This document shows, one piece after another, positions 1 through 49,274 of a DNA stretch of 49,274 nucleotides. Under the pieces are notes generated by a model. The model ran no database searches. It was not told the origin of the DNA and saw nothing but the letters and a program-made list of their open reading frames with translations. Each line of letters starts with the position of its first letter. Within the stretch, counting starts at the first letter, position 1. The translations under genes and the position numbers were made by a program. Source of the DNA: Acidobacteriota bacterium (GTDB lineage Bacteria; Acidobacteriota; Thermoanaerobaculia; Thermoanaerobaculales; Thermoanaerobaculaceae); the NCBI GenBank assembly GCA_004298115.1, contig SCRJ01000110.1:1-49274 (forward strand), given 5' to 3'.

Positions 1-1262
1 GACATCAACGTCACGAAGAGGACGATGCTCCAGTTTGCGATGTTCTGCCACCGCGTGTTGACGTGCTCGCCGACGAACGCCGGATCGTTGAGGATCAGGA
101 TGAGGAAGACCAGGGCCGAGGGGAGCAGCGTCACCGCCGCGACCTGCACGAACATCGTGATCGCGATCAGCGGCGCCCCGGGGATGAGGACGATCGCGCC
201 GGCGCCGAGCAGCATCCCCACGTGGACGACGTAGAACCACGGCGCTTCCTTCACGCTCTTGTTGAGCGAGTGCGCCCACCCGAACACCTCGCCCACCGCC
301 CACGAGGTGGAGAGGGAGATGCAGAGCGCCCCCAGGAAGCCCGCGTCGAACAGACCGATCGCGAACAGCTTCCGCGCCAGGGCGCCGTACCCGCCGAGGA
401 GCGGCACGATCGCCTCGGCGGTCTGCCTGGCGTCCTCGATGACGATGGGAGGGTGGTGATAGTAGAACGCGGCGCCCGTCGTGACGATGATGAACGCGGC
501 CACGACGCCGGTGATGAGCGAGCCGGCGAACGTATCGACCTTGCCGAACTTCACGTCGTGGACGTCGAGCCCCTTGTCGACGACGGAGCTTTGCTGGAAG
601 AAGATCTGCCAGGGCGTGATCGTGGTCCCGATGTTCGCCAGGATGATGAACAGCAGGCTGCCCGACAACCCCCCGGGCAGCGTCGGGACGAGGAGCCCTT
701 CGAAGACCTTCCCCCAACCGGGGCTGGTCGGCGTCCTCATCGCCCAGAACGCCGCCGGGATGTAGACGAGGTTGAACGCGCAGAAGAACAGCGTCAGCCG
801 CTCGAACGTCCAGTACTTGCCGGTCATCGAGACGGCCACGAGGATCGCCGTCACCGCCAGGAAGGTGACGACCGGCGGAACGCCGAAAAGGCTCATCGCC
901 GCGATCATCCCGATGTACTCGGTGACCAGCGTCAGCAGGTTGACGATGGCGAGGTCGACGAGGGAGAACCACCCCCAGAACGGGCCGAACCCCTCGAAGA
1001 TCGCCTCGGCGTGCCCGCGCTTCGTCACGGCGCCGAGACGCACGGTCATCTCCTGGATGTAGTAGGCCATCGGGACGAGGATGAAGATGATCCAGAGGAG
1101 CGAGAACCCGTACTTGGAGCCGGTCACCGCGTAGGTGGAGATCCCGCCGGCGTCGTTGTCGGCCACCATCGTGATGATCCCGGGGCCGAGCACGGCCCCG
1201 AAGATCACGAGCCGGCGCTTGAACCGGTTCAGGACGTGGAAGCTCTTCGAGAGCCAGTACAT
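1..1262 (-). CDS. NRAMP-related divalent metal transporter (3' end beyond window)
   Basis: Reading from the ATG at 1262 gives about 420 residues of a multi-helix membrane protein that runs off the left edge. It begins MYWLSKSFHVLNRF, and an in-frame TGA lies just upstream (1277-1275). GAGGGA about 8 nt before the ATG is a fair ribosome site. The first helix reads LGPGIITMVADNDAGGI and the sixth-helix region reads IGTTITPWQIFFQQ. These positions match the two unwound metal-site helices of SLC11/NRAMP transporters. However, the usual DPGN is DNDAGG and the usual MPH is TPW, so the Met and His typical of Mn/Fe transporters are missing. From memory this resembles the NRAMP-related magnesium transporter (NRMT) branch; the substrate is therefore inferred. 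It should be a plasma-membrane proton- or ion-coupled importer. It is transcribed divergently from the epimerase-fusion gene. Confidence 0.8.
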   Translation of the reverse strand, partial: MYWLSKSFHVLNRFKRRLVIFGAVLGPGIITMVADNDAGGISTYAVTGSKYGFSLLWIIFILVPMAYYIQEMTVRLGAVTKRGHAEAIFEGFGPFWGWFSLVDLAIVNLLTLVTEYIGMIAAMSLFGVPPVVTFLAVTAILVAVSMTGKYWTFERLTLFFCAFNLVYIPAAFWAMRTPTSPGWGKVFEGLLVPTLPGGLSGSLLFIILANIGTTITPWQIFFQQSSVVDKGLDVHDVKFGKVDTFAGSLITGVVAAFIIVTTGAAFYYHHPPIVIEDARQTAEAIVPLLGGYGALARKLFAIGLFDAGFLGALCISLSTSWAVGEVFGWAHSLNKSVKEAPWFYVVHVGMLLGAGAIVLIPGAPLIAITMFVQVAAVTLLPSALVFLILILNDPAFVGEHVNTRWQNIANWSIVLFVTLM

Positions 1263-1654
1263 GGGCCGCGTCCCTCAGCGCTCACGGCCGACCCCCGTCG
1301 AGCGGGCGTCGCCCCGGACCGGAGTTCCCGGCCCTGCGGCGCGTCTCGTTGTCAGGGTGCCGAACATGCGCGTCTCCGTTTCCCCACAGGGACTCGAGGC
1401 CGGAGACGCGCCACACAGCGGATCAGACGCGAGGTGCCGAGGCGCCCGCCGGCCGGCGAGCCTGGGTGCAAGAATCGCTTTCCCGACTTGGAGGTTCCAT
1501 CTGTCCTTTCCACCTCTGCCCCGGCGCCGGCTGCGACGCCGTCACGTCACGGCAAATGCCCACGGTTGGCCCTTGTAGACCAGGTCCGCACCGCTTGTCA
1601 ACCGCTGCTCGAGCCCCCCGCGAGAGCACCCCAAAAGGCGCTTTCTTCGCTACA
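1263..1654. other. Intergenic region between divergent transporter and epimerase-fusion genes
   Basis: This 392-base stretch separates two divergent genes. Open frames across it lack conserved motifs and recognisable starts. It should hold both promoters. The only promoter-like element I could pick out is TACAAT at its right border; no clear -35 box, operator, tRNA or terminator was seen. Confidence 0.5.
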
Positions 1655-1656
1655 AT
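1651..1656 (+). promoter_or_regulatory. Candidate -10 box of the first epimerase-fusion gene
   Basis: TACAAT matches five of six -10 consensus bases. No good -35 is visible. Transcription from it would start near 1663-1665, so the ATG at 1655 would be left out of the message and the ATG at 1667 would be almost at the 5' end (near-leaderless). Confidence 0.35.
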
Positions 1657-1666
1657 GTCGCAAATC

Positions 1667-3169
1667 ATGTCTCTCCCCCGGATCATCGTCACCGGCGCAT
1701 CGGGTTTCGTCGGCCGCCACCTCCTCGAGGAGATCAAGGAGCGCTACCGGATCCTCGGCCTCGGGCGCCGCTCTCAGCGGGACTGCGGCGCGCCCGTGCA
1801 CCCGAACATCGCGTGGTCGCAGGTCGACATCGGCGAGCGGGAGCCCCTCGCCCGCGCGCTCGAAGGCGTCGCTGCGACCGGCGGCGCCGACGTCCTGCTC
1901 CACCTCGCCGCCCACTATGACTTCACGGGGGAGGAGAACCCCGAGTACTGGCGCACCAACGTCGAGGGGCTGCGCAACGTCCTCGAGCTCGCCAAGGGCC
2001 TCAAGCTCCGCCGCTTCGTCTTCGCGAGCTCGGTCGCCGCCAGCCGGTTTCCCCCGCCCGGGGGCGCGCTGGACGAGAGGAGCGTCCCCGACGGCGACCA
2101 CATCTACGCCCGCACCAAACGCATCGGGGAGGAGATGGTCCGGGAGTACGCCGCGCACTTCCCCACCAGCACCGTCCGCTTCGCGGCGCTGTTCTCGGAC
2201 TGGTGCGAGTACCCGCCGCTCTACGTGTTTCTGGAAACCTGGCTGTCGCAGCGGTGGAACGCGAGGGTCCTCGGCGGGCGCGGCGCGTCGGCGGTCCCCT
2301 ACCTGCACGTGCGCGATGCGGTGCGCGCCCTGGGCGTCCTGCTCCGCCGGCCCGAGCTCCCGGACGAGGGAGAGGTCTTCGCCATCAGCCCCGACCGCGC
2401 CGTCTCCCACCGCGACCTCTTCGCGGCGGCGCGGATGTCCGCCTTCGGGCAGAGAACCCGGCCGATCTGCGTGCCCAGGGTCCTGTGCGGACCGGGCATG
2501 CAGGCTCGCGACCTGCTCGGGCGCGCCCTCGGCGAGAGGCCGTTCGAACGCCCCTGGATGGCCAGGTACATCGACCTGGCGATGACCGTGAACGCTGCGC
2601 GCACCCGCGAGCGTCTCGCGTGGGCGCCCCGGCCGCGCCTCGAGGTCCTCCGCCGCCTGCCGTTCGTGCTCGAGAACCGGAAGACCCAACCGGCCGAGTG
2701 GAGCAGCGTGAACCTGGCGGCGATGAAGATGGTGAACATCCGCCCGAACCTCCGGATCCACCGCCTTCTCGAGGCCCACGAGGAGCAGATCCGGGGCGCC
2801 ATGACCGATCAGCTCCTCACGCCGGAGCCCCACCGGAGGCACCCGAAGTTCGAGCAGCTCCCGAGACACGAGCACGACTGGTACAACCGGCTGCTGCTGC
2901 ACAGCCTCATGAACTCGATCCGCGCGCGCGACAAGGCGCTCTTCCGCGCGCACTGCCGGGACCTCGCCGAGCGCCGCCGGGCGCAGGGCTTCACGGCCGA
3001 CGAGGTGTCGTTCGCGCTTCGCCTCTTCAATGAGATCTGCATCAAGACGCTCTCCCTGGAGCCGTCCGCGGTGAGCCTTCGCGAACTCGACGACTACATC
3101 ACGGCGGCGGTGCAGTTCGGCATCGACGAGGTCGAGGATGTCTTCGACCAGGACGGCGGGGAGCGCTAG
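1667..3169 (+). CDS. SDR epimerase/dehydratase-like protein with C-terminal helical (RsbRD-like) domain, copy 1
   Basis: This is a 500-residue two-part protein. Residues 1-345 form an extended-SDR fold: nucleotide-binding GASGFVG at 10-16, HLAAHYD near 83, FASS near 120 and the catalytic pair Tyr147/Lys151 in YARTK. Residues about 356-496 are a helical extension not normal for sugar epimerases, ending in a segment GFTADEVSFALRLFNE. That segment resembles the helical sensory domain of RsbR-type regulators; this is a pattern judgement, not a search. The start at 1667 is chosen over 1655 because the paralogue at 5696-7303 begins equivalently and then has Tyr147/Lys151 at identical numbers. The response regulator follows 38 bases downstream. 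The substrate is unknown; a nucleotide- or metabolite-sensing role is inferred from the context. Confidence 0.75.
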   Translation: MSLPRIIVTGASGFVGRHLLEEIKERYRILGLGRRSQRDCGAPVHPNIAWSQVDIGEREPLARALEGVAATGGADVLLHLAAHYDFTGEENPEYWRTNVEGLRNVLELAKGLKLRRFVFASSVAASRFPPPGGALDERSVPDGDHIYARTKRIGEEMVREYAAHFPTSTVRFAALFSDWCEYPPLYVFLETWLSQRWNARVLGGRGASAVPYLHVRDAVRALGVLLRRPELPDEGEVFAISPDRAVSHRDLFAAARMSAFGQRTRPICVPRVLCGPGMQARDLLGRALGERPFERPWMARYIDLAMTVNAARTRERLAWAPRPRLEVLRRLPFVLENRKTQPAEWSSVNLAAMKMVNIRPNLRIHRLLEAHEEQIRGAMTDQLLTPEPHRRHPKFEQLPRHEHDWYNRLLLHSLMNSIRARDKALFRAHCRDLAERRRAQGFTADEVSFALRLFNEICIKTLSLEPSAVSLRELDDYITAAVQFGIDEVEDVFDQDGGER

Positions 3170-3207
3170 CGGCGACGCGGTCGTGGCGTCCGTCAAGGGG
3201 AGAAGCC

Positions 3208-3642
3208 ATGGGCCAGAGACACAGACTGATGATGATCGACGACGACGTCAACCTGGTGAACGTGTTCAGGTTGGTGTGCACCGCCAAGGGCTACGAGTTC
3301 TTCGCCGCGCACTCCGCGGCCGAAGCCCTGGAGAAGATCCCCGAAGTCGGGCCCGACCTCATCATCCTGGACGTGATCATGGAGGACTTCGTCGCCGGTT
3401 TCCGCGTCGTGAGCGAGCTGCGGGCCGGCGGCCCGGACTCCCGCTTCGCCAAGTACGCCAAGGTGCCCATCATCATGCTGACCAGCGTGACCAGCAAGAC
3501 CCATCTCAACTTCTCCGACCGGGTCGGGACCGCGCTCCTTCCGGTCGACGCCTTCATCGAGAAACCGGTCAAACCCGCCGAGATCCTGGCGAAGATCGAC
3601 GCCATCCTCGCGCAGGTCCCCGAGCCCGACGCCTCCGGCTGA
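3208..3642 (+). CDS. Single-domain response regulator (CheY-like receiver)
   Basis: A 144-residue receiver domain with no output domain. The acidic pocket is DDD at 11-13, the phosphoacceptor is Asp55 in ILDVIMED, the switch Thr is Thr92 in IMLTS and the conserved Lys is Lys119 in EKP. It should be phosphorylated by a histidine kinase, most simply the one encoded convergently at 3656-5656, and act by protein contact rather than DNA binding. GGGGAG sits just before the ATG. It lies 38 bases after the epimerase-fusion gene and is probably co-transcribed with it. Its 3' end is 13 bases from the end of the kinase gene. Confidence 0.9.
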   Translation: MGQRHRLMMIDDDVNLVNVFRLVCTAKGYEFFAAHSAAEALEKIPEVGPDLIILDVIMEDFVAGFRVVSELRAGGPDSRFAKYAKVPIIMLTSVTSKTHLNFSDRVGTALLPVDAFIEKPVKPAEILAKIDAILAQVPEPDASG

Positions 3643-3655
3643 CCGGTAACGCCGC

Positions 3656-5656
3656 CTACCCCGGGCCGGCGTCGCCGGCGCCCCCCTGAGGCTGCTCCGG
3701 CGCAACCGGCAGGGTGAAGATGAACTCCGCCCACCGGCCGGGCTCCGACTCGGCCCAGATGCGGCCGCCGTGCCTTGCGATGATCCGCTGCGACACGAAG
3801 AGCCCCAGGCCGGTGCCCGACTTCGTATCGTCGCCCCCGGAGGTCAGGCGTGAGAACTTCTGGAAGAGCTTCTCCCCGGCGCCCCGCTCGAAGCCCTCCC
3901 CCTCGTTCCAGACGCTGAAGCGCAGCGACCGGCCGTCATCGTCCGGTTGCGCGGCCACGGAGATCTCGCCGCCCTCACGGCCGTACTTGATGGCGTTCGA
4001 GAGGAGGTTCTGGAAGACCGAGGCGACGAGCCCGGGATCGCACACGCCGACCAGGTTGCCGGGGACGTCGCAGACGATGCGCATGCCCCGGTCGCTGGCC
4101 AGATCGGTGAGCCGGCTGAGCAGAGGCTCGATCAGATCGGGGCAGAAGCGGACCTCGGCGAGGTGCAGCTTCATCTCCCCCTCCTCGATCCGACTGAGGT
4201 TGAGGTAGTTCGCGATCGTGTCGCGGAGGTAGTCGGCGCTGATCGAAGCGGCCTTGAGCAGCGCCTGCTGGTCCGCGTTCAACGGTCCGAGGATGCGGTC
4301 GCGCAGCGACCCGATGGCGAACACGATCGACGCGAGCGGGGACTTCAGCTCGTGCGTGACGAAGCCGAGCATCTCGAGGTAGGCGCGGTTCTTCTCCTCG
4401 GCCTCGGTGTACGTCTTCTGCAGCGCGGCCGAGGCGTCGCGCAGCTCGTTGTTGCGGATCTCGAGGGCCTCCGCCATCGAGTTGAACGCGTACGCGAGCT
4501 CCGTGACCTCCCGGCTGGCGTGGGGGATCTGCACCCGGGTGCGCAGGTTCCCCGCCGAGAGCTCGCGCGTCGCGCGCACCAGGCGCAGGATCGGCCGCCG
4601 GAAGCCGCTCGAGAGGTAGATGGCGATCGCCGCCGCGAGCGCGAGCGACAGGAACGTGATCCCGAGGTACTTCAGCCCCAGGCTCGACATGTACCCGAGG
4701 TACTGCTTCTCCAACAGCCCGACGTAGATGATGCCGATGACCGCTCCGCTCGGGTCCCTGATCGGGTCGTACGCCGAGAGGTACCAGTCGTTGACGACGA
4801 ACGCCCGGTCCGCGAAGCGCTCGCCGCGGCGGAGGACCTTGTCGTAGACCCTCTCCGAGATCCGCGTCCCGAGGGCGCGCGTTCCCGCGTCGAGCATGAC
4901 GTTGGTGGCGATCCGGACGTCGCCCAGAAAGATCGTCACCGTGCCCACGGGCCTTCCCTCGTAGGTCCGATCGCCGAACGCGGCGTTGCGGATCCGGTCC
5001 ACGAGGCTGAACTTGCGGTTGAGCAGGACGCCGCCGTAGACGACCCCGAGCACGCGCTCCCCGGCATCGAGCACGGGAATCGCCGCCTCGATCGCCATCC
5101 CCCGGTCCTCGACGGTCCGGTCCGTCGGCGTCGCGCGCTCGGTGTAGACGATGGGGATGTACGCCCGCTCGGCGAGGGACTCGCCCTCGCGGAGCAGCTC
5201 CGGACGCGACAGCAGCACCGTGCCGCTGCTCGCCGTGCCCTCCAGGGCGGCGCCGACGATCGGGTTCGGCTTCACCTCGTCCCCGGTCGCGAACGGCGGC
5301 AGCGACCGCGCCAGCACGCGAGCGTCCCCGGAGACGACGGTGAGGAAGTCGACGTCGTACTTCCGGCGAAAGGCATCGAGCTCGCTCGACAGAGCCGCGC
5401 TCGCCGGCGCGCCGCGCAGCGCGGAGCGCAGCGCTTCGCTCTGGGACACCATGCTCACCACAACCTGCACCCGGGTCCGCTCGGTCTCGTAGGCCGACCA
5501 CGCGGCGCCGAGGTCCATCTCGGCCCTCAGCATCGCCTCCTTCATGACCGTCCGGGAGATGAACGAGAACCCCGTCCAGGTGCTGACCGACGCCACCACC
5601 CCGATCACCAGGATGAACCCGAGGAGGAGCCTGGTCCGGAACGCGAGCTTCTTCAC
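3656..5656 (-). CDS. Membrane sensor histidine kinase with extracytoplasmic Cache-like domain
   Basis: A 666-residue kinase. Helix 1 covers about 8-32, a roughly 290-residue extracytoplasmic Cache-like sensor follows, helix 2 covers about 330-350 and a HAMP linker about 351-403. The phosphoacceptor is His435 in FVTHELKSPL. The ATPase domain has N-box Asn550/Asn554 (QNLLSNAIKYG), a G1-like NEGEGF near 584 and G2 GTGLGL near 614. The start is GTG; no strong ribosome site is seen, but the basic N-terminus followed by a helix fits. It lies 39 bases downstream of the second epimerase-fusion gene on the same strand, so those two form an operon. Autophosphorylation and transfer to the neighbouring receiver are expected from family knowledge. 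The ligand is unknown. Confidence 0.9.
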   Translation of the reverse strand: MKKLAFRTRLLLGFILVIGVVASVSTWTGFSFISRTVMKEAMLRAEMDLGAAWSAYETERTRVQVVVSMVSQSEALRSALRGAPASAALSSELDAFRRKYDVDFLTVVSGDARVLARSLPPFATGDEVKPNPIVGAALEGTASSGTVLLSRPELLREGESLAERAYIPIVYTERATPTDRTVEDRGMAIEAAIPVLDAGERVLGVVYGGVLLNRKFSLVDRIRNAAFGDRTYEGRPVGTVTIFLGDVRIATNVMLDAGTRALGTRISERVYDKVLRRGERFADRAFVVNDWYLSAYDPIRDPSGAVIGIIYVGLLEKQYLGYMSSLGLKYLGITFLSLALAAAIAIYLSSGFRRPILRLVRATRELSAGNLRTRVQIPHASREVTELAYAFNSMAEALEIRNNELRDASAALQKTYTEAEEKNRAYLEMLGFVTHELKSPLASIVFAIGSLRDRILGPLNADQQALLKAASISADYLRDTIANYLNLSRIEEGEMKLHLAEVRFCPDLIEPLLSRLTDLASDRGMRIVCDVPGNLVGVCDPGLVASVFQNLLSNAIKYGREGGEISVAAQPDDDGRSLRFSVWNEGEGFERGAGEKLFQKFSRLTSGGDDTKSGTGLGLFVSQRIIARHGGRIWAESEPGRWAEFIFTLPVAPEQPQGGAGDAGPG

Positions 5657-5695
5657 CGGGGGGCCCCGCCGGTGCGGGAGTGCCGTCTCAACGTC

Positions 5696-7303
5696 TCACC
5701 TCCTCTGCACCAGACAGCTCCAGATCGTGCTCTCGATCATCTCGCGGGCCGACGCGCCCTCCGGGACGGCGCCCTCGGGGGAACCCTCGGACGCGGGCTC
5801 GCCGCGCTCCTGCAACCGCTCGTACTGGCCCCGGACCTCTTCCATCGCCAGCTCGATGGGCACGGTGACGCGGTCGAACACCTCGTGCCCGAACCGCTTG
5901 AGGTCGCCACGCCGCCGCAGCGCGTCGACGATCACGTCGTTCATCAGCCGCAGGAACATGCAGACCTCGTCCACCGTGAAGCCGGTCTTGAAGCGGCCGA
6001 CGCCCGTGACCTCGAGGTAGTTCACCAGCAGCATCCGGTTGCTCGTCTGCACCGAGGTCACCAGCAGGCGGTGCCAGAGGCGCGCGAGCCAGACCAGCTT
6101 GGCGGCGTCCATCGCCGCGTACGAGGGCAGACGGCCCTGCGCCGCCTCCTCGCCGACCCGCTGGGTGAGGGCGTCGAGAAACTGGTTCTCCTCGGTGACG
6201 AGAGCTTTGAGGATCGCGAGGTCGGGGCGGACGATCTCCTTCCGCATCACGGCCGCGTTGCGGGCGTGCCACTCGACGGACTCGCTCTTGAAGCGCTCGA
6301 TGAGGAAGGGCAGCCTCCTCTCCATCTGGTACCTGGCGCTCGGCGACCACTCGAGGCGGGCGCAGCTGTGCGAGTTGTCAACCTCCATCTGCCGGTCGAT
6401 GTAGTGGTACATCCAGAGCCGCTCGAACGGCATCCGCCCCCCCAGCTTGCCCGCGGCGGTCATCATCACCATGCCGAGGCCGCAGAGGAAGGCGGGGCAC
6501 CCGACCGCCCGCTTCGCCGAGCCTGCGTACGAGCGCGTCGCGAGCTCGAACAGCCGGCGGTGCGAGGTGCAGCCCGTCGTCGAGGCGATCAGGATCTCCG
6601 CCGGCCGGAGGCGGTCGCACCGTACGAGCAGGTGCCGGATGAACGTGACGATATCGCGGATGTGGATGTACGGGATGGCGCTCTCCCCCGAGCCCGCCAG
6701 GATCCGCGAGCGCCACGAGCCGCCGAGCCAGGTGTTCAGGAACACGTACAACGGCGGGTACTCGCACCAGTCGCTGTAGACCGCGCCGAAGCGCACGATG
6801 CAGGTCGGAACGGAGTCTCGCTGCTCGCGCACCAGGCGCTCGCCCTCGCGCTTGCTCCATGCGTAGATGTGGCGGCCGTCCGGCGGGGTCGACTCGTCGA
6901 TCGGCCCCTCCCGCCGCGGGAACTCGCACGCCGCCACCGAGCTCGCGAACACGAACAGCTCGAGCTGCAGCCCTCGTGCCAGCTCGAGCACGTGTTGCGT
7001 TCCCTCGACGTTCGTCCGCCTGTACTCGGGGCGGTGCTCGCCGGCATAGTCGTAGTACGCCGCCAGGTGGAGAAGGACCTTGGCGCCGCCGGCCGAGGCG
7101 ATCTCGCGGAACGTCCGCGCGAGGCCTTCGGCGTCGCCGATGTCCACCTGCATCCACGCGATGTTGGGGTGGACCGGCGCGCCGCACTCGCGCTGCGACC
7201 GGCGGGCGATCGCGAAGATGCGGTACTCCTCCTTCAGCTCCTCGAGCAGGTGCCGCCCCACGAAACCGGACGCCCCGGTGACGATCAGCGCGGGCCGGGG
7301 CAT
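5696..7303 (-). CDS. SDR epimerase/dehydratase-like protein with C-terminal helical (RsbRD-like) domain, copy 2
   Basis: A 535-residue paralogue of the protein at 1667-3169, similar over its whole length. Nucleotide-binding GASGFVG lies at 10-16, catalytic Tyr147/Lys151 in YAWSK, and the shared signatures RRSQRECGAPVHPNIAW and SDWCEYPPLYVFL are present. The C-terminal 170 residues are helical, with GFTVDEVCMFLRLMND matching the same point of copy 1. The start is the ATG at 7303, which has GAGGTGA seven bases upstream; an upstream in-frame TTG is less likely. The gene precedes the histidine kinase by 39 bases. Retained catalytic residues suggest it still binds NAD(P). Its placement suggests signalling rather than a biosynthetic pathway. 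No sugar-pathway gene lies next to it. Confidence 0.75.
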   Translation of the reverse strand: MPRPALIVTGASGFVGRHLLEELKEEYRIFAIARRSQRECGAPVHPNIAWMQVDIGDAEGLARTFREIASAGGAKVLLHLAAYYDYAGEHRPEYRRTNVEGTQHVLELARGLQLELFVFASSVAACEFPRREGPIDESTPPDGRHIYAWSKREGERLVREQRDSVPTCIVRFGAVYSDWCEYPPLYVFLNTWLGGSWRSRILAGSGESAIPYIHIRDIVTFIRHLLVRCDRLRPAEILIASTTGCTSHRRLFELATRSYAGSAKRAVGCPAFLCGLGMVMMTAAGKLGGRMPFERLWMYHYIDRQMEVDNSHSCARLEWSPSARYQMERRLPFLIERFKSESVEWHARNAAVMRKEIVRPDLAILKALVTEENQFLDALTQRVGEEAAQGRLPSYAAMDAAKLVWLARLWHRLLVTSVQTSNRMLLVNYLEVTGVGRFKTGFTVDEVCMFLRLMNDVIVDALRRRGDLKRFGHEVFDRVTVPIELAMEEVRGQYERLQERGEPASEGSPEGAVPEGASAREMIESTIWSCLVQRR

Positions 7304-7370
7304 GCGGGGCTCACCTCGCGACTCTTGAGACAACCGCCGGGCATCAAGGATTTCCTTCCGTCTATGAGCA

Positions 7371-7379
7371 AGAATAGCA
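7371..7379 (-). promoter_or_regulatory. Candidate extended -10 promoter of epimerase-fusion copy 2 and the kinase
   Basis: On the minus strand the sequence reads TGCTATTCT, an extended -10 (TGn plus TATTCT). It would start transcription about 60 bases before the ATG at 7303. No convincing -35 is seen. The same TG-extended form recurs before hydG, rubrerythrin and hydC in this window. Confidence 0.35.
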
Positions 7380-7456
7380 TCACGGCCCGCGCGGCCGGCG
7401 GGTGGCGGGTGGCGGACGGAATCCGCCGGCGTCGCCGCCTCGGCGGCGGACCCGGG

Positions 7457-7864
7457 CTAACCGCGCACCGGGTCCGGCCGGGGCTGGGCCAGACGGACCA
7501 GGCGGCGGGTGACGAGCACGGCGAGGCCCATCAACCCGTCCGCGGCCCCGGCGAAGCCGACGAACCACGGGGCGCCCCCCGCCAGCGCCGCGGCCGTCAG
7601 GAAGACCGTGGCGAGCGCCTTGGCGGTCAGGAGCAGGAACACGGTCCGGTGGCGCGCGTACTCCACCAGATACCCGGCCCCCACCACGAGGTGGAACACC
7701 CCGGCCTGACGCGGAAAGAAGAGCGGCGGGACGGTCTCCCAGCCGCCGAAGCGCAGCGCCCACGCCGGCGCCGCGAGCAGCGCAAACCCGATCGCGAACG
7801 TGTGGAGCGCGATCAACACGACGAGCCATCGCTCCGCCGCCGCGGCGAGGGAGCCGGCCCTCAT
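7457..7864 (-). CDS. Small membrane protein at the end of the hyb operon
   Basis: A 135-residue hydrophobic protein with about four membrane helices (around 15-35, 55-75, 80-98 and 100-120). The start is the ATG at 7864, which overlaps the TGA of the hydrogenase protease gene (ATGA), implying translational coupling. I do not recognise a family. Being last in the hydrogenase operon it may serve the membrane-bound enzyme, but the sequence shows no cofactor motif. Confidence 0.6.
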   Translation of the reverse strand: MRAGSLAAAAERWLVVLIALHTFAIGFALLAAPAWALRFGGWETVPPLFFPRQAGVFHLVVGAGYLVEYARHRTVFLLLTAKALATVFLTAAALAGGAPWFVGFAGAADGLMGLAVLVTRRLVRLAQPRPDPVRG

Positions 7865-8421
7865 CGCCGCTCCCACCAGAGGTCCGGCGGCGAAGGCAGC
7901 GGCCGCGCTCTTGGCGGGGCGCCGAGGCGCTCAAGCTCGCGGACCACCGCGACGGCCGCGTCCGGCACGGCGGCGCGCACGGCCGCGGTGAGGCCGATGC
8001 CGGTCGTCACCTTGCCCGGCACCACCCCGACCAGCAACACCTCCCGCGGCCCGTCGCCGGCGAACGCGACGGTCAGGAGAGCTTCCTTGAGGCCGGGGTC
8101 GTGCGGCGACAGGCGCGGCTGCGGCGGGGTCTTGAGGATTTCCTCGCGGCGGTACAGGACGATCGTCCCGGCGGCGGCCGGCGCGTTCACCGTGTCCACG
8201 ACCACCGCCGCGTCGAGTCCGAGCAGGTACGGCGTGAGGTCGAGACCGGGCGTGCCCAGGTCGAGGACCGCGACCTCGGGGGGGAACTCGTACTGCGCCT
8301 CCAGGGCGCCGATCACCGTCGGGCCGAGGGCGTCGTCCCCCATCAGGACGTTCCCCAGCCCGATCACGGCCAACCTCCGCCGCGACTCGGTCCCCTTGCC
8401 GGCGCCGCCCTCGTCGCTCAT
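7861..8421 (-). CDS. hybD: [NiFe] hydrogenase maturation protease
   Basis: A 186-residue HybD/HyaD-family endopeptidase. It has the expected N-terminal signature GLGNVLMGDDALGP, whose acidic residues help bind nickel, and a central Asp in AVVVDTVNAP. The family clips the C-terminal tail of the large subunit after nickel insertion; here the tail is the last 16 residues of the product of 8529-10232. The ATG at 8421 is chosen because GAGGGG sits just upstream and the family signature follows soon after; the open frame extends further upstream without conserved sequence. The gene follows the large subunit by 107 bases and overlaps the next gene by four. The C-terminal end (about 20 residues) is Pro/Arg-rich and unremarkable. 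Confidence 0.88.
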   Translation of the reverse strand: MSDEGGAGKGTESRRRLAVIGLGNVLMGDDALGPTVIGALEAQYEFPPEVAVLDLGTPGLDLTPYLLGLDAAVVVDTVNAPAAAGTIVLYRREEILKTPPQPRLSPHDPGLKEALLTVAFAGDGPREVLLVGVVPGKVTTGIGLTAAVRAAVPDAAVAVVRELERLGAPPRARPLPSPPDLWWERR

Positions 8422-8528
8422 GGCCCCTCGCACCATCATGCGCGCACATTCCAGGGGCGGGGGCAACGCCCCCGCCCCGACCCGAGCCTCGCCCCGAGCA
8501 GGCGTTCCTGCTCGCCCCCGGCCCCTGC

Positions 8529-10232
8529 CTACGTCAGGGTCCTGATCTTCGACAGCTCGTTGCCCTCGACGTCCAGCGTGTGAATCGCGCACGCCAGGCA
8601 GGGGTCGAACGAGTGCACCGTGCGCAGGACCTCCAACGGCTTTGCGGTGTCCGCGATCGGGTTGCCCACCAGCGACGCCTCGTACGGCCCCTTTTGCCCC
8701 TTCTCGTCCCGCGGCCCCGCGTTCCAGGTGGACGGCACCACCGCCTGGTAGTTGGCGATCTTGCCGTCCCTGATCACCACCCAGTGGGACAGCGTGCCGC
8801 GCGGCGCCTCGTGGAACCCGAAGCCGCGTTGCTCACCCGCCGGATACGTCCAGGGCGTGAAGATCGCGACGTCGCCCTTGCCCACGTTGTCGATGAGGAG
8901 CTGCAGGTGCTTGAGGGCGAGCTCGGAGAGCGTCGCGCACCGGATCGCGCGCGCCGCGTGCCGCCCGAGCGTCGAGTGCAGCACGGCCGGAGTCAGCTTG
9001 ACCTTGGCGATCGCCGAGGCCGTGTTCAACACCTGGTCGGCGTACTTCTTGACGATCGGGTGGCCGGTCGCGTACCCGACCAGCACCTGCGCCAGCGGCC
9101 CAACTTGCATCGGACGGCCCTCGAAGCGCGGCGCCTTGACCCACGAGTACTTCTTGTCGCCGTCGAAGTCGGTGTAGCGCGGGACGGTCTCCTCGTCCCA
9201 CGGGTGCTTGTCCCACTCGCCGTCGTACCAGGCGTGGGCGATGCTCTCCGTCACGTTGTCCTTGAAGTAGGGGTCCCGGAAGCTCGTGATCTGCTTCAGC
9301 GTCGCGAGGTTGCCGTCGACGATCGTTCCGCCCGGCAGGTCGAACTGCGTGCCCTTCGTGTCGAGGGGCAGGTCCGGCACCGAGAGGTAGTTCGTGACGC
9401 CGCCGCCGTAGCCGAGCCACTCCGGGTACATCGCGCCGATCGCCGCGACGTCCGGCAGATAGACCTGCTGCACGAACGCCGCGACCTCGTCGAGGAGGTC
9501 CTTCATCATGAACAGCTTTTCCATATTGAGCGTGGCCTGGTTGTCGAGGTTGATGGCGTTGGCGACGCCGCCGACGGCGAGGTTCTGGATGTTGGGGGTC
9601 TTGCTGCCGAGGATCGCGACCACCTTGTTGGCCTTGAACTGGTATTCGAGCGCCTGCAGGTAGTGAGCCACGGCCAGGAGGTTGACCTCGGGCGGCAGCT
9701 TCATCGCCGGGTGGCCCCAGTAGCCGTTCGTGAAGATCCCGAGCTGCCCGCCGGCGACGAAGCTCGCGAGCTTGTCCTTGACCGCCTCCATCTCGCGCTT
9801 CGAGTTGTGCGGCCACGGCGACAGGCTCTCGCCGAGCGCGGACGCCTTCGCCGGATCGGCCTTGAGCGCCGACGTCACGTCCACCCAGTCGAGCGCCGAC
9901 AGGTGGTAGAAGTGCACCATGTGGTCGTGCAGCGCGTGAGCGGCCACGATGACGTTGCGGATGTACTGCGCGTTGATCGGGATCTCGATGCCCAGCGCGT
10001 TCTCGACGGCGCGCACCGAGGCGATCGCGTGGACCGTCGTGCACACGCCGCACAGGCGCTGGGTGAAGATCCAGGCGTCGCGCGGGTCGCGGCCCTGGAG
10101 GATCGTCTCGATGCCGCGGTACATCTGCCCCGAGGACCAGGAGTTCTTCACCCGGCCGCCGTCGACCTCGACGTCGATGCGGAGGTGCCCTTCGATGCGG
10201 GTGATCGGATCTACCGTGATTCGCGTGCTCAT
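8529..10232 (-). CDS. hybC: [NiFe] hydrogenase large (catalytic) subunit, Hyb type
   Basis: 567 residues, matching the usual length of HybC. It carries the Ni-Fe site. The N-terminal ligand motif is RLCGVCTTVHA with Cys61 and Cys64; the C-terminal motif is DPCLACAIH with Cys545 and Cys548. A 16-residue tail follows the terminal His551 and is the expected cleavage substrate of the protease encoded downstream. N-terminal DPITRIEGHLRI is typical of group 1 enzymes. The C-terminal end closely resembles E. coli HybC as I recall it, supporting group 1c (H2 uptake, quinone-linked). It lies nine bases after hybB, with GGGGGAG before the ATG. It has no Tat signal of its own and should be exported with the small subunit. 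Confidence 0.96.
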   Translation of the reverse strand: MSTRITVDPITRIEGHLRIDVEVDGGRVKNSWSSGQMYRGIETILQGRDPRDAWIFTQRLCGVCTTVHAIASVRAVENALGIEIPINAQYIRNVIVAAHALHDHMVHFYHLSALDWVDVTSALKADPAKASALGESLSPWPHNSKREMEAVKDKLASFVAGGQLGIFTNGYWGHPAMKLPPEVNLLAVAHYLQALEYQFKANKVVAILGSKTPNIQNLAVGGVANAINLDNQATLNMEKLFMMKDLLDEVAAFVQQVYLPDVAAIGAMYPEWLGYGGGVTNYLSVPDLPLDTKGTQFDLPGGTIVDGNLATLKQITSFRDPYFKDNVTESIAHAWYDGEWDKHPWDEETVPRYTDFDGDKKYSWVKAPRFEGRPMQVGPLAQVLVGYATGHPIVKKYADQVLNTASAIAKVKLTPAVLHSTLGRHAARAIRCATLSELALKHLQLLIDNVGKGDVAIFTPWTYPAGEQRGFGFHEAPRGTLSHWVVIRDGKIANYQAVVPSTWNAGPRDEKGQKGPYEASLVGNPIADTAKPLEVLRTVHSFDPCLACAIHTLDVEGNELSKIRTLT

Positions 10233-10241
10233 GTCTCCCCC

Positions 10242-11423
10242 TTACAAGGTCTTCTTCGCGGGCGCGGGGCCCTCGAGGATCGGGAACGTCTTGACCACCG
10301 CGATGTAGATGGCGACCTCGGCCGCGATGATGCCGAAGGTGATCAGCAGCTCCGGGACGGCCGGAAAATAGGAGAACGCCGATCCGGGCCGGAACGCCAC
10401 CAGATAGGCGTCGACCCGGTGCAGCGCGGCGCCGAGGAACAACAGGATCGCGCCCCGCACCTGCCAGACCGTCTGGTGGCGCCGCTCGGAAAGCAGGATC
10501 GCGGCGGCCGCGAGCGGCAGGAGCACCTCCGCCATGAATGCGATCCCGTAGCCGCTGTTGAGGTAGCCCAGCTTGCCGGCGAGAGCCGCCTCGCCGATCC
10601 GGAAGACCGCCCAGCCCACCGCGACCCATCCCGCGATTCGGGAGAGCGACGCCAGCATCGTCGTCTCGCGGGGACGGCCGAACGCCGCGGCGGAGAACGT
10701 CGCCTCCAGCACCACGACCGCGTACCCGATCAAGATGCAGTTCACGACGAAGAGCAGGGGCAGCCAGGGCGTCAGCCAGAGCGGGTGCATCCTGGGCCCG
10801 GGCAGGAGCATCATCGTCCCCAGCGACGACTGGTGCATCGTCGGCAGCAGCAACCCGAGGGCGAGGATCCAGACGAAGTTCTTCTCCACGAGCGTGAGGC
10901 CCGTCTGGGCCAGGCGGCGCAGGCGGGTCGAGGTGCCGGTGCGGAGCTTCTCGAACAGCGCGGGCGAGAGCTCGATCATCAGCACCAGGGTGTAGGCGGC
11001 GACGCAGAGCGCGACCTCGAGCTGCGGAGAGTGAGACCAGCGCCAGACGTAGACCGGGACCTTCCACAGGCTCCAGAAGCGGCCGAGGTCGATGATCACG
11101 GCGATCACCGCGAGCCCGTAGCCGAGCAGGCTCGTCAGCACGGCCGGCCGGACCAGAGGGTGATATTGCCCCCGGTTGAGGATGTACACGAGGATCCCGA
11201 CCGCATAGCCGCCGCACCCGATCGCGGTGCCGACGACGACGTCGATCGCGATCCACACGCCCCACGGATACCCGTTGGACAGGTTGGAGACGGCGCCGAT
11301 GCCGTAGAAGAAACGAACCGCCGCCATCACGGCCCCGACACCGGCGATCGCGAGCAGCACGATGAACGGTCGGGTCATCAGCCGGCCGCCCATGGCGACG
11401 TGGACCTGGGCGTGGCTGCTCAT
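10242..11423 (-). CDS. hybB: Hydrogenase membrane subunit, NrfD/PsrC family
   Basis: A 393-residue integral membrane protein with roughly ten helices, matching HybB in length. This family anchors the periplasmic hydrogenase and passes electrons between the HybA iron-sulfur protein and the quinone pool without haem. The start ATG at 11423 overlaps the hybA stop (ATGA) and has a strong AGGAGG site eight bases upstream. The N-terminal FYGIGAVSNLSNGYPWG is typical of the family. The gene sits between hybA and hybC as in the classical hybOABC order. Confidence 0.93.
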   Translation of the reverse strand: MSSHAQVHVAMGGRLMTRPFIVLLAIAGVGAVMAAVRFFYGIGAVSNLSNGYPWGVWIAIDVVVGTAIGCGGYAVGILVYILNRGQYHPLVRPAVLTSLLGYGLAVIAVIIDLGRFWSLWKVPVYVWRWSHSPQLEVALCVAAYTLVLMIELSPALFEKLRTGTSTRLRRLAQTGLTLVEKNFVWILALGLLLPTMHQSSLGTMMLLPGPRMHPLWLTPWLPLLFVVNCILIGYAVVVLEATFSAAAFGRPRETTMLASLSRIAGWVAVGWAVFRIGEAALAGKLGYLNSGYGIAFMAEVLLPLAAAAILLSERRHQTVWQVRGAILLFLGAALHRVDAYLVAFRPGSAFSYFPAVPELLITFGIIAAEVAIYIAVVKTFPILEGPAPAKKTL

Positions 11424-12364
11424 CGCTTGTCCTCCTTCTCGGCGGCGCCGACAGAATCTGCACGGCGGTTGCGGTAGATCACCGCTCCGAGCACGGCGAA
11501 CAGACCGACGGGGGCGAGGAACGGGACCTTGTAGTAGATCCCTTCCTGCACCGCGTAGGCGGTCTCCGGCACGGGCTGCGTCCCGAGGTCGGGAAACCCG
11601 ATCTTGTCGAACGGCACGTGCGCGAGGTACAGCACCTGCGTCCCGCCGCCGTCGACCTCGCCGTACACCCGGTCCTTGTAGTACTTCCCGGGCCACGCCG
11701 CGATCCTGCGCTTCGCCTCGGCGAGCAGCTCGTCCCGCCGGCCGTAGATCACGGCCTCGCGCGGGCACACCTCGCAGCACGCGGGGCCCTGGCCCATCGG
11801 GTAGCGGGTGAAACCTCCCGCGCCCGTGACCGCGGCATCCTTGATCCGCTGCCGGCACAGCTCGCACTTGACGATCTTGGGCGCGGCCTTCTCGAACTCG
11901 AACTTCGGCACGTTGAAGGGGCACGCCATCATGCAGTAGCGGCAGCCCACGCAATACGTCGGGTCGTACATGACGACCCCGGTCACCTCGTCCTTGTGCA
12001 GCGAGTGCAGCATGCACGCCGCTGCGCAGCCGGGATCGACGCAATGCATGCACTGCTGTTTGACGAACGACTCCTGCTCGCCGTCGCGGTAGAGCTTGAT
12101 GATGTTCTTCGTCTTGCTGTCGAGATCGGTCGGGGCGTCCCACAGACCTCCGTTGGCGGCGCTTTCGACGGGCATGTCGTTCGCTTGCTTGCACGCCACC
12201 ACGCAGGTCTTGCACCCAATGCACAGGGTCGCGTCGTAGAGCATCCCCATCGCTCCGGGCGGAGCGGCCTTCCGCTCGGCGGCCATGGCCGGGGCGACGC
12301 CGGCGGCGACGGCCGTGCCGCCGACGGCGAGCGACTTGATCAGGGCGCGTCGGTCGATCGCCAT
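11420..12364 (-). CDS. hybA: Tat-exported ferredoxin-type hydrogenase subunit
   Basis: 314 residues. The N-terminus DRRALIKSLAVGG is a twin-arginine signal ending near AMA. The body has four groups of cysteines for 4Fe-4S clusters: CIGCKTCVVAC, CMHCVDPGCAAAC, CVGCRYCMMAC, and the split CELCRQR with CCEVCP. A hydrophobic segment near the C-terminus (VPFLAPVGLFAVLGAVIY) should anchor it. It wires the small subunit to HybB. The start at 12364 is one base after the TGA of the small-subunit gene. The frame is open upstream, but only this start places the Tat motif at the N-terminus. Confidence 0.94.
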   Translation of the reverse strand: MAIDRRALIKSLAVGGTAVAAGVAPAMAAERKAAPPGAMGMLYDATLCIGCKTCVVACKQANDMPVESAANGGLWDAPTDLDSKTKNIIKLYRDGEQESFVKQQCMHCVDPGCAAACMLHSLHKDEVTGVVMYDPTYCVGCRYCMMACPFNVPKFEFEKAAPKIVKCELCRQRIKDAAVTGAGGFTRYPMGQGPACCEVCPREAVIYGRRDELLAEAKRRIAAWPGKYYKDRVYGEVDGGGTQVLYLAHVPFDKIGFPDLGTQPVPETAYAVQEGIYYKVPFLAPVGLFAVLGAVIYRNRRADSVGAAEKEDKR

Positions 12365-12365
12365 G

Positions 12366-13502
12366 TCATGCCCCCTTGTCCGGCTTGGCGCCCGCCTTTT
12401 CCCCGCCCCCGTCCACCTTCTTGGCCGCCACCCATCCACCGCCCACGAGCGCGCCGCCGACCAGCCCCGCGAGCCCGGCCGCCGCCGCGCTGACCCCGCC
12501 CTGCGGCGCCTTGATCGGCGGGTAGCCGGCGGGAGGCGTCGGGTTCTCGATCTCCACCGTCGTGTGCAGCGGGATGCGGAACGCGACCGCCTGCTCGGTG
12601 CAGCCGACGCACGGGTGGCCGATGCCGATCGGCCAGGCGCCGGGCACCTCGCAGAACGGCTGCAGCGAGCAGTTCGCGTGCGTCACCGGCCCCTTGCAGC
12701 CCATCTTGTACAGGCACCACCCGTCGCGATGACCCTGATCCCCGAACTGCTGCACGAACCGGCCCGCGTCGAAGTGCGGGCGGCGCGGGCAGTCCTCGTG
12801 GATCACGCGCCCGTACGCGAAGCGCGGCCGCCCCTTCTCGTCGAGCGCCGGCAGCGTGCCGAACGTCACGAACTGCAGCGCGGTGCCGAGGAAGTTGTAG
12901 GGGTTGGCCGGACAGCCCGGGATCGTCACCACCGTCTTGCCGGCGAGGATCATCGGCGCACCGGTCGCGCCGGTCGGGTTCGGGTCCGCGGCCGGGATTC
13001 CGCCGAACGAGGCGCACGACCCGATCGCGATGATCGCGCCCGCTTTCTCCGCGACCTCGTTCAACATGTCGATCGCGGTCTTGCCGCCGATCTTGCAGTA
13101 GATCCCGTTGTCCTTCGTGGGGATCGCGCCCTCGACGACGCAGATGTACTTGCCCGCGTTCGCGGCCATGGCGCTCTTGAGCGCGTCCTCCGCCTGGTAC
13201 CCGGCCGCCGCGAAGAGCGTCTCGCAGTAGTCGAGCGACACGAGGTCGAGGATCAGCTGCGCGAGCGCCGGGTGCGACGTGCGCAGCAGCGACTCGGTGC
13301 ACCCGGTGCACTCCTGGAAGTGCAGCCAGATGACCGACGGCTTGAGCCCTTTGGCCGCCGCCTCGGCCCACTTGACCCCGACCGACGCCGGTAGGCCGAC
13401 GGCCACCGCCGCCATGGTGCAGACGCGGATGAAGTCCCGCCTGTCCAACCCATGACGTCCCGCAAGCGCGCCGTCTGCATCGTTCCGTCTCGAACTTGCC
13501 AT
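12366..13502 (-). CDS. hybO: [NiFe] hydrogenase small subunit, Tat-exported
   Basis: 378 residues with a twin-arginine signal (DRRDFIRVC at about 20-28) and a C-terminal hydrophobic anchor (AAAAGLAGLVGGALVGGG). Iron-sulfur ligand motifs run in the expected order: ECTGCTES for the proximal cluster, GSCASFGG, GCPANPYNF, then CPRRPHF, CLYKMGC, NCSLQPFC and HPCVGC for distal and medial clusters. It carries electrons from the NiFe site to HybA. It is the first gene of the operon; AGGGGGG precedes the ATG. The folded small-large dimer should be exported through Tat using this signal. No hypA-F metal-insertion genes are present in the window. Confidence 0.95.
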   Translation of the reverse strand: MASSRRNDADGALAGRHGLDRRDFIRVCTMAAVAVGLPASVGVKWAEAAAKGLKPSVIWLHFQECTGCTESLLRTSHPALAQLILDLVSLDYCETLFAAAGYQAEDALKSAMAANAGKYICVVEGAIPTKDNGIYCKIGGKTAIDMLNEVAEKAGAIIAIGSCASFGGIPAADPNPTGATGAPMILAGKTVVTIPGCPANPYNFLGTALQFVTFGTLPALDEKGRPRFAYGRVIHEDCPRRPHFDAGRFVQQFGDQGHRDGWCLYKMGCKGPVTHANCSLQPFCEVPGAWPIGIGHPCVGCTEQAVAFRIPLHTTVEIENPTPPAGYPPIKAPQGGVSAAAAGLAGLVGGALVGGGWVAAKKVDGGGEKAGAKPDKGA

Positions 13503-13575
13503 GAGTCCCCCCTCACGAGTTCCCTAACGGTTTCCTGTTGCGCGGCAGTTGCACGGCAAACGAAAGCTGGTATGG

Positions 13576-13604
13576 AAATTAGCGCTCCGCATCAGGTGTG
13601 TCAA
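13576..13604 (-). promoter_or_regulatory. Candidate sigma-70 type promoter of the hyb operon
   Basis: On the minus strand a perfect TTGACA (13604-13599) is followed after 17 bases by TAATTT (13581-13576), a weak -10. The start point would be near 13569, leaving a leader of about 67 bases before hybO. Confidence 0.45.
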
Positions 13605-13755
13605 ACGGGCGAAAACGCCTCGTGCGGCATAGTAGTATCCGAGTCTCAGTTGATCTGACGATGCCGTGGGGAGCGGCGCCATCGACCTCGCCCCGACCTC
13701 GCGTCCCTGTGGAAAACCATTTGCCTGATGTGCGTACTTTCACGAGACAGTCGTG

Positions 13756-13788
13756 TTGGCCGCCGCGAGCCCGCGCCGCGGCGGCCAA
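13756..13788. repeat. Perfect 12-bp inverted repeat between hyb and rubrerythrin
   Basis: TTGGCCGCCGCG at 13756-13767 is matched by its exact reverse complement at 13777-13788 with a nine-base loop. Both flanking genes point away from it, so it is not a terminator for either. A second dyad, CACGA-N5-TCGTG, lies just before it at 13741-13755. The rest of the 389-base divergent region (13503-13891) holds the two promoter candidates listed separately and nothing else I can name. Confidence 0.5.
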
Positions 13789-13840
13789 TCGGCCCCCTCG
13801 CGCCCCCGGGGAGGGCCGCAAACCGGGCCGCACGAGCTTG

Positions 13841-13849
13841 TGATATGAT
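13841..13849 (+). promoter_or_regulatory. Candidate extended -10 promoter of rubrerythrin
   Basis: TGATATGAT is a TG-extended -10 with hexamer TATGAT. Transcription would begin near 13856, about 36 bases before the ATG at 13892. The -35 region is poor, as is common with extended -10 promoters. Confidence 0.45.
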
Positions 13850-13891
13850 GCACAAGGCTGTTCGTTGACGCGGACAGCGGGGGGACCGACG

Positions 13892-14395
13892 ATGGCGACA
13901 ACCGACAACCTCAGGGCGGCGTTCGCCGGCGAGAGCCAGGCCAACCGCACCTACCTCGCGTTCGCCAAGAAGGCGGACGCCGACGGGTTCAAGCAGATCG
14001 CCAAGCTGTTCCGGGCGGCGGCGGAGGCGGAGACCGTTCACGCCCTGGCGCACTTCCGCGTGCTGGGCGGCGTCGCGTCCACGCAGGCGAACCTCGAGGC
14101 CGCGATCGCGGGCGAGGCTCATGAGGCCAGGGAGATGTACCCGGCGTTCCTGGCCGAGGCCGAGCGCGAGGGGAACAAGGGCGCCGTCGTGTCGTTTCGA
14201 AACGCGCTCGCCGTCGAGAAGGTCCATCACGCCCTCTACTCCGGCGCGCTGGCCGCGTTCCAAGAAGGCCGCGACCTCAAGGGCGACCGCATCTGGATCT
14301 GCCCGGTGTGCGGCAACACCGTGGTCGGCGAGGAGCCGCCGGCGGCGTGCGACGTGTGCGGCGTGCCCGGCGACAAGTTCTCCGAGGTCAGGTAG
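13892..14395 (+). CDS. rbr: Rubrerythrin
   Basis: A 167-residue protein with a ferritin-like four-helix di-iron domain followed by a rubredoxin-like domain. The first helix reads RAAFAGESQANRTYLAFAKKA with its iron-binding Glu; further Glu/His ligands lie in AEAETVHALAH and AVEKVHHALY. The C-terminal part has CPVCGN and CDVCGVP, the two CxxC pairs that hold a single iron. The family reduces hydrogen peroxide in anaerobes using electrons from rubredoxin or NADH systems. The ATG at 13892 has a GGGGGGA ribosome site; an upstream TTG at 13865 is in frame but unlikely. Its place between two hydrogenase systems suggests oxidative protection of oxygen-sensitive enzymes. Confidence 0.94.
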   Translation: MATTDNLRAAFAGESQANRTYLAFAKKADADGFKQIAKLFRAAAEAETVHALAHFRVLGGVASTQANLEAAIAGEAHEAREMYPAFLAEAEREGNKGAVVSFRNALAVEKVHHALYSGALAAFQEGRDLKGDRIWICPVCGNTVVGEEPPAACDVCGVPGDKFSEVR

Positions 14396-14434
14396 CGGGC
14401 GCCGGCCGGCGCGAACCTCCTCCGGCGGGAAGGT

Positions 14435-14465
14435 CGCGTGGCCCGCCCCGGCGGCGGGCCACGCG
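14435..14465. terminator. Hairpin between convergent rubrerythrin and secreted-protein genes
   Basis: A perfect 13-bp stem (CGCGTGGCCCGCC and its complement) closes on a five-base loop, sitting between two converging genes that end at 14395 and 14479. No T-run follows on either strand, so it would be a stem-only bidirectional terminator. Confidence 0.5.
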
Positions 14466-14478
14466 GGTCCGACCGCGT

Positions 14479-15312
14479 TCAGGACTTCGGCCGCTGGAGA
14501 GCCGGTGCCGGCTCGTAGTGTCCGGGGCAGCGCTGCTGGGGACCGGGCTCCATGCCGTACGTCAGGATCGGCTGCGCCATCCCGGGGACGACCACCTTGA
14601 GCCCCCACTGGTGCGCGCGGTCGACCGGGTCCACGGTCGTGTGAGCCACGTCGACGACCTCGTCGATGTGGGTCGGCAGGGGCGCCGAGAAGCTCTTCTC
14701 CGCGTTCGTATTGCCGGTGAAGACGGACCACACCGAGTAGGAGGCGATCCCGGCCGGGCTGTCGATCAGGATGTGCACCTTGACGGCGAGCCCGCCCGCG
14801 CAGGCGATGCTCACGATCTTCGCCTCGGGCTGCTTGGTTTCCCGGCAGAGGATCTCGAAGTTGGCGTGCGCCCACTGGCGGGGCGCGCCCGGCGACGTCG
14901 TCCTCACCGCCTCCCACCCGGCGAAGTGCGGCAGCTCGGGGCCGCCGAGCTGCCAGGTCGTGGAGACCGGCTTCGACCCGGGGGCGGTGAACGTGAGGGT
15001 CTTCGCGACGGTGTCGATGCCGCCGTCGCTGCGATCGAAGACGTAGTCGACGACGCAAGGGTTGTTCGGGCCGATCCTGCCGGCGACCTTGATCGCGCCC
15101 TCGAACTTGATCGTCACCGGGCACTTCCCGGCGTACCTCGGAGGCAGCGCCCGCAAGGGCGCCTCGACGACGCGGCACGGCACGGGCTGGATGTTGAGCT
15201 GCTCGACGTCCTTGACCTTCGCGGTCTGGGCCCACGCCGAAGCTGCGAGGACCAGCGCGAACGTCACGACGAGAGACACGACGACGCGTGCGGACACCCG
15301 ACGCTCTCTCAT
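14479..15312 (-). CDS. Secreted protein of unknown function
   Basis: 277 residues with a clear Sec signal peptide: basic MRERR, a hydrophobic core (VVVSLVVTFALVLAASA) and a cleavage site near AWA-QT. The mature part has about five cysteines (for example CRVV, GKCPVTI, NPCVVDY, ILCRE) and a C-terminal MEPGPQQRCPGH, suggesting a disulfide-stabilised extracytoplasmic domain with beta-rich character. I do not recognise the family. GGGAGGAG precedes the ATG. It is a single gene, convergent with rubrerythrin and divergent from hydG. Nothing ties it functionally to either. Confidence 0.7.
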   Translation of the reverse strand: MRERRVSARVVVSLVVTFALVLAASAWAQTAKVKDVEQLNIQPVPCRVVEAPLRALPPRYAGKCPVTIKFEGAIKVAGRIGPNNPCVVDYVFDRSDGGIDTVAKTLTFTAPGSKPVSTTWQLGGPELPHFAGWEAVRTTSPGAPRQWAHANFEILCRETKQPEAKIVSIACAGGLAVKVHILIDSPAGIASYSVWSVFTGNTNAEKSFSAPLPTHIDEVVDVAHTTVDPVDRAHQWGLKVVVPGMAQPILTYGMEPGPQQRCPGHYEPAPALQRPKS

Positions 15313-15465
15313 GGTGCTCTCCTCCCTTGTTTTCCCAAGTATCGGTCCCGGATGGACCGGACGTCAAGGCCCGTGCGCGCGAGGCGGAGCCGGAGGACCC
15401 CGCCCGGAGCCGCCCCGGAGGCGCCGGGAAGCCGCTTCGCCGCCTCCGCCGCCGCCTCGCCGAGG

Positions 15466-15474
15466 TGCTACGAT
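15466..15474 (+). promoter_or_regulatory. Candidate extended -10 promoter of hydGFE
   Basis: TGCTACGAT gives a TG-extended -10 (hexamer TACGAT). The start point would be near 15481, leaving an 88-base leader before the hydG ATG. No good -35 is visible. Confidence 0.35.
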
Positions 15475-15568
15475 ACCGGCCGGGAAGGTCGCCGGGTGTT
15501 CGGTATCCGGAGCCCCCGACTCCGCGCCGCTGGGGCGGCGCCACCACCCGGGAACGCGAGGCACGCTC

Positions 15569-16966
15569 ATGAGCACCGCCACCGAGGGCGTGAGGATCGA
15601 CGAAGGTCTGATCGCCGAGACGCTGGCCGCGGGGCGCCGGCACGACGCCGCCCGCGTGCGCGAGGTCCTGGCCAAGGCGGCCGAGCTCGGCGGGCTGCAG
15701 GCGCTCGACATGGCCGTCCTGATGGGCGTCTCGGACCCCGAGCTCCTCGGCGAGATCTTCCAAACCGCCAAGAGCGTCAAGGAGCGCATCTACGGCAACC
15801 GCCTGGTGCTCTTCGCGCCCCTGTACATCTCCAACCTCTGCGGCAACGAGTGCCTCTACTGCGCGTTTCGTGCCGCGAACCGCGAGCTGCAGCGGCGCGC
15901 GCTCAGTCAGGACGAGATCGCCGTCGAGGTGAAGCACCTCGTCGAGCAGGGCCACAAGCGCATCCTCCTCGTCGCCGGCGAGGCGTACCCGCGCGAAGGG
16001 TTCGAGTACGTCCTGGACGCGATCGACACCGTCTACCGCACCGCCTCCGGCGCGGGCGAGATCCGGCGGGTCAACGTCAACATCGCGCCGCTCTCCACCG
16101 AGGAGTTCGGGCTCCTGAAGGCGAAGCGGATCGGCACCTACCAGGTCTTCCAGGAGACCTACCACCGCGAGACGTACGCGCGGGTTCACCTCGCGGGCAG
16201 GAAGCGCGATTTCGACTGGCGCGTCAACGCCCCCGACCGCGCGATGGAAGCCGGGATCGACGACGTCGGCATCGGGGTCCTCTTCGGCCTGTTCGACTGG
16301 CGCTTCGAGGCGCTCGCCCTCGTGCAGCACATCCGCCACCTCGAGCGGCGGTTCGGGGTCGGGCCGCACACGCTCTCGGTGCCGCGCATGGAACCCGCCA
16401 CCGGCTCCGACGTCGCGAGCCACCCGCCGCACCCGGTCTCCGACGTCGACTTCCGCAAGATCGTGGCGATCCTCCGCCTGGCCGTGCCCTACACCGGGAT
16501 CATCATGTCGACCCGGGAAACGGCCGCGATCCGCCGCGAGACGTTCGCGCTCGGGGTGTCGCAGATCTCCGCCGGCAGCCGCACGAACCCCGGCGGCTAC
16601 TCGGACGACGAGCGGCTCGAGGCGGCGCAGTTCTGCCTCGGCGACCACCGCCCCCTCGACGAGGTGATCCGCGACGTGGCGGCGCTCGGCTACGTGCCGT
16701 CGTTCTGCACCGCCTGCTACCGCCTCGGGCGGACCGGGCGCGACTTCATGGACCTCGCCAAGCCGGGCGAGATCAAGGATCACTGCGGTCCCAACGCCCT
16801 CGCCACCTTCCAGGAGTACCTGGAGGACTACGGTTCGCCGGAAACCTGGCAGGTCGGGGAGGCCGCCGTCGCGCGCGCCCTCGCCGGGCTGGAGCCCGGC
16901 CTGCGGGGCAGGGCCGCGACGATGGTCCGGATGGTGAAGAACGGCGCGCGCGACGTGTACTGGTAG
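15569..16966 (+). CDS. hydG: [FeFe] hydrogenase H-cluster maturase HydG (radical SAM tyrosine lyase)
   Basis: A 465-residue radical SAM enzyme that cleaves tyrosine to make the CO and CN ligands of the H-cluster. The SAM cluster motif CGNECLYC (CX3CX2C) lies at about 92-99. The second, C-terminal cluster that separates HydG from thiazole synthase ThiH is present as CTACYRLGRTGRDFM plus a later Cys in DHCGPNAL. The start ATG at 15569 precedes the conserved N-terminal region; longer open frame upstream is not conserved. It is followed by hydF after 61 bases and hydE, forming a complete maturation operon directly upstream of the structural genes. Confidence 0.95.
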   Translation: MSTATEGVRIDEGLIAETLAAGRRHDAARVREVLAKAAELGGLQALDMAVLMGVSDPELLGEIFQTAKSVKERIYGNRLVLFAPLYISNLCGNECLYCAFRAANRELQRRALSQDEIAVEVKHLVEQGHKRILLVAGEAYPREGFEYVLDAIDTVYRTASGAGEIRRVNVNIAPLSTEEFGLLKAKRIGTYQVFQETYHRETYARVHLAGRKRDFDWRVNAPDRAMEAGIDDVGIGVLFGLFDWRFEALALVQHIRHLERRFGVGPHTLSVPRMEPATGSDVASHPPHPVSDVDFRKIVAILRLAVPYTGIIMSTRETAAIRRETFALGVSQISAGSRTNPGGYSDDERLEAAQFCLGDHRPLDEVIRDVAALGYVPSFCTACYRLGRTGRDFMDLAKPGEIKDHCGPNALATFQEYLEDYGSPETWQVGEAAVARALAGLEPGLRGRAATMVRMVKNGARDVYW

Positions 16967-17027
16967 GGACCGGCATGAGGCGTGAGCGCACGAACCGTCG
17001 CCCCTCGGCGGAGCCGGGCGGGGCGAG

Positions 17028-18263
17028 ATGAGTCAGACGGCGCCGCGCAACATGCGCCTCCACATCGGGTTGTTCGGCCGCCGCAACGTCGGCAAGTCGA
17101 GCCTGTTGAACGCCATCACCCGGCAGGATGCGGCCATCGTCTCGGCGACGCCGGGCACCACGACGGACCCGGTGGAGAAGCCGATGGAGCTGCTTCCGCT
17201 CGGGCCGGTGCTCTTCATCGACACCGCCGGCGTCGACGATGCCGGGGCCCTCGGCGAGAAGCGCATCGCGAAGACCCGCCAGGCGCTCGACCGCACCGAC
17301 CTCGGCGTGCTCGTCGCCGCGGCCGGCGTGTGGGGCGAGTACGAGGACGCGCTGCTCGCCGAGTTCCGTTCCCGCGGCGTGCCCGTCGTCGCGGTGTTCA
17401 ACAAGTGCGACCTCGGCCGACCGGGCGGGGCGCTGCTCGAGCGCCTCGCGACGGAGAAGGTGGCGTGCGTGCCGACCACGGCCACGTCCGGCGACGGGAT
17501 CCCCGACCTGCGGCGCGCACTGGTCGCGGCGGCGCCGGCCGACTTCCTCGACGCCCGCCGAATCGTCGGCGACCTGGTCGGGCCGGGTGAGCTTGTCGTC
17601 CTCGTGGTCCCCATCGACAAGGAAGCGCCCAAGGGCCGTCTGATCCTCCCCCAGGTGCAGACGATCCGGGACCTCCTCGACGCCGACTCGTTCTGCCTGG
17701 TGGTCAAGGAGCGCGAGCTCAAGACCGCGTTGGAACGCCTCAACCGGCCGCCCAAGCTCGTCGTCACCGACTCGCAGGCGTTCCTCAAGGCGGCCGCCGA
17801 CACGCCGCCGGGGGTGATGCTGACCTCGTTCTCGATCCTGTTCGCGCGGTTCCAGGGCGACCTCGCCGAGCTGGTGCGCGGGGCCCGCGCGATCGAGACC
17901 CTCAAGCGGGGCGACACGGTCCTCGTCGCCGAGGCGTGCACCCACCACCCGATCGGCGAGGACATCGGCCGCGTCAAGATCCCGCGCTGGCTGACGCAAT
18001 ACGCGGGCTGCACGCTCGAGTTCGCCACGGTCCAGGGGCGCGACTTCCCCGTGGACCTTTCCCCGTACGCCCTGGTCGTGCACTGCGGCAACTGCATGGG
18101 GAACCGCCGCGAGATGCTCTCCCGCATCCTGCGCTGCCGCCAGGCGGGCGTGCCGATCACGAACTACGGCCTCGCCATTGCCTACTCCCTCGGGATCTTC
18201 GAGCGCGCCCTCGCGCCGTTCCCGGCGGCGCTCGCCGCCTACCGTGACGCGGCGGCCCGATGA
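17028..18263 (+). CDS. hydF: H-cluster maturation GTPase HydF
   Basis: 411 residues. The N-terminal GTPase has G1 GRRNVGKSS, G3 DTAG and G4 NKCD. The C-terminal part has the HydF cluster ligands: CTHHP near 305 and HCGNCMGN near 350. HydF is the scaffold on which the 2Fe precursor is assembled and from which it is passed to HydA. It lies between hydG and hydE, overlapping the hydE start by four bases (ATGA). The ribosome site before the ATG is weak (GGGGCGAG). Confidence 0.95.
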   Translation: MSQTAPRNMRLHIGLFGRRNVGKSSLLNAITRQDAAIVSATPGTTTDPVEKPMELLPLGPVLFIDTAGVDDAGALGEKRIAKTRQALDRTDLGVLVAAAGVWGEYEDALLAEFRSRGVPVVAVFNKCDLGRPGGALLERLATEKVACVPTTATSGDGIPDLRRALVAAAPADFLDARRIVGDLVGPGELVVLVVPIDKEAPKGRLILPQVQTIRDLLDADSFCLVVKERELKTALERLNRPPKLVVTDSQAFLKAAADTPPGVMLTSFSILFARFQGDLAELVRGARAIETLKRGDTVLVAEACTHHPIGEDIGRVKIPRWLTQYAGCTLEFATVQGRDFPVDLSPYALVVHCGNCMGNRREMLSRILRCRQAGVPITNYGLAIAYSLGIFERALAPFPAALAAYRDAAAR

Positions 18264-19327
18264 CCCGCGCCGAGATCCTTCGTTGGCTGCGCGAGGAGGA
18301 CCCGGCCACCCTGGACGTGCTCTGGGCGCGGGCCGACGCCGTCCGCCGGGAGCGCGTCGGCGACGCGGTCCACCTCCGCGGTCTCGTCGAGATCTCCAAC
18401 CACTGCGTCCGGCGCTGCGCCTACTGCGGCATCTCGCTGGGCCGTCCGGACCTCGTGCGGTACCGGATGAGCGCCGACGAGATCGCGGCGTGCGCCGACC
18501 GGGCGGCCGAGCTCGGGTACGGCACGGTCGTCCTCCAGTCGGGGGAAGACCCCGGGATCACCCGCGAATGGGTTTCCGACCTGGTGCGCCGCGTCAAGGC
18601 GAACGGCCGGCTCGCCGTCACGCTCTCGCTCGGGGAGCGCCCGGAGCCGGACCTCGCGGCGTGGCGCGACGCAGGCGCCGACCGCTACCTCCTGCGCTTC
18701 GAGACGTCGGACGCGGCGCTGTACGAGCGCATTCACCCGCCGCTCGCGGGGCGACCGCCGGGCCGATTCGCCATCCTCGAGCGACTCGCCGCCCTCGGCT
18801 ACGAGGTCGGCAGCGGCGTGATGATCGGCATCCCGGGTCAGACGTACGAGAGCCTCGCGGCCGACGTCGCCCTGTTCGCCGGCATGGACCTCGACATGAT
18901 CGGCGTCGGCCCGTTCATCCCCCACCCGGCCTCGCCGCTCGGGCGCGGCGAGTTCCCCCAGGCGCCGGCCGGCGAGCAGGTCCCGAGCACCGAGTTGATG
19001 ACCTGCAAGGTGGTCGCCCTGGCCCGCCTCGTCTGTCCCGAGGCCAACATCCCGGCGACCACCGCTCTCGCCACCGTCAACCCGCAGGACGGCCGCGAGC
19101 ACGGCCTCGCCCGCGGCGCCAACGTCCTGATGCCGAACCTGACCCCGGCAAGGTACCGCGCCCTGTACGAAATCCACCCCGGCAAGGCGTGCCTCCGGGA
19201 GGGCGCGGCCGAGCCCGGCGCCGGCGGGCGCGGCCGCATCGAGCGGATGGGGCGCACGCCCGGCTCGGGCCCCGGGTCGCGCCGCCGCCGGCCCCGAGGC
19301 ACGCCCTCGTCGTCGTCGGGCCCGTAG
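18260..19327 (+). CDS. hydE: [FeFe] hydrogenase maturase HydE (radical SAM)
   Basis: 355 residues. The radical SAM motif is CVRRCAYC, followed by GISLGRPDLVRYRMS, typical of HydE. HydE acts on a HydG-made organometallic intermediate on the way to the azadithiolate-bridged 2Fe unit. GIPGQTYESLAADV and IGVGPFIPHP are further family blocks. The last 45 residues are a Gly/Arg/Ser-rich tail that does not look conserved; a frameshift or late stop loss is possible but cannot be shown. The ATG overlaps the hydF stop. About 200 bases without a gene separate it from hydC. Confidence 0.93.
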   Translation: MTRAEILRWLREEDPATLDVLWARADAVRRERVGDAVHLRGLVEISNHCVRRCAYCGISLGRPDLVRYRMSADEIAACADRAAELGYGTVVLQSGEDPGITREWVSDLVRRVKANGRLAVTLSLGERPEPDLAAWRDAGADRYLLRFETSDAALYERIHPPLAGRPPGRFAILERLAALGYEVGSGVMIGIPGQTYESLAADVALFAGMDLDMIGVGPFIPHPASPLGRGEFPQAPAGEQVPSTELMTCKVVALARLVCPEANIPATTALATVNPQDGREHGLARGANVLMPNLTPARYRALYEIHPGKACLREGAAEPGAGGRGRIERMGRTPGSGPGSRRRRPRGTPSSSSGP

Positions 19328-19415
19328 CGTCTCCCGTTCGCAGGCACCGCGGGCGGGCGGAGACGGGCGCGGGCGCCGCGCGCGCCGCACCGGGCGGCGG
19401 GCGGCGGCCCCGGGG

Positions 19416-19444
19416 TTCCGCTTGCGGACGACTCGTGATAGTAT
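19416..19444 (+). promoter_or_regulatory. Candidate promoter of the hydCBA structural operon
   Basis: TTCCGC (19416-19421) and TAGTAT (19439-19444) are separated by 17 bases, and TG one base before the hexamer makes it an extended -10. The start point would fall near 19451, giving a leader of about 85 bases before hydC. Confidence 0.4.
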
Positions 19445-19460
19445 TCACATAGCGTATGTG
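19434..19460 (+). promoter_or_regulatory. Two overlapping dyads (possible operator) at the hydCBA promoter
   Basis: CGTGA-N6-TCACA (19434-19449) matches nine of ten half-site bases of the CRP/FNR-superfamily TGTGA-N6-TCACA pattern, with the six spacer bases being the -10 hexamer itself. Overlapping it, CACATA-GCG-TATGTG (19446-19460) is a perfect six-base dyad across the expected start point. Sites in this position would normally repress. Confidence 0.4.
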
Positions 19461-19534
19461 GCGCCCGCGGGCCCCCTCCGGCGTGATCCGGCCGGACGCG
19501 GCCGCGGACCTCGCCACGGACCGGAGGTGACGTC

Positions 19535-20062
19535 ATGCTGGTGACCGATCGACAGCGCCTGCGCGAGGATATCGCCGTCTGGGTCGCACGCTTCGGCGCG
19601 CGGCGCTCCTCGCTGATCCCGGTCTTGCAGGAGATCCAGGCGAAGTACCACCAGATCTCCGACCACGCGATGCAAGTGGTCGCCGATCACCTCGACATCC
19701 ACCCCGTGGAGGTCTACAGCGTCGTGACCTTCTACGCCTTCCTCAACGAGGGGTACCACGGCAAGTTCGTGATCCGCCTGTGCCGCACGGTCTCGTGCGA
19801 CATGGCGGGCAAGAGCCGCGTCGCCCGCCAGCTCGAGAACGACCTCGGAATCGCGTTCGGGCAGAGCACCAAGGACGGCAAGTTCTCGCTCGAATGGGCG
19901 AGTTGCATCGGCATGTGCGACCAGGGGCCGGCCCTGCTCGTCAACGACCAGGTGTTCCCGGCCGTGACCCCGGAGAAGGTCCACGACATCCTGCAGCTCT
20001 GCCGCAAGAGCTTCGGACCGCTGGCCGTGCACCAGGCCAACCATCGGGAGGCCCGCCAATGA
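19535..20062 (+). CDS. hydC: NuoE-like [2Fe-2S] subunit of trimeric [FeFe] hydrogenase
   Basis: A 175-residue thioredoxin-fold 2Fe-2S protein of the NuoE/HydC family. The four ligands lie in CRTVSC and SCIGMCDQGP. An N-terminal helical segment (about 1-80) is standard. It sits against the NuoF-like subunit and helps pass electrons between the NADH/FMN site and HydA. GGAGGTGA, a perfect anti-16S match, lies just before the ATG. The stop overlaps the start of the NuoF-like gene (ATGA), so the two are translationally coupled. Confidence 0.93.
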   Translation: MLVTDRQRLREDIAVWVARFGARRSSLIPVLQEIQAKYHQISDHAMQVVADHLDIHPVEVYSVVTFYAFLNEGYHGKFVIRLCRTVSCDMAGKSRVARQLENDLGIAFGQSTKDGKFSLEWASCIGMCDQGPALLVNDQVFPAVTPEKVHDILQLCRKSFGPLAVHQANHREARQ

Positions 20063-21249
20063 GCCTCGGACACCAAGGTCTCGTGACGTTCAGGATGATC
20101 GACCCCGATGCCGGGCTCGCCGCCGCGCTCGCCAGGCGTCCCGCCGAGATCGTCGCCGAGCTCACCGCCGCCAGGCTCAAAGGGCGAGGCGGGGCCGGCT
20201 TCCCCACCGGCGTCAAGTGGAGCCTCGCGGCCCAGGCGGCGAGCGACGTCAAGTACGTGCTCTGCAACGCCGACGAGGGCGAGCCCGGGACGTTCAAGGA
20301 CCGCGTGATCCTCGCCGAGGTGCCCGATCTCGTATTCGCCGGCATGACGATCGGCGGCGCCGCCATCGGAGCGTCGAAGGGGATCGTCTACCTGCGCGGC
20401 GAGTACGCGTACCAGCGCCAGCCGCTCGAAGAAGCGCTCGCCCGGAGACGGGCCGCGGGCCAACTCGGCGAGCGGGTCCTGGGGACGCCGTTCGCGTTCG
20501 ACATCGAGATCCGCATGGGGTCCGGCGCCTATGTGTGCGGGGAAGAGACGGCGCTGATCGAATCGCTCGAAGGGCACCGCGGCGAGCCGCGCAACCGGCC
20601 GCCGTTCCCGGTCGACGCCGGCTACCTGGGCCGCCCCACGATCGTGAACAACGTCGAGACGTTCGCCTGCGTGACCGCGATCATGGCGAAGGGCGCCCCC
20701 TGGTTCGCCGCCATCGGCACCGAGAAGTCCACCGGGCCGAAGCTGTTCTCGGTGTCCGGCGACTGCGCCCGGCCCGGCGTGTACGAGTTCCCGATGGGGC
20801 TTCCCGTCTCCGAGTTGCTGCGTGAGGTCGGGGGCGAGGATGCGAAGGCCGTGCAGATCGGCGGCGCTTCCGGGCGCTGCGTCCCGGCCTCGGCGTTCGC
20901 CAGCACGATCTGTTACGAGGGGATTTCGACCGGCGGCTCGGTGATCGTGTTCGGCCCGGACCGCGACATGCTGCGCGTCGCCAAGAACTTCATGGAGTTC
21001 TTCGTCGAGGAGTCGTGCGGCCAGTGCACCCCGTGCCGGGAGGGCAACGCCAGGCTCCTGCAGGGCATCGCGATGCTCGAGGACGGCCGGTGCTCGGCCG
21101 CCTACCTCGCGGAGCTGACCAAACTCGGGGAGGTCATGCAGCTCGCCTCCAAGTGCGGGCTCGGCCAGTCGAGCCCCAACGCGTTCCTGTCGATCGTCGA
21201 ACACTTCCGGGACGAGATCATGGGCCGCACGTACGCCGCGGCGCGGTAG
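20059..21249 (+). CDS. hydB: NuoF-like NAD(H)/FMN subunit of trimeric [FeFe] hydrogenase
   Basis: 396 residues, the length of a bare NuoF core. It has the FMN/NADH-binding GRGGAGFPTGVKW near 35-47, NADEGEPGTFKDR, GAYVCGEETALIESLEG, and the 4Fe-4S motif SCGQCTPCREG with a later Cys in SKCGLG. HydB subunits of electron-bifurcating enzymes are usually much longer, with an N-terminal 2Fe-2S domain and a C-terminal ferredoxin-like domain; both are absent here and the frame is complete. The start ATG at 20059 overlaps the hydC stop. It should exchange electrons with NAD(H). Confidence 0.93.
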   Translation: MSLGHQGLVTFRMIDPDAGLAAALARRPAEIVAELTAARLKGRGGAGFPTGVKWSLAAQAASDVKYVLCNADEGEPGTFKDRVILAEVPDLVFAGMTIGGAAIGASKGIVYLRGEYAYQRQPLEEALARRRAAGQLGERVLGTPFAFDIEIRMGSGAYVCGEETALIESLEGHRGEPRNRPPFPVDAGYLGRPTIVNNVETFACVTAIMAKGAPWFAAIGTEKSTGPKLFSVSGDCARPGVYEFPMGLPVSELLREVGGEDAKAVQIGGASGRCVPASAFASTICYEGISTGGSVIVFGPDRDMLRVAKNFMEFFVEESCGQCTPCREGNARLLQGIAMLEDGRCSAAYLAELTKLGEVMQLASKCGLGQSSPNAFLSIVEHFRDEIMGRTYAAAR

Positions 21250-21265
21250 GACAAGGGAGCCGGAC

Positions 21266-23206
21266 ATGTCGGATCACGAGAACGTCAACGTCGAGTCCCC
21301 CCGGGCCCCTGTCAGCCAGCGCGGCCACCTCGTGCGGGTACCGGCCGACCAGCGGGCGAGCGGTGCCCTCGTCGAGGTCGCGATCGACGGCCTGGAGGTC
21401 CAGGTGCCGATCGGGACGACGATCCTCGAGGCGGCCAGGAAGATCGGCGTCAAGATCCCGACGCTCTGCTACCACGACGACCTCTGCGTCGCCGGGGTGT
21501 GCCGGATCTGCGTCGTCGAGGTCGAGGGCCAGCGCACGCTGCAGGCCTCCTGCGCCTACCCGATCACCGCCCCGATCGCCATCCACACCCACACGCGCAA
21601 GGTGCGGCAGTCGCGGCGGCGGATCCTCGACCTGCTGCTCGGTAAACACTATGGCGAGTGCTACGCCTGCTTCCGCAACGGGAACTGCGAGCTGCAGGCG
21701 CTCGCCGCCGGGTGCGGCGTGGACTTCTTCCGCTTCGGCCACCCCACCGCGCCGTTGCACGAGCTCGACAGCTCCTCGTACTCCGTGCTGCGCGACATGA
21801 ACAAGTGCATCCTCTGCCGCCGCTGCGTGCGCACCTGCATCGATCTCCAGGAGGTCGGCGTGCTCGAGACGGTGCACCGCGGCGACAAGACCACGGTCTC
21901 GACCTTCATGAACAAGCCGCTCGCCGAGGTCATCTGCATCAACTGCGGCCAGTGCATCAACCGCTGCCCGACCGGAGCGCTCGGGGCCGCCGACCCCACC
22001 GACGACGTCTGGCGCGACATCAACGACCCCAGCAAGCACGTCGTCATCCAGACCGCGCCGGCGCCCCGCGCCGCGATCGGCGAGTGCTTCGGCCTGCCCC
22101 CCGGAACGCCGCTCACGTTCGAGATGAACTCGGCGTTGCGGGCGATCGGCTTCGACAAGGTGTTCGACACGAACTTCACCGCCGACCTCACCATCATCGA
22201 GGAGGGGACGGAGCTCATCCTTCGCCTCCATCGCGCGCTCGTCGACAGGCAGCCGGTCGCGCTGCCGCAGTTCACGTCCTGCTCCCCGGGTTGGGTGAAG
22301 TACATCGAGCACTTCTACCCGGAGATGCTGCCGCACCTGTCGTCCGCCAAGAGCCCGCAGCAGATGTTCGGGGCCGTGATCAAGACGTACTACGCCGGGC
22401 TCCACCACATCGACCCCGCCGACATCGTCACCGTGGCGCTGATGCCGTGCTCGGCGAAGAAGTTCGAGTGCAACCGCCCGGAGATGGCCGCTTCCGGCCA
22501 CAAGGACGTGGACTACGGCCTCGTCACCCGCGAGCTGGCGCAGATGTTCAAGGAGGCCGGCATCGAGCTGCCCAAGATGCCGAAGAGCGGGTTCGACGAG
22601 CCCTTCGGCACCGCCACCGGCTCCGGCGTGATCTTCGGCGCCACCGGCGGCGTGATGGAGGCGGCGCTGCGCACGGTGCTCGAGCTGGTGTCGGGCCTCA
22701 AGGTGGAGAACCTCTACGACCACGCCGACATCCTTCCCGTTCGCGGCTTCGAGGGCATCAAGTACGCGGAGATCAGGATTCCGCGGCTCGGGACCGTGCC
22801 CGACATCCTGAGGATGAACGCCCAGCTGCCGTTCGACAGCTGGGCGTGGCTGGCCGGCGCGACCCTCAAGGTCGCGGTCTGCCACGGCACCGCCAACGCC
22901 AAGCGGGTCCTCGAGGACATCAAGGCGGGCGGCAAGCTCTCCGAGTGCCACTTCATCGAGTTCATGGCGTGCCCGGGCGGGTGCCTGGGCGGCGGCGGCA
23001 TGCCGATCCCGACGAACCCCGAGATCCGCGCGGCCCGCGCCCGCGCCATCTATGCCGAGGACGCCGCCTACGAGGTCCGCAAGTCGCACGAGAACCCGGC
23101 CGTCCTCCGCCTCTACAACGAGTTCCTGACCGGCGGCCCGAACGGCCACACCGCGCACCGGCTGCTGCACACCACCTACACCCCGCGCGGCAAGTACATC
23201 GCGTAG
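21266..23206 (+). CDS. hydA: [FeFe] hydrogenase catalytic subunit HydA, group A multimeric type
   Basis: 646 residues. The N-terminal NuoG-like part has a 2Fe-2S site (Cys68, 79, 82, 96), a His-ligated cluster (His128, Cys132, 135, 141) and two 4Fe-4S clusters (CILCRRCVRTC at 181-191, CINCGQCINRC at 224-234). The H-cluster domain has L1 TSCSPGW at 337-343, L2 MPCSAKKFE at 393-401 and L3 FMACPGGCLGGGGMP at 566-580. L1 differs from the usual TSCCPGW: Ser340 stands where the second Cys is expected. The small C-terminal SSU-like region is complete (KSHENPAVLRLYNEF). AAGGGAG precedes the ATG. It is the last gene of the operon, followed by a terminator. Confidence 0.95.
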   Translation: MSDHENVNVESPRAPVSQRGHLVRVPADQRASGALVEVAIDGLEVQVPIGTTILEAARKIGVKIPTLCYHDDLCVAGVCRICVVEVEGQRTLQASCAYPITAPIAIHTHTRKVRQSRRRILDLLLGKHYGECYACFRNGNCELQALAAGCGVDFFRFGHPTAPLHELDSSSYSVLRDMNKCILCRRCVRTCIDLQEVGVLETVHRGDKTTVSTFMNKPLAEVICINCGQCINRCPTGALGAADPTDDVWRDINDPSKHVVIQTAPAPRAAIGECFGLPPGTPLTFEMNSALRAIGFDKVFDTNFTADLTIIEEGTELILRLHRALVDRQPVALPQFTSCSPGWVKYIEHFYPEMLPHLSSAKSPQQMFGAVIKTYYAGLHHIDPADIVTVALMPCSAKKFECNRPEMAASGHKDVDYGLVTRELAQMFKEAGIELPKMPKSGFDEPFGTATGSGVIFGATGGVMEAALRTVLELVSGLKVENLYDHADILPVRGFEGIKYAEIRIPRLGTVPDILRMNAQLPFDSWAWLAGATLKVAVCHGTANAKRVLEDIKAGGKLSECHFIEFMACPGGCLGGGGMPIPTNPEIRAARARAIYAEDAAYEVRKSHENPAVLRLYNEFLTGGPNGHTAHRLLHTTYTPRGKYIA

Positions 23207-23220
23207 GGCGGCCGCGGGGT

Positions 23221-23252
23221 CGGGGACGCGCCCTCCCCGTGGTTTTGTTTTT
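23221..23252 (+). terminator. Intrinsic terminator after hydA
   Basis: A six-bp stem (CGGGGA at 23221-23226 with TCCCCG at 23234-23239, seven-base loop) is followed by a T-rich run (TTTTGTTTTT) at 23243-23252. This is the clearest Rho-independent terminator in the window. Confidence 0.7.
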
Positions 23253-23278
23253 CCCTGCGGCGACGTAAGCTGGTCGGC

Positions 23279-24181
23279 GTGGGGACCCCAGTCGCGGCCA
23301 GGAACGAGTCGGCTCCGGTGCGCATCAGCGTCGTGATCGCCACCGTCGGCCGGCCGGACCACCTCGCGACGTCCCTGGCCGCATACGCCCGGCTCGTCCC
23401 CGAGACGCCGCCGTTCGAGGTCATCGTCGTGCTCGACGGTTGGGACCCGGCCTCGGCGGAGGTCGCCTCGCGCCCCTACCCGTTCCCGACTCTCCTGCTC
23501 TCGCAGCCCCGTTCCGGGATCGGCCCCGCCAAGAACCTCGGCGCCCGCTCGGCGACCGGGGACCTCCTCGTGTTCCTCAACGACGACACCCGCCCCGATG
23601 ACGTGTGCCTCCTGGCCCACGCGGCCGCGCAGGAGCGCTTCGGCCCCTGCATCGCCGTCGGCAGGATCGACTGGGACCCCGACCACGAGGTCACCCCGTA
23701 CATGGCCTGGCTCGCTCCGGCCGGCCACCAGTTCAACTTCGCCCGCCTGGAGCCCGACGGCCCGATCCCGTGGGACGCCTGTTGGGGGGCGAACCTGGCC
23801 GTTCCCCGCGATTGGCTGCTCGACGAACCGTTCGATCCGCTGCTCCCGTTCCCGGCTCTCGAGGACGGGGAGTGGGCCTACCGCCAGCACCTGCGCCGGC
23901 GACCTTTCCGCTACGTCGTCGCGGCGCGCGTATGGCATCACCACCGGATCGAAGGACCCGGGGCGTTTCGCCGCCGCGCCCGCAACGCCGGCGCGACGGC
24001 GCGGTACGTCACCGGACGCCATCCGCGTCTTGCCTTCACGCTCGTGGTGCGGCCCGTCCTCGCCGCGGCGGCGGCGTCGGTTCTCGCCGCCTGGCCGGGG
24101 CGCTGGCGGCGGACGACTCTTTGGGACCTGGCGTACCGGTGGGGGTACGTGGCCGGCCTCCTCGTGCCGCCGTCGCAGTGA
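23279..24181 (+). CDS. Family 2 glycosyltransferase
   Basis: A 300-residue GT-A fold transferase. The N-terminus has RISVVIATVGRPDHL, then the nucleotide-sugar-binding acidic pair in FLNDDTRP, and a likely catalytic ALEDGEWAY near 200. The C-terminal ~55 residues are hydrophobic with Ala-rich stretches and may sit on the membrane. The start is GTG at 23279; no clear ribosome site is seen and another GTG at 23318 is possible. It is the first gene after the hydA terminator, followed by an asparagine synthetase, and probably opens a surface-polysaccharide operon. Donor and acceptor sugars are unknown. Confidence 0.82.
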   Translation: MGTPVAARNESAPVRISVVIATVGRPDHLATSLAAYARLVPETPPFEVIVVLDGWDPASAEVASRPYPFPTLLLSQPRSGIGPAKNLGARSATGDLLVFLNDDTRPDDVCLLAHAAAQERFGPCIAVGRIDWDPDHEVTPYMAWLAPAGHQFNFARLEPDGPIPWDACWGANLAVPRDWLLDEPFDPLLPFPALEDGEWAYRQHLRRRPFRYVVAARVWHHHRIEGPGAFRRRARNAGATARYVTGRHPRLAFTLVVRPVLAAAAASVLAAWPGRWRRTTLWDLAYRWGYVAGLLVPPSQ

Positions 24182-24246
24182 GACGCCGGCGCCAGGAACG
24201 CGGCTCGCGGCCGGCGGCACGGCGAGAGATCGGGGGCTGAGCGGCG

Positions 24247-26136
24247 ATGTGCGGGATCGGAGGCGTCGCGTTCGTCGATCCGCGCCGATGGGCCGACCAG
24301 GCGACCATCGACCGGATGATGGCGGCGCTCGCCCATCGCGGGCCCGACGCCGACGGCTGCGCCCGGGTCGCGGGCGCCGCCCTCGGCACCAGGCGGCTCG
24401 CGATCGTCGACCTCGAGACCGGCGACCAGCCGATCACGAACGAAGACGGCGCCGTCTTTCTGGTGTGCAACGGCGAGATCTACAACGCCCCGGAGCTCCG
24501 CGCCCAGTTGCAGCGCGCCGGGCACCGCTTCCGCTCGCGCTCGGACGTCGAGGTCATCGTCCACCTCTACGAGGACGCCGGCGTGGAGTGTCTGACGAGG
24601 CTGCGTGGGATGTTCGCGATCGCGCTCTGGGACGCACGGCGGCGGCGGCTCATGCTGGCCCGGGACCGCTTCGGAATCAAACCGCTGGTCTATGCCGCCC
24701 GCCCCGAAGGCGTCTGGTTCGCCTCCGAGGCGAAGGCGATCCTCGCCGCCGGCGTCGCCGGCGGCGAGGCCGACCCCCGGGCGATCGACGACCTCTTCAG
24801 GTTCGCGTTCGTGGCCGGGCCGCGCACGCTGTTCTCCAACATCAGGAAGCTCCCCCCGGCCCACGTGGCGCTCTACGAGGACGGGAGGCTGTCCCTGCGC
24901 AGGTACTGGGCGATGCCCGAGGCCGGCGGGCGCTCCGGCGCGACCGCCCGGGAGTGGGCCGAGGCGCTGCGCGTCAAGCTGGAGGAGAGCGTGCGCCTCC
25001 ACCTGCGCAGCGACGTGCCGGTGGGCGCGTGGCTCAGCCCGGGCGTGGACTCGAGCGCCGTCGCCAGCCTCGCGATGCGGCACCTCGGCCGCGCCCTGCC
25101 GACCGTCACGCTCGCCTTCGAGGATCCGAGCGTCGACGAGACGCGGCGGTTCCCCACCTTGGACACCTACGCGGGGTACGAGACCCCCAACCGGCGCGCG
25201 TGGTGCGGCGCGGATTCCCTCGCCCTCCTCCCCAGGGCCGTCTGGCACATGGAGGAGCCGACGGCTTGGGGCGTCGAGATCCCGCGGATGCTGCTCGCCG
25301 AGGCGGCGGCGCGCGAGGTCAAGGTCGTGCTCACCGGCGAGGGCTCCGACGAGATCTTCGGGGGGTATCCCCACTTCCGCCTCGAGCGGATCTCGCGCCT
25401 CGTCGCCACCCTCCCGCTCGCCGTGCGCCGTGCGCTCCTCGCCCCGCTGGTGCCCGCCGGCCGGCCGATGGTCTCAAGGCTGCTCCTCGCGCCCCGGGCC
25501 CTGACCGCCGAGCGCTACGCCCGGCTGGTCGGCCCGATGCACGCCGACGAGCGCTTCCGCCTGTTCTCGCCCGACCTCCGGCGACGTCTCGACGCCGCGC
25601 CGGAGGCGGAGGCGTGGGTCCTCCCGCCGGAACGGATGCGGTCGAGGCACTGGTTCGATCGGCTGCGCCGGTGCGATCTCGAGCTCCGGCTGCCCGACCT
25701 CATCAACCACTCCCTCGACCGCGGCGCGATGGCCTACGGCGTGGAGGCGCGGGTGCCGTTCCTCGACCACGAGCTCGTGGAGTTCGTCGGCCGCATCCCC
25801 GCCGGCCTCAACGCGCGGGGGGGGATGGAGAAGTCCATCCTGCGGGAGGCCCTGCGCGGCGTGGTCCCGGACGAGATCCGCCGCCGCCGCAAGGCGGGGA
25901 TGGGTGTTCCCTACGAGGCCTGGATGGCCGGCCCGCTCCCCGCGTTCGCCGAGGACCTGCTCTCCGAGCGCCGGCTCCGCGACAAGGGGTACTTCGACCC
26001 CGGGGCCGTCCAGCGGCTCCGGCGCGAGCAACGCGAGGGCCGGCGCCGGCTCGGCGCCCTCCTCATGGCGGTCCTGGGGGTGCAGCTTTGGGACGAGACC
26101 TTCCTCCACGGCAGCCGCGCGGCCGCCCCCTCGTGA
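24247..26136 (+). CDS. asnB: Asparagine synthetase (glutamine-hydrolysing)
   Basis: 629 residues. Cys2 of MCGIGG is the glutaminase nucleophile, with RRLAIVDL and NGEIYN completing that domain (about 1-210). The synthetase domain has the ATP pyrophosphatase loop at about 264-270, but it reads SPGVDSS instead of the usual SGGVDSS. LTGEGSDEIFGGYPHF is well conserved, as is the late ARVPFLDHELVE. In polysaccharide clusters such proteins often amidate uronic acids or act on unknown carboxylates rather than free aspartate. It lies 65 bases after the glycosyltransferase gene and converges with the gene at 26194-28008. Confidence 0.9.
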   Translation: MCGIGGVAFVDPRRWADQATIDRMMAALAHRGPDADGCARVAGAALGTRRLAIVDLETGDQPITNEDGAVFLVCNGEIYNAPELRAQLQRAGHRFRSRSDVEVIVHLYEDAGVECLTRLRGMFAIALWDARRRRLMLARDRFGIKPLVYAARPEGVWFASEAKAILAAGVAGGEADPRAIDDLFRFAFVAGPRTLFSNIRKLPPAHVALYEDGRLSLRRYWAMPEAGGRSGATAREWAEALRVKLEESVRLHLRSDVPVGAWLSPGVDSSAVASLAMRHLGRALPTVTLAFEDPSVDETRRFPTLDTYAGYETPNRRAWCGADSLALLPRAVWHMEEPTAWGVEIPRMLLAEAAAREVKVVLTGEGSDEIFGGYPHFRLERISRLVATLPLAVRRALLAPLVPAGRPMVSRLLLAPRALTAERYARLVGPMHADERFRLFSPDLRRRLDAAPEAEAWVLPPERMRSRHWFDRLRRCDLELRLPDLINHSLDRGAMAYGVEARVPFLDHELVEFVGRIPAGLNARGGMEKSILREALRGVVPDEIRRRRKAGMGVPYEAWMAGPLPAFAEDLLSERRLRDKGYFDPGAVQRLRREQREGRRRLGALLMAVLGVQLWDETFLHGSRAAAPS

Positions 26137-26193
26137 CCGCCGGCCGCCGCGCCGCGAGCGGGAACCCTGCGAACGGCCCCCGCGCGCCAGGCG

Positions 26194-28008
26194 TCACATG
26201 TGGTCCTTCGCCCAGAGCGCGAGGATCAACAGCTGCTTGAGCCTGCTGCCCTCGGTGATGAGGTCGCCGCCGTAGCGCACCGGCCGGTCGGGAGGGGGCA
26301 GGATCTCGTCGAGGACCGCCGGGACGAACAGCGTCTTGAGCCCGTCGCGGAGCGGTTCCGCCAGCCGGCGGACGGCGGTCCACCCCTCGTTGTTCAGGTC
26401 GAAGATGCGGTAGTAGTACCGCCGCTCGAACCTCGGGCCCAGACGCGGGGCCAACCACCGCGTCCGGACGAACGCCGGGACCCTGTCCACGAACCGCCGC
26501 ACCGGCCCGGCCAGCAAAGGGGTCGTCAGATAGCCGTTGCGGTCCAGCGGCAGGCGCGCCAGGGCCGGGAACGCCCGGCACAGCAGGGCGTGCTCCGCCT
26601 TGCGGTCCGCCATCGTCGCCAGCGGCAGGCTGGTGATCGTGGTGAACAGGCGGCGGTCCAGCGACAGCATCACCGGCCACGAGCCGAACGAGAGATGCCA
26701 TGCGGCGCTGCCGGCGCAAAAACGTCCCCGGTGCCCGAGAAAGAAGCGCCAGAACCGCCGCAGCGGGTCCTCCGCCAAGGCGTCGCACTCGGCGCGCATC
26801 TCGGCCAGCGTGTTCGCGACGAGCCCGGCGAAGACCTCGCGGCGCAGCAGGCGTTCCAGCAACGCCGGCGAGAAGCCGCGGCTGTTGATCCTGAGCGCGA
26901 AGCCGCGGTCGAAGGTGAGCCGGCCCGGCTCGACCCCGAAGTCGTATGAGCCGCCGAGCAGCCAGTCGAGCGGGATGCCGTTGGCGACGCGGGGCGGAAA
27001 CGAGGTCATGAACGCCCTGGTCCCCCAGTTGAAGACGACCTCTCCACCGTTGGCGAGATGCTCCCACCGGCTCGTCAACGCCTGGGCGAACGCCGGCCAA
27101 AGGTCCGGGGCGATCGCGCCGGTGCGGTGCTCGATCCCGAGCTGGCGGGCGACCCGCCGCGCGCACCTCATCTCGATGTCGCGCCCAGCGCCGAGCGTCA
27201 GCGCCACCAGCGGCGTCCCCTGACGGTGCAGGTAGCCGGCCACCAGGCGGGAGTCGAGCCCGCCCGAAAGGAACAGCCCGCAGGGGTCGGCCGCCGGGGC
27301 GTGACGCCGGGCCGCGAGGGTCAGCGCGGCGTCGATCATGTCGAGTTGGTCGGGCAAAGACAGCTTCGGGTCCGCGCGCCGCTCGAGGGCCGCCGCCAGC
27401 TCCGCGTCCGCGTGCTCGGCGGGAGCGGCCCCCGGGCGGAAGCGGAGGAAGTGCGCCGGCTGCAGCCTGCGGACACCGCCCCACAGCGCGCGGCCGCGGG
27501 ACAGGCCGTTCGTGAGCATGACGCCGACCAACGCGGCCGGGTCGAAGACGCGGCGGAAGGCGGGGTGGTACTGGAACGGCTCGGGGCTCGACGCGATCAG
27601 CAACACCTCGCCGTCCGACCAGTGGTAGACGGGAAACAGGCCGAGCAGGTCGGCGCCGGCGACCACCCCGCAGCGCCGGTCGAAGACGACGGCCGCGAAG
27701 TAGCCGTCCCAGGTCCACCACGCCCTGGGTTCCGCGTCGGCGCGCCACGCCTCCCTCAGACCGCCCGGCGTGATCCTGGCGCTCGAGTCGGGAGCGATCG
27801 CCTCTCCGACCAGCATCGCCGCACCCTCTCGGTCCGCCACCCCGCGGACGGGCGCGTCGGCCGTCGCCGCCCAGACGGCGTGGAAGTCACCGGTCCGGCA
27901 CGACCCCGAGACCAGGCCGGGAAGCAGATGGAGCCGCGGCGCGACCGTCGCGACGAACCGCTCGCGCCGTGCGGGATCCGGGTCGACGACCGCCGCGAAG
28001 TTGGCCAA
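26194..28008 (-). CDS. Asparagine-synthetase-like protein lacking the glutaminase cysteine
   Basis: About 604 residues. The C-terminal synthetase half has an intact pyrophosphatase loop, LFLSGGLDSRLVAGYL near 265, so it should adenylate a carboxylate. The N-terminal half resembles the glutaminase fold (WTWDGYFAAVVFDRR, GLFPVYHWSDGEVLLIASSPEP) but has no MCG start, so ammonia from glutamine is not expected. The start is uncertain: TTG at 28008 follows AAAAGGGGAGG closely, and the frame stays open further upstream without conserved sequence. It lies 25 bases after the PP-loop gene at 28034-29332 on the same strand. Relatives include enzymes using another nucleophile; the true substrate is unknown. 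Confidence 0.75.
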   Translation of the reverse strand: MANFAAVVDPDPARRERFVATVAPRLHLLPGLVSGSCRTGDFHAVWAATADAPVRGVADREGAAMLVGEAIAPDSSARITPGGLREAWRADAEPRAWWTWDGYFAAVVFDRRCGVVAGADLLGLFPVYHWSDGEVLLIASSPEPFQYHPAFRRVFDPAALVGVMLTNGLSRGRALWGGVRRLQPAHFLRFRPGAAPAEHADAELAAALERRADPKLSLPDQLDMIDAALTLAARRHAPAADPCGLFLSGGLDSRLVAGYLHRQGTPLVALTLGAGRDIEMRCARRVARQLGIEHRTGAIAPDLWPAFAQALTSRWEHLANGGEVVFNWGTRAFMTSFPPRVANGIPLDWLLGGSYDFGVEPGRLTFDRGFALRINSRGFSPALLERLLRREVFAGLVANTLAEMRAECDALAEDPLRRFWRFFLGHRGRFCAGSAAWHLSFGSWPVMLSLDRRLFTTITSLPLATMADRKAEHALLCRAFPALARLPLDRNGYLTTPLLAGPVRRFVDRVPAFVRTRWLAPRLGPRFERRYYYRIFDLNNEGWTAVRRLAEPLRDGLKTLFVPAVLDEILPPPDRPVRYGGDLITEGSRLKQLLILALWAKDHM

Positions 28009-28033
28009 CTCCTCCCCTTTTAGATGCCGCCGC

Positions 28034-29332
28034 TCATCGGACCCGCGTCGCGGGGTGGCCGCCGCCGTCGCCCGCCTGACGCGGCGAGGACCACCGCGAC
28101 CACAGGCGCCGCGCCCGCCGGCGGATGCGCCCGGCGAGGCCGCGGAGCCCCCACCTGGCGGTCCCGATGGCGCCGTTCGACGCCGCATCGATCACACGTT
28201 TCGCCGCGAGGAAGACGGGGTCGCCGCCGCGGCCGCCGGCGCAGGCACGCTCGTAGCATCGGCGCCACTCCTCGACCACGACCGGCATCGGCAGCCGCAT
28301 CGCCAGCACCGTCGCCGGCTCCAGCGGCGCGGCGAACGCCGAGAAGTCGGTGATTCCGCAGGCGCGCATGCACAGCATCTGCCGCACGCACTTCTCGCAC
28401 CGCCCGCAGTTGGTGGAGAGGTCCTCACCCTGCCAACAGACCCGGAGGTTGCGCCAGACCGCGTCCTCGCCCGCCAGGCGTTGGGTCTTCTCGACTCGCG
28501 TCACGGCTAGGTCGGGGACGAGGCGGAAGGTGGACGAGGAGAGCAGCGGGTCCGACCACGGCGTCGAGCCGTCCTTGGACGCGATCCAATGCGCGTTTTC
28601 GTACGCGCTGGACGCCGCGAGCAGCCCGATCTCGAACCGCCGCTCGAACAGCGACAGGACGGCGCCGATGCCCGCCGAAAACGTCGTCTCCCACAACGGG
28701 AGCAGGTCCTTCAGGTTCGAGCGGACCACCAGCAGCGGGGTCGAATAGAGATCGGTCAGCGTCCGGGCCCGCGCGAGCGCGCCGGAGAAGGCGGCGTCGT
28801 CCAGCGGGATGTCGAACCCGTGGACGAAGACGCACGCCGCCACGGCGAGCGAGTTCCGGCCCCGCCGGCCCGCCTTGTGCGCCGCGAGCGACTCGACGGA
28901 GTCGAGGCCGCCCGAAAAGGCGAGCAGCGCGGCCCCGTGCCGCGCCCCGTGACCCACGGCGGCCCTCGCGTCCTCGTCGCCCACCTCCTCGTCCGCCCGC
29001 AGGAGGACCGGACGGTACTCGGGCCACCACCGACAGACGATCTCCTGGTAGCGCTCGAGATTGGCGAGCAGGCCGGCCGAGACGCGGCCGTGGATGGTGA
29101 GCTCGCCGCCGACTTCCATCGCCGACCAGAGCGTCGCCCGGAGAAAGGCGTCGTGGAGATCGTCGCGACGGCCGCGGATGGCGAGCCAATCGAGCGTCTG
29201 TGCAGGCACGTCGAAGAAGAGCGGCCCGTTCCGCCGGAGCAGCCGCGGGTGGCCGTGGATCCGCCCGTGGATCCTCACCCGATCCCCGCGGGTTTCGGGC
29301 TGCAGGACGTCCACGTGCATCTCGTTGCCCAT
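28034..29332 (-). CDS. PP-loop ATPase-like protein resembling QueC/ExsB
   Basis: A 432-residue protein. A PP-loop motif AFSGGLDSVESL lies near 149, followed by a Rossmann-like domain. Near 310 is a Cys-rich block, NCGRCEKCVRQMLCMRAC, like the zinc site of QueC-type 7-cyano-7-deazaguanine synthases. The first ~130 residues (with RWWPEYRPVLL) are not part of QueC, and the C-terminal ~70 residues are Arg/Gly-rich. The ATG at 29332 has GGAG six bases upstream. No other queuosine gene is near. Similar proteins occur in polysaccharide loci, so sugar or carboxylate activation is a guess. It is co-directional with the asparagine-synthetase-like gene. Confidence 0.7.
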   Translation of the reverse strand: MGNEMHVDVLQPETRGDRVRIHGRIHGHPRLLRRNGPLFFDVPAQTLDWLAIRGRRDDLHDAFLRATLWSAMEVGGELTIHGRVSAGLLANLERYQEIVCRWWPEYRPVLLRADEEVGDEDARAAVGHGARHGAALLAFSGGLDSVESLAAHKAGRRGRNSLAVAACVFVHGFDIPLDDAAFSGALARARTLTDLYSTPLLVVRSNLKDLLPLWETTFSAGIGAVLSLFERRFEIGLLAASSAYENAHWIASKDGSTPWSDPLLSSSTFRLVPDLAVTRVEKTQRLAGEDAVWRNLRVCWQGEDLSTNCGRCEKCVRQMLCMRACGITDFSAFAAPLEPATVLAMRLPMPVVVEEWRRCYERACAGGRGGDPVFLAAKRVIDAASNGAIGTARWGLRGLAGRIRRRARRLWSRWSSPRQAGDGGGHPATRVR

Positions 29333-29384
29333 CCGTTCTCCAGGCGCCTGCCGAAGGCCCACCGGCGACAATGGCTTGCGGATC

Positions 29385-29414
29385 AGAATAGCGGACGGGC
29401 AGCGCGCGCGACAA
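29385..29414 (-). promoter_or_regulatory. Candidate promoter of the PP-loop gene
   Basis: On the minus strand TTGTCG and TATTCT are 18 bases apart, placing the start point about 45 bases before the ATG at 29332. Confidence 0.35.
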
Positions 29415-29481
29415 CGCCTGGCGACGGGCCGGCCGCCGACTCCGGCCGCGCGACGCCGCGTCCGTACCTCGCGCCATCCGG

Positions 29482-29487
29482 TACACT
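29482..29487 (+). promoter_or_regulatory. Candidate -10 box immediately before the pyruvyltransferase-like gene
   Basis: TACACT ends seven bases before the ATG at 29495. Transcription from it would begin at the start codon, predicting a leaderless message. The -35 region is not recognisable. Confidence 0.35.
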
Positions 29488-29494
29488 CGACAGG

Positions 29495-30595
29495 ATGGGC
29501 GACGGCGCCTCCCCAACCCCAGACGCGGCCGGCGACTTGCTCGATCGCTTGCGCGCGACGCTCGATTCCGTGATCGGCGCGGCGCTGGCCGGCCACCCCG
29601 AGGTCGCGCTCGCCACCTTCCCGAGCCACTGGAACCTCGGCGACACCGCCGTGTGGGCGGGCCAGCGCGCGACGCTCGCCCGCCTCGGCGTCCGCGTCCC
29701 CTACGTGTGCGACTTTCGTACCTATCGGCCGGCCGCGCTGCGGCGGGCCCTGCCGGAGGGCCCGATCCTCTTGAGCGGCGGCGGCAACTTCGGCGACGTC
29801 TACCCCAACGAGCAGGGGCTGCGGGAGCGCATCCTCGACGACTTCCCCGACCGCCTCGTCGTCCAGCTCCCCCAGAGCGTGTGGTTCCGTTCCGAGGCGA
29901 ATGTCGACGCCATGCGCCGGCGGTGCGAGAGGAACGGCCGGTTCGTCATGCTGGTGAGAGACCGCCGCAGCCTCGACCTGGCGCGGGCGCGGTTCGCCGT
30001 TCCGGCGCACCTCGCGCCCGACATGGCGTTCGGCCTGCCGGACCTCCGCCCGCGGCGGCGGGCGGCGGCGACCGACGTCCTCTGGCTGCTGCGGCGCGAC
30101 ATCGAGACGAGCCGGCGGGCGACGCGGGTCGCGGCCGCGCGGCGGGCGCCGGGCGCGGTGCGGGACTGGACCCGGCCCGCACTCGGGCGCCGGGACGCCC
30201 CCTGGGGCCTGTATGCGCGAGCGATCTGGCTCTCGTTGCGCATCCGGCGGACGCCAAGGACGTTGCTGCGCGGCCGCGAGGCGTGGGTGCGACGGTCGTT
30301 CGAGACCCTCGCGAGCCTCCGCATGGAGATCGCGTGCCGGTTCGTTTCCGCCGGCCGCGTCCTGGTGACGGACCGCCTCCACGGGCACATCCTCGCCCTG
30401 CTGCTCGGTGTCCCGAACGTCTGCCTCGACAACCGCGACGGCAAGGTGAGCCACTTCTACGAGACGTGGACGGCGGGCCACCCCCTGGTCGGCTGGGCGG
30501 ATTCCCTGCCGGAAGCCGAGGCGTTGGCCCGGAGGCTCCTCGCGCCCCCGCCCAGCGGCGACGGGCGCCCCGGACGTACAACGCTCACGGCGTAG
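29495..30595 (+). CDS. Polysaccharide pyruvyltransferase-family protein
   Basis: 366 residues. Motifs of the CsaB/ExoV-type pyruvyltransferase family are present: TFPSHWNLGDTAVW near 34, LLSGGGNFGDVYP near 87, QLPQSVWF near 120 and VTDRLHGHILALLLGVP near 285. The family adds pyruvate ketals to exopolysaccharide sugars or, in some members, acts as a glycosyltransferase-like enzyme. The Arg-rich segment around 185-260 varies between family members. The gene diverges from the PP-loop gene and is followed ten bases later by a small coiled-coil gene. No good ribosome site precedes the ATG, fitting the leaderless prediction. Confidence 0.85.
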   Translation: MGDGASPTPDAAGDLLDRLRATLDSVIGAALAGHPEVALATFPSHWNLGDTAVWAGQRATLARLGVRVPYVCDFRTYRPAALRRALPEGPILLSGGGNFGDVYPNEQGLRERILDDFPDRLVVQLPQSVWFRSEANVDAMRRRCERNGRFVMLVRDRRSLDLARARFAVPAHLAPDMAFGLPDLRPRRRAAATDVLWLLRRDIETSRRATRVAAARRAPGAVRDWTRPALGRRDAPWGLYARAIWLSLRIRRTPRTLLRGREAWVRRSFETLASLRMEIACRFVSAGRVLVTDRLHGHILALLLGVPNVCLDNRDGKVSHFYETWTAGHPLVGWADSLPEAEALARRLLAPPPSGDGRPGRTTLTA

Positions 30596-30604
30596 GAGGG
30601 CGAG

Positions 30605-30895
30605 ATGACGCGGCGCGAGATCGACGGGGTCAAGCGACGCTTCGACGTGGTCGCCGAAGCCATCACGTCCCAGGTTCGCGCCGTCGCCGAGGGACGCACG
30701 ACGCTCGGGGACGAGGTCCGCGGTCTCGTCGTCCGCTTTGGCCGCCTCGAGGAGCGTTTCGACCGGTTCGCAGGTGAGCTCAAGGCGATGCTTCGCATCT
30801 CGCTCGCCGACCCCGACCATCGGGCCCGCGCGCTGGGGTCCACGGTCAACGGCCTCGCCGACCGCGCCGAGCGCACCGAGTCCGGCCACGCCTGA
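30605..30895 (+). CDS. Small coiled-coil protein
   Basis: A 96-residue charged helical protein. Regular hydrophobic spacing in RFDVVAEAITSQVRAVAE and RFGRLEERFDRFAGELKAML predicts a coiled coil. There is no membrane segment or known motif. GGAGGG lies close before the ATG, supporting a real gene. It follows the pyruvyltransferase-like gene by nine bases. Function unknown; such proteins can be length regulators or chemotaxis-like adaptors, but nothing here decides. Confidence 0.6.
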   Translation: MTRREIDGVKRRFDVVAEAITSQVRAVAEGRTTLGDEVRGLVVRFGRLEERFDRFAGELKAMLRISLADPDHRARALGSTVNGLADRAERTESGHA

Positions 30896-30945
30896 CGGCG
30901 CTCTTCCCAGACGACGCCCCGTGTGGGATCCAGGCAAGGGTCTTC

Positions 30946-30951
30946 TATAGT
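30946..30951 (+). promoter_or_regulatory. Candidate -10 box immediately before exoD
   Basis: TATAGT ends seven bases before the GTG at 30959, again predicting a message that begins at the start codon. The -35 region (around 30923) is poor. Confidence 0.4.
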
Positions 30952-30958
30952 AAACGCT

Positions 30959-31621
30959 GTGCAAACGCAGGACGAGCCGGTGCCCGAGTCCGATCGGCGG
31001 GGAGCCGTGCCACCGCCGGGGCATTGCTGCCGGCTCTCCGAGGAGCTGGAGGGGGTGGTCCGCCTCGCCACCGGCGACACCCTTCCGGTGCGGGTGCTGG
31101 TCGAGCACTTGAGCGGCCGGGGAAACGCGCTGCTCGCGTTCCTCATCGTCCTGCCGTTCCTGCAGCCGATCCCGCTCCCCGGCGTTTCGACGCCGTTCGG
31201 GATCGCGGTCGTCCTGCTCGGCGTCGCGATGGCGCTCGGCCGGCCGCTCTGGCTGCCGAAGCGCTGGCTGGATCACGAGCTGCGCTCGGACCTCGTGATC
31301 CGCGTCGGCGGGGGCGGGCAACGGCTGCTGCGCAAGGTCGAGCGCTTCATCAAGCCACGCGGGCTCTGGTTCCATCGCCACCGCTGGGCGCGCTCGATCG
31401 CGGGGATCGTCATCGCGATCGCCGGCGCCGAGCTCGCGTTGCCGCTGCCGATCGTGTTCACCAACACGCTCCCCGCGCTGACGATCGCGACGACGGCCGT
31501 CGGGCTGCTCGAGGAGGACGCCGTCCTCGCGATCATCGGGCAGGCGCTCTTCGTCGTCTCTCTGGCCGTCTTCGGCGCCATCCTGGTCCTGCCGTTCCTC
31601 GGCCTGCACCTGATCTTCTAG
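30959..31621 (+). CDS. exoD: ExoD-family membrane protein
   Basis: A 220-residue membrane protein. The central block FLIVLPFLQPIPLPGVSTPFG is a hallmark of the ExoD family, named for a rhizobial exopolysaccharide locus; the biochemical role is not established. Helices lie around 55-95, 140-160, 170-185 and 195-218. The GTG start at 30959 fits the -10 box just upstream; an alternative in-frame GTG at 30923 lies before that box. The stop codon TAG at 31619-31621 overlaps the stop of the convergent gene on the other strand. Confidence 0.85.
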   Translation: MQTQDEPVPESDRRGAVPPPGHCCRLSEELEGVVRLATGDTLPVRVLVEHLSGRGNALLAFLIVLPFLQPIPLPGVSTPFGIAVVLLGVAMALGRPLWLPKRWLDHELRSDLVIRVGGGGQRLLRKVERFIKPRGLWFHRHRWARSIAGIVIAIAGAELALPLPIVFTNTLPALTIATTAVGLLEEDAVLAIIGQALFVVSLAVFGAILVLPFLGLHLIF

Positions 31622-32847
31622 CCGGGCGCGGGCGGGGACGCGCCGGACCTCCCGCCCTCGACCATGATCGGGAACGCGAGCATGAACCGGGGCCAGACCA
31701 ACGGGACGCCCCGGATTTCCAGACGCCACCAGACCCGCGGCGGGCCGCCCTGCGACGGCCTGGCGTCCGCCGGGACGCGGAGCGTGAAGCGGTGTTCCAT
31801 GGGGACATCGCGGCCGATCGCCGTCCGACCGACCTCGCTCACCAGCTCGTCCGAGAGGACCGTGACGTCCGGCGAACGCGACTCCGCCGGCGTCTCCACC
31901 TTGCCCACCAACCGCACGCGCAGCGAGCGCAGGCGCAGCGGCCCGGGCTGCAAGACCAGCGCGTCAACGGACTCGCCGGGCGCGACGGACCGGCGCTCGA
32001 TCTCGACGATCGTGGCCGGGACCCTCGCGGCGAACGCGGAGGCCGCGGCGATCCACAGGAAGAGCAGGCCGAGCCCGCCGAACACGATCACGAACAGCAG
32101 CGGGATGACTCGGAGGTTCCCGTCCTGCCACTCGCTCCAGGCCGCATAGCCGGCGATGAAGCCGACGAACAGCAGCGCGACGGCCGCCAGGAACGCCCCG
32201 CACGACTGCGTACCGGGCGTGGTCTCCGGCGCCAGACGCACGGCCAGGCGCCGGTAGTCCCAGGCGGCGTGCCCGCGGCCCGCCTTCGACCGCCCCAGCG
32301 GCTCGCCGCGGCCGCCGGCGGCGAGCCTTCGCCCGGGCTTGGCCAGCGCCGAATAGAGACCGACCGCGCCGAGGACCGCGAACGCCAGCGGCAAGACGGC
32401 GAGCACGTAGAGGGGGCGGATCCGCCGCACCAGCACGGCCTGCGAGGGGTCGCCCGGGTCGTACCAGCACCGTGACGTCGCGCCGACCTCGTAGCGGTCG
32501 AGCACCCGCCCGTAGAACTTGGCGCTGCCGCCGCCGTAATCGCCGGAAAGCGCCCAGGAGTCCCAGCCGGTGCAGGTGAACGTCTTCCCGCCCACCTCGT
32601 ATCGGAACGAGATCTCGGGCCGGTACGAGGGGCCGCTCTTCCCCGAGCCGCTCGTGCTGCCGAGCTGCGTCGCGAGGATGGTGCAGGTGGTCGGCTTCCA
32701 CACCGTGAACACCCGCACGTCCCGCCACGCGCGGACGGCGAAGAGGCTCCCGAACCCGAGGCCGACCGCCAGGAACGCGACCGCCGCCGTGGCGCAGCCG
32801 GCGTTTCCGGACCGCGTGTCTCCCGGCGCCGAAGGTGGTTGGCCCAT
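31618..32847 (-). CDS. DUF3592-like membrane protein
   Basis: 409 residues. An N-terminal helix (about 20-38) is followed by an extracytoplasmic segment ending in CWYDPGDPSQAVL, a typical DUF3592 signature, then a helix around 145-165, and two more helices around 230-250 and 260-285 before a beta-rich C-terminal domain. DUF3592 proteins are poorly characterised membrane proteins. The ATG at 32847 has GGGGAC upstream. The gene lies downstream of groEL on the same strand but behind a strong terminator, so it probably has its own promoter. It converges with exoD. Confidence 0.75.
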   Translation of the reverse strand: MGQPPSAPGDTRSGNAGCATAAVAFLAVGLGFGSLFAVRAWRDVRVFTVWKPTTCTILATQLGSTSGSGKSGPSYRPEISFRYEVGGKTFTCTGWDSWALSGDYGGGSAKFYGRVLDRYEVGATSRCWYDPGDPSQAVLVRRIRPLYVLAVLPLAFAVLGAVGLYSALAKPGRRLAAGGRGEPLGRSKAGRGHAAWDYRRLAVRLAPETTPGTQSCGAFLAAVALLFVGFIAGYAAWSEWQDGNLRVIPLLFVIVFGGLGLLFLWIAAASAFAARVPATIVEIERRSVAPGESVDALVLQPGPLRLRSLRVRLVGKVETPAESRSPDVTVLSDELVSEVGRTAIGRDVPMEHRFTLRVPADARPSQGGPPRVWWRLEIRGVPLVWPRFMLAFPIMVEGGRSGASPPAPG

Positions 32848-32920
32848 GACCGTCCCCTTCCCCACTGTCCCCGCTGCCAGGCGACCAGCTTCGCACGCCC
32901 GCCGGCCCTCGCGCAACCGA

Positions 32921-32952
32921 CAAAGAGAGGGCGGGGATCGCTCCCCGCCCTC
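32921..32952 (-). terminator. Intrinsic terminator of groESL
   Basis: On the minus strand an 11-bp perfect stem (GAGGGCGGGGA with its complement) closes on GCGA, a GNRA tetraloop, and is followed by TCTTTG. It lies about 65 bases past the groEL stop. Confidence 0.65.
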
Positions 32953-33015
32953 GTTGGTTCCCGCTGCTTCGGTGTCTCTTCGGCCCACGGTCCACGGACC
33001 ACGGACCAAGGTTCT

Positions 33016-34677
<1,662 letters not shown>

Positions 34678-34968
34678 TTACTTTTCCAGCACGCCGAGGA
34701 TCTCGTCCTCGCGCGCGATCAGGTACTCCTGGTCGTCGATCTTGATGTCCGATCCCGAGTACTTGCCGACGAGGACGCGGTCGCCCTTCTTGACGTCGAT
34801 CGGCATCCGCTTGCCGTTGTCGTCGAGCTTGCCGGGGCCGACGGCGATCACCTCGGCCTCCTGCGGCTTCTCTTTCGCGGTGTCGGGGATGATGATCCCG
34901 CCCTTCACCACTTCTTTCTCTTCCAGACGACGGAGGAGAACCCGATCATGGAGTGGACGAACGTTCAT
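34678..34968 (-). CDS. groES: Co-chaperonin GroES
   Basis: 96 residues with the typical [14 protein letters not shown] start, the mobile loop [15 protein letters not shown] and the end GVLEK. Full length for the family. It caps the GroEL ring. GAGGGAGGG lies upstream of the ATG. It is the first gene of a groES-groEL operon. Confidence 0.98.
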
Positions 34969-35020
34969 ATGTCTAACCCTCCCTCTTTCTTATGTTTACA
35001 TTTGCTCGCCGGGGTGCGTG

Positions 35021-35047
35021 TTGGCACTCGCCATACGAGACTGCTAA
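35021..35047 (-). promoter_or_regulatory. CIRCE element (HrcA operator)
   Basis: TTGGCACTC, nine bases, GACTGCTAA. Each arm matches eight of nine bases of the CIRCE consensus TTAGCACTC-N9-GAGTGCTAA. It overlaps the predicted start point of groESL, so HrcA would repress without heat stress. Confidence 0.9.
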
Positions 35048-35048
35048 C

Positions 35049-35077
35049 ACTTTAGGACCTGCGTCCCGGGTTGTCAA
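35049..35077 (-). promoter_or_regulatory. Housekeeping promoter of groESL
   Basis: On the minus strand a perfect TTGACA (35077-35072) and TAAAGT (35054-35049) are 17 bases apart. The start point falls within the CIRCE element, the usual arrangement. Confidence 0.7.
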
Positions 35078-35191
35078 GTGGGTTCGTGGACTCGGTCTCC
35101 GCCGCCGGCGGCGAACCGGCATGGCGTACGGGACGAGATCCGAGGGCGCCCGGGACCGGCCGCGGCGGGCGCCCCCGCCGTCCCCCTGCGG

Positions 35192-35220
35192 TTGCAGGGC
35201 CGCCGCCGGCACGGTATAGT
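35192..35220 (+). promoter_or_regulatory. Housekeeping promoter of the sigma factor/kinase operon
   Basis: TTGCAG (35192-35197) and TATAGT (35215-35220) are exactly 17 bases apart. The start point near 35227 gives a 78-base leader before the sigma-factor ATG. Confidence 0.6.
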
Positions 35221-35304
35221 CGAGCCACGATCGATGGCGAGGAGTTGCAGGCAGTTACCGGCGCGCGACGGTGCCTCGCGACCGGCGGAACCCAGAGGCG
35301 GTCC

Positions 35305-35913
35305 ATGGCCGACGCAGGTTGTCCCCCTTCCCCTCAGACCGTCCCTCCCCGGGAGACGGAAACCACGGCCGCGCTCCTCGAGTTGATCCGCACCGGCGAC
35401 CCCGCCGCGACCGATCGCCTGGTCAGGCGTTGCCTCCCCGCTCTCCGACGGTGGGCGCACGGCCGCCTTCCGGTGCGGGCGCGAGGCATGGTCGACACCG
35501 ACGACCTCGTGCAGGTGACCGTGCTGCGGGCGTTGAGCCAGGTGGGACGCTTCGAGCCGCGCCGGGAAGGGGCGTTCCTCGCGTACCTGCGCACCATCCT
35601 GCTCAACGCGGTGCGCGACGAGATCCGCCGCGTGGCGCGGAGGCCGGGGGGGGAGGCGATGTCCGACGACCTGCCCGACGGCGCACCCCCGGCGGTCGAG
35701 CAGGCGATCGGGCACGAGGCGATGCAGGCGTACGAGGCGGCGCTCGCCGAGCTGAGCGACGCCCAGCAGGAGGCCGTGATCCTGCGGGTCGAGTTCGGCT
35801 ACACGTTCCCGGAGATCGCCCAGGCCACCGGGAGCCCGTCCGCCAACGCGGCGCGCATGACGGTCGCCAGGGCGCTGCTGCGGCTCGGAGAGGCGATGAA
35901 TGCCCGGCGATAG
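35305..35913 (+). CDS. ECF-type RNA polymerase sigma factor
   Basis: 202 residues. Region 2 reads LVRRCLPALRRWAHGRL then DTDDLVQVTVLRALSQ (core-binding and -10 recognition), and region 4 reads LSDAQQEAVILRVEFGYTFPEIAQATG with a helix-turn-helix continuing to ARALLRLGEAM. This layout resembles the ECF groups found with Ser/Thr kinases in Acidobacteria and Planctomycetes. The ATG at 35305 has AGAGGCGG upstream. The gene overlaps the following kinase gene by 14 bases, so the two are translationally linked; the kinase is the likely regulator, as no anti-sigma factor is seen. Confidence 0.88.
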   Translation: MADAGCPPSPQTVPPRETETTAALLELIRTGDPAATDRLVRRCLPALRRWAHGRLPVRARGMVDTDDLVQVTVLRALSQVGRFEPRREGAFLAYLRTILLNAVRDEIRRVARRPGGEAMSDDLPDGAPPAVEQAIGHEAMQAYEAALAELSDAQQEAVILRVEFGYTFPEIAQATGSPSANAARMTVARALLRLGEAMNARR

Positions 35914-38587
35914 CGACGACATTCTGCGGATCGCCGAGGCGATCGCCGACGAGACCCCGGTGGACTGGGGGTCGTGCGAACCGGCGAGCCCGGAGGACAG
36001 GCTCCGCCTCGAAAACCTCAAGGTGGTCGAGTCGGTCGCCGCCGCGTACCGCTCCCTGCACGCCTCGGGCTCGGGTCAGGACGACTCCTCCCCCTCCGGG
36101 GCCCGGTACAAACCGGGGCCGGAACAAGTTCTCTTCGAGTGGGGCCACCTCAAGGTCGTCGAGAAGCTCGGCGGCGGCAGTACCGGCGAGGTGTTCCGGG
36201 CGTACGATCCCATCCTCGACCGCGAGGTCGCGCTCAAACTCTGGCGCTCGGATCCCGCCGCGCCGGCCGCGGCCCGCCGCCACTTCCTCCAGGAAGCGCG
36301 CCGCCTCGCTCGCGTCCGCCACCCCAACGTCGTCGTGGTGCACGGCGCCGACGTCCGCGACGGCCGCGTCGGGCTGTGGACCGACCTCGTGGCCGGCACC
36401 ACGCTGGAGCAGTGGCTCGCGCAGGAGGGGCCGCTGAGCGCCGAGGAGGCGGCTCTGATCGGCCTCGACCTTTGCCGGGCGCTGGCCGCCGTCCACGCGG
36501 CCGGCCTCGTCCACGGCGACGTCAAGGCGGCGAACGTCATGCGCGAGCGGGGAGGGCGCAACGTCCTGATGGACTTCGGCGCCGGCGTCGACCGGGCACG
36601 CAAGGACCGCCACGGGACGGCGGCCGGCACGGTCGGAACGCCGATCGCGATGGCGCCCGAGCTGCTGCGGGGGGAGCCGCCGAGCCCGGCGTCCGACATC
36701 TACTCCCTGGGCGTCCTGCTCTACCGGCTGGTCAGCGGACGCTACCCCGTCGAGGCGAACACGCTGGCCGAGCTCCAGGAGCGGCACCGGCAGGGAGCCT
36801 TCTCCGCCCTGCGGGACGTCCGGCCCGACCTGCCTGCCGACGTCGCAGCGGTCGTGGGCCGCGCGCTGGCGCCCGCGTCCGGCGACCGCTACCCGAGCGC
36901 CGGCGCGATGGAGCACGCCTTGCTGAGCTGGCTGGCCCCCGGCCACGCGGACAGCGCCGGGGCGCGCGCCGGCGCGGCCACTCGCGACCGACGGTCGGAA
37001 ACCGGGGCGCGGCGTCCGCTCGCGCGCCGGCTGGCCGTCCCGCGCGGTTGGCGGGTGGCGGCCGTCGTTGCGGTCCTCGCGGCGGCGATCGCGATCGCCC
37101 TCGCGCTCCCGGGCATCCGCGGCCGGCACGCGCGCCCGGCCCTCCAGCCGGCGCAGGTACGCTCGCTGGCCGTGCTCCCCTTCCAGGCGCTGGACCGGGA
37201 GGGCCGGAACGACTACCTGGGGCTCGGGGTGGCGGACGCCCTCATCAACCGCTTGAGCCACCTGCCCGGGATCGTCGTACGGCCGAGCAGCGCCGTGCTG
37301 CGCTACGCCGAGGCGCGGCCCGACCTCGAGGACGTCGGCCGCGCCCTCGGGGTGGAAGCCCTGCTCGATGGCCGGATCCAGCGCTCCGGCGACCGGGTCC
37401 GCGTCACGGCCCAGCTCGTCAGCACCGAAGGCGGCGCGCCGATCTGGGCGGCGACGTTCGACCGGAAGGCCGCCAACATCTTCGAGCTCGAGGACTCGAT
37501 CTCCGAGCAGCTGGTGCGCGCCCTGCGCCTCCAGCTCACCGAGGCGGAGCGCGTCAACCTCGCGTGGCGCCCCGCCACGAAGGCCGATGCCTACCAGGCG
37601 TATCTGAAAGGCCGCTACTTCTGGAACAAGTGGACGCCGGCGTCGGTGCGCAAGAGCATCGAGTACCTCGAACAGGCGGTTGCGTCGGATCCATCGTTCG
37701 CCCTCGCGTACGCCGGTCTCGCGGACTCCTACACGGTCCTCGCGGGCCTCGAGCCGGGGCCGGCCGCTCCGATCCAGGCGTACGCGCGCGCGCAGGCCGC
37801 CGCGATGCGGGCGCTGGAGCTCGACGGCAACCTCGCCGACGCCCACGCCGCTCTGGGCGCCGTCCGCCTGCACCACGACTGGGAGTGGGCGGCGGCCGAA
37901 GCCGAGTTCGTCAGGGCTGCGGAGCTCAACGCCGGATGCCTCACGGCTCACCTCTGGTACGCCGAGTTGCTCTCCCAGCTCGGCCGCCACGATGAGGCGG
38001 TCCTCGAGATCGGGCGTGCCCTCCAGACCGATCCGGTCTCGCTGGCCGCGAACGCCGTGGCGGGATCGATCTACCTCGAAGCCGGCCGCGGCGGCGAAGC
38101 CATCCAACAGCTCGCCAGGACGCTCGAGATCGAACCGGCGTTCCACCTCGCGTACACCTTTCTGGCGTCGGCGTACGAGAGGCAGGGCAACTACGAGGCG
38201 ACCGTCGCGAACTGGCAGAACGCGATCGTACTCGGGGGAGCGCCCGAGGACGACGCCCCAGCGCTCGGACGCGCCTACAAGGCCGGCGGCATGCCGGCGG
38301 CGTGGCGCTGGCGGCTCGACCGGATGCGGGCGAGCGCCGCGCACGCCTACGTGCCGCCGGCCCTGCTGGCGCGCGCCCACGCGGCCCTTGGCGATACCCG
38401 CGCCGCGCTCGCATGGCTCGACAAGGCCGCCGCGGCCCACGACGAGTTCCTCCTGCGGGTCAAGGGCGAACCGGCGTTCGACGGCCTGCGCGCGAACCGG
38501 CGTTTCATCGCGATGCTGCACGGGATCGGCGTTCCAGCGGAGATCTCGGAAACCCCGTCGCGCCTCTCCGACGCCCCGCGGCCCTGA
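35900..38587 (+). CDS. Ser/Thr protein kinase with transmembrane helix, FlgO/TolB-like domain and TPR repeats
   Basis: 895 residues. The kinase domain (about 80-345) has the Gly loop LGGGSTGEVF, Lys113 in ALKLW, Glu132, catalytic HGDVKAANV with Asp207, DFG at 225-227 and APE at 252-254, so it should be active. A membrane helix at about 384-405 follows. Outside it is a domain (420-540) starting RSLAVLPFQAL, like that of FlgO/TolB-type and adenylyl-cyclase-associated proteins, then TPR repeats to the C-terminus. This architecture is frequent in Acidobacteria. The short N-terminal leader (1-80) is acidic. It overlaps the sigma-factor gene by 14 bases and probably controls it by phosphorylation. 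Confidence 0.9.
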   Translation: MPGDSDDILRIAEAIADETPVDWGSCEPASPEDRLRLENLKVVESVAAAYRSLHASGSGQDDSSPSGARYKPGPEQVLFEWGHLKVVEKLGGGSTGEVFRAYDPILDREVALKLWRSDPAAPAAARRHFLQEARRLARVRHPNVVVVHGADVRDGRVGLWTDLVAGTTLEQWLAQEGPLSAEEAALIGLDLCRALAAVHAAGLVHGDVKAANVMRERGGRNVLMDFGAGVDRARKDRHGTAAGTVGTPIAMAPELLRGEPPSPASDIYSLGVLLYRLVSGRYPVEANTLAELQERHRQGAFSALRDVRPDLPADVAAVVGRALAPASGDRYPSAGAMEHALLSWLAPGHADSAGARAGAATRDRRSETGARRPLARRLAVPRGWRVAAVVAVLAAAIAIALALPGIRGRHARPALQPAQVRSLAVLPFQALDREGRNDYLGLGVADALINRLSHLPGIVVRPSSAVLRYAEARPDLEDVGRALGVEALLDGRIQRSGDRVRVTAQLVSTEGGAPIWAATFDRKAANIFELEDSISEQLVRALRLQLTEAERVNLAWRPATKADAYQAYLKGRYFWNKWTPASVRKSIEYLEQAVASDPSFALAYAGLADSYTVLAGLEPGPAAPIQAYARAQAAAMRALELDGNLADAHAALGAVRLHHDWEWAAAEAEFVRAAELNAGCLTAHLWYAELLSQLGRHDEAVLEIGRALQTDPVSLAANAVAGSIYLEAGRGGEAIQQLARTLEIEPAFHLAYTFLASAYERQGNYEATVANWQNAIVLGGAPEDDAPALGRAYKAGGMPAAWRWRLDRMRASAAHAYVPPALLARAHAALGDTRAALAWLDKAAAAHDEFLLRVKGEPAFDGLRANRRFIAMLHGIGVPAEISETPSRLSDAPRP

Positions 38588-38803
38588 TGCCGGCGCCGGT
38601 GACGTCCCGGGCACGTACGCTCCATGTCCAAACGGGAGGGCGCGGACCCAGCGCTCGAACGTGCGGTTTCGCGGCGGCGCGGCGTTATCACGGGTGAAGG
38701 CCACGGGCCGGCTTCCGAACGATCCGACACAATCGCGCCGGCGTGTCGTTCCGTCCGCCGGAATGCGCCGGGCGGGTCGGGCGGGAGTCGGAGGAGGAGT
38801 GCC

Positions 38804-39307
38804 ATGGATCGCAGGCAAGGGCGGACGATCGTGGCGGTGGGGGTTGCGCTCGCGGCCGCCGCGACCGCGGGCGCCGGGATCATCGTCCAGGAAAAGCCGG
38901 TCTCCCTGTTGACGAACACCCTCGTCATGCACGCGGGCAGGCCGTTCGTGCCGCTGAGTGAGCTCGCGAGGGCGCTCGGCGGCAGCGGGCGGTACGACCC
39001 CGTCCGCCTGCGGTACGAGATTCGACCCGGCGCCGCAGGGGTGCTCCAGTTCAACCCCGGAGGCCTGGGGGCGCTCGGCATCCAACGCCTCGACGGCCAG
39101 GTCCCCGGGCCGTCCTTCTCACTCCGGATCGGCGGCCAGGACGTTGCGATCGAGGACCAGGACCACGTGCTGTTGCCGTCGGGGGACCCCGCCGTTTCCT
39201 TGAGCTTCCTCGCCAGGCTGCTCGGCGGATTGGCGAGGTTCGACCCCAGCCGGGGGGCGTGGGTGCTGCCGCCGGGCGGCACCGCTAACCCGTTGAGGTT
39301 CCGGTGA
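38804..39307 (+). CDS. Exported protein with two copper-amine-oxidase-N-like (stalk) repeats
   Basis: 167 residues. After a hydrophobic N-terminal segment (IVAVGVALAAAATAGAGII) the protein has two similar units, RPFVPLSELARALGGSGRYDP and VSLSFLARLLGGLARFDPSRGAWVL, like the stalk or copper amine oxidase N-terminal repeat common in surface proteins of Gram-positive and other bacteria. The ATG at 38804 has a strong GGAGGAGG site; longer frames upstream are ignored. It is the first of four small exported-protein genes. Function unknown; cell-wall or surface binding is the usual guess for this domain. Confidence 0.65.
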   Translation: MDRRQGRTIVAVGVALAAAATAGAGIIVQEKPVSLLTNTLVMHAGRPFVPLSELARALGGSGRYDPVRLRYEIRPGAAGVLQFNPGGLGALGIQRLDGQVPGPSFSLRIGGQDVAIEDQDHVLLPSGDPAVSLSFLARLLGGLARFDPSRGAWVLPPGGTANPLRFR

Positions 39308-39449
39308 CCCGGCGAGGTGGCCGCGGACCACGCCCGGTTCGGGCGCCGGGGTTAGGCACGGGCCCGACCGGAGCCCGCAGCGGCGATGCCTGCAGCTTCG
39401 GCGCACCGAGACCGTGCCGGACCGAGTTCCGGGAAAGGGAGCGACGACA

Positions 39450-39995
39450 ATGATGATCGCTTTGAATGTGGTCCGCATCGCGAGGACCGGGATCGTGGTC
39501 GCGGCCGTCCTCGTGGCCGCCGGCCAGGCCGCGGCGAAGCCGGCGGTCCCCACGCCGACGCCGGCGCCGCCGCCCGTGGTGCGGGAAACGCTGCCGCTTT
39601 ACGGCCAACTGCTCAACGGCGACTGGGTCATGGCGCGCGGGGGCCGGCTCTACTTCGTCGGCCAGGGCGGCGTCATGAGCTAGTGCCCGGACGGCGACTA
39701 TCGAATTAAGAACGGTTCCCACGTCTTGGTGAAGAGGATGCGCATCGTCCCGCCCTGGATCGACCGCGGCTTCGCCCCCCAGCCCGAGCCTCCAAAACAG
39801 GTCAGGGAGCTCCGTGCCCGGACCGCCGACGGCAGGGGCCTGGTCACCGCCGGAGGCCGACTCTTCTTCGTCGGCGACGGCGGCCAGAGGACTCTCTGCC
39901 CGGACGGCGTCTACGCTCTCGCGGGCGGGGGTTCGGTGCGGGTCGCCGGGGGATTCATCTTCGACGCCGCGAACCTCCAGGGGTTCGCCCCCTAG
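39450..39995 (+). pseudogene. Exported tandem-repeat protein interrupted by an in-frame TAG
   Basis: The frame from ATG 39450 runs without shift to TAG at 39993-39995 but is broken by a TAG at 39681-39683. Before it is a signal peptide (ARTGIVVAAVLVAAGQAAA), a Pro/Thr-rich linker and repeat unit 1, GGRLYFVGQGGVMS; after it the sequence continues CPDGDYRI and reaches repeat unit 2, GGRLFFVGDGGQRTLCPDG. Aligning the two units puts the TAG exactly at the Leu before CPDG, so a single TTG-to-TAG change is enough. Either this is a fresh nonsense pseudogene, the stop is read through, or the base is wrong. Read as it stands it gives a 77-residue secreted product. AAGGGAG precedes the ATG. Confidence 0.6.
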
Positions 39996-40519
39996 AGGTG
40001 GACTTTCCGGGAGTTGTTCTCCTCGCGCAGCTCGAGGATGACGTTCTCGGGGTCCAGCCTGACGCGGTACCACTTCACCCCGCCGCAGTTGTTGAACGTA
40101 CGCGGCGTGGGAAGCATGCCGACGCCGGGCTTCGCGTCCGGGATGTTCTCCGCGCACGCGTCGCACGGCTTGACGTAGGGCCCGCTCTCGGTGTCGGCGC
40201 GCTCCCAGACGACCCTGAACGGGCCGGTCGCGACCACGCCGATGTTGCTGAACACCGGCTGCAGGCTGAAGCTCCAGCACGGCTGGCCGCCGGGCATCTC
40301 GCCAAGCCGGTTCAGCATCTGGACCCGCACCTCCGAGAGGTTCAGGTCCGGCAGAGGCAACGTTCCGGAGGGGACCGGGGTCTTCGTCGGGATCGCCGGC
40401 ACCGCCGACGCCGGGCGTTGCACCTGCCGCGACGCGCCCGGCGACGGTTTGGGGGGCGCGGCCGCGGCCGCAACCGCGATCAGCGCGCCCGACACGGTCA
40501 ATGCAATCGAGGGTCGCAT
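39992..40519 (-). CDS. Exported CARDB-like protein
   Basis: 175 residues. A signal peptide (MRPSIALTVSGALIAVAAAAA) is followed by a Pro-rich linker and a beta-rich domain with LPDLNLSEVRV, SNIGVVATGPFRVVW and ELREENNSRKV. Those blocks are typical of CARDB (adhesion-like, Ig-fold) domains. Cysteines in KPCDACAE and NNCGG may form disulfides. The second of two close ATGs (40519) is chosen since AGGAGG lies seven bases upstream. Its stop codon overlaps that of the convergent repeat gene in a shared CTAG. A second CARDB-like exported protein follows upstream at 40692-41351. Confidence 0.7.
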   Translation of the reverse strand: MRPSIALTVSGALIAVAAAAAPPKPSPGASRQVQRPASAVPAIPTKTPVPSGTLPLPDLNLSEVRVQMLNRLGEMPGGQPCWSFSLQPVFSNIGVVATGPFRVVWERADTESGPYVKPCDACAENIPDAKPGVGMLPTPRTFNNCGGVKWYRVRLDPENVILELREENNSRKVHL

Positions 40520-40691
40520 CGGCATCCCTCCTCCCACCGAGGGAAACGTCGGCGGCGGGCCGGACCGCACTCCATCCGAGGGGTACACCGGACACGACGC
40601 GGCGGCCGCTTTCCTGCGGCCGCCGCCACGGTCCGGCTCTCGACCCCCGCCGGCGCGGTTCGCGTCGCGCCCCGGAGGCCTGCCACGAGCG

Positions 40692-41351
40692 CTACTGGAC
40701 GCAGAGATCGATCTGGTACCCGTTGTTGGTCTCGTGCGCGGTTCCTTCGTTGACGATGTTGGTGGAGTCGACGGTCACGTTGAGCCGTGGGAACGGGGCG
40801 GAAGGGTTCAGGGGGCAGGGGTACAACGGGTAGCCGGTGAACGTCTTGATGGGTCCCGGGGGCGAGGTGGCCCCGGCCGGGAGCGCCCAGGGTGCCGTGA
40901 ACGTGCCTTCCGAGAGCCCGCACCACTTCTGCAGGAAGAACGCGTACTGGGGGGTCCCGGGCGGCACGTTCATCACCTGGCAGGCGACGTTGACCTTCCA
41001 GCCCGCCGGCACCGCCGGAGCGTTGCCCTGGTTCTTGAAGCGCCATAACGCTTTCCAGCCCACCATCGAGGGGCCGCCGAAGCCCATCGCGCTCGAGCTC
41101 GCCGGGCCGGTCCACTGCGCACCGACGACGACCAGGTCCGGCCCTTGCGCCTGCACGACGTGCGCGGCCATCGACCTGACCTGCGCCATGATCTTCGCGC
41201 CGGGGGGAGGTTGGAGCTTCTGCAGTTCCTCCACCGGCAACTGGACCAGGTTCTTCACGGCCTGGATCTTGGGTGGCGGGGGCGCGGCCACGGCGGTCGC
41301 CGCCACGATGACGAGGGCGGCCACAACGCTCACTGCGATCGTGCCTTTCAT
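40692..41351 (-). CDS. Exported CARDB-like protein, second copy type
   Basis: 219 residues with a signal peptide (MKGTIAVSVVAALVIVAATAVA). The mature part has GPDLVVVGAQWTGPA, WRFKNQGNAPAVPAGWKV and ends VDSTNIVNEGTAHETNNGY, the order of strands expected in a CARDB-type Ig-like domain, here with extra loops containing cysteines (ACQVMN, KWCGLS, YPCPLN). GGGAG precedes the ATG. It lies about 170 bases upstream of the other CARDB-like gene on the same strand. Probably surface-exposed; partner unknown. Confidence 0.7.
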   Translation of the reverse strand: MKGTIAVSVVAALVIVAATAVAAPPPPKIQAVKNLVQLPVEELQKLQPPPGAKIMAQVRSMAAHVVQAQGPDLVVVGAQWTGPASSSAMGFGGPSMVGWKALWRFKNQGNAPAVPAGWKVNVACQVMNVPPGTPQYAFFLQKWCGLSEGTFTAPWALPAGATSPPGPIKTFTGYPLYPCPLNPSAPFPRLNVTVDSTNIVNEGTAHETNNGYQIDLCVQ

Positions 41352-41565
41352 CGACGTTGTCTCCCTTCATGCGGGAAACGCCGTCCGCGCTCCAAAGCGC
41401 ACACCGGCTCCGTCAGGCGCGACGCGCGGGATTCGGGCCGGCGCAGTGCGCCGCAGCCCGTCGGCCGATGCGAGCAGCGGCCGGGAACCGCCGGGTGCGC
41501 GGCCTCGGCCGCCGCAGTGGGGTTTGCTCGCCAACGCCGGCCTTTCGCAGCCACGAGGCGCGGCG

Positions 41566-42468
41566 TCAATCGACCCGGGGGCCGGCCGCGAGCCGGCCGA
41601 GCGCCCGCCGGTGGCCGCGCAGGATCGCGGCCGCCGCCGCGCGGCCGGCGTCGCCGCGCACGGCGCCGCGGTACCAGAGCGCCCGCAGTCCGGCGTACCC
41701 GGAGTGCAGCACGGCGAGGTACAGGCGGTACGCGAGCGGCCGGAACGGCCGCAGCCTGGTCGCCGCCATGTGCTCGAGGTAGAACGGCGAGCGGGAGCGC
41801 GAGCCGGTCACCGCGCCGAGCCGGTGCACCGCGACCATCGCCGGCGCGAACAGCAGGCGCCAGCCGCCGCGCCGCAGGCGCAGGCAGAGGTCCACGTCCT
41901 CGTTGTAGAGGAAGTAGCTCGGGTCGAAGCCGCCGACCCGCCGCCACGCCTCGGCGCCGGCCGCGAACGCCGCGCCGGAGATGAACCCGACGGTCCGTTC
42001 CCTGGCGGCCGCCGCGGCGGAGGTCGCCTGGCGCACCGTGCCGGTCAGCCAGTTCACGCTGCCGCCCGCGTACCAGAGCGGCCCGCCGGGGCGGTCGAGG
42101 CGGAGCGGGCCGGCCGCCAGCCCGACGCCCGCGCGGCCCACCGCGTCCACGGCGGCGTCGAGGTACCCGTTCGCCACCTCGATATCGTTGTTGAGCACGA
42201 CCAGGGCGGCGAAAGGACCGGCCCCGAGCACCGCGACGCCGGCGTTGACGCCCGCGCCGAAACCCGGGTTGCCCCCGAGCGGCACGAGCTCGGCGCCGTG
42301 CCACTCCCCGGCGCCGAGCGCGCCGCCGTTGTCCACCACCACGACCCGCCGGTCGGCGCGCGAGCGGTCCCGCCGCAGCGCGGCGAGGCACGCCCGGGTC
42401 GGCGCCTCCTCGCCGAAGTGCACGATCACGACGCCGACCCTCGCCCGTGCGGCGCCCGGCCGGCTCAT
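41566..42468 (-). CDS. Family 2 glycosyltransferase, rhamnosyltransferase-like
   Basis: 300 residues. VGVVIVHFGEEAPTRACLAAL, VVVDNGG, GGNPGFGAGVNAG and the acidic motif LNNDIEVANG are typical of the WbbL-type branch, followed by FDPSYFLYNEDVDLCLRLR with the catalytic base region. It should add a deoxysugar or similar residue to a lipid-linked oligosaccharide at the inner membrane. The ATG overlaps the flippase stop (ATGA) with GGAG five bases upstream, so it is the third gene of a coupled operon with the flippase and the initiating sugar transferase. Confidence 0.87.
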   Translation of the reverse strand: MSRPGAARARVGVVIVHFGEEAPTRACLAALRRDRSRADRRVVVVDNGGALGAGEWHGAELVPLGGNPGFGAGVNAGVAVLGAGPFAALVVLNNDIEVANGYLDAAVDAVGRAGVGLAAGPLRLDRPGGPLWYAGGSVNWLTGTVRQATSAAAAARERTVGFISGAAFAAGAEAWRRVGGFDPSYFLYNEDVDLCLRLRRGGWRLLFAPAMVAVHRLGAVTGSRSRSPFYLEHMAATRLRPFRPLAYRLYLAVLHSGYAGLRALWYRGAVRGDAGRAAAAAILRGHRRALGRLAAGPRVD

Positions 42469-43733
42469 TCCAGCTCCGCGCCGGCCGGGGCCGCCGCCTC
42501 GATCCTCCGCGGCCGCCGCACGGCGAGCGTCGCGACCGTGACGCTGGTCGCGAGGCCGAGCGTCCACACGGACACCGCGACCACGGCACACCCCATCGTG
42601 CCCCAGCGCGGGATGACGGCGAGGTTCGCGGCGGCGCTCCCCGCCAGCAAAACCGCCTGGCTCGCCAGCGACCAGCGCTGCCGTCCGCACGCCGCGACCA
42701 GCACGCCGAGCCCCATCATGACGTACGCCGCCGGCAGCAGCCAGACCAGCACCCCCATCAGCGGCACGGACGCGAGGTACGCGGGGCCGAAGACCAGCCG
42801 GACGAGCGGCACCTTGGCGACCGTGAGCGCCCCGGCCACCAGCGCGCCGGCCGCGCCGCCGCCCGCGACGATGGCGGCGATGTGCCGCAGGCGGAGGCGA
42901 CCGGCGGCCGCGGCCCTGGCCACCGTCGGGTAGGTCGCCACCGCGAAGAGCTGCGCGACGCCCAGCAGCCCCCACACCGGCGCGGCGGCCACGCCGTACC
43001 GTCCGATCTCCTCCTTCGCGACCCCGAACCCCGCCAGCAGGAACGTGTCCAGGCGCAGTACGGCCTGCAGGCCGAGGTTGAGCACCAGAAACACCGCCCC
43101 CTCGCGGGCGAGGAAGCCGGCGGTGACCGGGGGCGCGGCGCCTTCCGGCAGCGTGCGCTGCTGCCGGTGCATCACCGCGAGGCCGCCCGCGGCCCCGGCC
43201 GCGAACGCCAAGCCCGTCGTCCACACCGGCGCCGCGAGCATCGCCAGCGCCCCGAGGAGGAGCAGCGCGACGCCCAGCTCCACGCTGCGCCCGCCGACCT
43301 CCACCTCCATCCGGTCGAGCCCTTTGAACGAGGCGCCCACGCTGACCAGTCCGCTGCGCAGCCAGGCGTACGGGATGAACGCCAGCAGCGTCCAGCGCAG
43401 GCCCGGATCGGGCACGAGCGCGGCGCCCGCGATCGCCGCCGGGACGGCCGCCAGCGCGACGCGACGCTGCCAGCCGCGCGACAGACGGCCGAGCGCGCGG
43501 ACCGCCTCCGGCCGGCGGGCCGTCTCCCGGATCAGCACCTCCGCCTGGCCGGCCGTGAGCACGAGCATCAGCACCATCGCCGCGCCGTAGGCGACGGTGA
43601 ACGCCCCCATCGCCGCCGGCCCGAGCCCCCGCGCCACCAGCACGCCGGCGCCGAACAGCGCACCCTTGAGGACCACCTCGCCGGCGCCCAGCCACGCCAC
43701 GTTGCGCGCCAGCTTGCCGGTGGTCCGCGTCAC
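42465..43733 (-). CDS. Polysaccharide flippase (Wzx/MATE-like)
   Basis: A 422-residue membrane protein with about 12 helices. The N-terminus LARNVAWLGAGEVVLKGALF and VLVARGLGPAAMGAF is typical of the oligosaccharide flippase family, and the RYGVAAAPVWGLLGVAQLF and PTVARAAAAGRL segments follow the usual pattern. It should move undecaprenyl-linked repeat units across the membrane. The start is GTG at 43733, overlapping the stop of the sugar transferase gene (GTGA); the open frame upstream belongs to another frame's gene. Confidence 0.85.
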   Translation of the reverse strand: MTRTTGKLARNVAWLGAGEVVLKGALFGAGVLVARGLGPAAMGAFTVAYGAAMVLMLVLTAGQAEVLIRETARRPEAVRALGRLSRGWQRRVALAAVPAAIAGAALVPDPGLRWTLLAFIPYAWLRSGLVSVGASFKGLDRMEVEVGGRSVELGVALLLLGALAMLAAPVWTTGLAFAAGAAGGLAVMHRQQRTLPEGAAPPVTAGFLAREGAVFLVLNLGLQAVLRLDTFLLAGFGVAKEEIGRYGVAAAPVWGLLGVAQLFAVATYPTVARAAAAGRLRLRHIAAIVAGGGAAGALVAGALTVAKVPLVRLVFGPAYLASVPLMGVLVWLLPAAYVMMGLGVLVAACGRQRWSLASQAVLLAGSAAANLAVIPRWGTMGCAVVAVSVWTLGLATSVTVATLAVRRPRRIEAAAPAGAELE

Positions 43734-45079
43734 CGCCGCGTCCCGACCAGCGCGACGCTCGCGGTGCGGAGCAGGGTCAGCAGGTAGATCCCGAACGACC
43801 GCTCGCGGATGAAGTAGAGATCGTACTCGAGCTTGCGGCGGTGCTCGTCGCCGCTCACCGCGGACGGCATGTTGACCTGCGCCCAGCCGGTCAGCCCGGG
43901 AGGGACCGCGAGCCTGAACGTGTAGTACGGGATGGTCCGGGCCAGCTCGGCGACGAACTCCGGCCGTTCGGGGCGCGGCCCGACCAGCGACATGTCGCCG
44001 CGGATCACGTTGACGAGCTGCGGCAGCTCGTCGATGCGCAAGCGCCGAAGGATGCGTCCCAGCCGGGTCGCCCTGGGGTCGTCGGCCACCGCGAACGCCG
44101 GCCCGTTCTCCTCGGCGTCCGGCCGCATCGTGCGCAGCTTGATCACGCGGAAGCGGCGGCCGAACTGGCCCACGCGCGTCTGCAGGAAGAACACCGGCCG
44201 CCCGTTCAGCACCAGCACCGCCGCCATCGCCAGCAGCAGCACGGGCAGGCCGACGATACCGAGCGCGACCCCGGCCGCGACGTCGACCACGCGGGTCACC
44301 CGGTTGAACAGCTCCCAGTGCATCACGGAGAACCCCGGCTGGTGCAGGAACGCCGCCGGCGACAGCTCGTCCACCGGCAGCCGCCCGTCCAGCCACGCCC
44401 ACAGCTCCGAGGCCACGACCACCGGCACGCCGGAGAACTGCAGCGCCGTGAGGTCGGCCACCAACCCGTCGGCGCCCGACACGATCCCGGCGAGCACGAC
44501 CAGTTCCGCGCCCCGCCGCCGCGCCTCTTCCGCCACCTGCGCCGCCGTCAGTCCGGCGCCGTCCACCGGCTCCCACGGCGCCGCCGGGTGCTCCCCGAGC
44601 TTGCGGCAGATCTCCCCGACCGCGCCCGCCTCCCCGACCACGAGCGCGCGCGGGCGCGGCCGGCGCCGCAGCCAGAGCGCGGCCGCGCCGCGCGCCAGAG
44701 CCGCTCCCAGCGCCCAGGCCGCGGTCGTGATCAGCAGTAGGCCGCGGCCGAACCGCCAGCTCGGGACCAGGTACGTCGCCAGGCCGAGCGCCGTCCCCCA
44801 CACGGCGGCGACGATCGCGACCCTCGCCGCGACCTCGCGCCGCCGCCGCAGCACGATCGGCTCGTACAGCTCCGCGGCGACGGCGGCGGCCCACATCGCG
44901 GCGAAGCCGGTCGCCAGCAACCCGGGATGGCCGAGCAGCTCGTGCAGCTTCGCGGCCCGCTCGGCGCCGGCCGGGAAGCGGACGACATGGGCGGCCCAGC
45001 CGGCCGCGGCCAGCCAGGCGGCGTCGGCAAGGGCGAGCGCCAAGCGCAGGCGCGGCGTGCGGGGGAGGAACAGACTCAT
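43730..45079 (-). CDS. Undecaprenyl-phosphate sugar phosphotransferase (initiating enzyme)
   Basis: 449 residues. An N-terminal region with about four helices and a nucleotide-binding-like middle part is followed by the bacterial sugar transferase domain (about 265-449). That domain has VFFLQTRVGQFGRRFRVIKL, RRLRIDELPQLVNVIRGDMS, LVGPRPERPEFV and the late GLTGWAQVN. It transfers a sugar phosphate to undecaprenyl phosphate, the first step of polysaccharide assembly. It heads the transferase-flippase-glycosyltransferase operon. It is full length for the WbaP/EpsE-like family. Confidence 0.92.
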   Translation of the reverse strand: MSLFLPRTPRLRLALALADAAWLAAAGWAAHVVRFPAGAERAAKLHELLGHPGLLATGFAAMWAAAVAAELYEPIVLRRRREVAARVAIVAAVWGTALGLATYLVPSWRFGRGLLLITTAAWALGAALARGAAALWLRRRPRPRALVVGEAGAVGEICRKLGEHPAAPWEPVDGAGLTAAQVAEEARRRGAELVVLAGIVSGADGLVADLTALQFSGVPVVVASELWAWLDGRLPVDELSPAAFLHQPGFSVMHWELFNRVTRVVDVAAGVALGIVGLPVLLLAMAAVLVLNGRPVFFLQTRVGQFGRRFRVIKLRTMRPDAEENGPAFAVADDPRATRLGRILRRLRIDELPQLVNVIRGDMSLVGPRPERPEFVAELARTIPYYTFRLAVPPGLTGWAQVNMPSAVSGDEHRRKLEYDLYFIRERSFGIYLLTLLRTASVALVGTRR

Positions 45080-45090
45080 CCTTGCTCGCG

Positions 45091-45119
45091 ATGGTGCGCG
45101 GGTTCGCCGGACGTGTCAA
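45091..45119 (-). promoter_or_regulatory. Candidate promoter of the sugar transferase operon
   Basis: On the minus strand a perfect TTGACA (45119-45114) is followed after 17 bases by CACCAT, a poor -10. The start point would lie close to the ATG at 45079. Confidence 0.3.
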
Positions 45120-45193
45120 CAACCACATCGGACGCCCAGCGCGACCGCCGTGGCGCCCGGCGCGGGGCCGCGCCGCCCGCTCCCCGGCAGCGC

Positions 45194-45463
45194 GGTCATT
45201 GCGAGGTTCCCGAGCCCCGCCGAGGGCGGGGCGAGGGGACCGCGGCAATCTCGAGCCCGACAGGTCGGACGGTCCAAACGGTCGGCGCGCGAGCAACGTC
45301 GTCGAGGTCTCCAAGAACCCGGTCATTGCGAGGTTCCCGAGCCCCGTCGAGGGCGGGGCGAGGGAACCGCGGCAATCTCGAGGCCGACAGGTTCGGACGG
45401 TCCGCGCGGTCGGCGCGGGATTGCTTCGTCGGCCCGCCTGCGGCAGGCCTCCTCGCAATGACC
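45194..45463. repeat. Non-coding repeat element with 13-bp terminal inverted repeats
   Basis: GGTCATTGCGAGG at 45194-45206 is repeated directly at 45321-45333 and is matched as its exact complement CCTCGCAATGACC at 45451-45463. The two direct units (45194-45295 and 45321-45420) are similar for about 100 bases, each with a GC-rich hairpin (GAGCCCCG...CGGGGC) and a GCAATCTC block; the end also holds GGATTGCTTCG. Such GTCATTGCGAG/CTCGCAATGAC elements are dispersed in many bacterial genomes. It fills most of the 438-base gap 45080-45517 and encodes no protein. Confidence 0.7.
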
Positions 45464-45517
45464 GTGGTCCCCGGGGACCGCCACGCCGGCGCGGGCGACG
45501 GCGCCCGCCTCACGGGC

Positions 45518-46639
45518 CTAGCGGTAGAACTCCGCGATCGACGCGACCACCCGCTCGCGCTCGTCCGCGCGCAGCTCCGGGAAGATCGGCAGCGCCAGCA
45601 CCTCGGCCTCGGCGCGCTCGGCCTCGGGGAAGTCGCCCTTGCGATAGCCGAGGCCCGCGAAACAGGCCTGCTCGTGCAGCGAGATCGGGTAGTAGACCTC
45701 CGCACCGACGCCCTGCTTCGCCATGTGCTCCCGCAACCGGTCGCGCTCCGGCGTCCGCACCACGTACTGGTGGTAGGTGTGGCCGCGCCCGGGCAGCTCC
45801 TCAGGGACCCGCACGGTGCCGTCGAGTCCCGCCGCGTGGAACAGCTCGCGGTAGTGCGCGGCGCCCGCCTGGCGCTTGGCGATCCAGCCGGCGAGCCGCG
45901 GCAGCTTGACGCGCAGGATCGCGGCCTGCAGCGCGTCCATGCGGAAGTTCCCGCCGACGAAGTGGTGCACGTACTTCGGCCGCATCCCGTGCATCCGCAT
46001 GTCGAGGAGCTTCTCGCCGGCCGCCTCGTCGTTGGTCGTCACGAGGCCGGCGTCGCCGAACGCGCCCAGGTTCTTCGTCGGGAAGAACGAGAAGCAGCCG
46101 AACGCGCCGATGCCGCCGACCATGACGCCGTTGTACGCCGTGCCGATCGCCTGGCAGCAGTCCTCGACGAGCGGGATGCCGGGCGCCGCGGCTCGGATCG
46201 CGTCCATGTCCGCGGCCTGGCCGTACAGGTGCACCGGGATGATCGCCTTGGTGCGCGGCGTGACCGCGGCGGCGATCCGGCCGGCGTCGATGTTGAAGTC
46301 CCGCGGGTCGATGTCGACGAACACCGGGCACGCGCCGAGGCGGTGGATCACGCCGGCGGTGGCGAAGAACGTGAACGTCGAGGTGACCACCTCGTCGCCC
46401 GCGCCGACCCCGAGCGCCATCAGCGCCGCCAGCAGCGCGTCGGTCCCCGACGACACGGCGACCGCGCGCTTGACGCCGAGGAACGCGGCGCACTCCGCCT
46501 CGAGGCCGGAAACCTCGGGCCCGAGGATGAACTGCTGCGTCGCGAACACCCGCTCGACCGCGGCGTGCACGTCCTCGCTCACGTCGAGCCACTGCCTCTT
46601 GAGGTCGAAGAGCAGAACAGGGGGTTTGGCGTCGGTCAT
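45518..46639 (-). CDS. DegT/DnrJ/EryC1-family sugar aminotransferase
   Basis: 373 residues of a PLP-dependent nucleotide-sugar aminotransferase. The PLP lysine is Lys189 in SFFPTKNLGAFGDAG; SSGTDALLAAL near 63 and VEDCCQAIG near 158 bind the cofactor. GGNFRMDALQAAIL and the C-terminal HLYGQ-type segments are family-typical. It would make an amino sugar for the polysaccharide built by the neighbouring operon. The ATG at 46639 begins MTDAKPPVLLFDLKRQW. It is separated from the sugar transferase gene by the repeat element. Confidence 0.92.
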   Translation of the reverse strand: MTDAKPPVLLFDLKRQWLDVSEDVHAAVERVFATQQFILGPEVSGLEAECAAFLGVKRAVAVSSGTDALLAALMALGVGAGDEVVTSTFTFFATAGVIHRLGACPVFVDIDPRDFNIDAGRIAAAVTPRTKAIIPVHLYGQAADMDAIRAAAPGIPLVEDCCQAIGTAYNGVMVGGIGAFGCFSFFPTKNLGAFGDAGLVTTNDEAAGEKLLDMRMHGMRPKYVHHFVGGNFRMDALQAAILRVKLPRLAGWIAKRQAGAAHYRELFHAAGLDGTVRVPEELPGRGHTYHQYVVRTPERDRLREHMAKQGVGAEVYYPISLHEQACFAGLGYRKGDFPEAERAEAEVLALPIFPELRADERERVVASIAEFYR

Positions 46640-46659
46640 CGGTCACTCTCCAAGTGGGG

Positions 46660-46895
46660 GTCGTGCGGCGGCGGCGCACCCGCCTCGGCCTCCGCAGCAT
46701 CAGCGCCATCGCGACGCCGCCGAGAAAACCGCCGATATGAGCGAACCACACCGCCCCGCCGGGTGCACCGGCCGTCGAGGCGAGCGGCAGCGTAGCAGAA
46801 AATGGCTGCACGATGAAACACGGGACTGCGGGGGGTGGCGCCGACACCCCGATCAGCAGTAACTCAACCACGGCAGGGCGCACACGGGGAACGGA
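46660..46895 (-). pseudogene. Remnant of a rhomboid-family intramembrane protease
   Basis: On the minus strand one frame reads a short stretch ending GGAVWFAHIGGFLGGVAMAL followed by basic residues. The AHIGG block is the conserved C-terminal His helix of rhomboid proteases, and VELLLIGVSAPPPAVPCF before it fits the preceding helix. The Ser-containing catalytic region and the N-terminal helices are missing and no start is seen, so only the last 70 or so codons remain. The frame runs on into the aminotransferase gene without a stop. The rest of the 430-base gap 46640-47069 holds the repeat unit listed next. Confidence 0.5.
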
Positions 46896-46964
46896 GTCCC
46901 GGGGCGGGGACGCCGCCGCGGATGATCGCTTGCCGACCCCTGACCATGCCGCTCCGGCACTCAA

Positions 46965-47078
46965 AATGTGGGGCGCGACCGCCGGGCGCGCTGTCGTTGC
47001 CTTCTGATCGCGTCGGCTCGGTCCGCGGAGGGCAAGAAGAAGCGCGCGCGGCGCGCGCGCCCCACACATTCACGACCG
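46965..47078. repeat. Short palindromic repeat unit A at the 3' end of asnB
   Basis: AATGTGGGGCGCG (46965-46977) and CGCGCCCCACACATT (47056-47070) form imperfect inverted ends. The part 47031-47078 matches 49094-49141 with only a few differences, in the same orientation, so copies bracket the asparagine synthetase gene. It contains the near-palindrome GCGCGCGCGGCGCGCGCGC and overlaps the asnB stop codon. Confidence 0.55.
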
Positions 47079-48935
47079 CGACTCGCGCAGCCAGAGCTCC
47101 AGCACGAGCAGCGCGTAAACGAGGCCGGCGCGGTTGCGCTCGCGCATCGCCGTGCCCTCGACCAGCGCCCGCACGAACGCCGGCTCGAGGTAGGCCGCCA
47201 CGCGGGCGTCCGGCGCCAGGAGCGCGTCATGGACGAGGTCGCGCAGGTCGCCGTCGAGCCAGGCTGCGAGCGGCACCTCGAAGCCTTTCTTCGGCCCCGC
47301 GATGACCTCCCGCGGCAACCGATCGCGGTAGGCGTCGCGCAGCACCGCCTTCAGCCGCGAGCCCCGCACCCGGAACGCGACGGGCAGCCGCAGGGCGAAC
47401 GCCGCGACCTCCTGGTCGAGGAACGGCGAGCGGGCCTCGAGCGACGCGGCCATCGTCGCCATGTCCATCTTGACGAGCAAGCTCGAGAGCAGCTCGATGC
47501 CGATGTCGCCGGCGACGTGCGCATCGACGGCGGCGAGGGTGCCGTCGAGCCGCTCGCCGACCCACGCCTCGGTGGCCCGCTGCGGCCGGCCGCGCCAGAC
47601 GCTCCTCTTGTCCCCTTCCAGCAGCAGGTCCTTCGTCCACACGAGGTAGCGCGCGCCGGGCTCGAGCGCGAGCCCGCGGCCGAAGCGCCGCAGCAGGCCC
47701 GCCGCCGACCGGCGCCGGCCGGCCGCCAGGCGCGAGACCGCCGCGCGGAGGACGCGCCCCGCGCCGGGGAGCGGCGCGACCCTGCCCATCGTCCGGGCCG
47801 CCAGGTAGCGCCGGTAGCCGCCGCACACCTCGTCGCCGCCGTCCCCGTTGAGGACCACCTTGACGTGCTCGCGGGCGAGCCGGGCGACCGCCAGGCTGGG
47901 GATCGCGGAGGGGTCCGCGAACGGCTGGTCGAAGACGCCAGCGAGCGCGAGCACCTCGTCCCGCGGCGCGACGTGGAGCGGCAGCACGACGTTCTCGACG
48001 CCGAGCGCCGCGGCGGTGCGCCGGGCGGCGGGCGCCTCGTCCAGCTCCGCGTCCGCGACCGAGACGGTGAACGTCCGCAGCGCCCCCCCGAGGTGGCGGG
48101 CCGCCTCGTACGCCACGACCGAGGAATCCACCCCGCCGGAGAGGAAGACACCGACGGGCACGTCGCTGCGCAGCCGGAGGCGCACCGCCTCCGCGAGCGC
48201 GCGCCGCAGCTCCTCTTGCGCCTGGGCGTAGGAGACGGCGACCTTCGGCTCCAGCTCCGGCCGCCAGTACGCCTGCTCCCGCGTCCGCTCCCCGGCGCAG
48301 CGTAGCCAGCAACCCGGGCCGACGGCGCGGACGCCCTCGTACACCGTGTCGGGCTGGGGGACGGCCCCGAGCGAGAGGTAGTCGTAGATCCCCTGCTCGC
48401 GCACCCGCGGGTCCGCGCCGGCGCCGCGCAGCAGCGGCAGCAACCCCTTCAGCTCCGAGGCGAACGCGAGCCCGCCGTCGGGCACCGGTGCGACGTAGAG
48501 CGGCTTCTTGCCGAAGCGGTCGCGGGCCAAAAGCAGGGTCCGGGCGCGAACGTCCCAGATCGCGAACGCGAACATCCCGCGCAGGCGCGCACACAGCGCC
48601 TCGCCCTCGTCCTCGTAGAGGTGGACGAGCACCTCGGTGTCGCTCGCCGTCGCGAACACGTGGCCGCGTTGCCGCAGCGCCTCGCGCAGCTCCACGTAGT
48701 CGTAGATCTCGCCGTTGAGCACCGCCACCACGGAGCGGTCCTCGTTGTACACCGGCTGTGCGCCGGTCGCCAGGTCGATGATCGCGAGACGCCGCATCCC
48801 GATCGCGATCCCCGGCGCCGCGAAGCTCCCCTCGCCGTCCGGACCGCGGTGGCGCAGCGCGCGCAGCGCGCCGGCGAGGCACTCCCGGGGCGGCTCACCG
48901 CCCCGCGGCAGGTGGATCCCCGCTATCCCGCACAT
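47070..48935 (-). CDS. asnB: Asparagine synthetase (glutamine-hydrolysing), second copy
   Basis: 621 residues. MCGIAG with Cys2, MRRLAIIDL and NGEIYDYVELRE form an intact glutaminase domain. The synthetase domain has the canonical loop FLSGGVDSSVVAYEA, LNGDGGDEVCGGYRRY and ARSPFLDQEV. It is closer to the exosortase/polysaccharide-associated AsnB type than the copy at 24247-26136 and the two are clearly different paralogues. The ATG at 48935 places Cys next to the initiator, as required, since the Met is removed; GGGGGACGAG lies upstream. The open frame further upstream is not conserved. It stands alone between two copies of a short repeat. Confidence 0.92.
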   Translation of the reverse strand: MCGIAGIHLPRGGEPPRECLAGALRALRHRGPDGEGSFAAPGIAIGMRRLAIIDLATGAQPVYNEDRSVVAVLNGEIYDYVELREALRQRGHVFATASDTEVLVHLYEDEGEALCARLRGMFAFAIWDVRARTLLLARDRFGKKPLYVAPVPDGGLAFASELKGLLPLLRGAGADPRVREQGIYDYLSLGAVPQPDTVYEGVRAVGPGCWLRCAGERTREQAYWRPELEPKVAVSYAQAQEELRRALAEAVRLRLRSDVPVGVFLSGGVDSSVVAYEAARHLGGALRTFTVSVADAELDEAPAARRTAAALGVENVVLPLHVAPRDEVLALAGVFDQPFADPSAIPSLAVARLAREHVKVVLNGDGGDEVCGGYRRYLAARTMGRVAPLPGAGRVLRAAVSRLAAGRRRSAAGLLRRFGRGLALEPGARYLVWTKDLLLEGDKRSVWRGRPQRATEAWVGERLDGTLAAVDAHVAGDIGIELLSSLLVKMDMATMAASLEARSPFLDQEVAAFALRLPVAFRVRGSRLKAVLRDAYRDRLPREVIAGPKKGFEVPLAAWLDGDLRDLVHDALLAPDARVAAYLEPAFVRALVEGTAMRERNRAGLVYALLVLELWLRESRS

Positions 48936-49093
48936 CGAGCGCTCTCGTCCCCCAGCCGGCCGGGGGCGGTCCGAACCCAGAAGCACCGCGAGATCGTCAC
49001 CGCCACACTCTACCGCGTCTGGGCCGCCACACTCAGCAGCCTCGCGTCCCTGCCGTGGGGACGCCCGGCTGGCGTGGCCGTTGTCGTTCGCAG

Positions 49094-49165
49094 GGCAGGA
49101 AGCCGCTCGCGCGGCGCGCGAGCCCCACACGTACACGACAGCACCCGCCTTGAATGTGGGGCGTG
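49094..49165. repeat. Short palindromic repeat unit B upstream of asnB
   Basis: 49094-49141 matches 47031-47078 (unit A) at most positions, with GCGCGGCGCGCG and GCCCCACAC. It is followed by GAATGTGGGGCG at 49152-49163, the inverted counterpart of CCCCACAC. The 48936-49093 stretch before it holds no gene I can support. Confidence 0.5.
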
Positions 49166-49177
49166 ATGGGATGAGTA

Positions 49178-49257
49178 GGTCGGTCTCCTTCGAACGGCGT
49201 GACTAGAGTGTCCGCCAAGAGGTGTACGGGCTCGAGGCCCAGGAAAGGAGACCGACC
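49178..49257 (+). promoter_or_regulatory. Long-range inverted repeat sequestering a ribosome site
   Basis: GGTCGGTCTCCTT (49178-49190) is the exact reverse complement of AAGGAGACCGACC (49245-49257). The right arm contains the AAGGAG ribosome site just before the ATG at 49258, so in RNA the left arm acts as an anti-Shine-Dalgarno sequence across a 54-base loop. Confidence 0.6.
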
Positions 49258-49274
49258 ATGGAGAATTGTGGCAT
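49258..49274 (+). CDS. Start of a gene, possibly an IS110-family recombinase (3' end beyond window)
   Basis: Only five codons are visible, MENCG, then AT. AAGGAG six bases or so before the ATG is a strong ribosome site. An N-terminus of the form M-x-x-C-G-I-D is common among IS110-type transposases, where the Asp is catalytic; the next codon here begins AT, compatible with Ile. That, and the structured non-coding leader that such elements use, are the only grounds. It could equally be an unrelated gene. Confidence 0.35.

Follow-up and report, generated by a model that had tools for sequence, protein, structure and literature searches.

Two genes for related epimerase-like fusion proteins, here called F1 and F2, flank a receiver (RR) and a histidine kinase (HK) in the window, the whole stretch of 49,274 nucleotides analyzed here, and this arrangement raises the question of whether the four genes form one signaling device. 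A first-pass annotation answered that they do, reading the locus as two units in which each fusion is paired with one half of a single two-component system. We did find all four genes where it had placed them; it had overlooked several features described below, namely a hydrogenase operon, the small membrane protein that lies between this operon and F2, fusions to [FeFe] hydrogenase, and a tail peculiar to F2. On the strength of contextual and sequence analysis we favor, with a probability of about 0.42, a reading in which the F proteins would bind NADP(H) and act as SDR-globin regulators of redox complexes, those of the F2 branch being connected to a two-component system.

Gene content of the locus

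F1 (1667..3169, forward strand) is a protein of 500 residues comprising an extended SDR module (approximately residues 1-345; Pfam Epimerase, E=8.6e-28) and a globin-like C-terminal domain (approximately residues 356-496). A second in-frame ATG for it is present at 1655. Co-directional with F1 and separated from it by 38 bp is RR (3208..3642, forward strand), a stand-alone receiver of 144 residues (Pfam Response_reg, 53 bits), which is convergent to HK (3656..5656, reverse strand), a 666-residue kinase with periplasmic sCache_3, HAMP, HisKA (HELKSP) and HATPase domains in Pfam searches. F2 (5696..7303, reverse strand; Pfam Epimerase, E=3.4e-28) lies directly upstream of HK across a gap of 39 bp, and combines the extended SDR and globin-like domains with a variable linker and a conserved C-terminal peptide.

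Beyond F2 the reverse strand encodes mem139 (7457..7876), a small protein with four transmembrane segments situated between F2 and a hydrogenase operon. The latter consists of genes for a HyaD/HybD-type maturation protease (7861..8592, reverse strand; TIGR00072, E=7.5e-37), a [NiFe] hydrogenase large subunit of the hydrogenase-2 (Hyb) type (8529..10232, reverse strand; 743 bits in Pfam, 831.6 bits with NF007778), a HybB-like membrane subunit of the NrfD family (10242..11447, reverse strand; PF03916, E=3.9e-7), a HybA-like ferredoxin subunit (11420..12439, reverse strand; Fer4_11, E=5.5e-15) and a HybO-type small subunit (12366..13502, reverse strand; Oxidored_q6 and NiFe_hyd_SSU_C).

The SDR module

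F1 and F2 are 45-46% identical overall and 24% identical in the C-terminal domain. The F proteins display the Rossmann fold, TGxxGxxG motif and catalytic S-Y-K residues that define the extended SDR superfamily: all 43 F members match Pfam Epimerase and retain the glycine motif, Ser122, Tyr147 and Lys151 each recur in 42 of them, and the fold matches in the PDB are GalE and RmlB. The earlier observation that both fusions preserve the nucleotide loop and Tyr147/Lys151 holds, the S122-Y147-K151 triad being intact in F1 and F2. Where the second strand ends, R34 is invariant and R35 and S36 nearly so, and from these residues we infer that the F proteins bind NADP(H). An invariant pocket motif, SDWCEY (SDWCEYPP), would perhaps hold a small ligand.

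Assignment to a known metabolic epimerase family was considered and rejected, as the best NCBIfam equivalog, HpnA, scores 61.7 bits against a cut-off of 367.65; the C-terminal domain, checked as a potential standard part of a metabolic epimerase, occurs in no Pfam or NCBIfam epimerase family. All 30 invariant positions precede this domain and the SDR half is by far the more conserved; together with the retained triad, this suits an enzyme no less than a sensor.

The C-terminal globin-like domain

The C-terminal domain of F1 and F2 is a helical unit of about 145 residues, encoded in F1 by positions 2711..3166 of the forward strand. AlphaFold modeling gave a pLDDT of 91.7 for F1 and of 90.2 for this domain, which is modeled as all helical, and Foldseek searches place the domain in the globin/phycobilin fold class, to which all 50 best matches belong, phycobiliproteins and sensor globins leading, at TM of about 0.5-0.7 and E of about 0.01-0.05, with none at E<=0.001. 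A search by sequence recovered no relative of the domain among solved structures.

The first-pass annotation had recognized an extra helical domain with a shared GFTADEV/GFTVDEV segment, which stands, the glycine of that segment (G441) being at least 90% conserved, and had likened it to RsbRD-type sensory domains. The modeled structure is suggestive of a globin-like fold akin to that of RsbR-N, but at the profile level the likeness is weak: RsbRD_N (PF14361) matches F1 at E=0.0036 with 18.4 bits, below the gathering cut-off of 24.3, and does not match F2. At E<=0.05 it is matched by seven of the 43 members (best 9e-4). Heme or bilin binding by the domain was also rejected, there being no conserved His or Cys in it among the F homologs.

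Distribution of the family and its genomic associations

At least 80 loci in approximately 12 phyla encode the same two-domain SDR-globin protein, an architecture that therefore lies far beyond chance. The family appears to be undescribed and to lack a name. In the phylogenetic tree F1 and F2 fall in two long-separated branches, the F2 branch having a support of 100 and F1 being placed in a hydrogenase-linked branch; a recent duplication giving rise to the pair was rejected on account of these separate supported branches. No plasmid copies of F2 were recovered at a threshold of 1e-40.

Across many phyla the family is tied to hydrogen and low-potential electron metabolism. Hyb-type [NiFe] hydrogenases are neighbors in 24 of 38 F1-branch loci, F is fused to an [FeFe] hydrogenase in a single ORF in eight Bacteroidota loci, and the Rnf complex adjoins F in Krumholzibacteriota and Gemmatimonadota. 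F1 of the window belongs to the adjoining Hyb-type hydrogenase operon and not to HK and RR. These associations also invite the proposal that F is a structural or assembly factor that chaperones or tethers hydrogenases and further redox complexes, with the SDR serving as a binding scaffold and the F2 copy recruited to stabilize or localize the kinase. Its operonic position beside a maturation protease and hydrogenase subunits and its fusion to HydA would suit such a role. Nevertheless, we regard the proposal as improbable: a pure scaffold would not be expected to preserve its catalytic and cofactor residues in almost every member, and neither of the two hydrogenase families was found in three F-bearing assemblies.

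The commonest neighbor of F is mem139, found by HMM searches within 1.5 kb in 49 of 85 loci. It belongs to no Pfam or NCBIfam family, and a search by sequence found no solved relative; its invariant residues (H25, Q57, H62, K86 and D113) fall in predicted helices. This raises the tentative but tenable alternative that F and mem139 work together in catalysis: F would be a reductase, epimerase or dehydratase that depends on NADP and acts jointly with mem139 on a lipid, isoprenoid or quinone borne by the membrane and needed by quinone-linked redox complexes. The globin-like domain would then be an assembly or regulatory appendix, and the two-component system of the F2 branch would do no more than control or sense this chemistry. 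The nearly universal S122-Y147-K151 triad, the invariant SDWCEY motif and the membrane-bound nature of several partner complexes (Hyb, Rnf) accord with it, as does mem139 itself. However, genes for a substrate or pathway do not recur as constant neighbors, the [FeFe] hydrogenase to which F is fused in Bacteroidota is of a soluble type, in many Thermodesulfobacteriota loci no mem139 was found next to F, and the linkage of F2 to a two-component system is left unexplained.

The F2-linked two-component cassette

HK contains the HisKA/HATPase modules with the HELKSP motif and RR the acidic pocket, the LDV aspartate, the threonine and the lysine of receivers, and both look competent by these residues. 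The locus is not a stressosome, as STAS domains are absent from F1, from F2 and from the Pfam-scanned neighbors. The order F2, HK (same direction), RR (convergent) recurs in two phyla, namely in Zixibacteria and in an acidobacterial family other than that of the window. HK orthologs are 52-61% identical in G310 and Zixibacteria, F2 lies directly upstream of every HK ortholog of over 50% identity with available flanking sequence, and RR retains its place and orientation in G310, G149, G533, G537, G528 and G527. Rnf stands beside one F2-HK pair in Zixibacteria. The only F2-branch member outside the cassette, that of Calditrichota, is situated behind a heme-Cache (CxxCH) kinase unrelated to HK, together with an NtrC-type regulator.

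The C-terminus of every F2 protein is a nearly identical peptide (RExLEETIWxCLVxRK), which the tails of the other branches lack; in the window it is SAREMIESTIWSCLVQRR (5699..5752, reverse strand). F2 alone carries it in the window's genome and, save for two weak matches at E~1, in 11 other genomes searched. As the tail is kept in Calditrichota although the kinase there is unrelated, it need not bind the kinase.

The view of the first-pass annotation, that F1 and F2 act together on a single kinase-receiver pair, draws on the adjacency of the four genes, which the window shares with four other genomes of its genus, and on the spacing and direction of F1 and RR in the window. The four-gene neighborhood is indeed kept within that genus, but it is not known beyond it; F1 mostly occurs without HK and RR, in G310 and Zixibacteria RR is convergent to HK and lacks an adjacent F1, the gene that stands between F1 and RR in L005 is for a different kinase, and F1 and F2 are separate branches. 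We therefore reject the division into two units, F1 plus RR and F2 plus HK, and regard the joint module as very improbable: the kinase-receiver pair belongs to F2. What survives of the signaling module is the association, in more than one phylum, of a kinase-receiver pair with an SDR fusion protein, without the F1 part. The window locus is thus two units joined, mem139 and F1 with the Hyb-type [NiFe] hydrogenase operon, and the F2-HK/RR cassette; mem139 and F1 are the old pair, between which the cassette is placed in the window's genus.

A proposed mode of action

If the F proteins are regulators, we infer NAD(P) to be the signal, and occupancy of F by cofactor or ligand would shift the pose of the globin-like domain. 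This domain would contact the partner redox complex, be it a hydrogenase, the [FeFe] hydrogenase in cis in Bacteroidota, or Rnf, and in the F2 branch the neighboring two-component system instead. F2 might then feed into the Cache kinase from the cytoplasm as an accessory input, with the C-terminal peptide of F2 as a docking tail, while the periplasmic domain of HK would read a second, outside signal and RR hand on the phosphoryl signal by protein contact. Hydrogen or low-potential electron metabolism could in this manner be set jointly by a cue from outside and the state of the cofactor within the cell.

The F2-HK-RR linkage, the Calditrichota F2 with its own kinase and regulator, the support of the F2 branch, the F2-only peptide, the redox neighbors, the globin-like fold, the NADP-type residues and the conservation of triad and pocket count for the regulator reading. 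Against it count the Thermodesulfobacteriota, where no constant neighbor, redox or otherwise, was found, and the three assemblies in which neither hydrogenase family was found; furthermore HK, having a sensor domain of its own, need not take input from F2. In the fullest version the F proteins would form a novel regulator class that reads NADP(H); their globin-like output would gate [NiFe] hydrogenase and Rnf by contact and [FeFe] hydrogenase in cis, and the F2 peptide would dock onto the two-component system, carrying the cofactor state into both enzyme activity and signaling. We consider this version unlikely in its entirety. How anaerobes match hydrogen production and uptake to internal reducing power is an open question, and if the regulator reading is true, the fusion, operon, Rnf and kinase associations would make F a direct link between cofactor state and hydrogen metabolism.

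Relationship to known systems

In line with the first-pass annotation, the literature searched contained no description of a system with such a layout, and it also yielded nothing on SDR or RsbRD domains with hydrogenases or on SDR-[FeFe] hydrogenase fusions. The [FeFe] hydrogenase HydA and Hyb-type [NiFe] hydrogenases are partners of F by fusion or operon, whereas no described hydrogenase in that literature has an SDR-globin subunit. Extended SDRs such as UDP-galactose 4-epimerase (GalE), RmlB and HpnA share with F the fold, glycine motif and Ser-Tyr-Lys residues, but F falls far below every NCBIfam equivalog cut-off and is distinguished by SDWCEYPP, the extra globin-like domain and its redox and two-component neighbors. 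RsbR-type non-heme globin domains (RsbRD_N; the N-domain of B. subtilis RsbR) are the nearest sensor domains, the F domain having an apparently similar globin-like fold and no conserved His; the F domain, in contrast, is C-terminal to an SDR, lacks an associated STAS domain and scores below the Pfam cut-off. Finally, the cassette is akin to two-component systems that employ an auxiliary protein together with a stand-alone receiver in having a Cache-type kinase and a single-domain receiver, but differs from them in that its constant partner is an SDR-globin protein with a C-terminal peptide of its own.

Gene content and conserved units

The four genes of the first-pass annotation are real and correctly placed: F1, an extended SDR with a C-terminal helical domain (1667-3169, + strand); RR, a bare receiver (3208-3642, +); HK, a Cache-HAMP-HisKA-HATPase kinase (3656-5656, - strand); and F2, a second extended SDR with a C-terminal helical domain (5696-7303, -). 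Omitted from that list were the genes immediately to the right, namely mem139 (7457-7876), which directly adjoins the four genes and encodes a small 4-TM protein, and then, over 7861-13502, a hydrogenase maturation protease gene and the whole of a Hyb-type [NiFe] hydrogenase operon. Farther right than this operon, the stretch 15062-23206 carries maturation genes of the HydE/F/G type, a NuoF-like gene and a gene for an [FeFe] hydrogenase; the window holds genes of both hydrogenase classes. An Nramp-like metal transporter gene cut by the left end (1-1400, -) was recognized from its translation only.

F1 with RR, and F2 with HK, had been proposed as halves of one signaling module, to be sought as a four-gene neighborhood in other genomes. 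The four-gene order is restricted to the window's genus, where the F2-HK/RR genes stand between F1 and mem139, and in locus L005 another, different kinase gene separates F1 from RR. The conserved unit is the F2-HK/RR cassette, with F2 directly upstream of HK and RR convergent to HK, and F1 goes with the hydrogenase. The original observation holds, and so in part does the guess that the system is novel, but the proposed pairing fails.

Redox neighbors of the SDR-globin family

A search of a collection with a single genome per species (84,980 species) recovered 80 loci of the SDR-globin family, and branches were defined from neighborhood profiling together with a quickly built tree of 83 sequences (SH-aLRT support only). 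As most genomes are metagenome assemblies, gene absence is weak evidence. The F1 branch is hydrogenase-linked, with a Hyb operon in 24 of 38 entries, counted inside the fetched 8 kb flanks with broken contigs included, and many of the others lie on short contigs. By our estimate, chance would place one hydrogenase gene within about 8 kb of a family member in ~0.4% of 4 Mb genomes.

In a Bacteroidota branch, neighborhood profiling revealed the SDR-globin protein and an entire [FeFe] hydrogenase (HydA) encoded as one in-frame fusion at eight loci (L034, L036, L038, L043, L046, L048, L057, L071), with a broken copy at a ninth (L064); such ORFs of about 1,000-1,130 codons were found repeatedly in whole-genome searches. 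According to Pfam, the 1103-residue L036 protein comprises the SDR, then Fer2/Fer4 domains and complete H-cluster domains, and its gene adjoins those of [NiFe] large and small subunits. Mvh-type [NiFe] hydrogenase and HdrA-like genes occur near these fusions, FlpD/MvhD and HdrA-like genes being confirmed in loci sister to L036. In the Krumholzibacteriota/Gemmatimonadota branch the gene stands ahead of an Rnf operon. At L044 (11032-13140), an Rnf operon behind the family gene encodes a fusion of RnfB-like and GltD-like pyridine nucleotide oxidoreductase parts. No constant neighbor was found in the neighborhoods of Thermodesulfobacteriota members.

The F2 cassette

Among 396 Acidobacteriota genomes and 133 genomes from the phylum of locus L066, clear HK orthologs (52-61% identity) occur in G310, G149, G533, G537, G528, G527 and G124; kinases no more than 40% identical are without F2, and were left out of this count. 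Wherever the contig is long enough, F2 lies directly upstream of the ortholog and RR converges on it. In the Zixibacterial genome G124 an Rnf operon and ApbE also adjoin the F2-HK pair. The F2 branch has a support of 100 (SH-aLRT), and two-component genes adjoin all its members. In the Calditrichota locus L050 (742-4050) these are a CxxCH heme-Cache (Tll0287-like) histidine kinase, unrelated to HK and of a domain family whose members are described as sensing NO or redox state (PMC12889525), and a sigma-54/NtrC-type response regulator, directly upstream of F2.

All F2 proteins carry, beyond a variable linker, a near-identical C-terminal peptide (RExLEETIWxCLVxRK) absent from other branches; in 11 F2 genomes searched its only carriers are F2 proteins, plus two weak matches with E about 1. 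We read it as a putative docking tail, whose partner may be other than the kinase because it persists beside two unrelated kinases. Tails of several non-F2 members (L042, L053, L055, L060, L061, L062, L069 and others) share a motif of about hxxLEDhC after the globin-like domain.

Conservation and proposed function

In a full-length alignment of 43 homologs, S122, Y147 and K151 are each conserved in 42, the pocket motif SDWCEY and R34 are invariant, and R35 and S36 are nearly so; the resemblance of R34, R35 and S36 to NADP-using SDRs suggests NADP(H) as cofactor. The commonest neighbor is mem139, with a profile match within 1.5 kb in 49 of 85 loci and invariant H25, Q57, H62, K86 and D113 within its helices. 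It matched no Pfam or NCBIfam family, weak matches including DUF4345 and DoxX-type families, and is possibly DoxX-like. The window's copy probably belongs to F1's unit, since its score pattern is nearer to hydrogenase-linked F1 relatives than to Zixibacterial copies beside F2.

Judging from these sequences and contexts, we tentatively favor, at roughly 40%, a regulator that would read the cofactor and regulate redox complexes, F2 feeding a two-component system as an accessory input. Nearly as likely, though still doubtful, is an enzyme that would act together with mem139 upon a substrate in the membrane, since conservation across the family peaks in the SDR half and not in the globin-like one.

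The C-terminal domain, 24% identical between F1 and F2, has few near-invariant positions and conservation far below that of the SDR half. AlphaFold models it confidently (mean pLDDT 90.2, against 91.7 for the whole protein). Its Foldseek neighbors are phycobiliproteins and sensor globins, with TM-scores of about 0.5-0.7 and E-values only about 0.01-0.05, none below 0.001. The RsbRD_N profile gives only sub-cut-off matches, in F1 and 7 of 43 family members, so that kinship with RsbRD is at most a possibility. The first-pass likening of this region to RsbRD was nevertheless a good lead, as the N-terminal domain of RsbR is itself described as a non-heme globin (PMC6614362).
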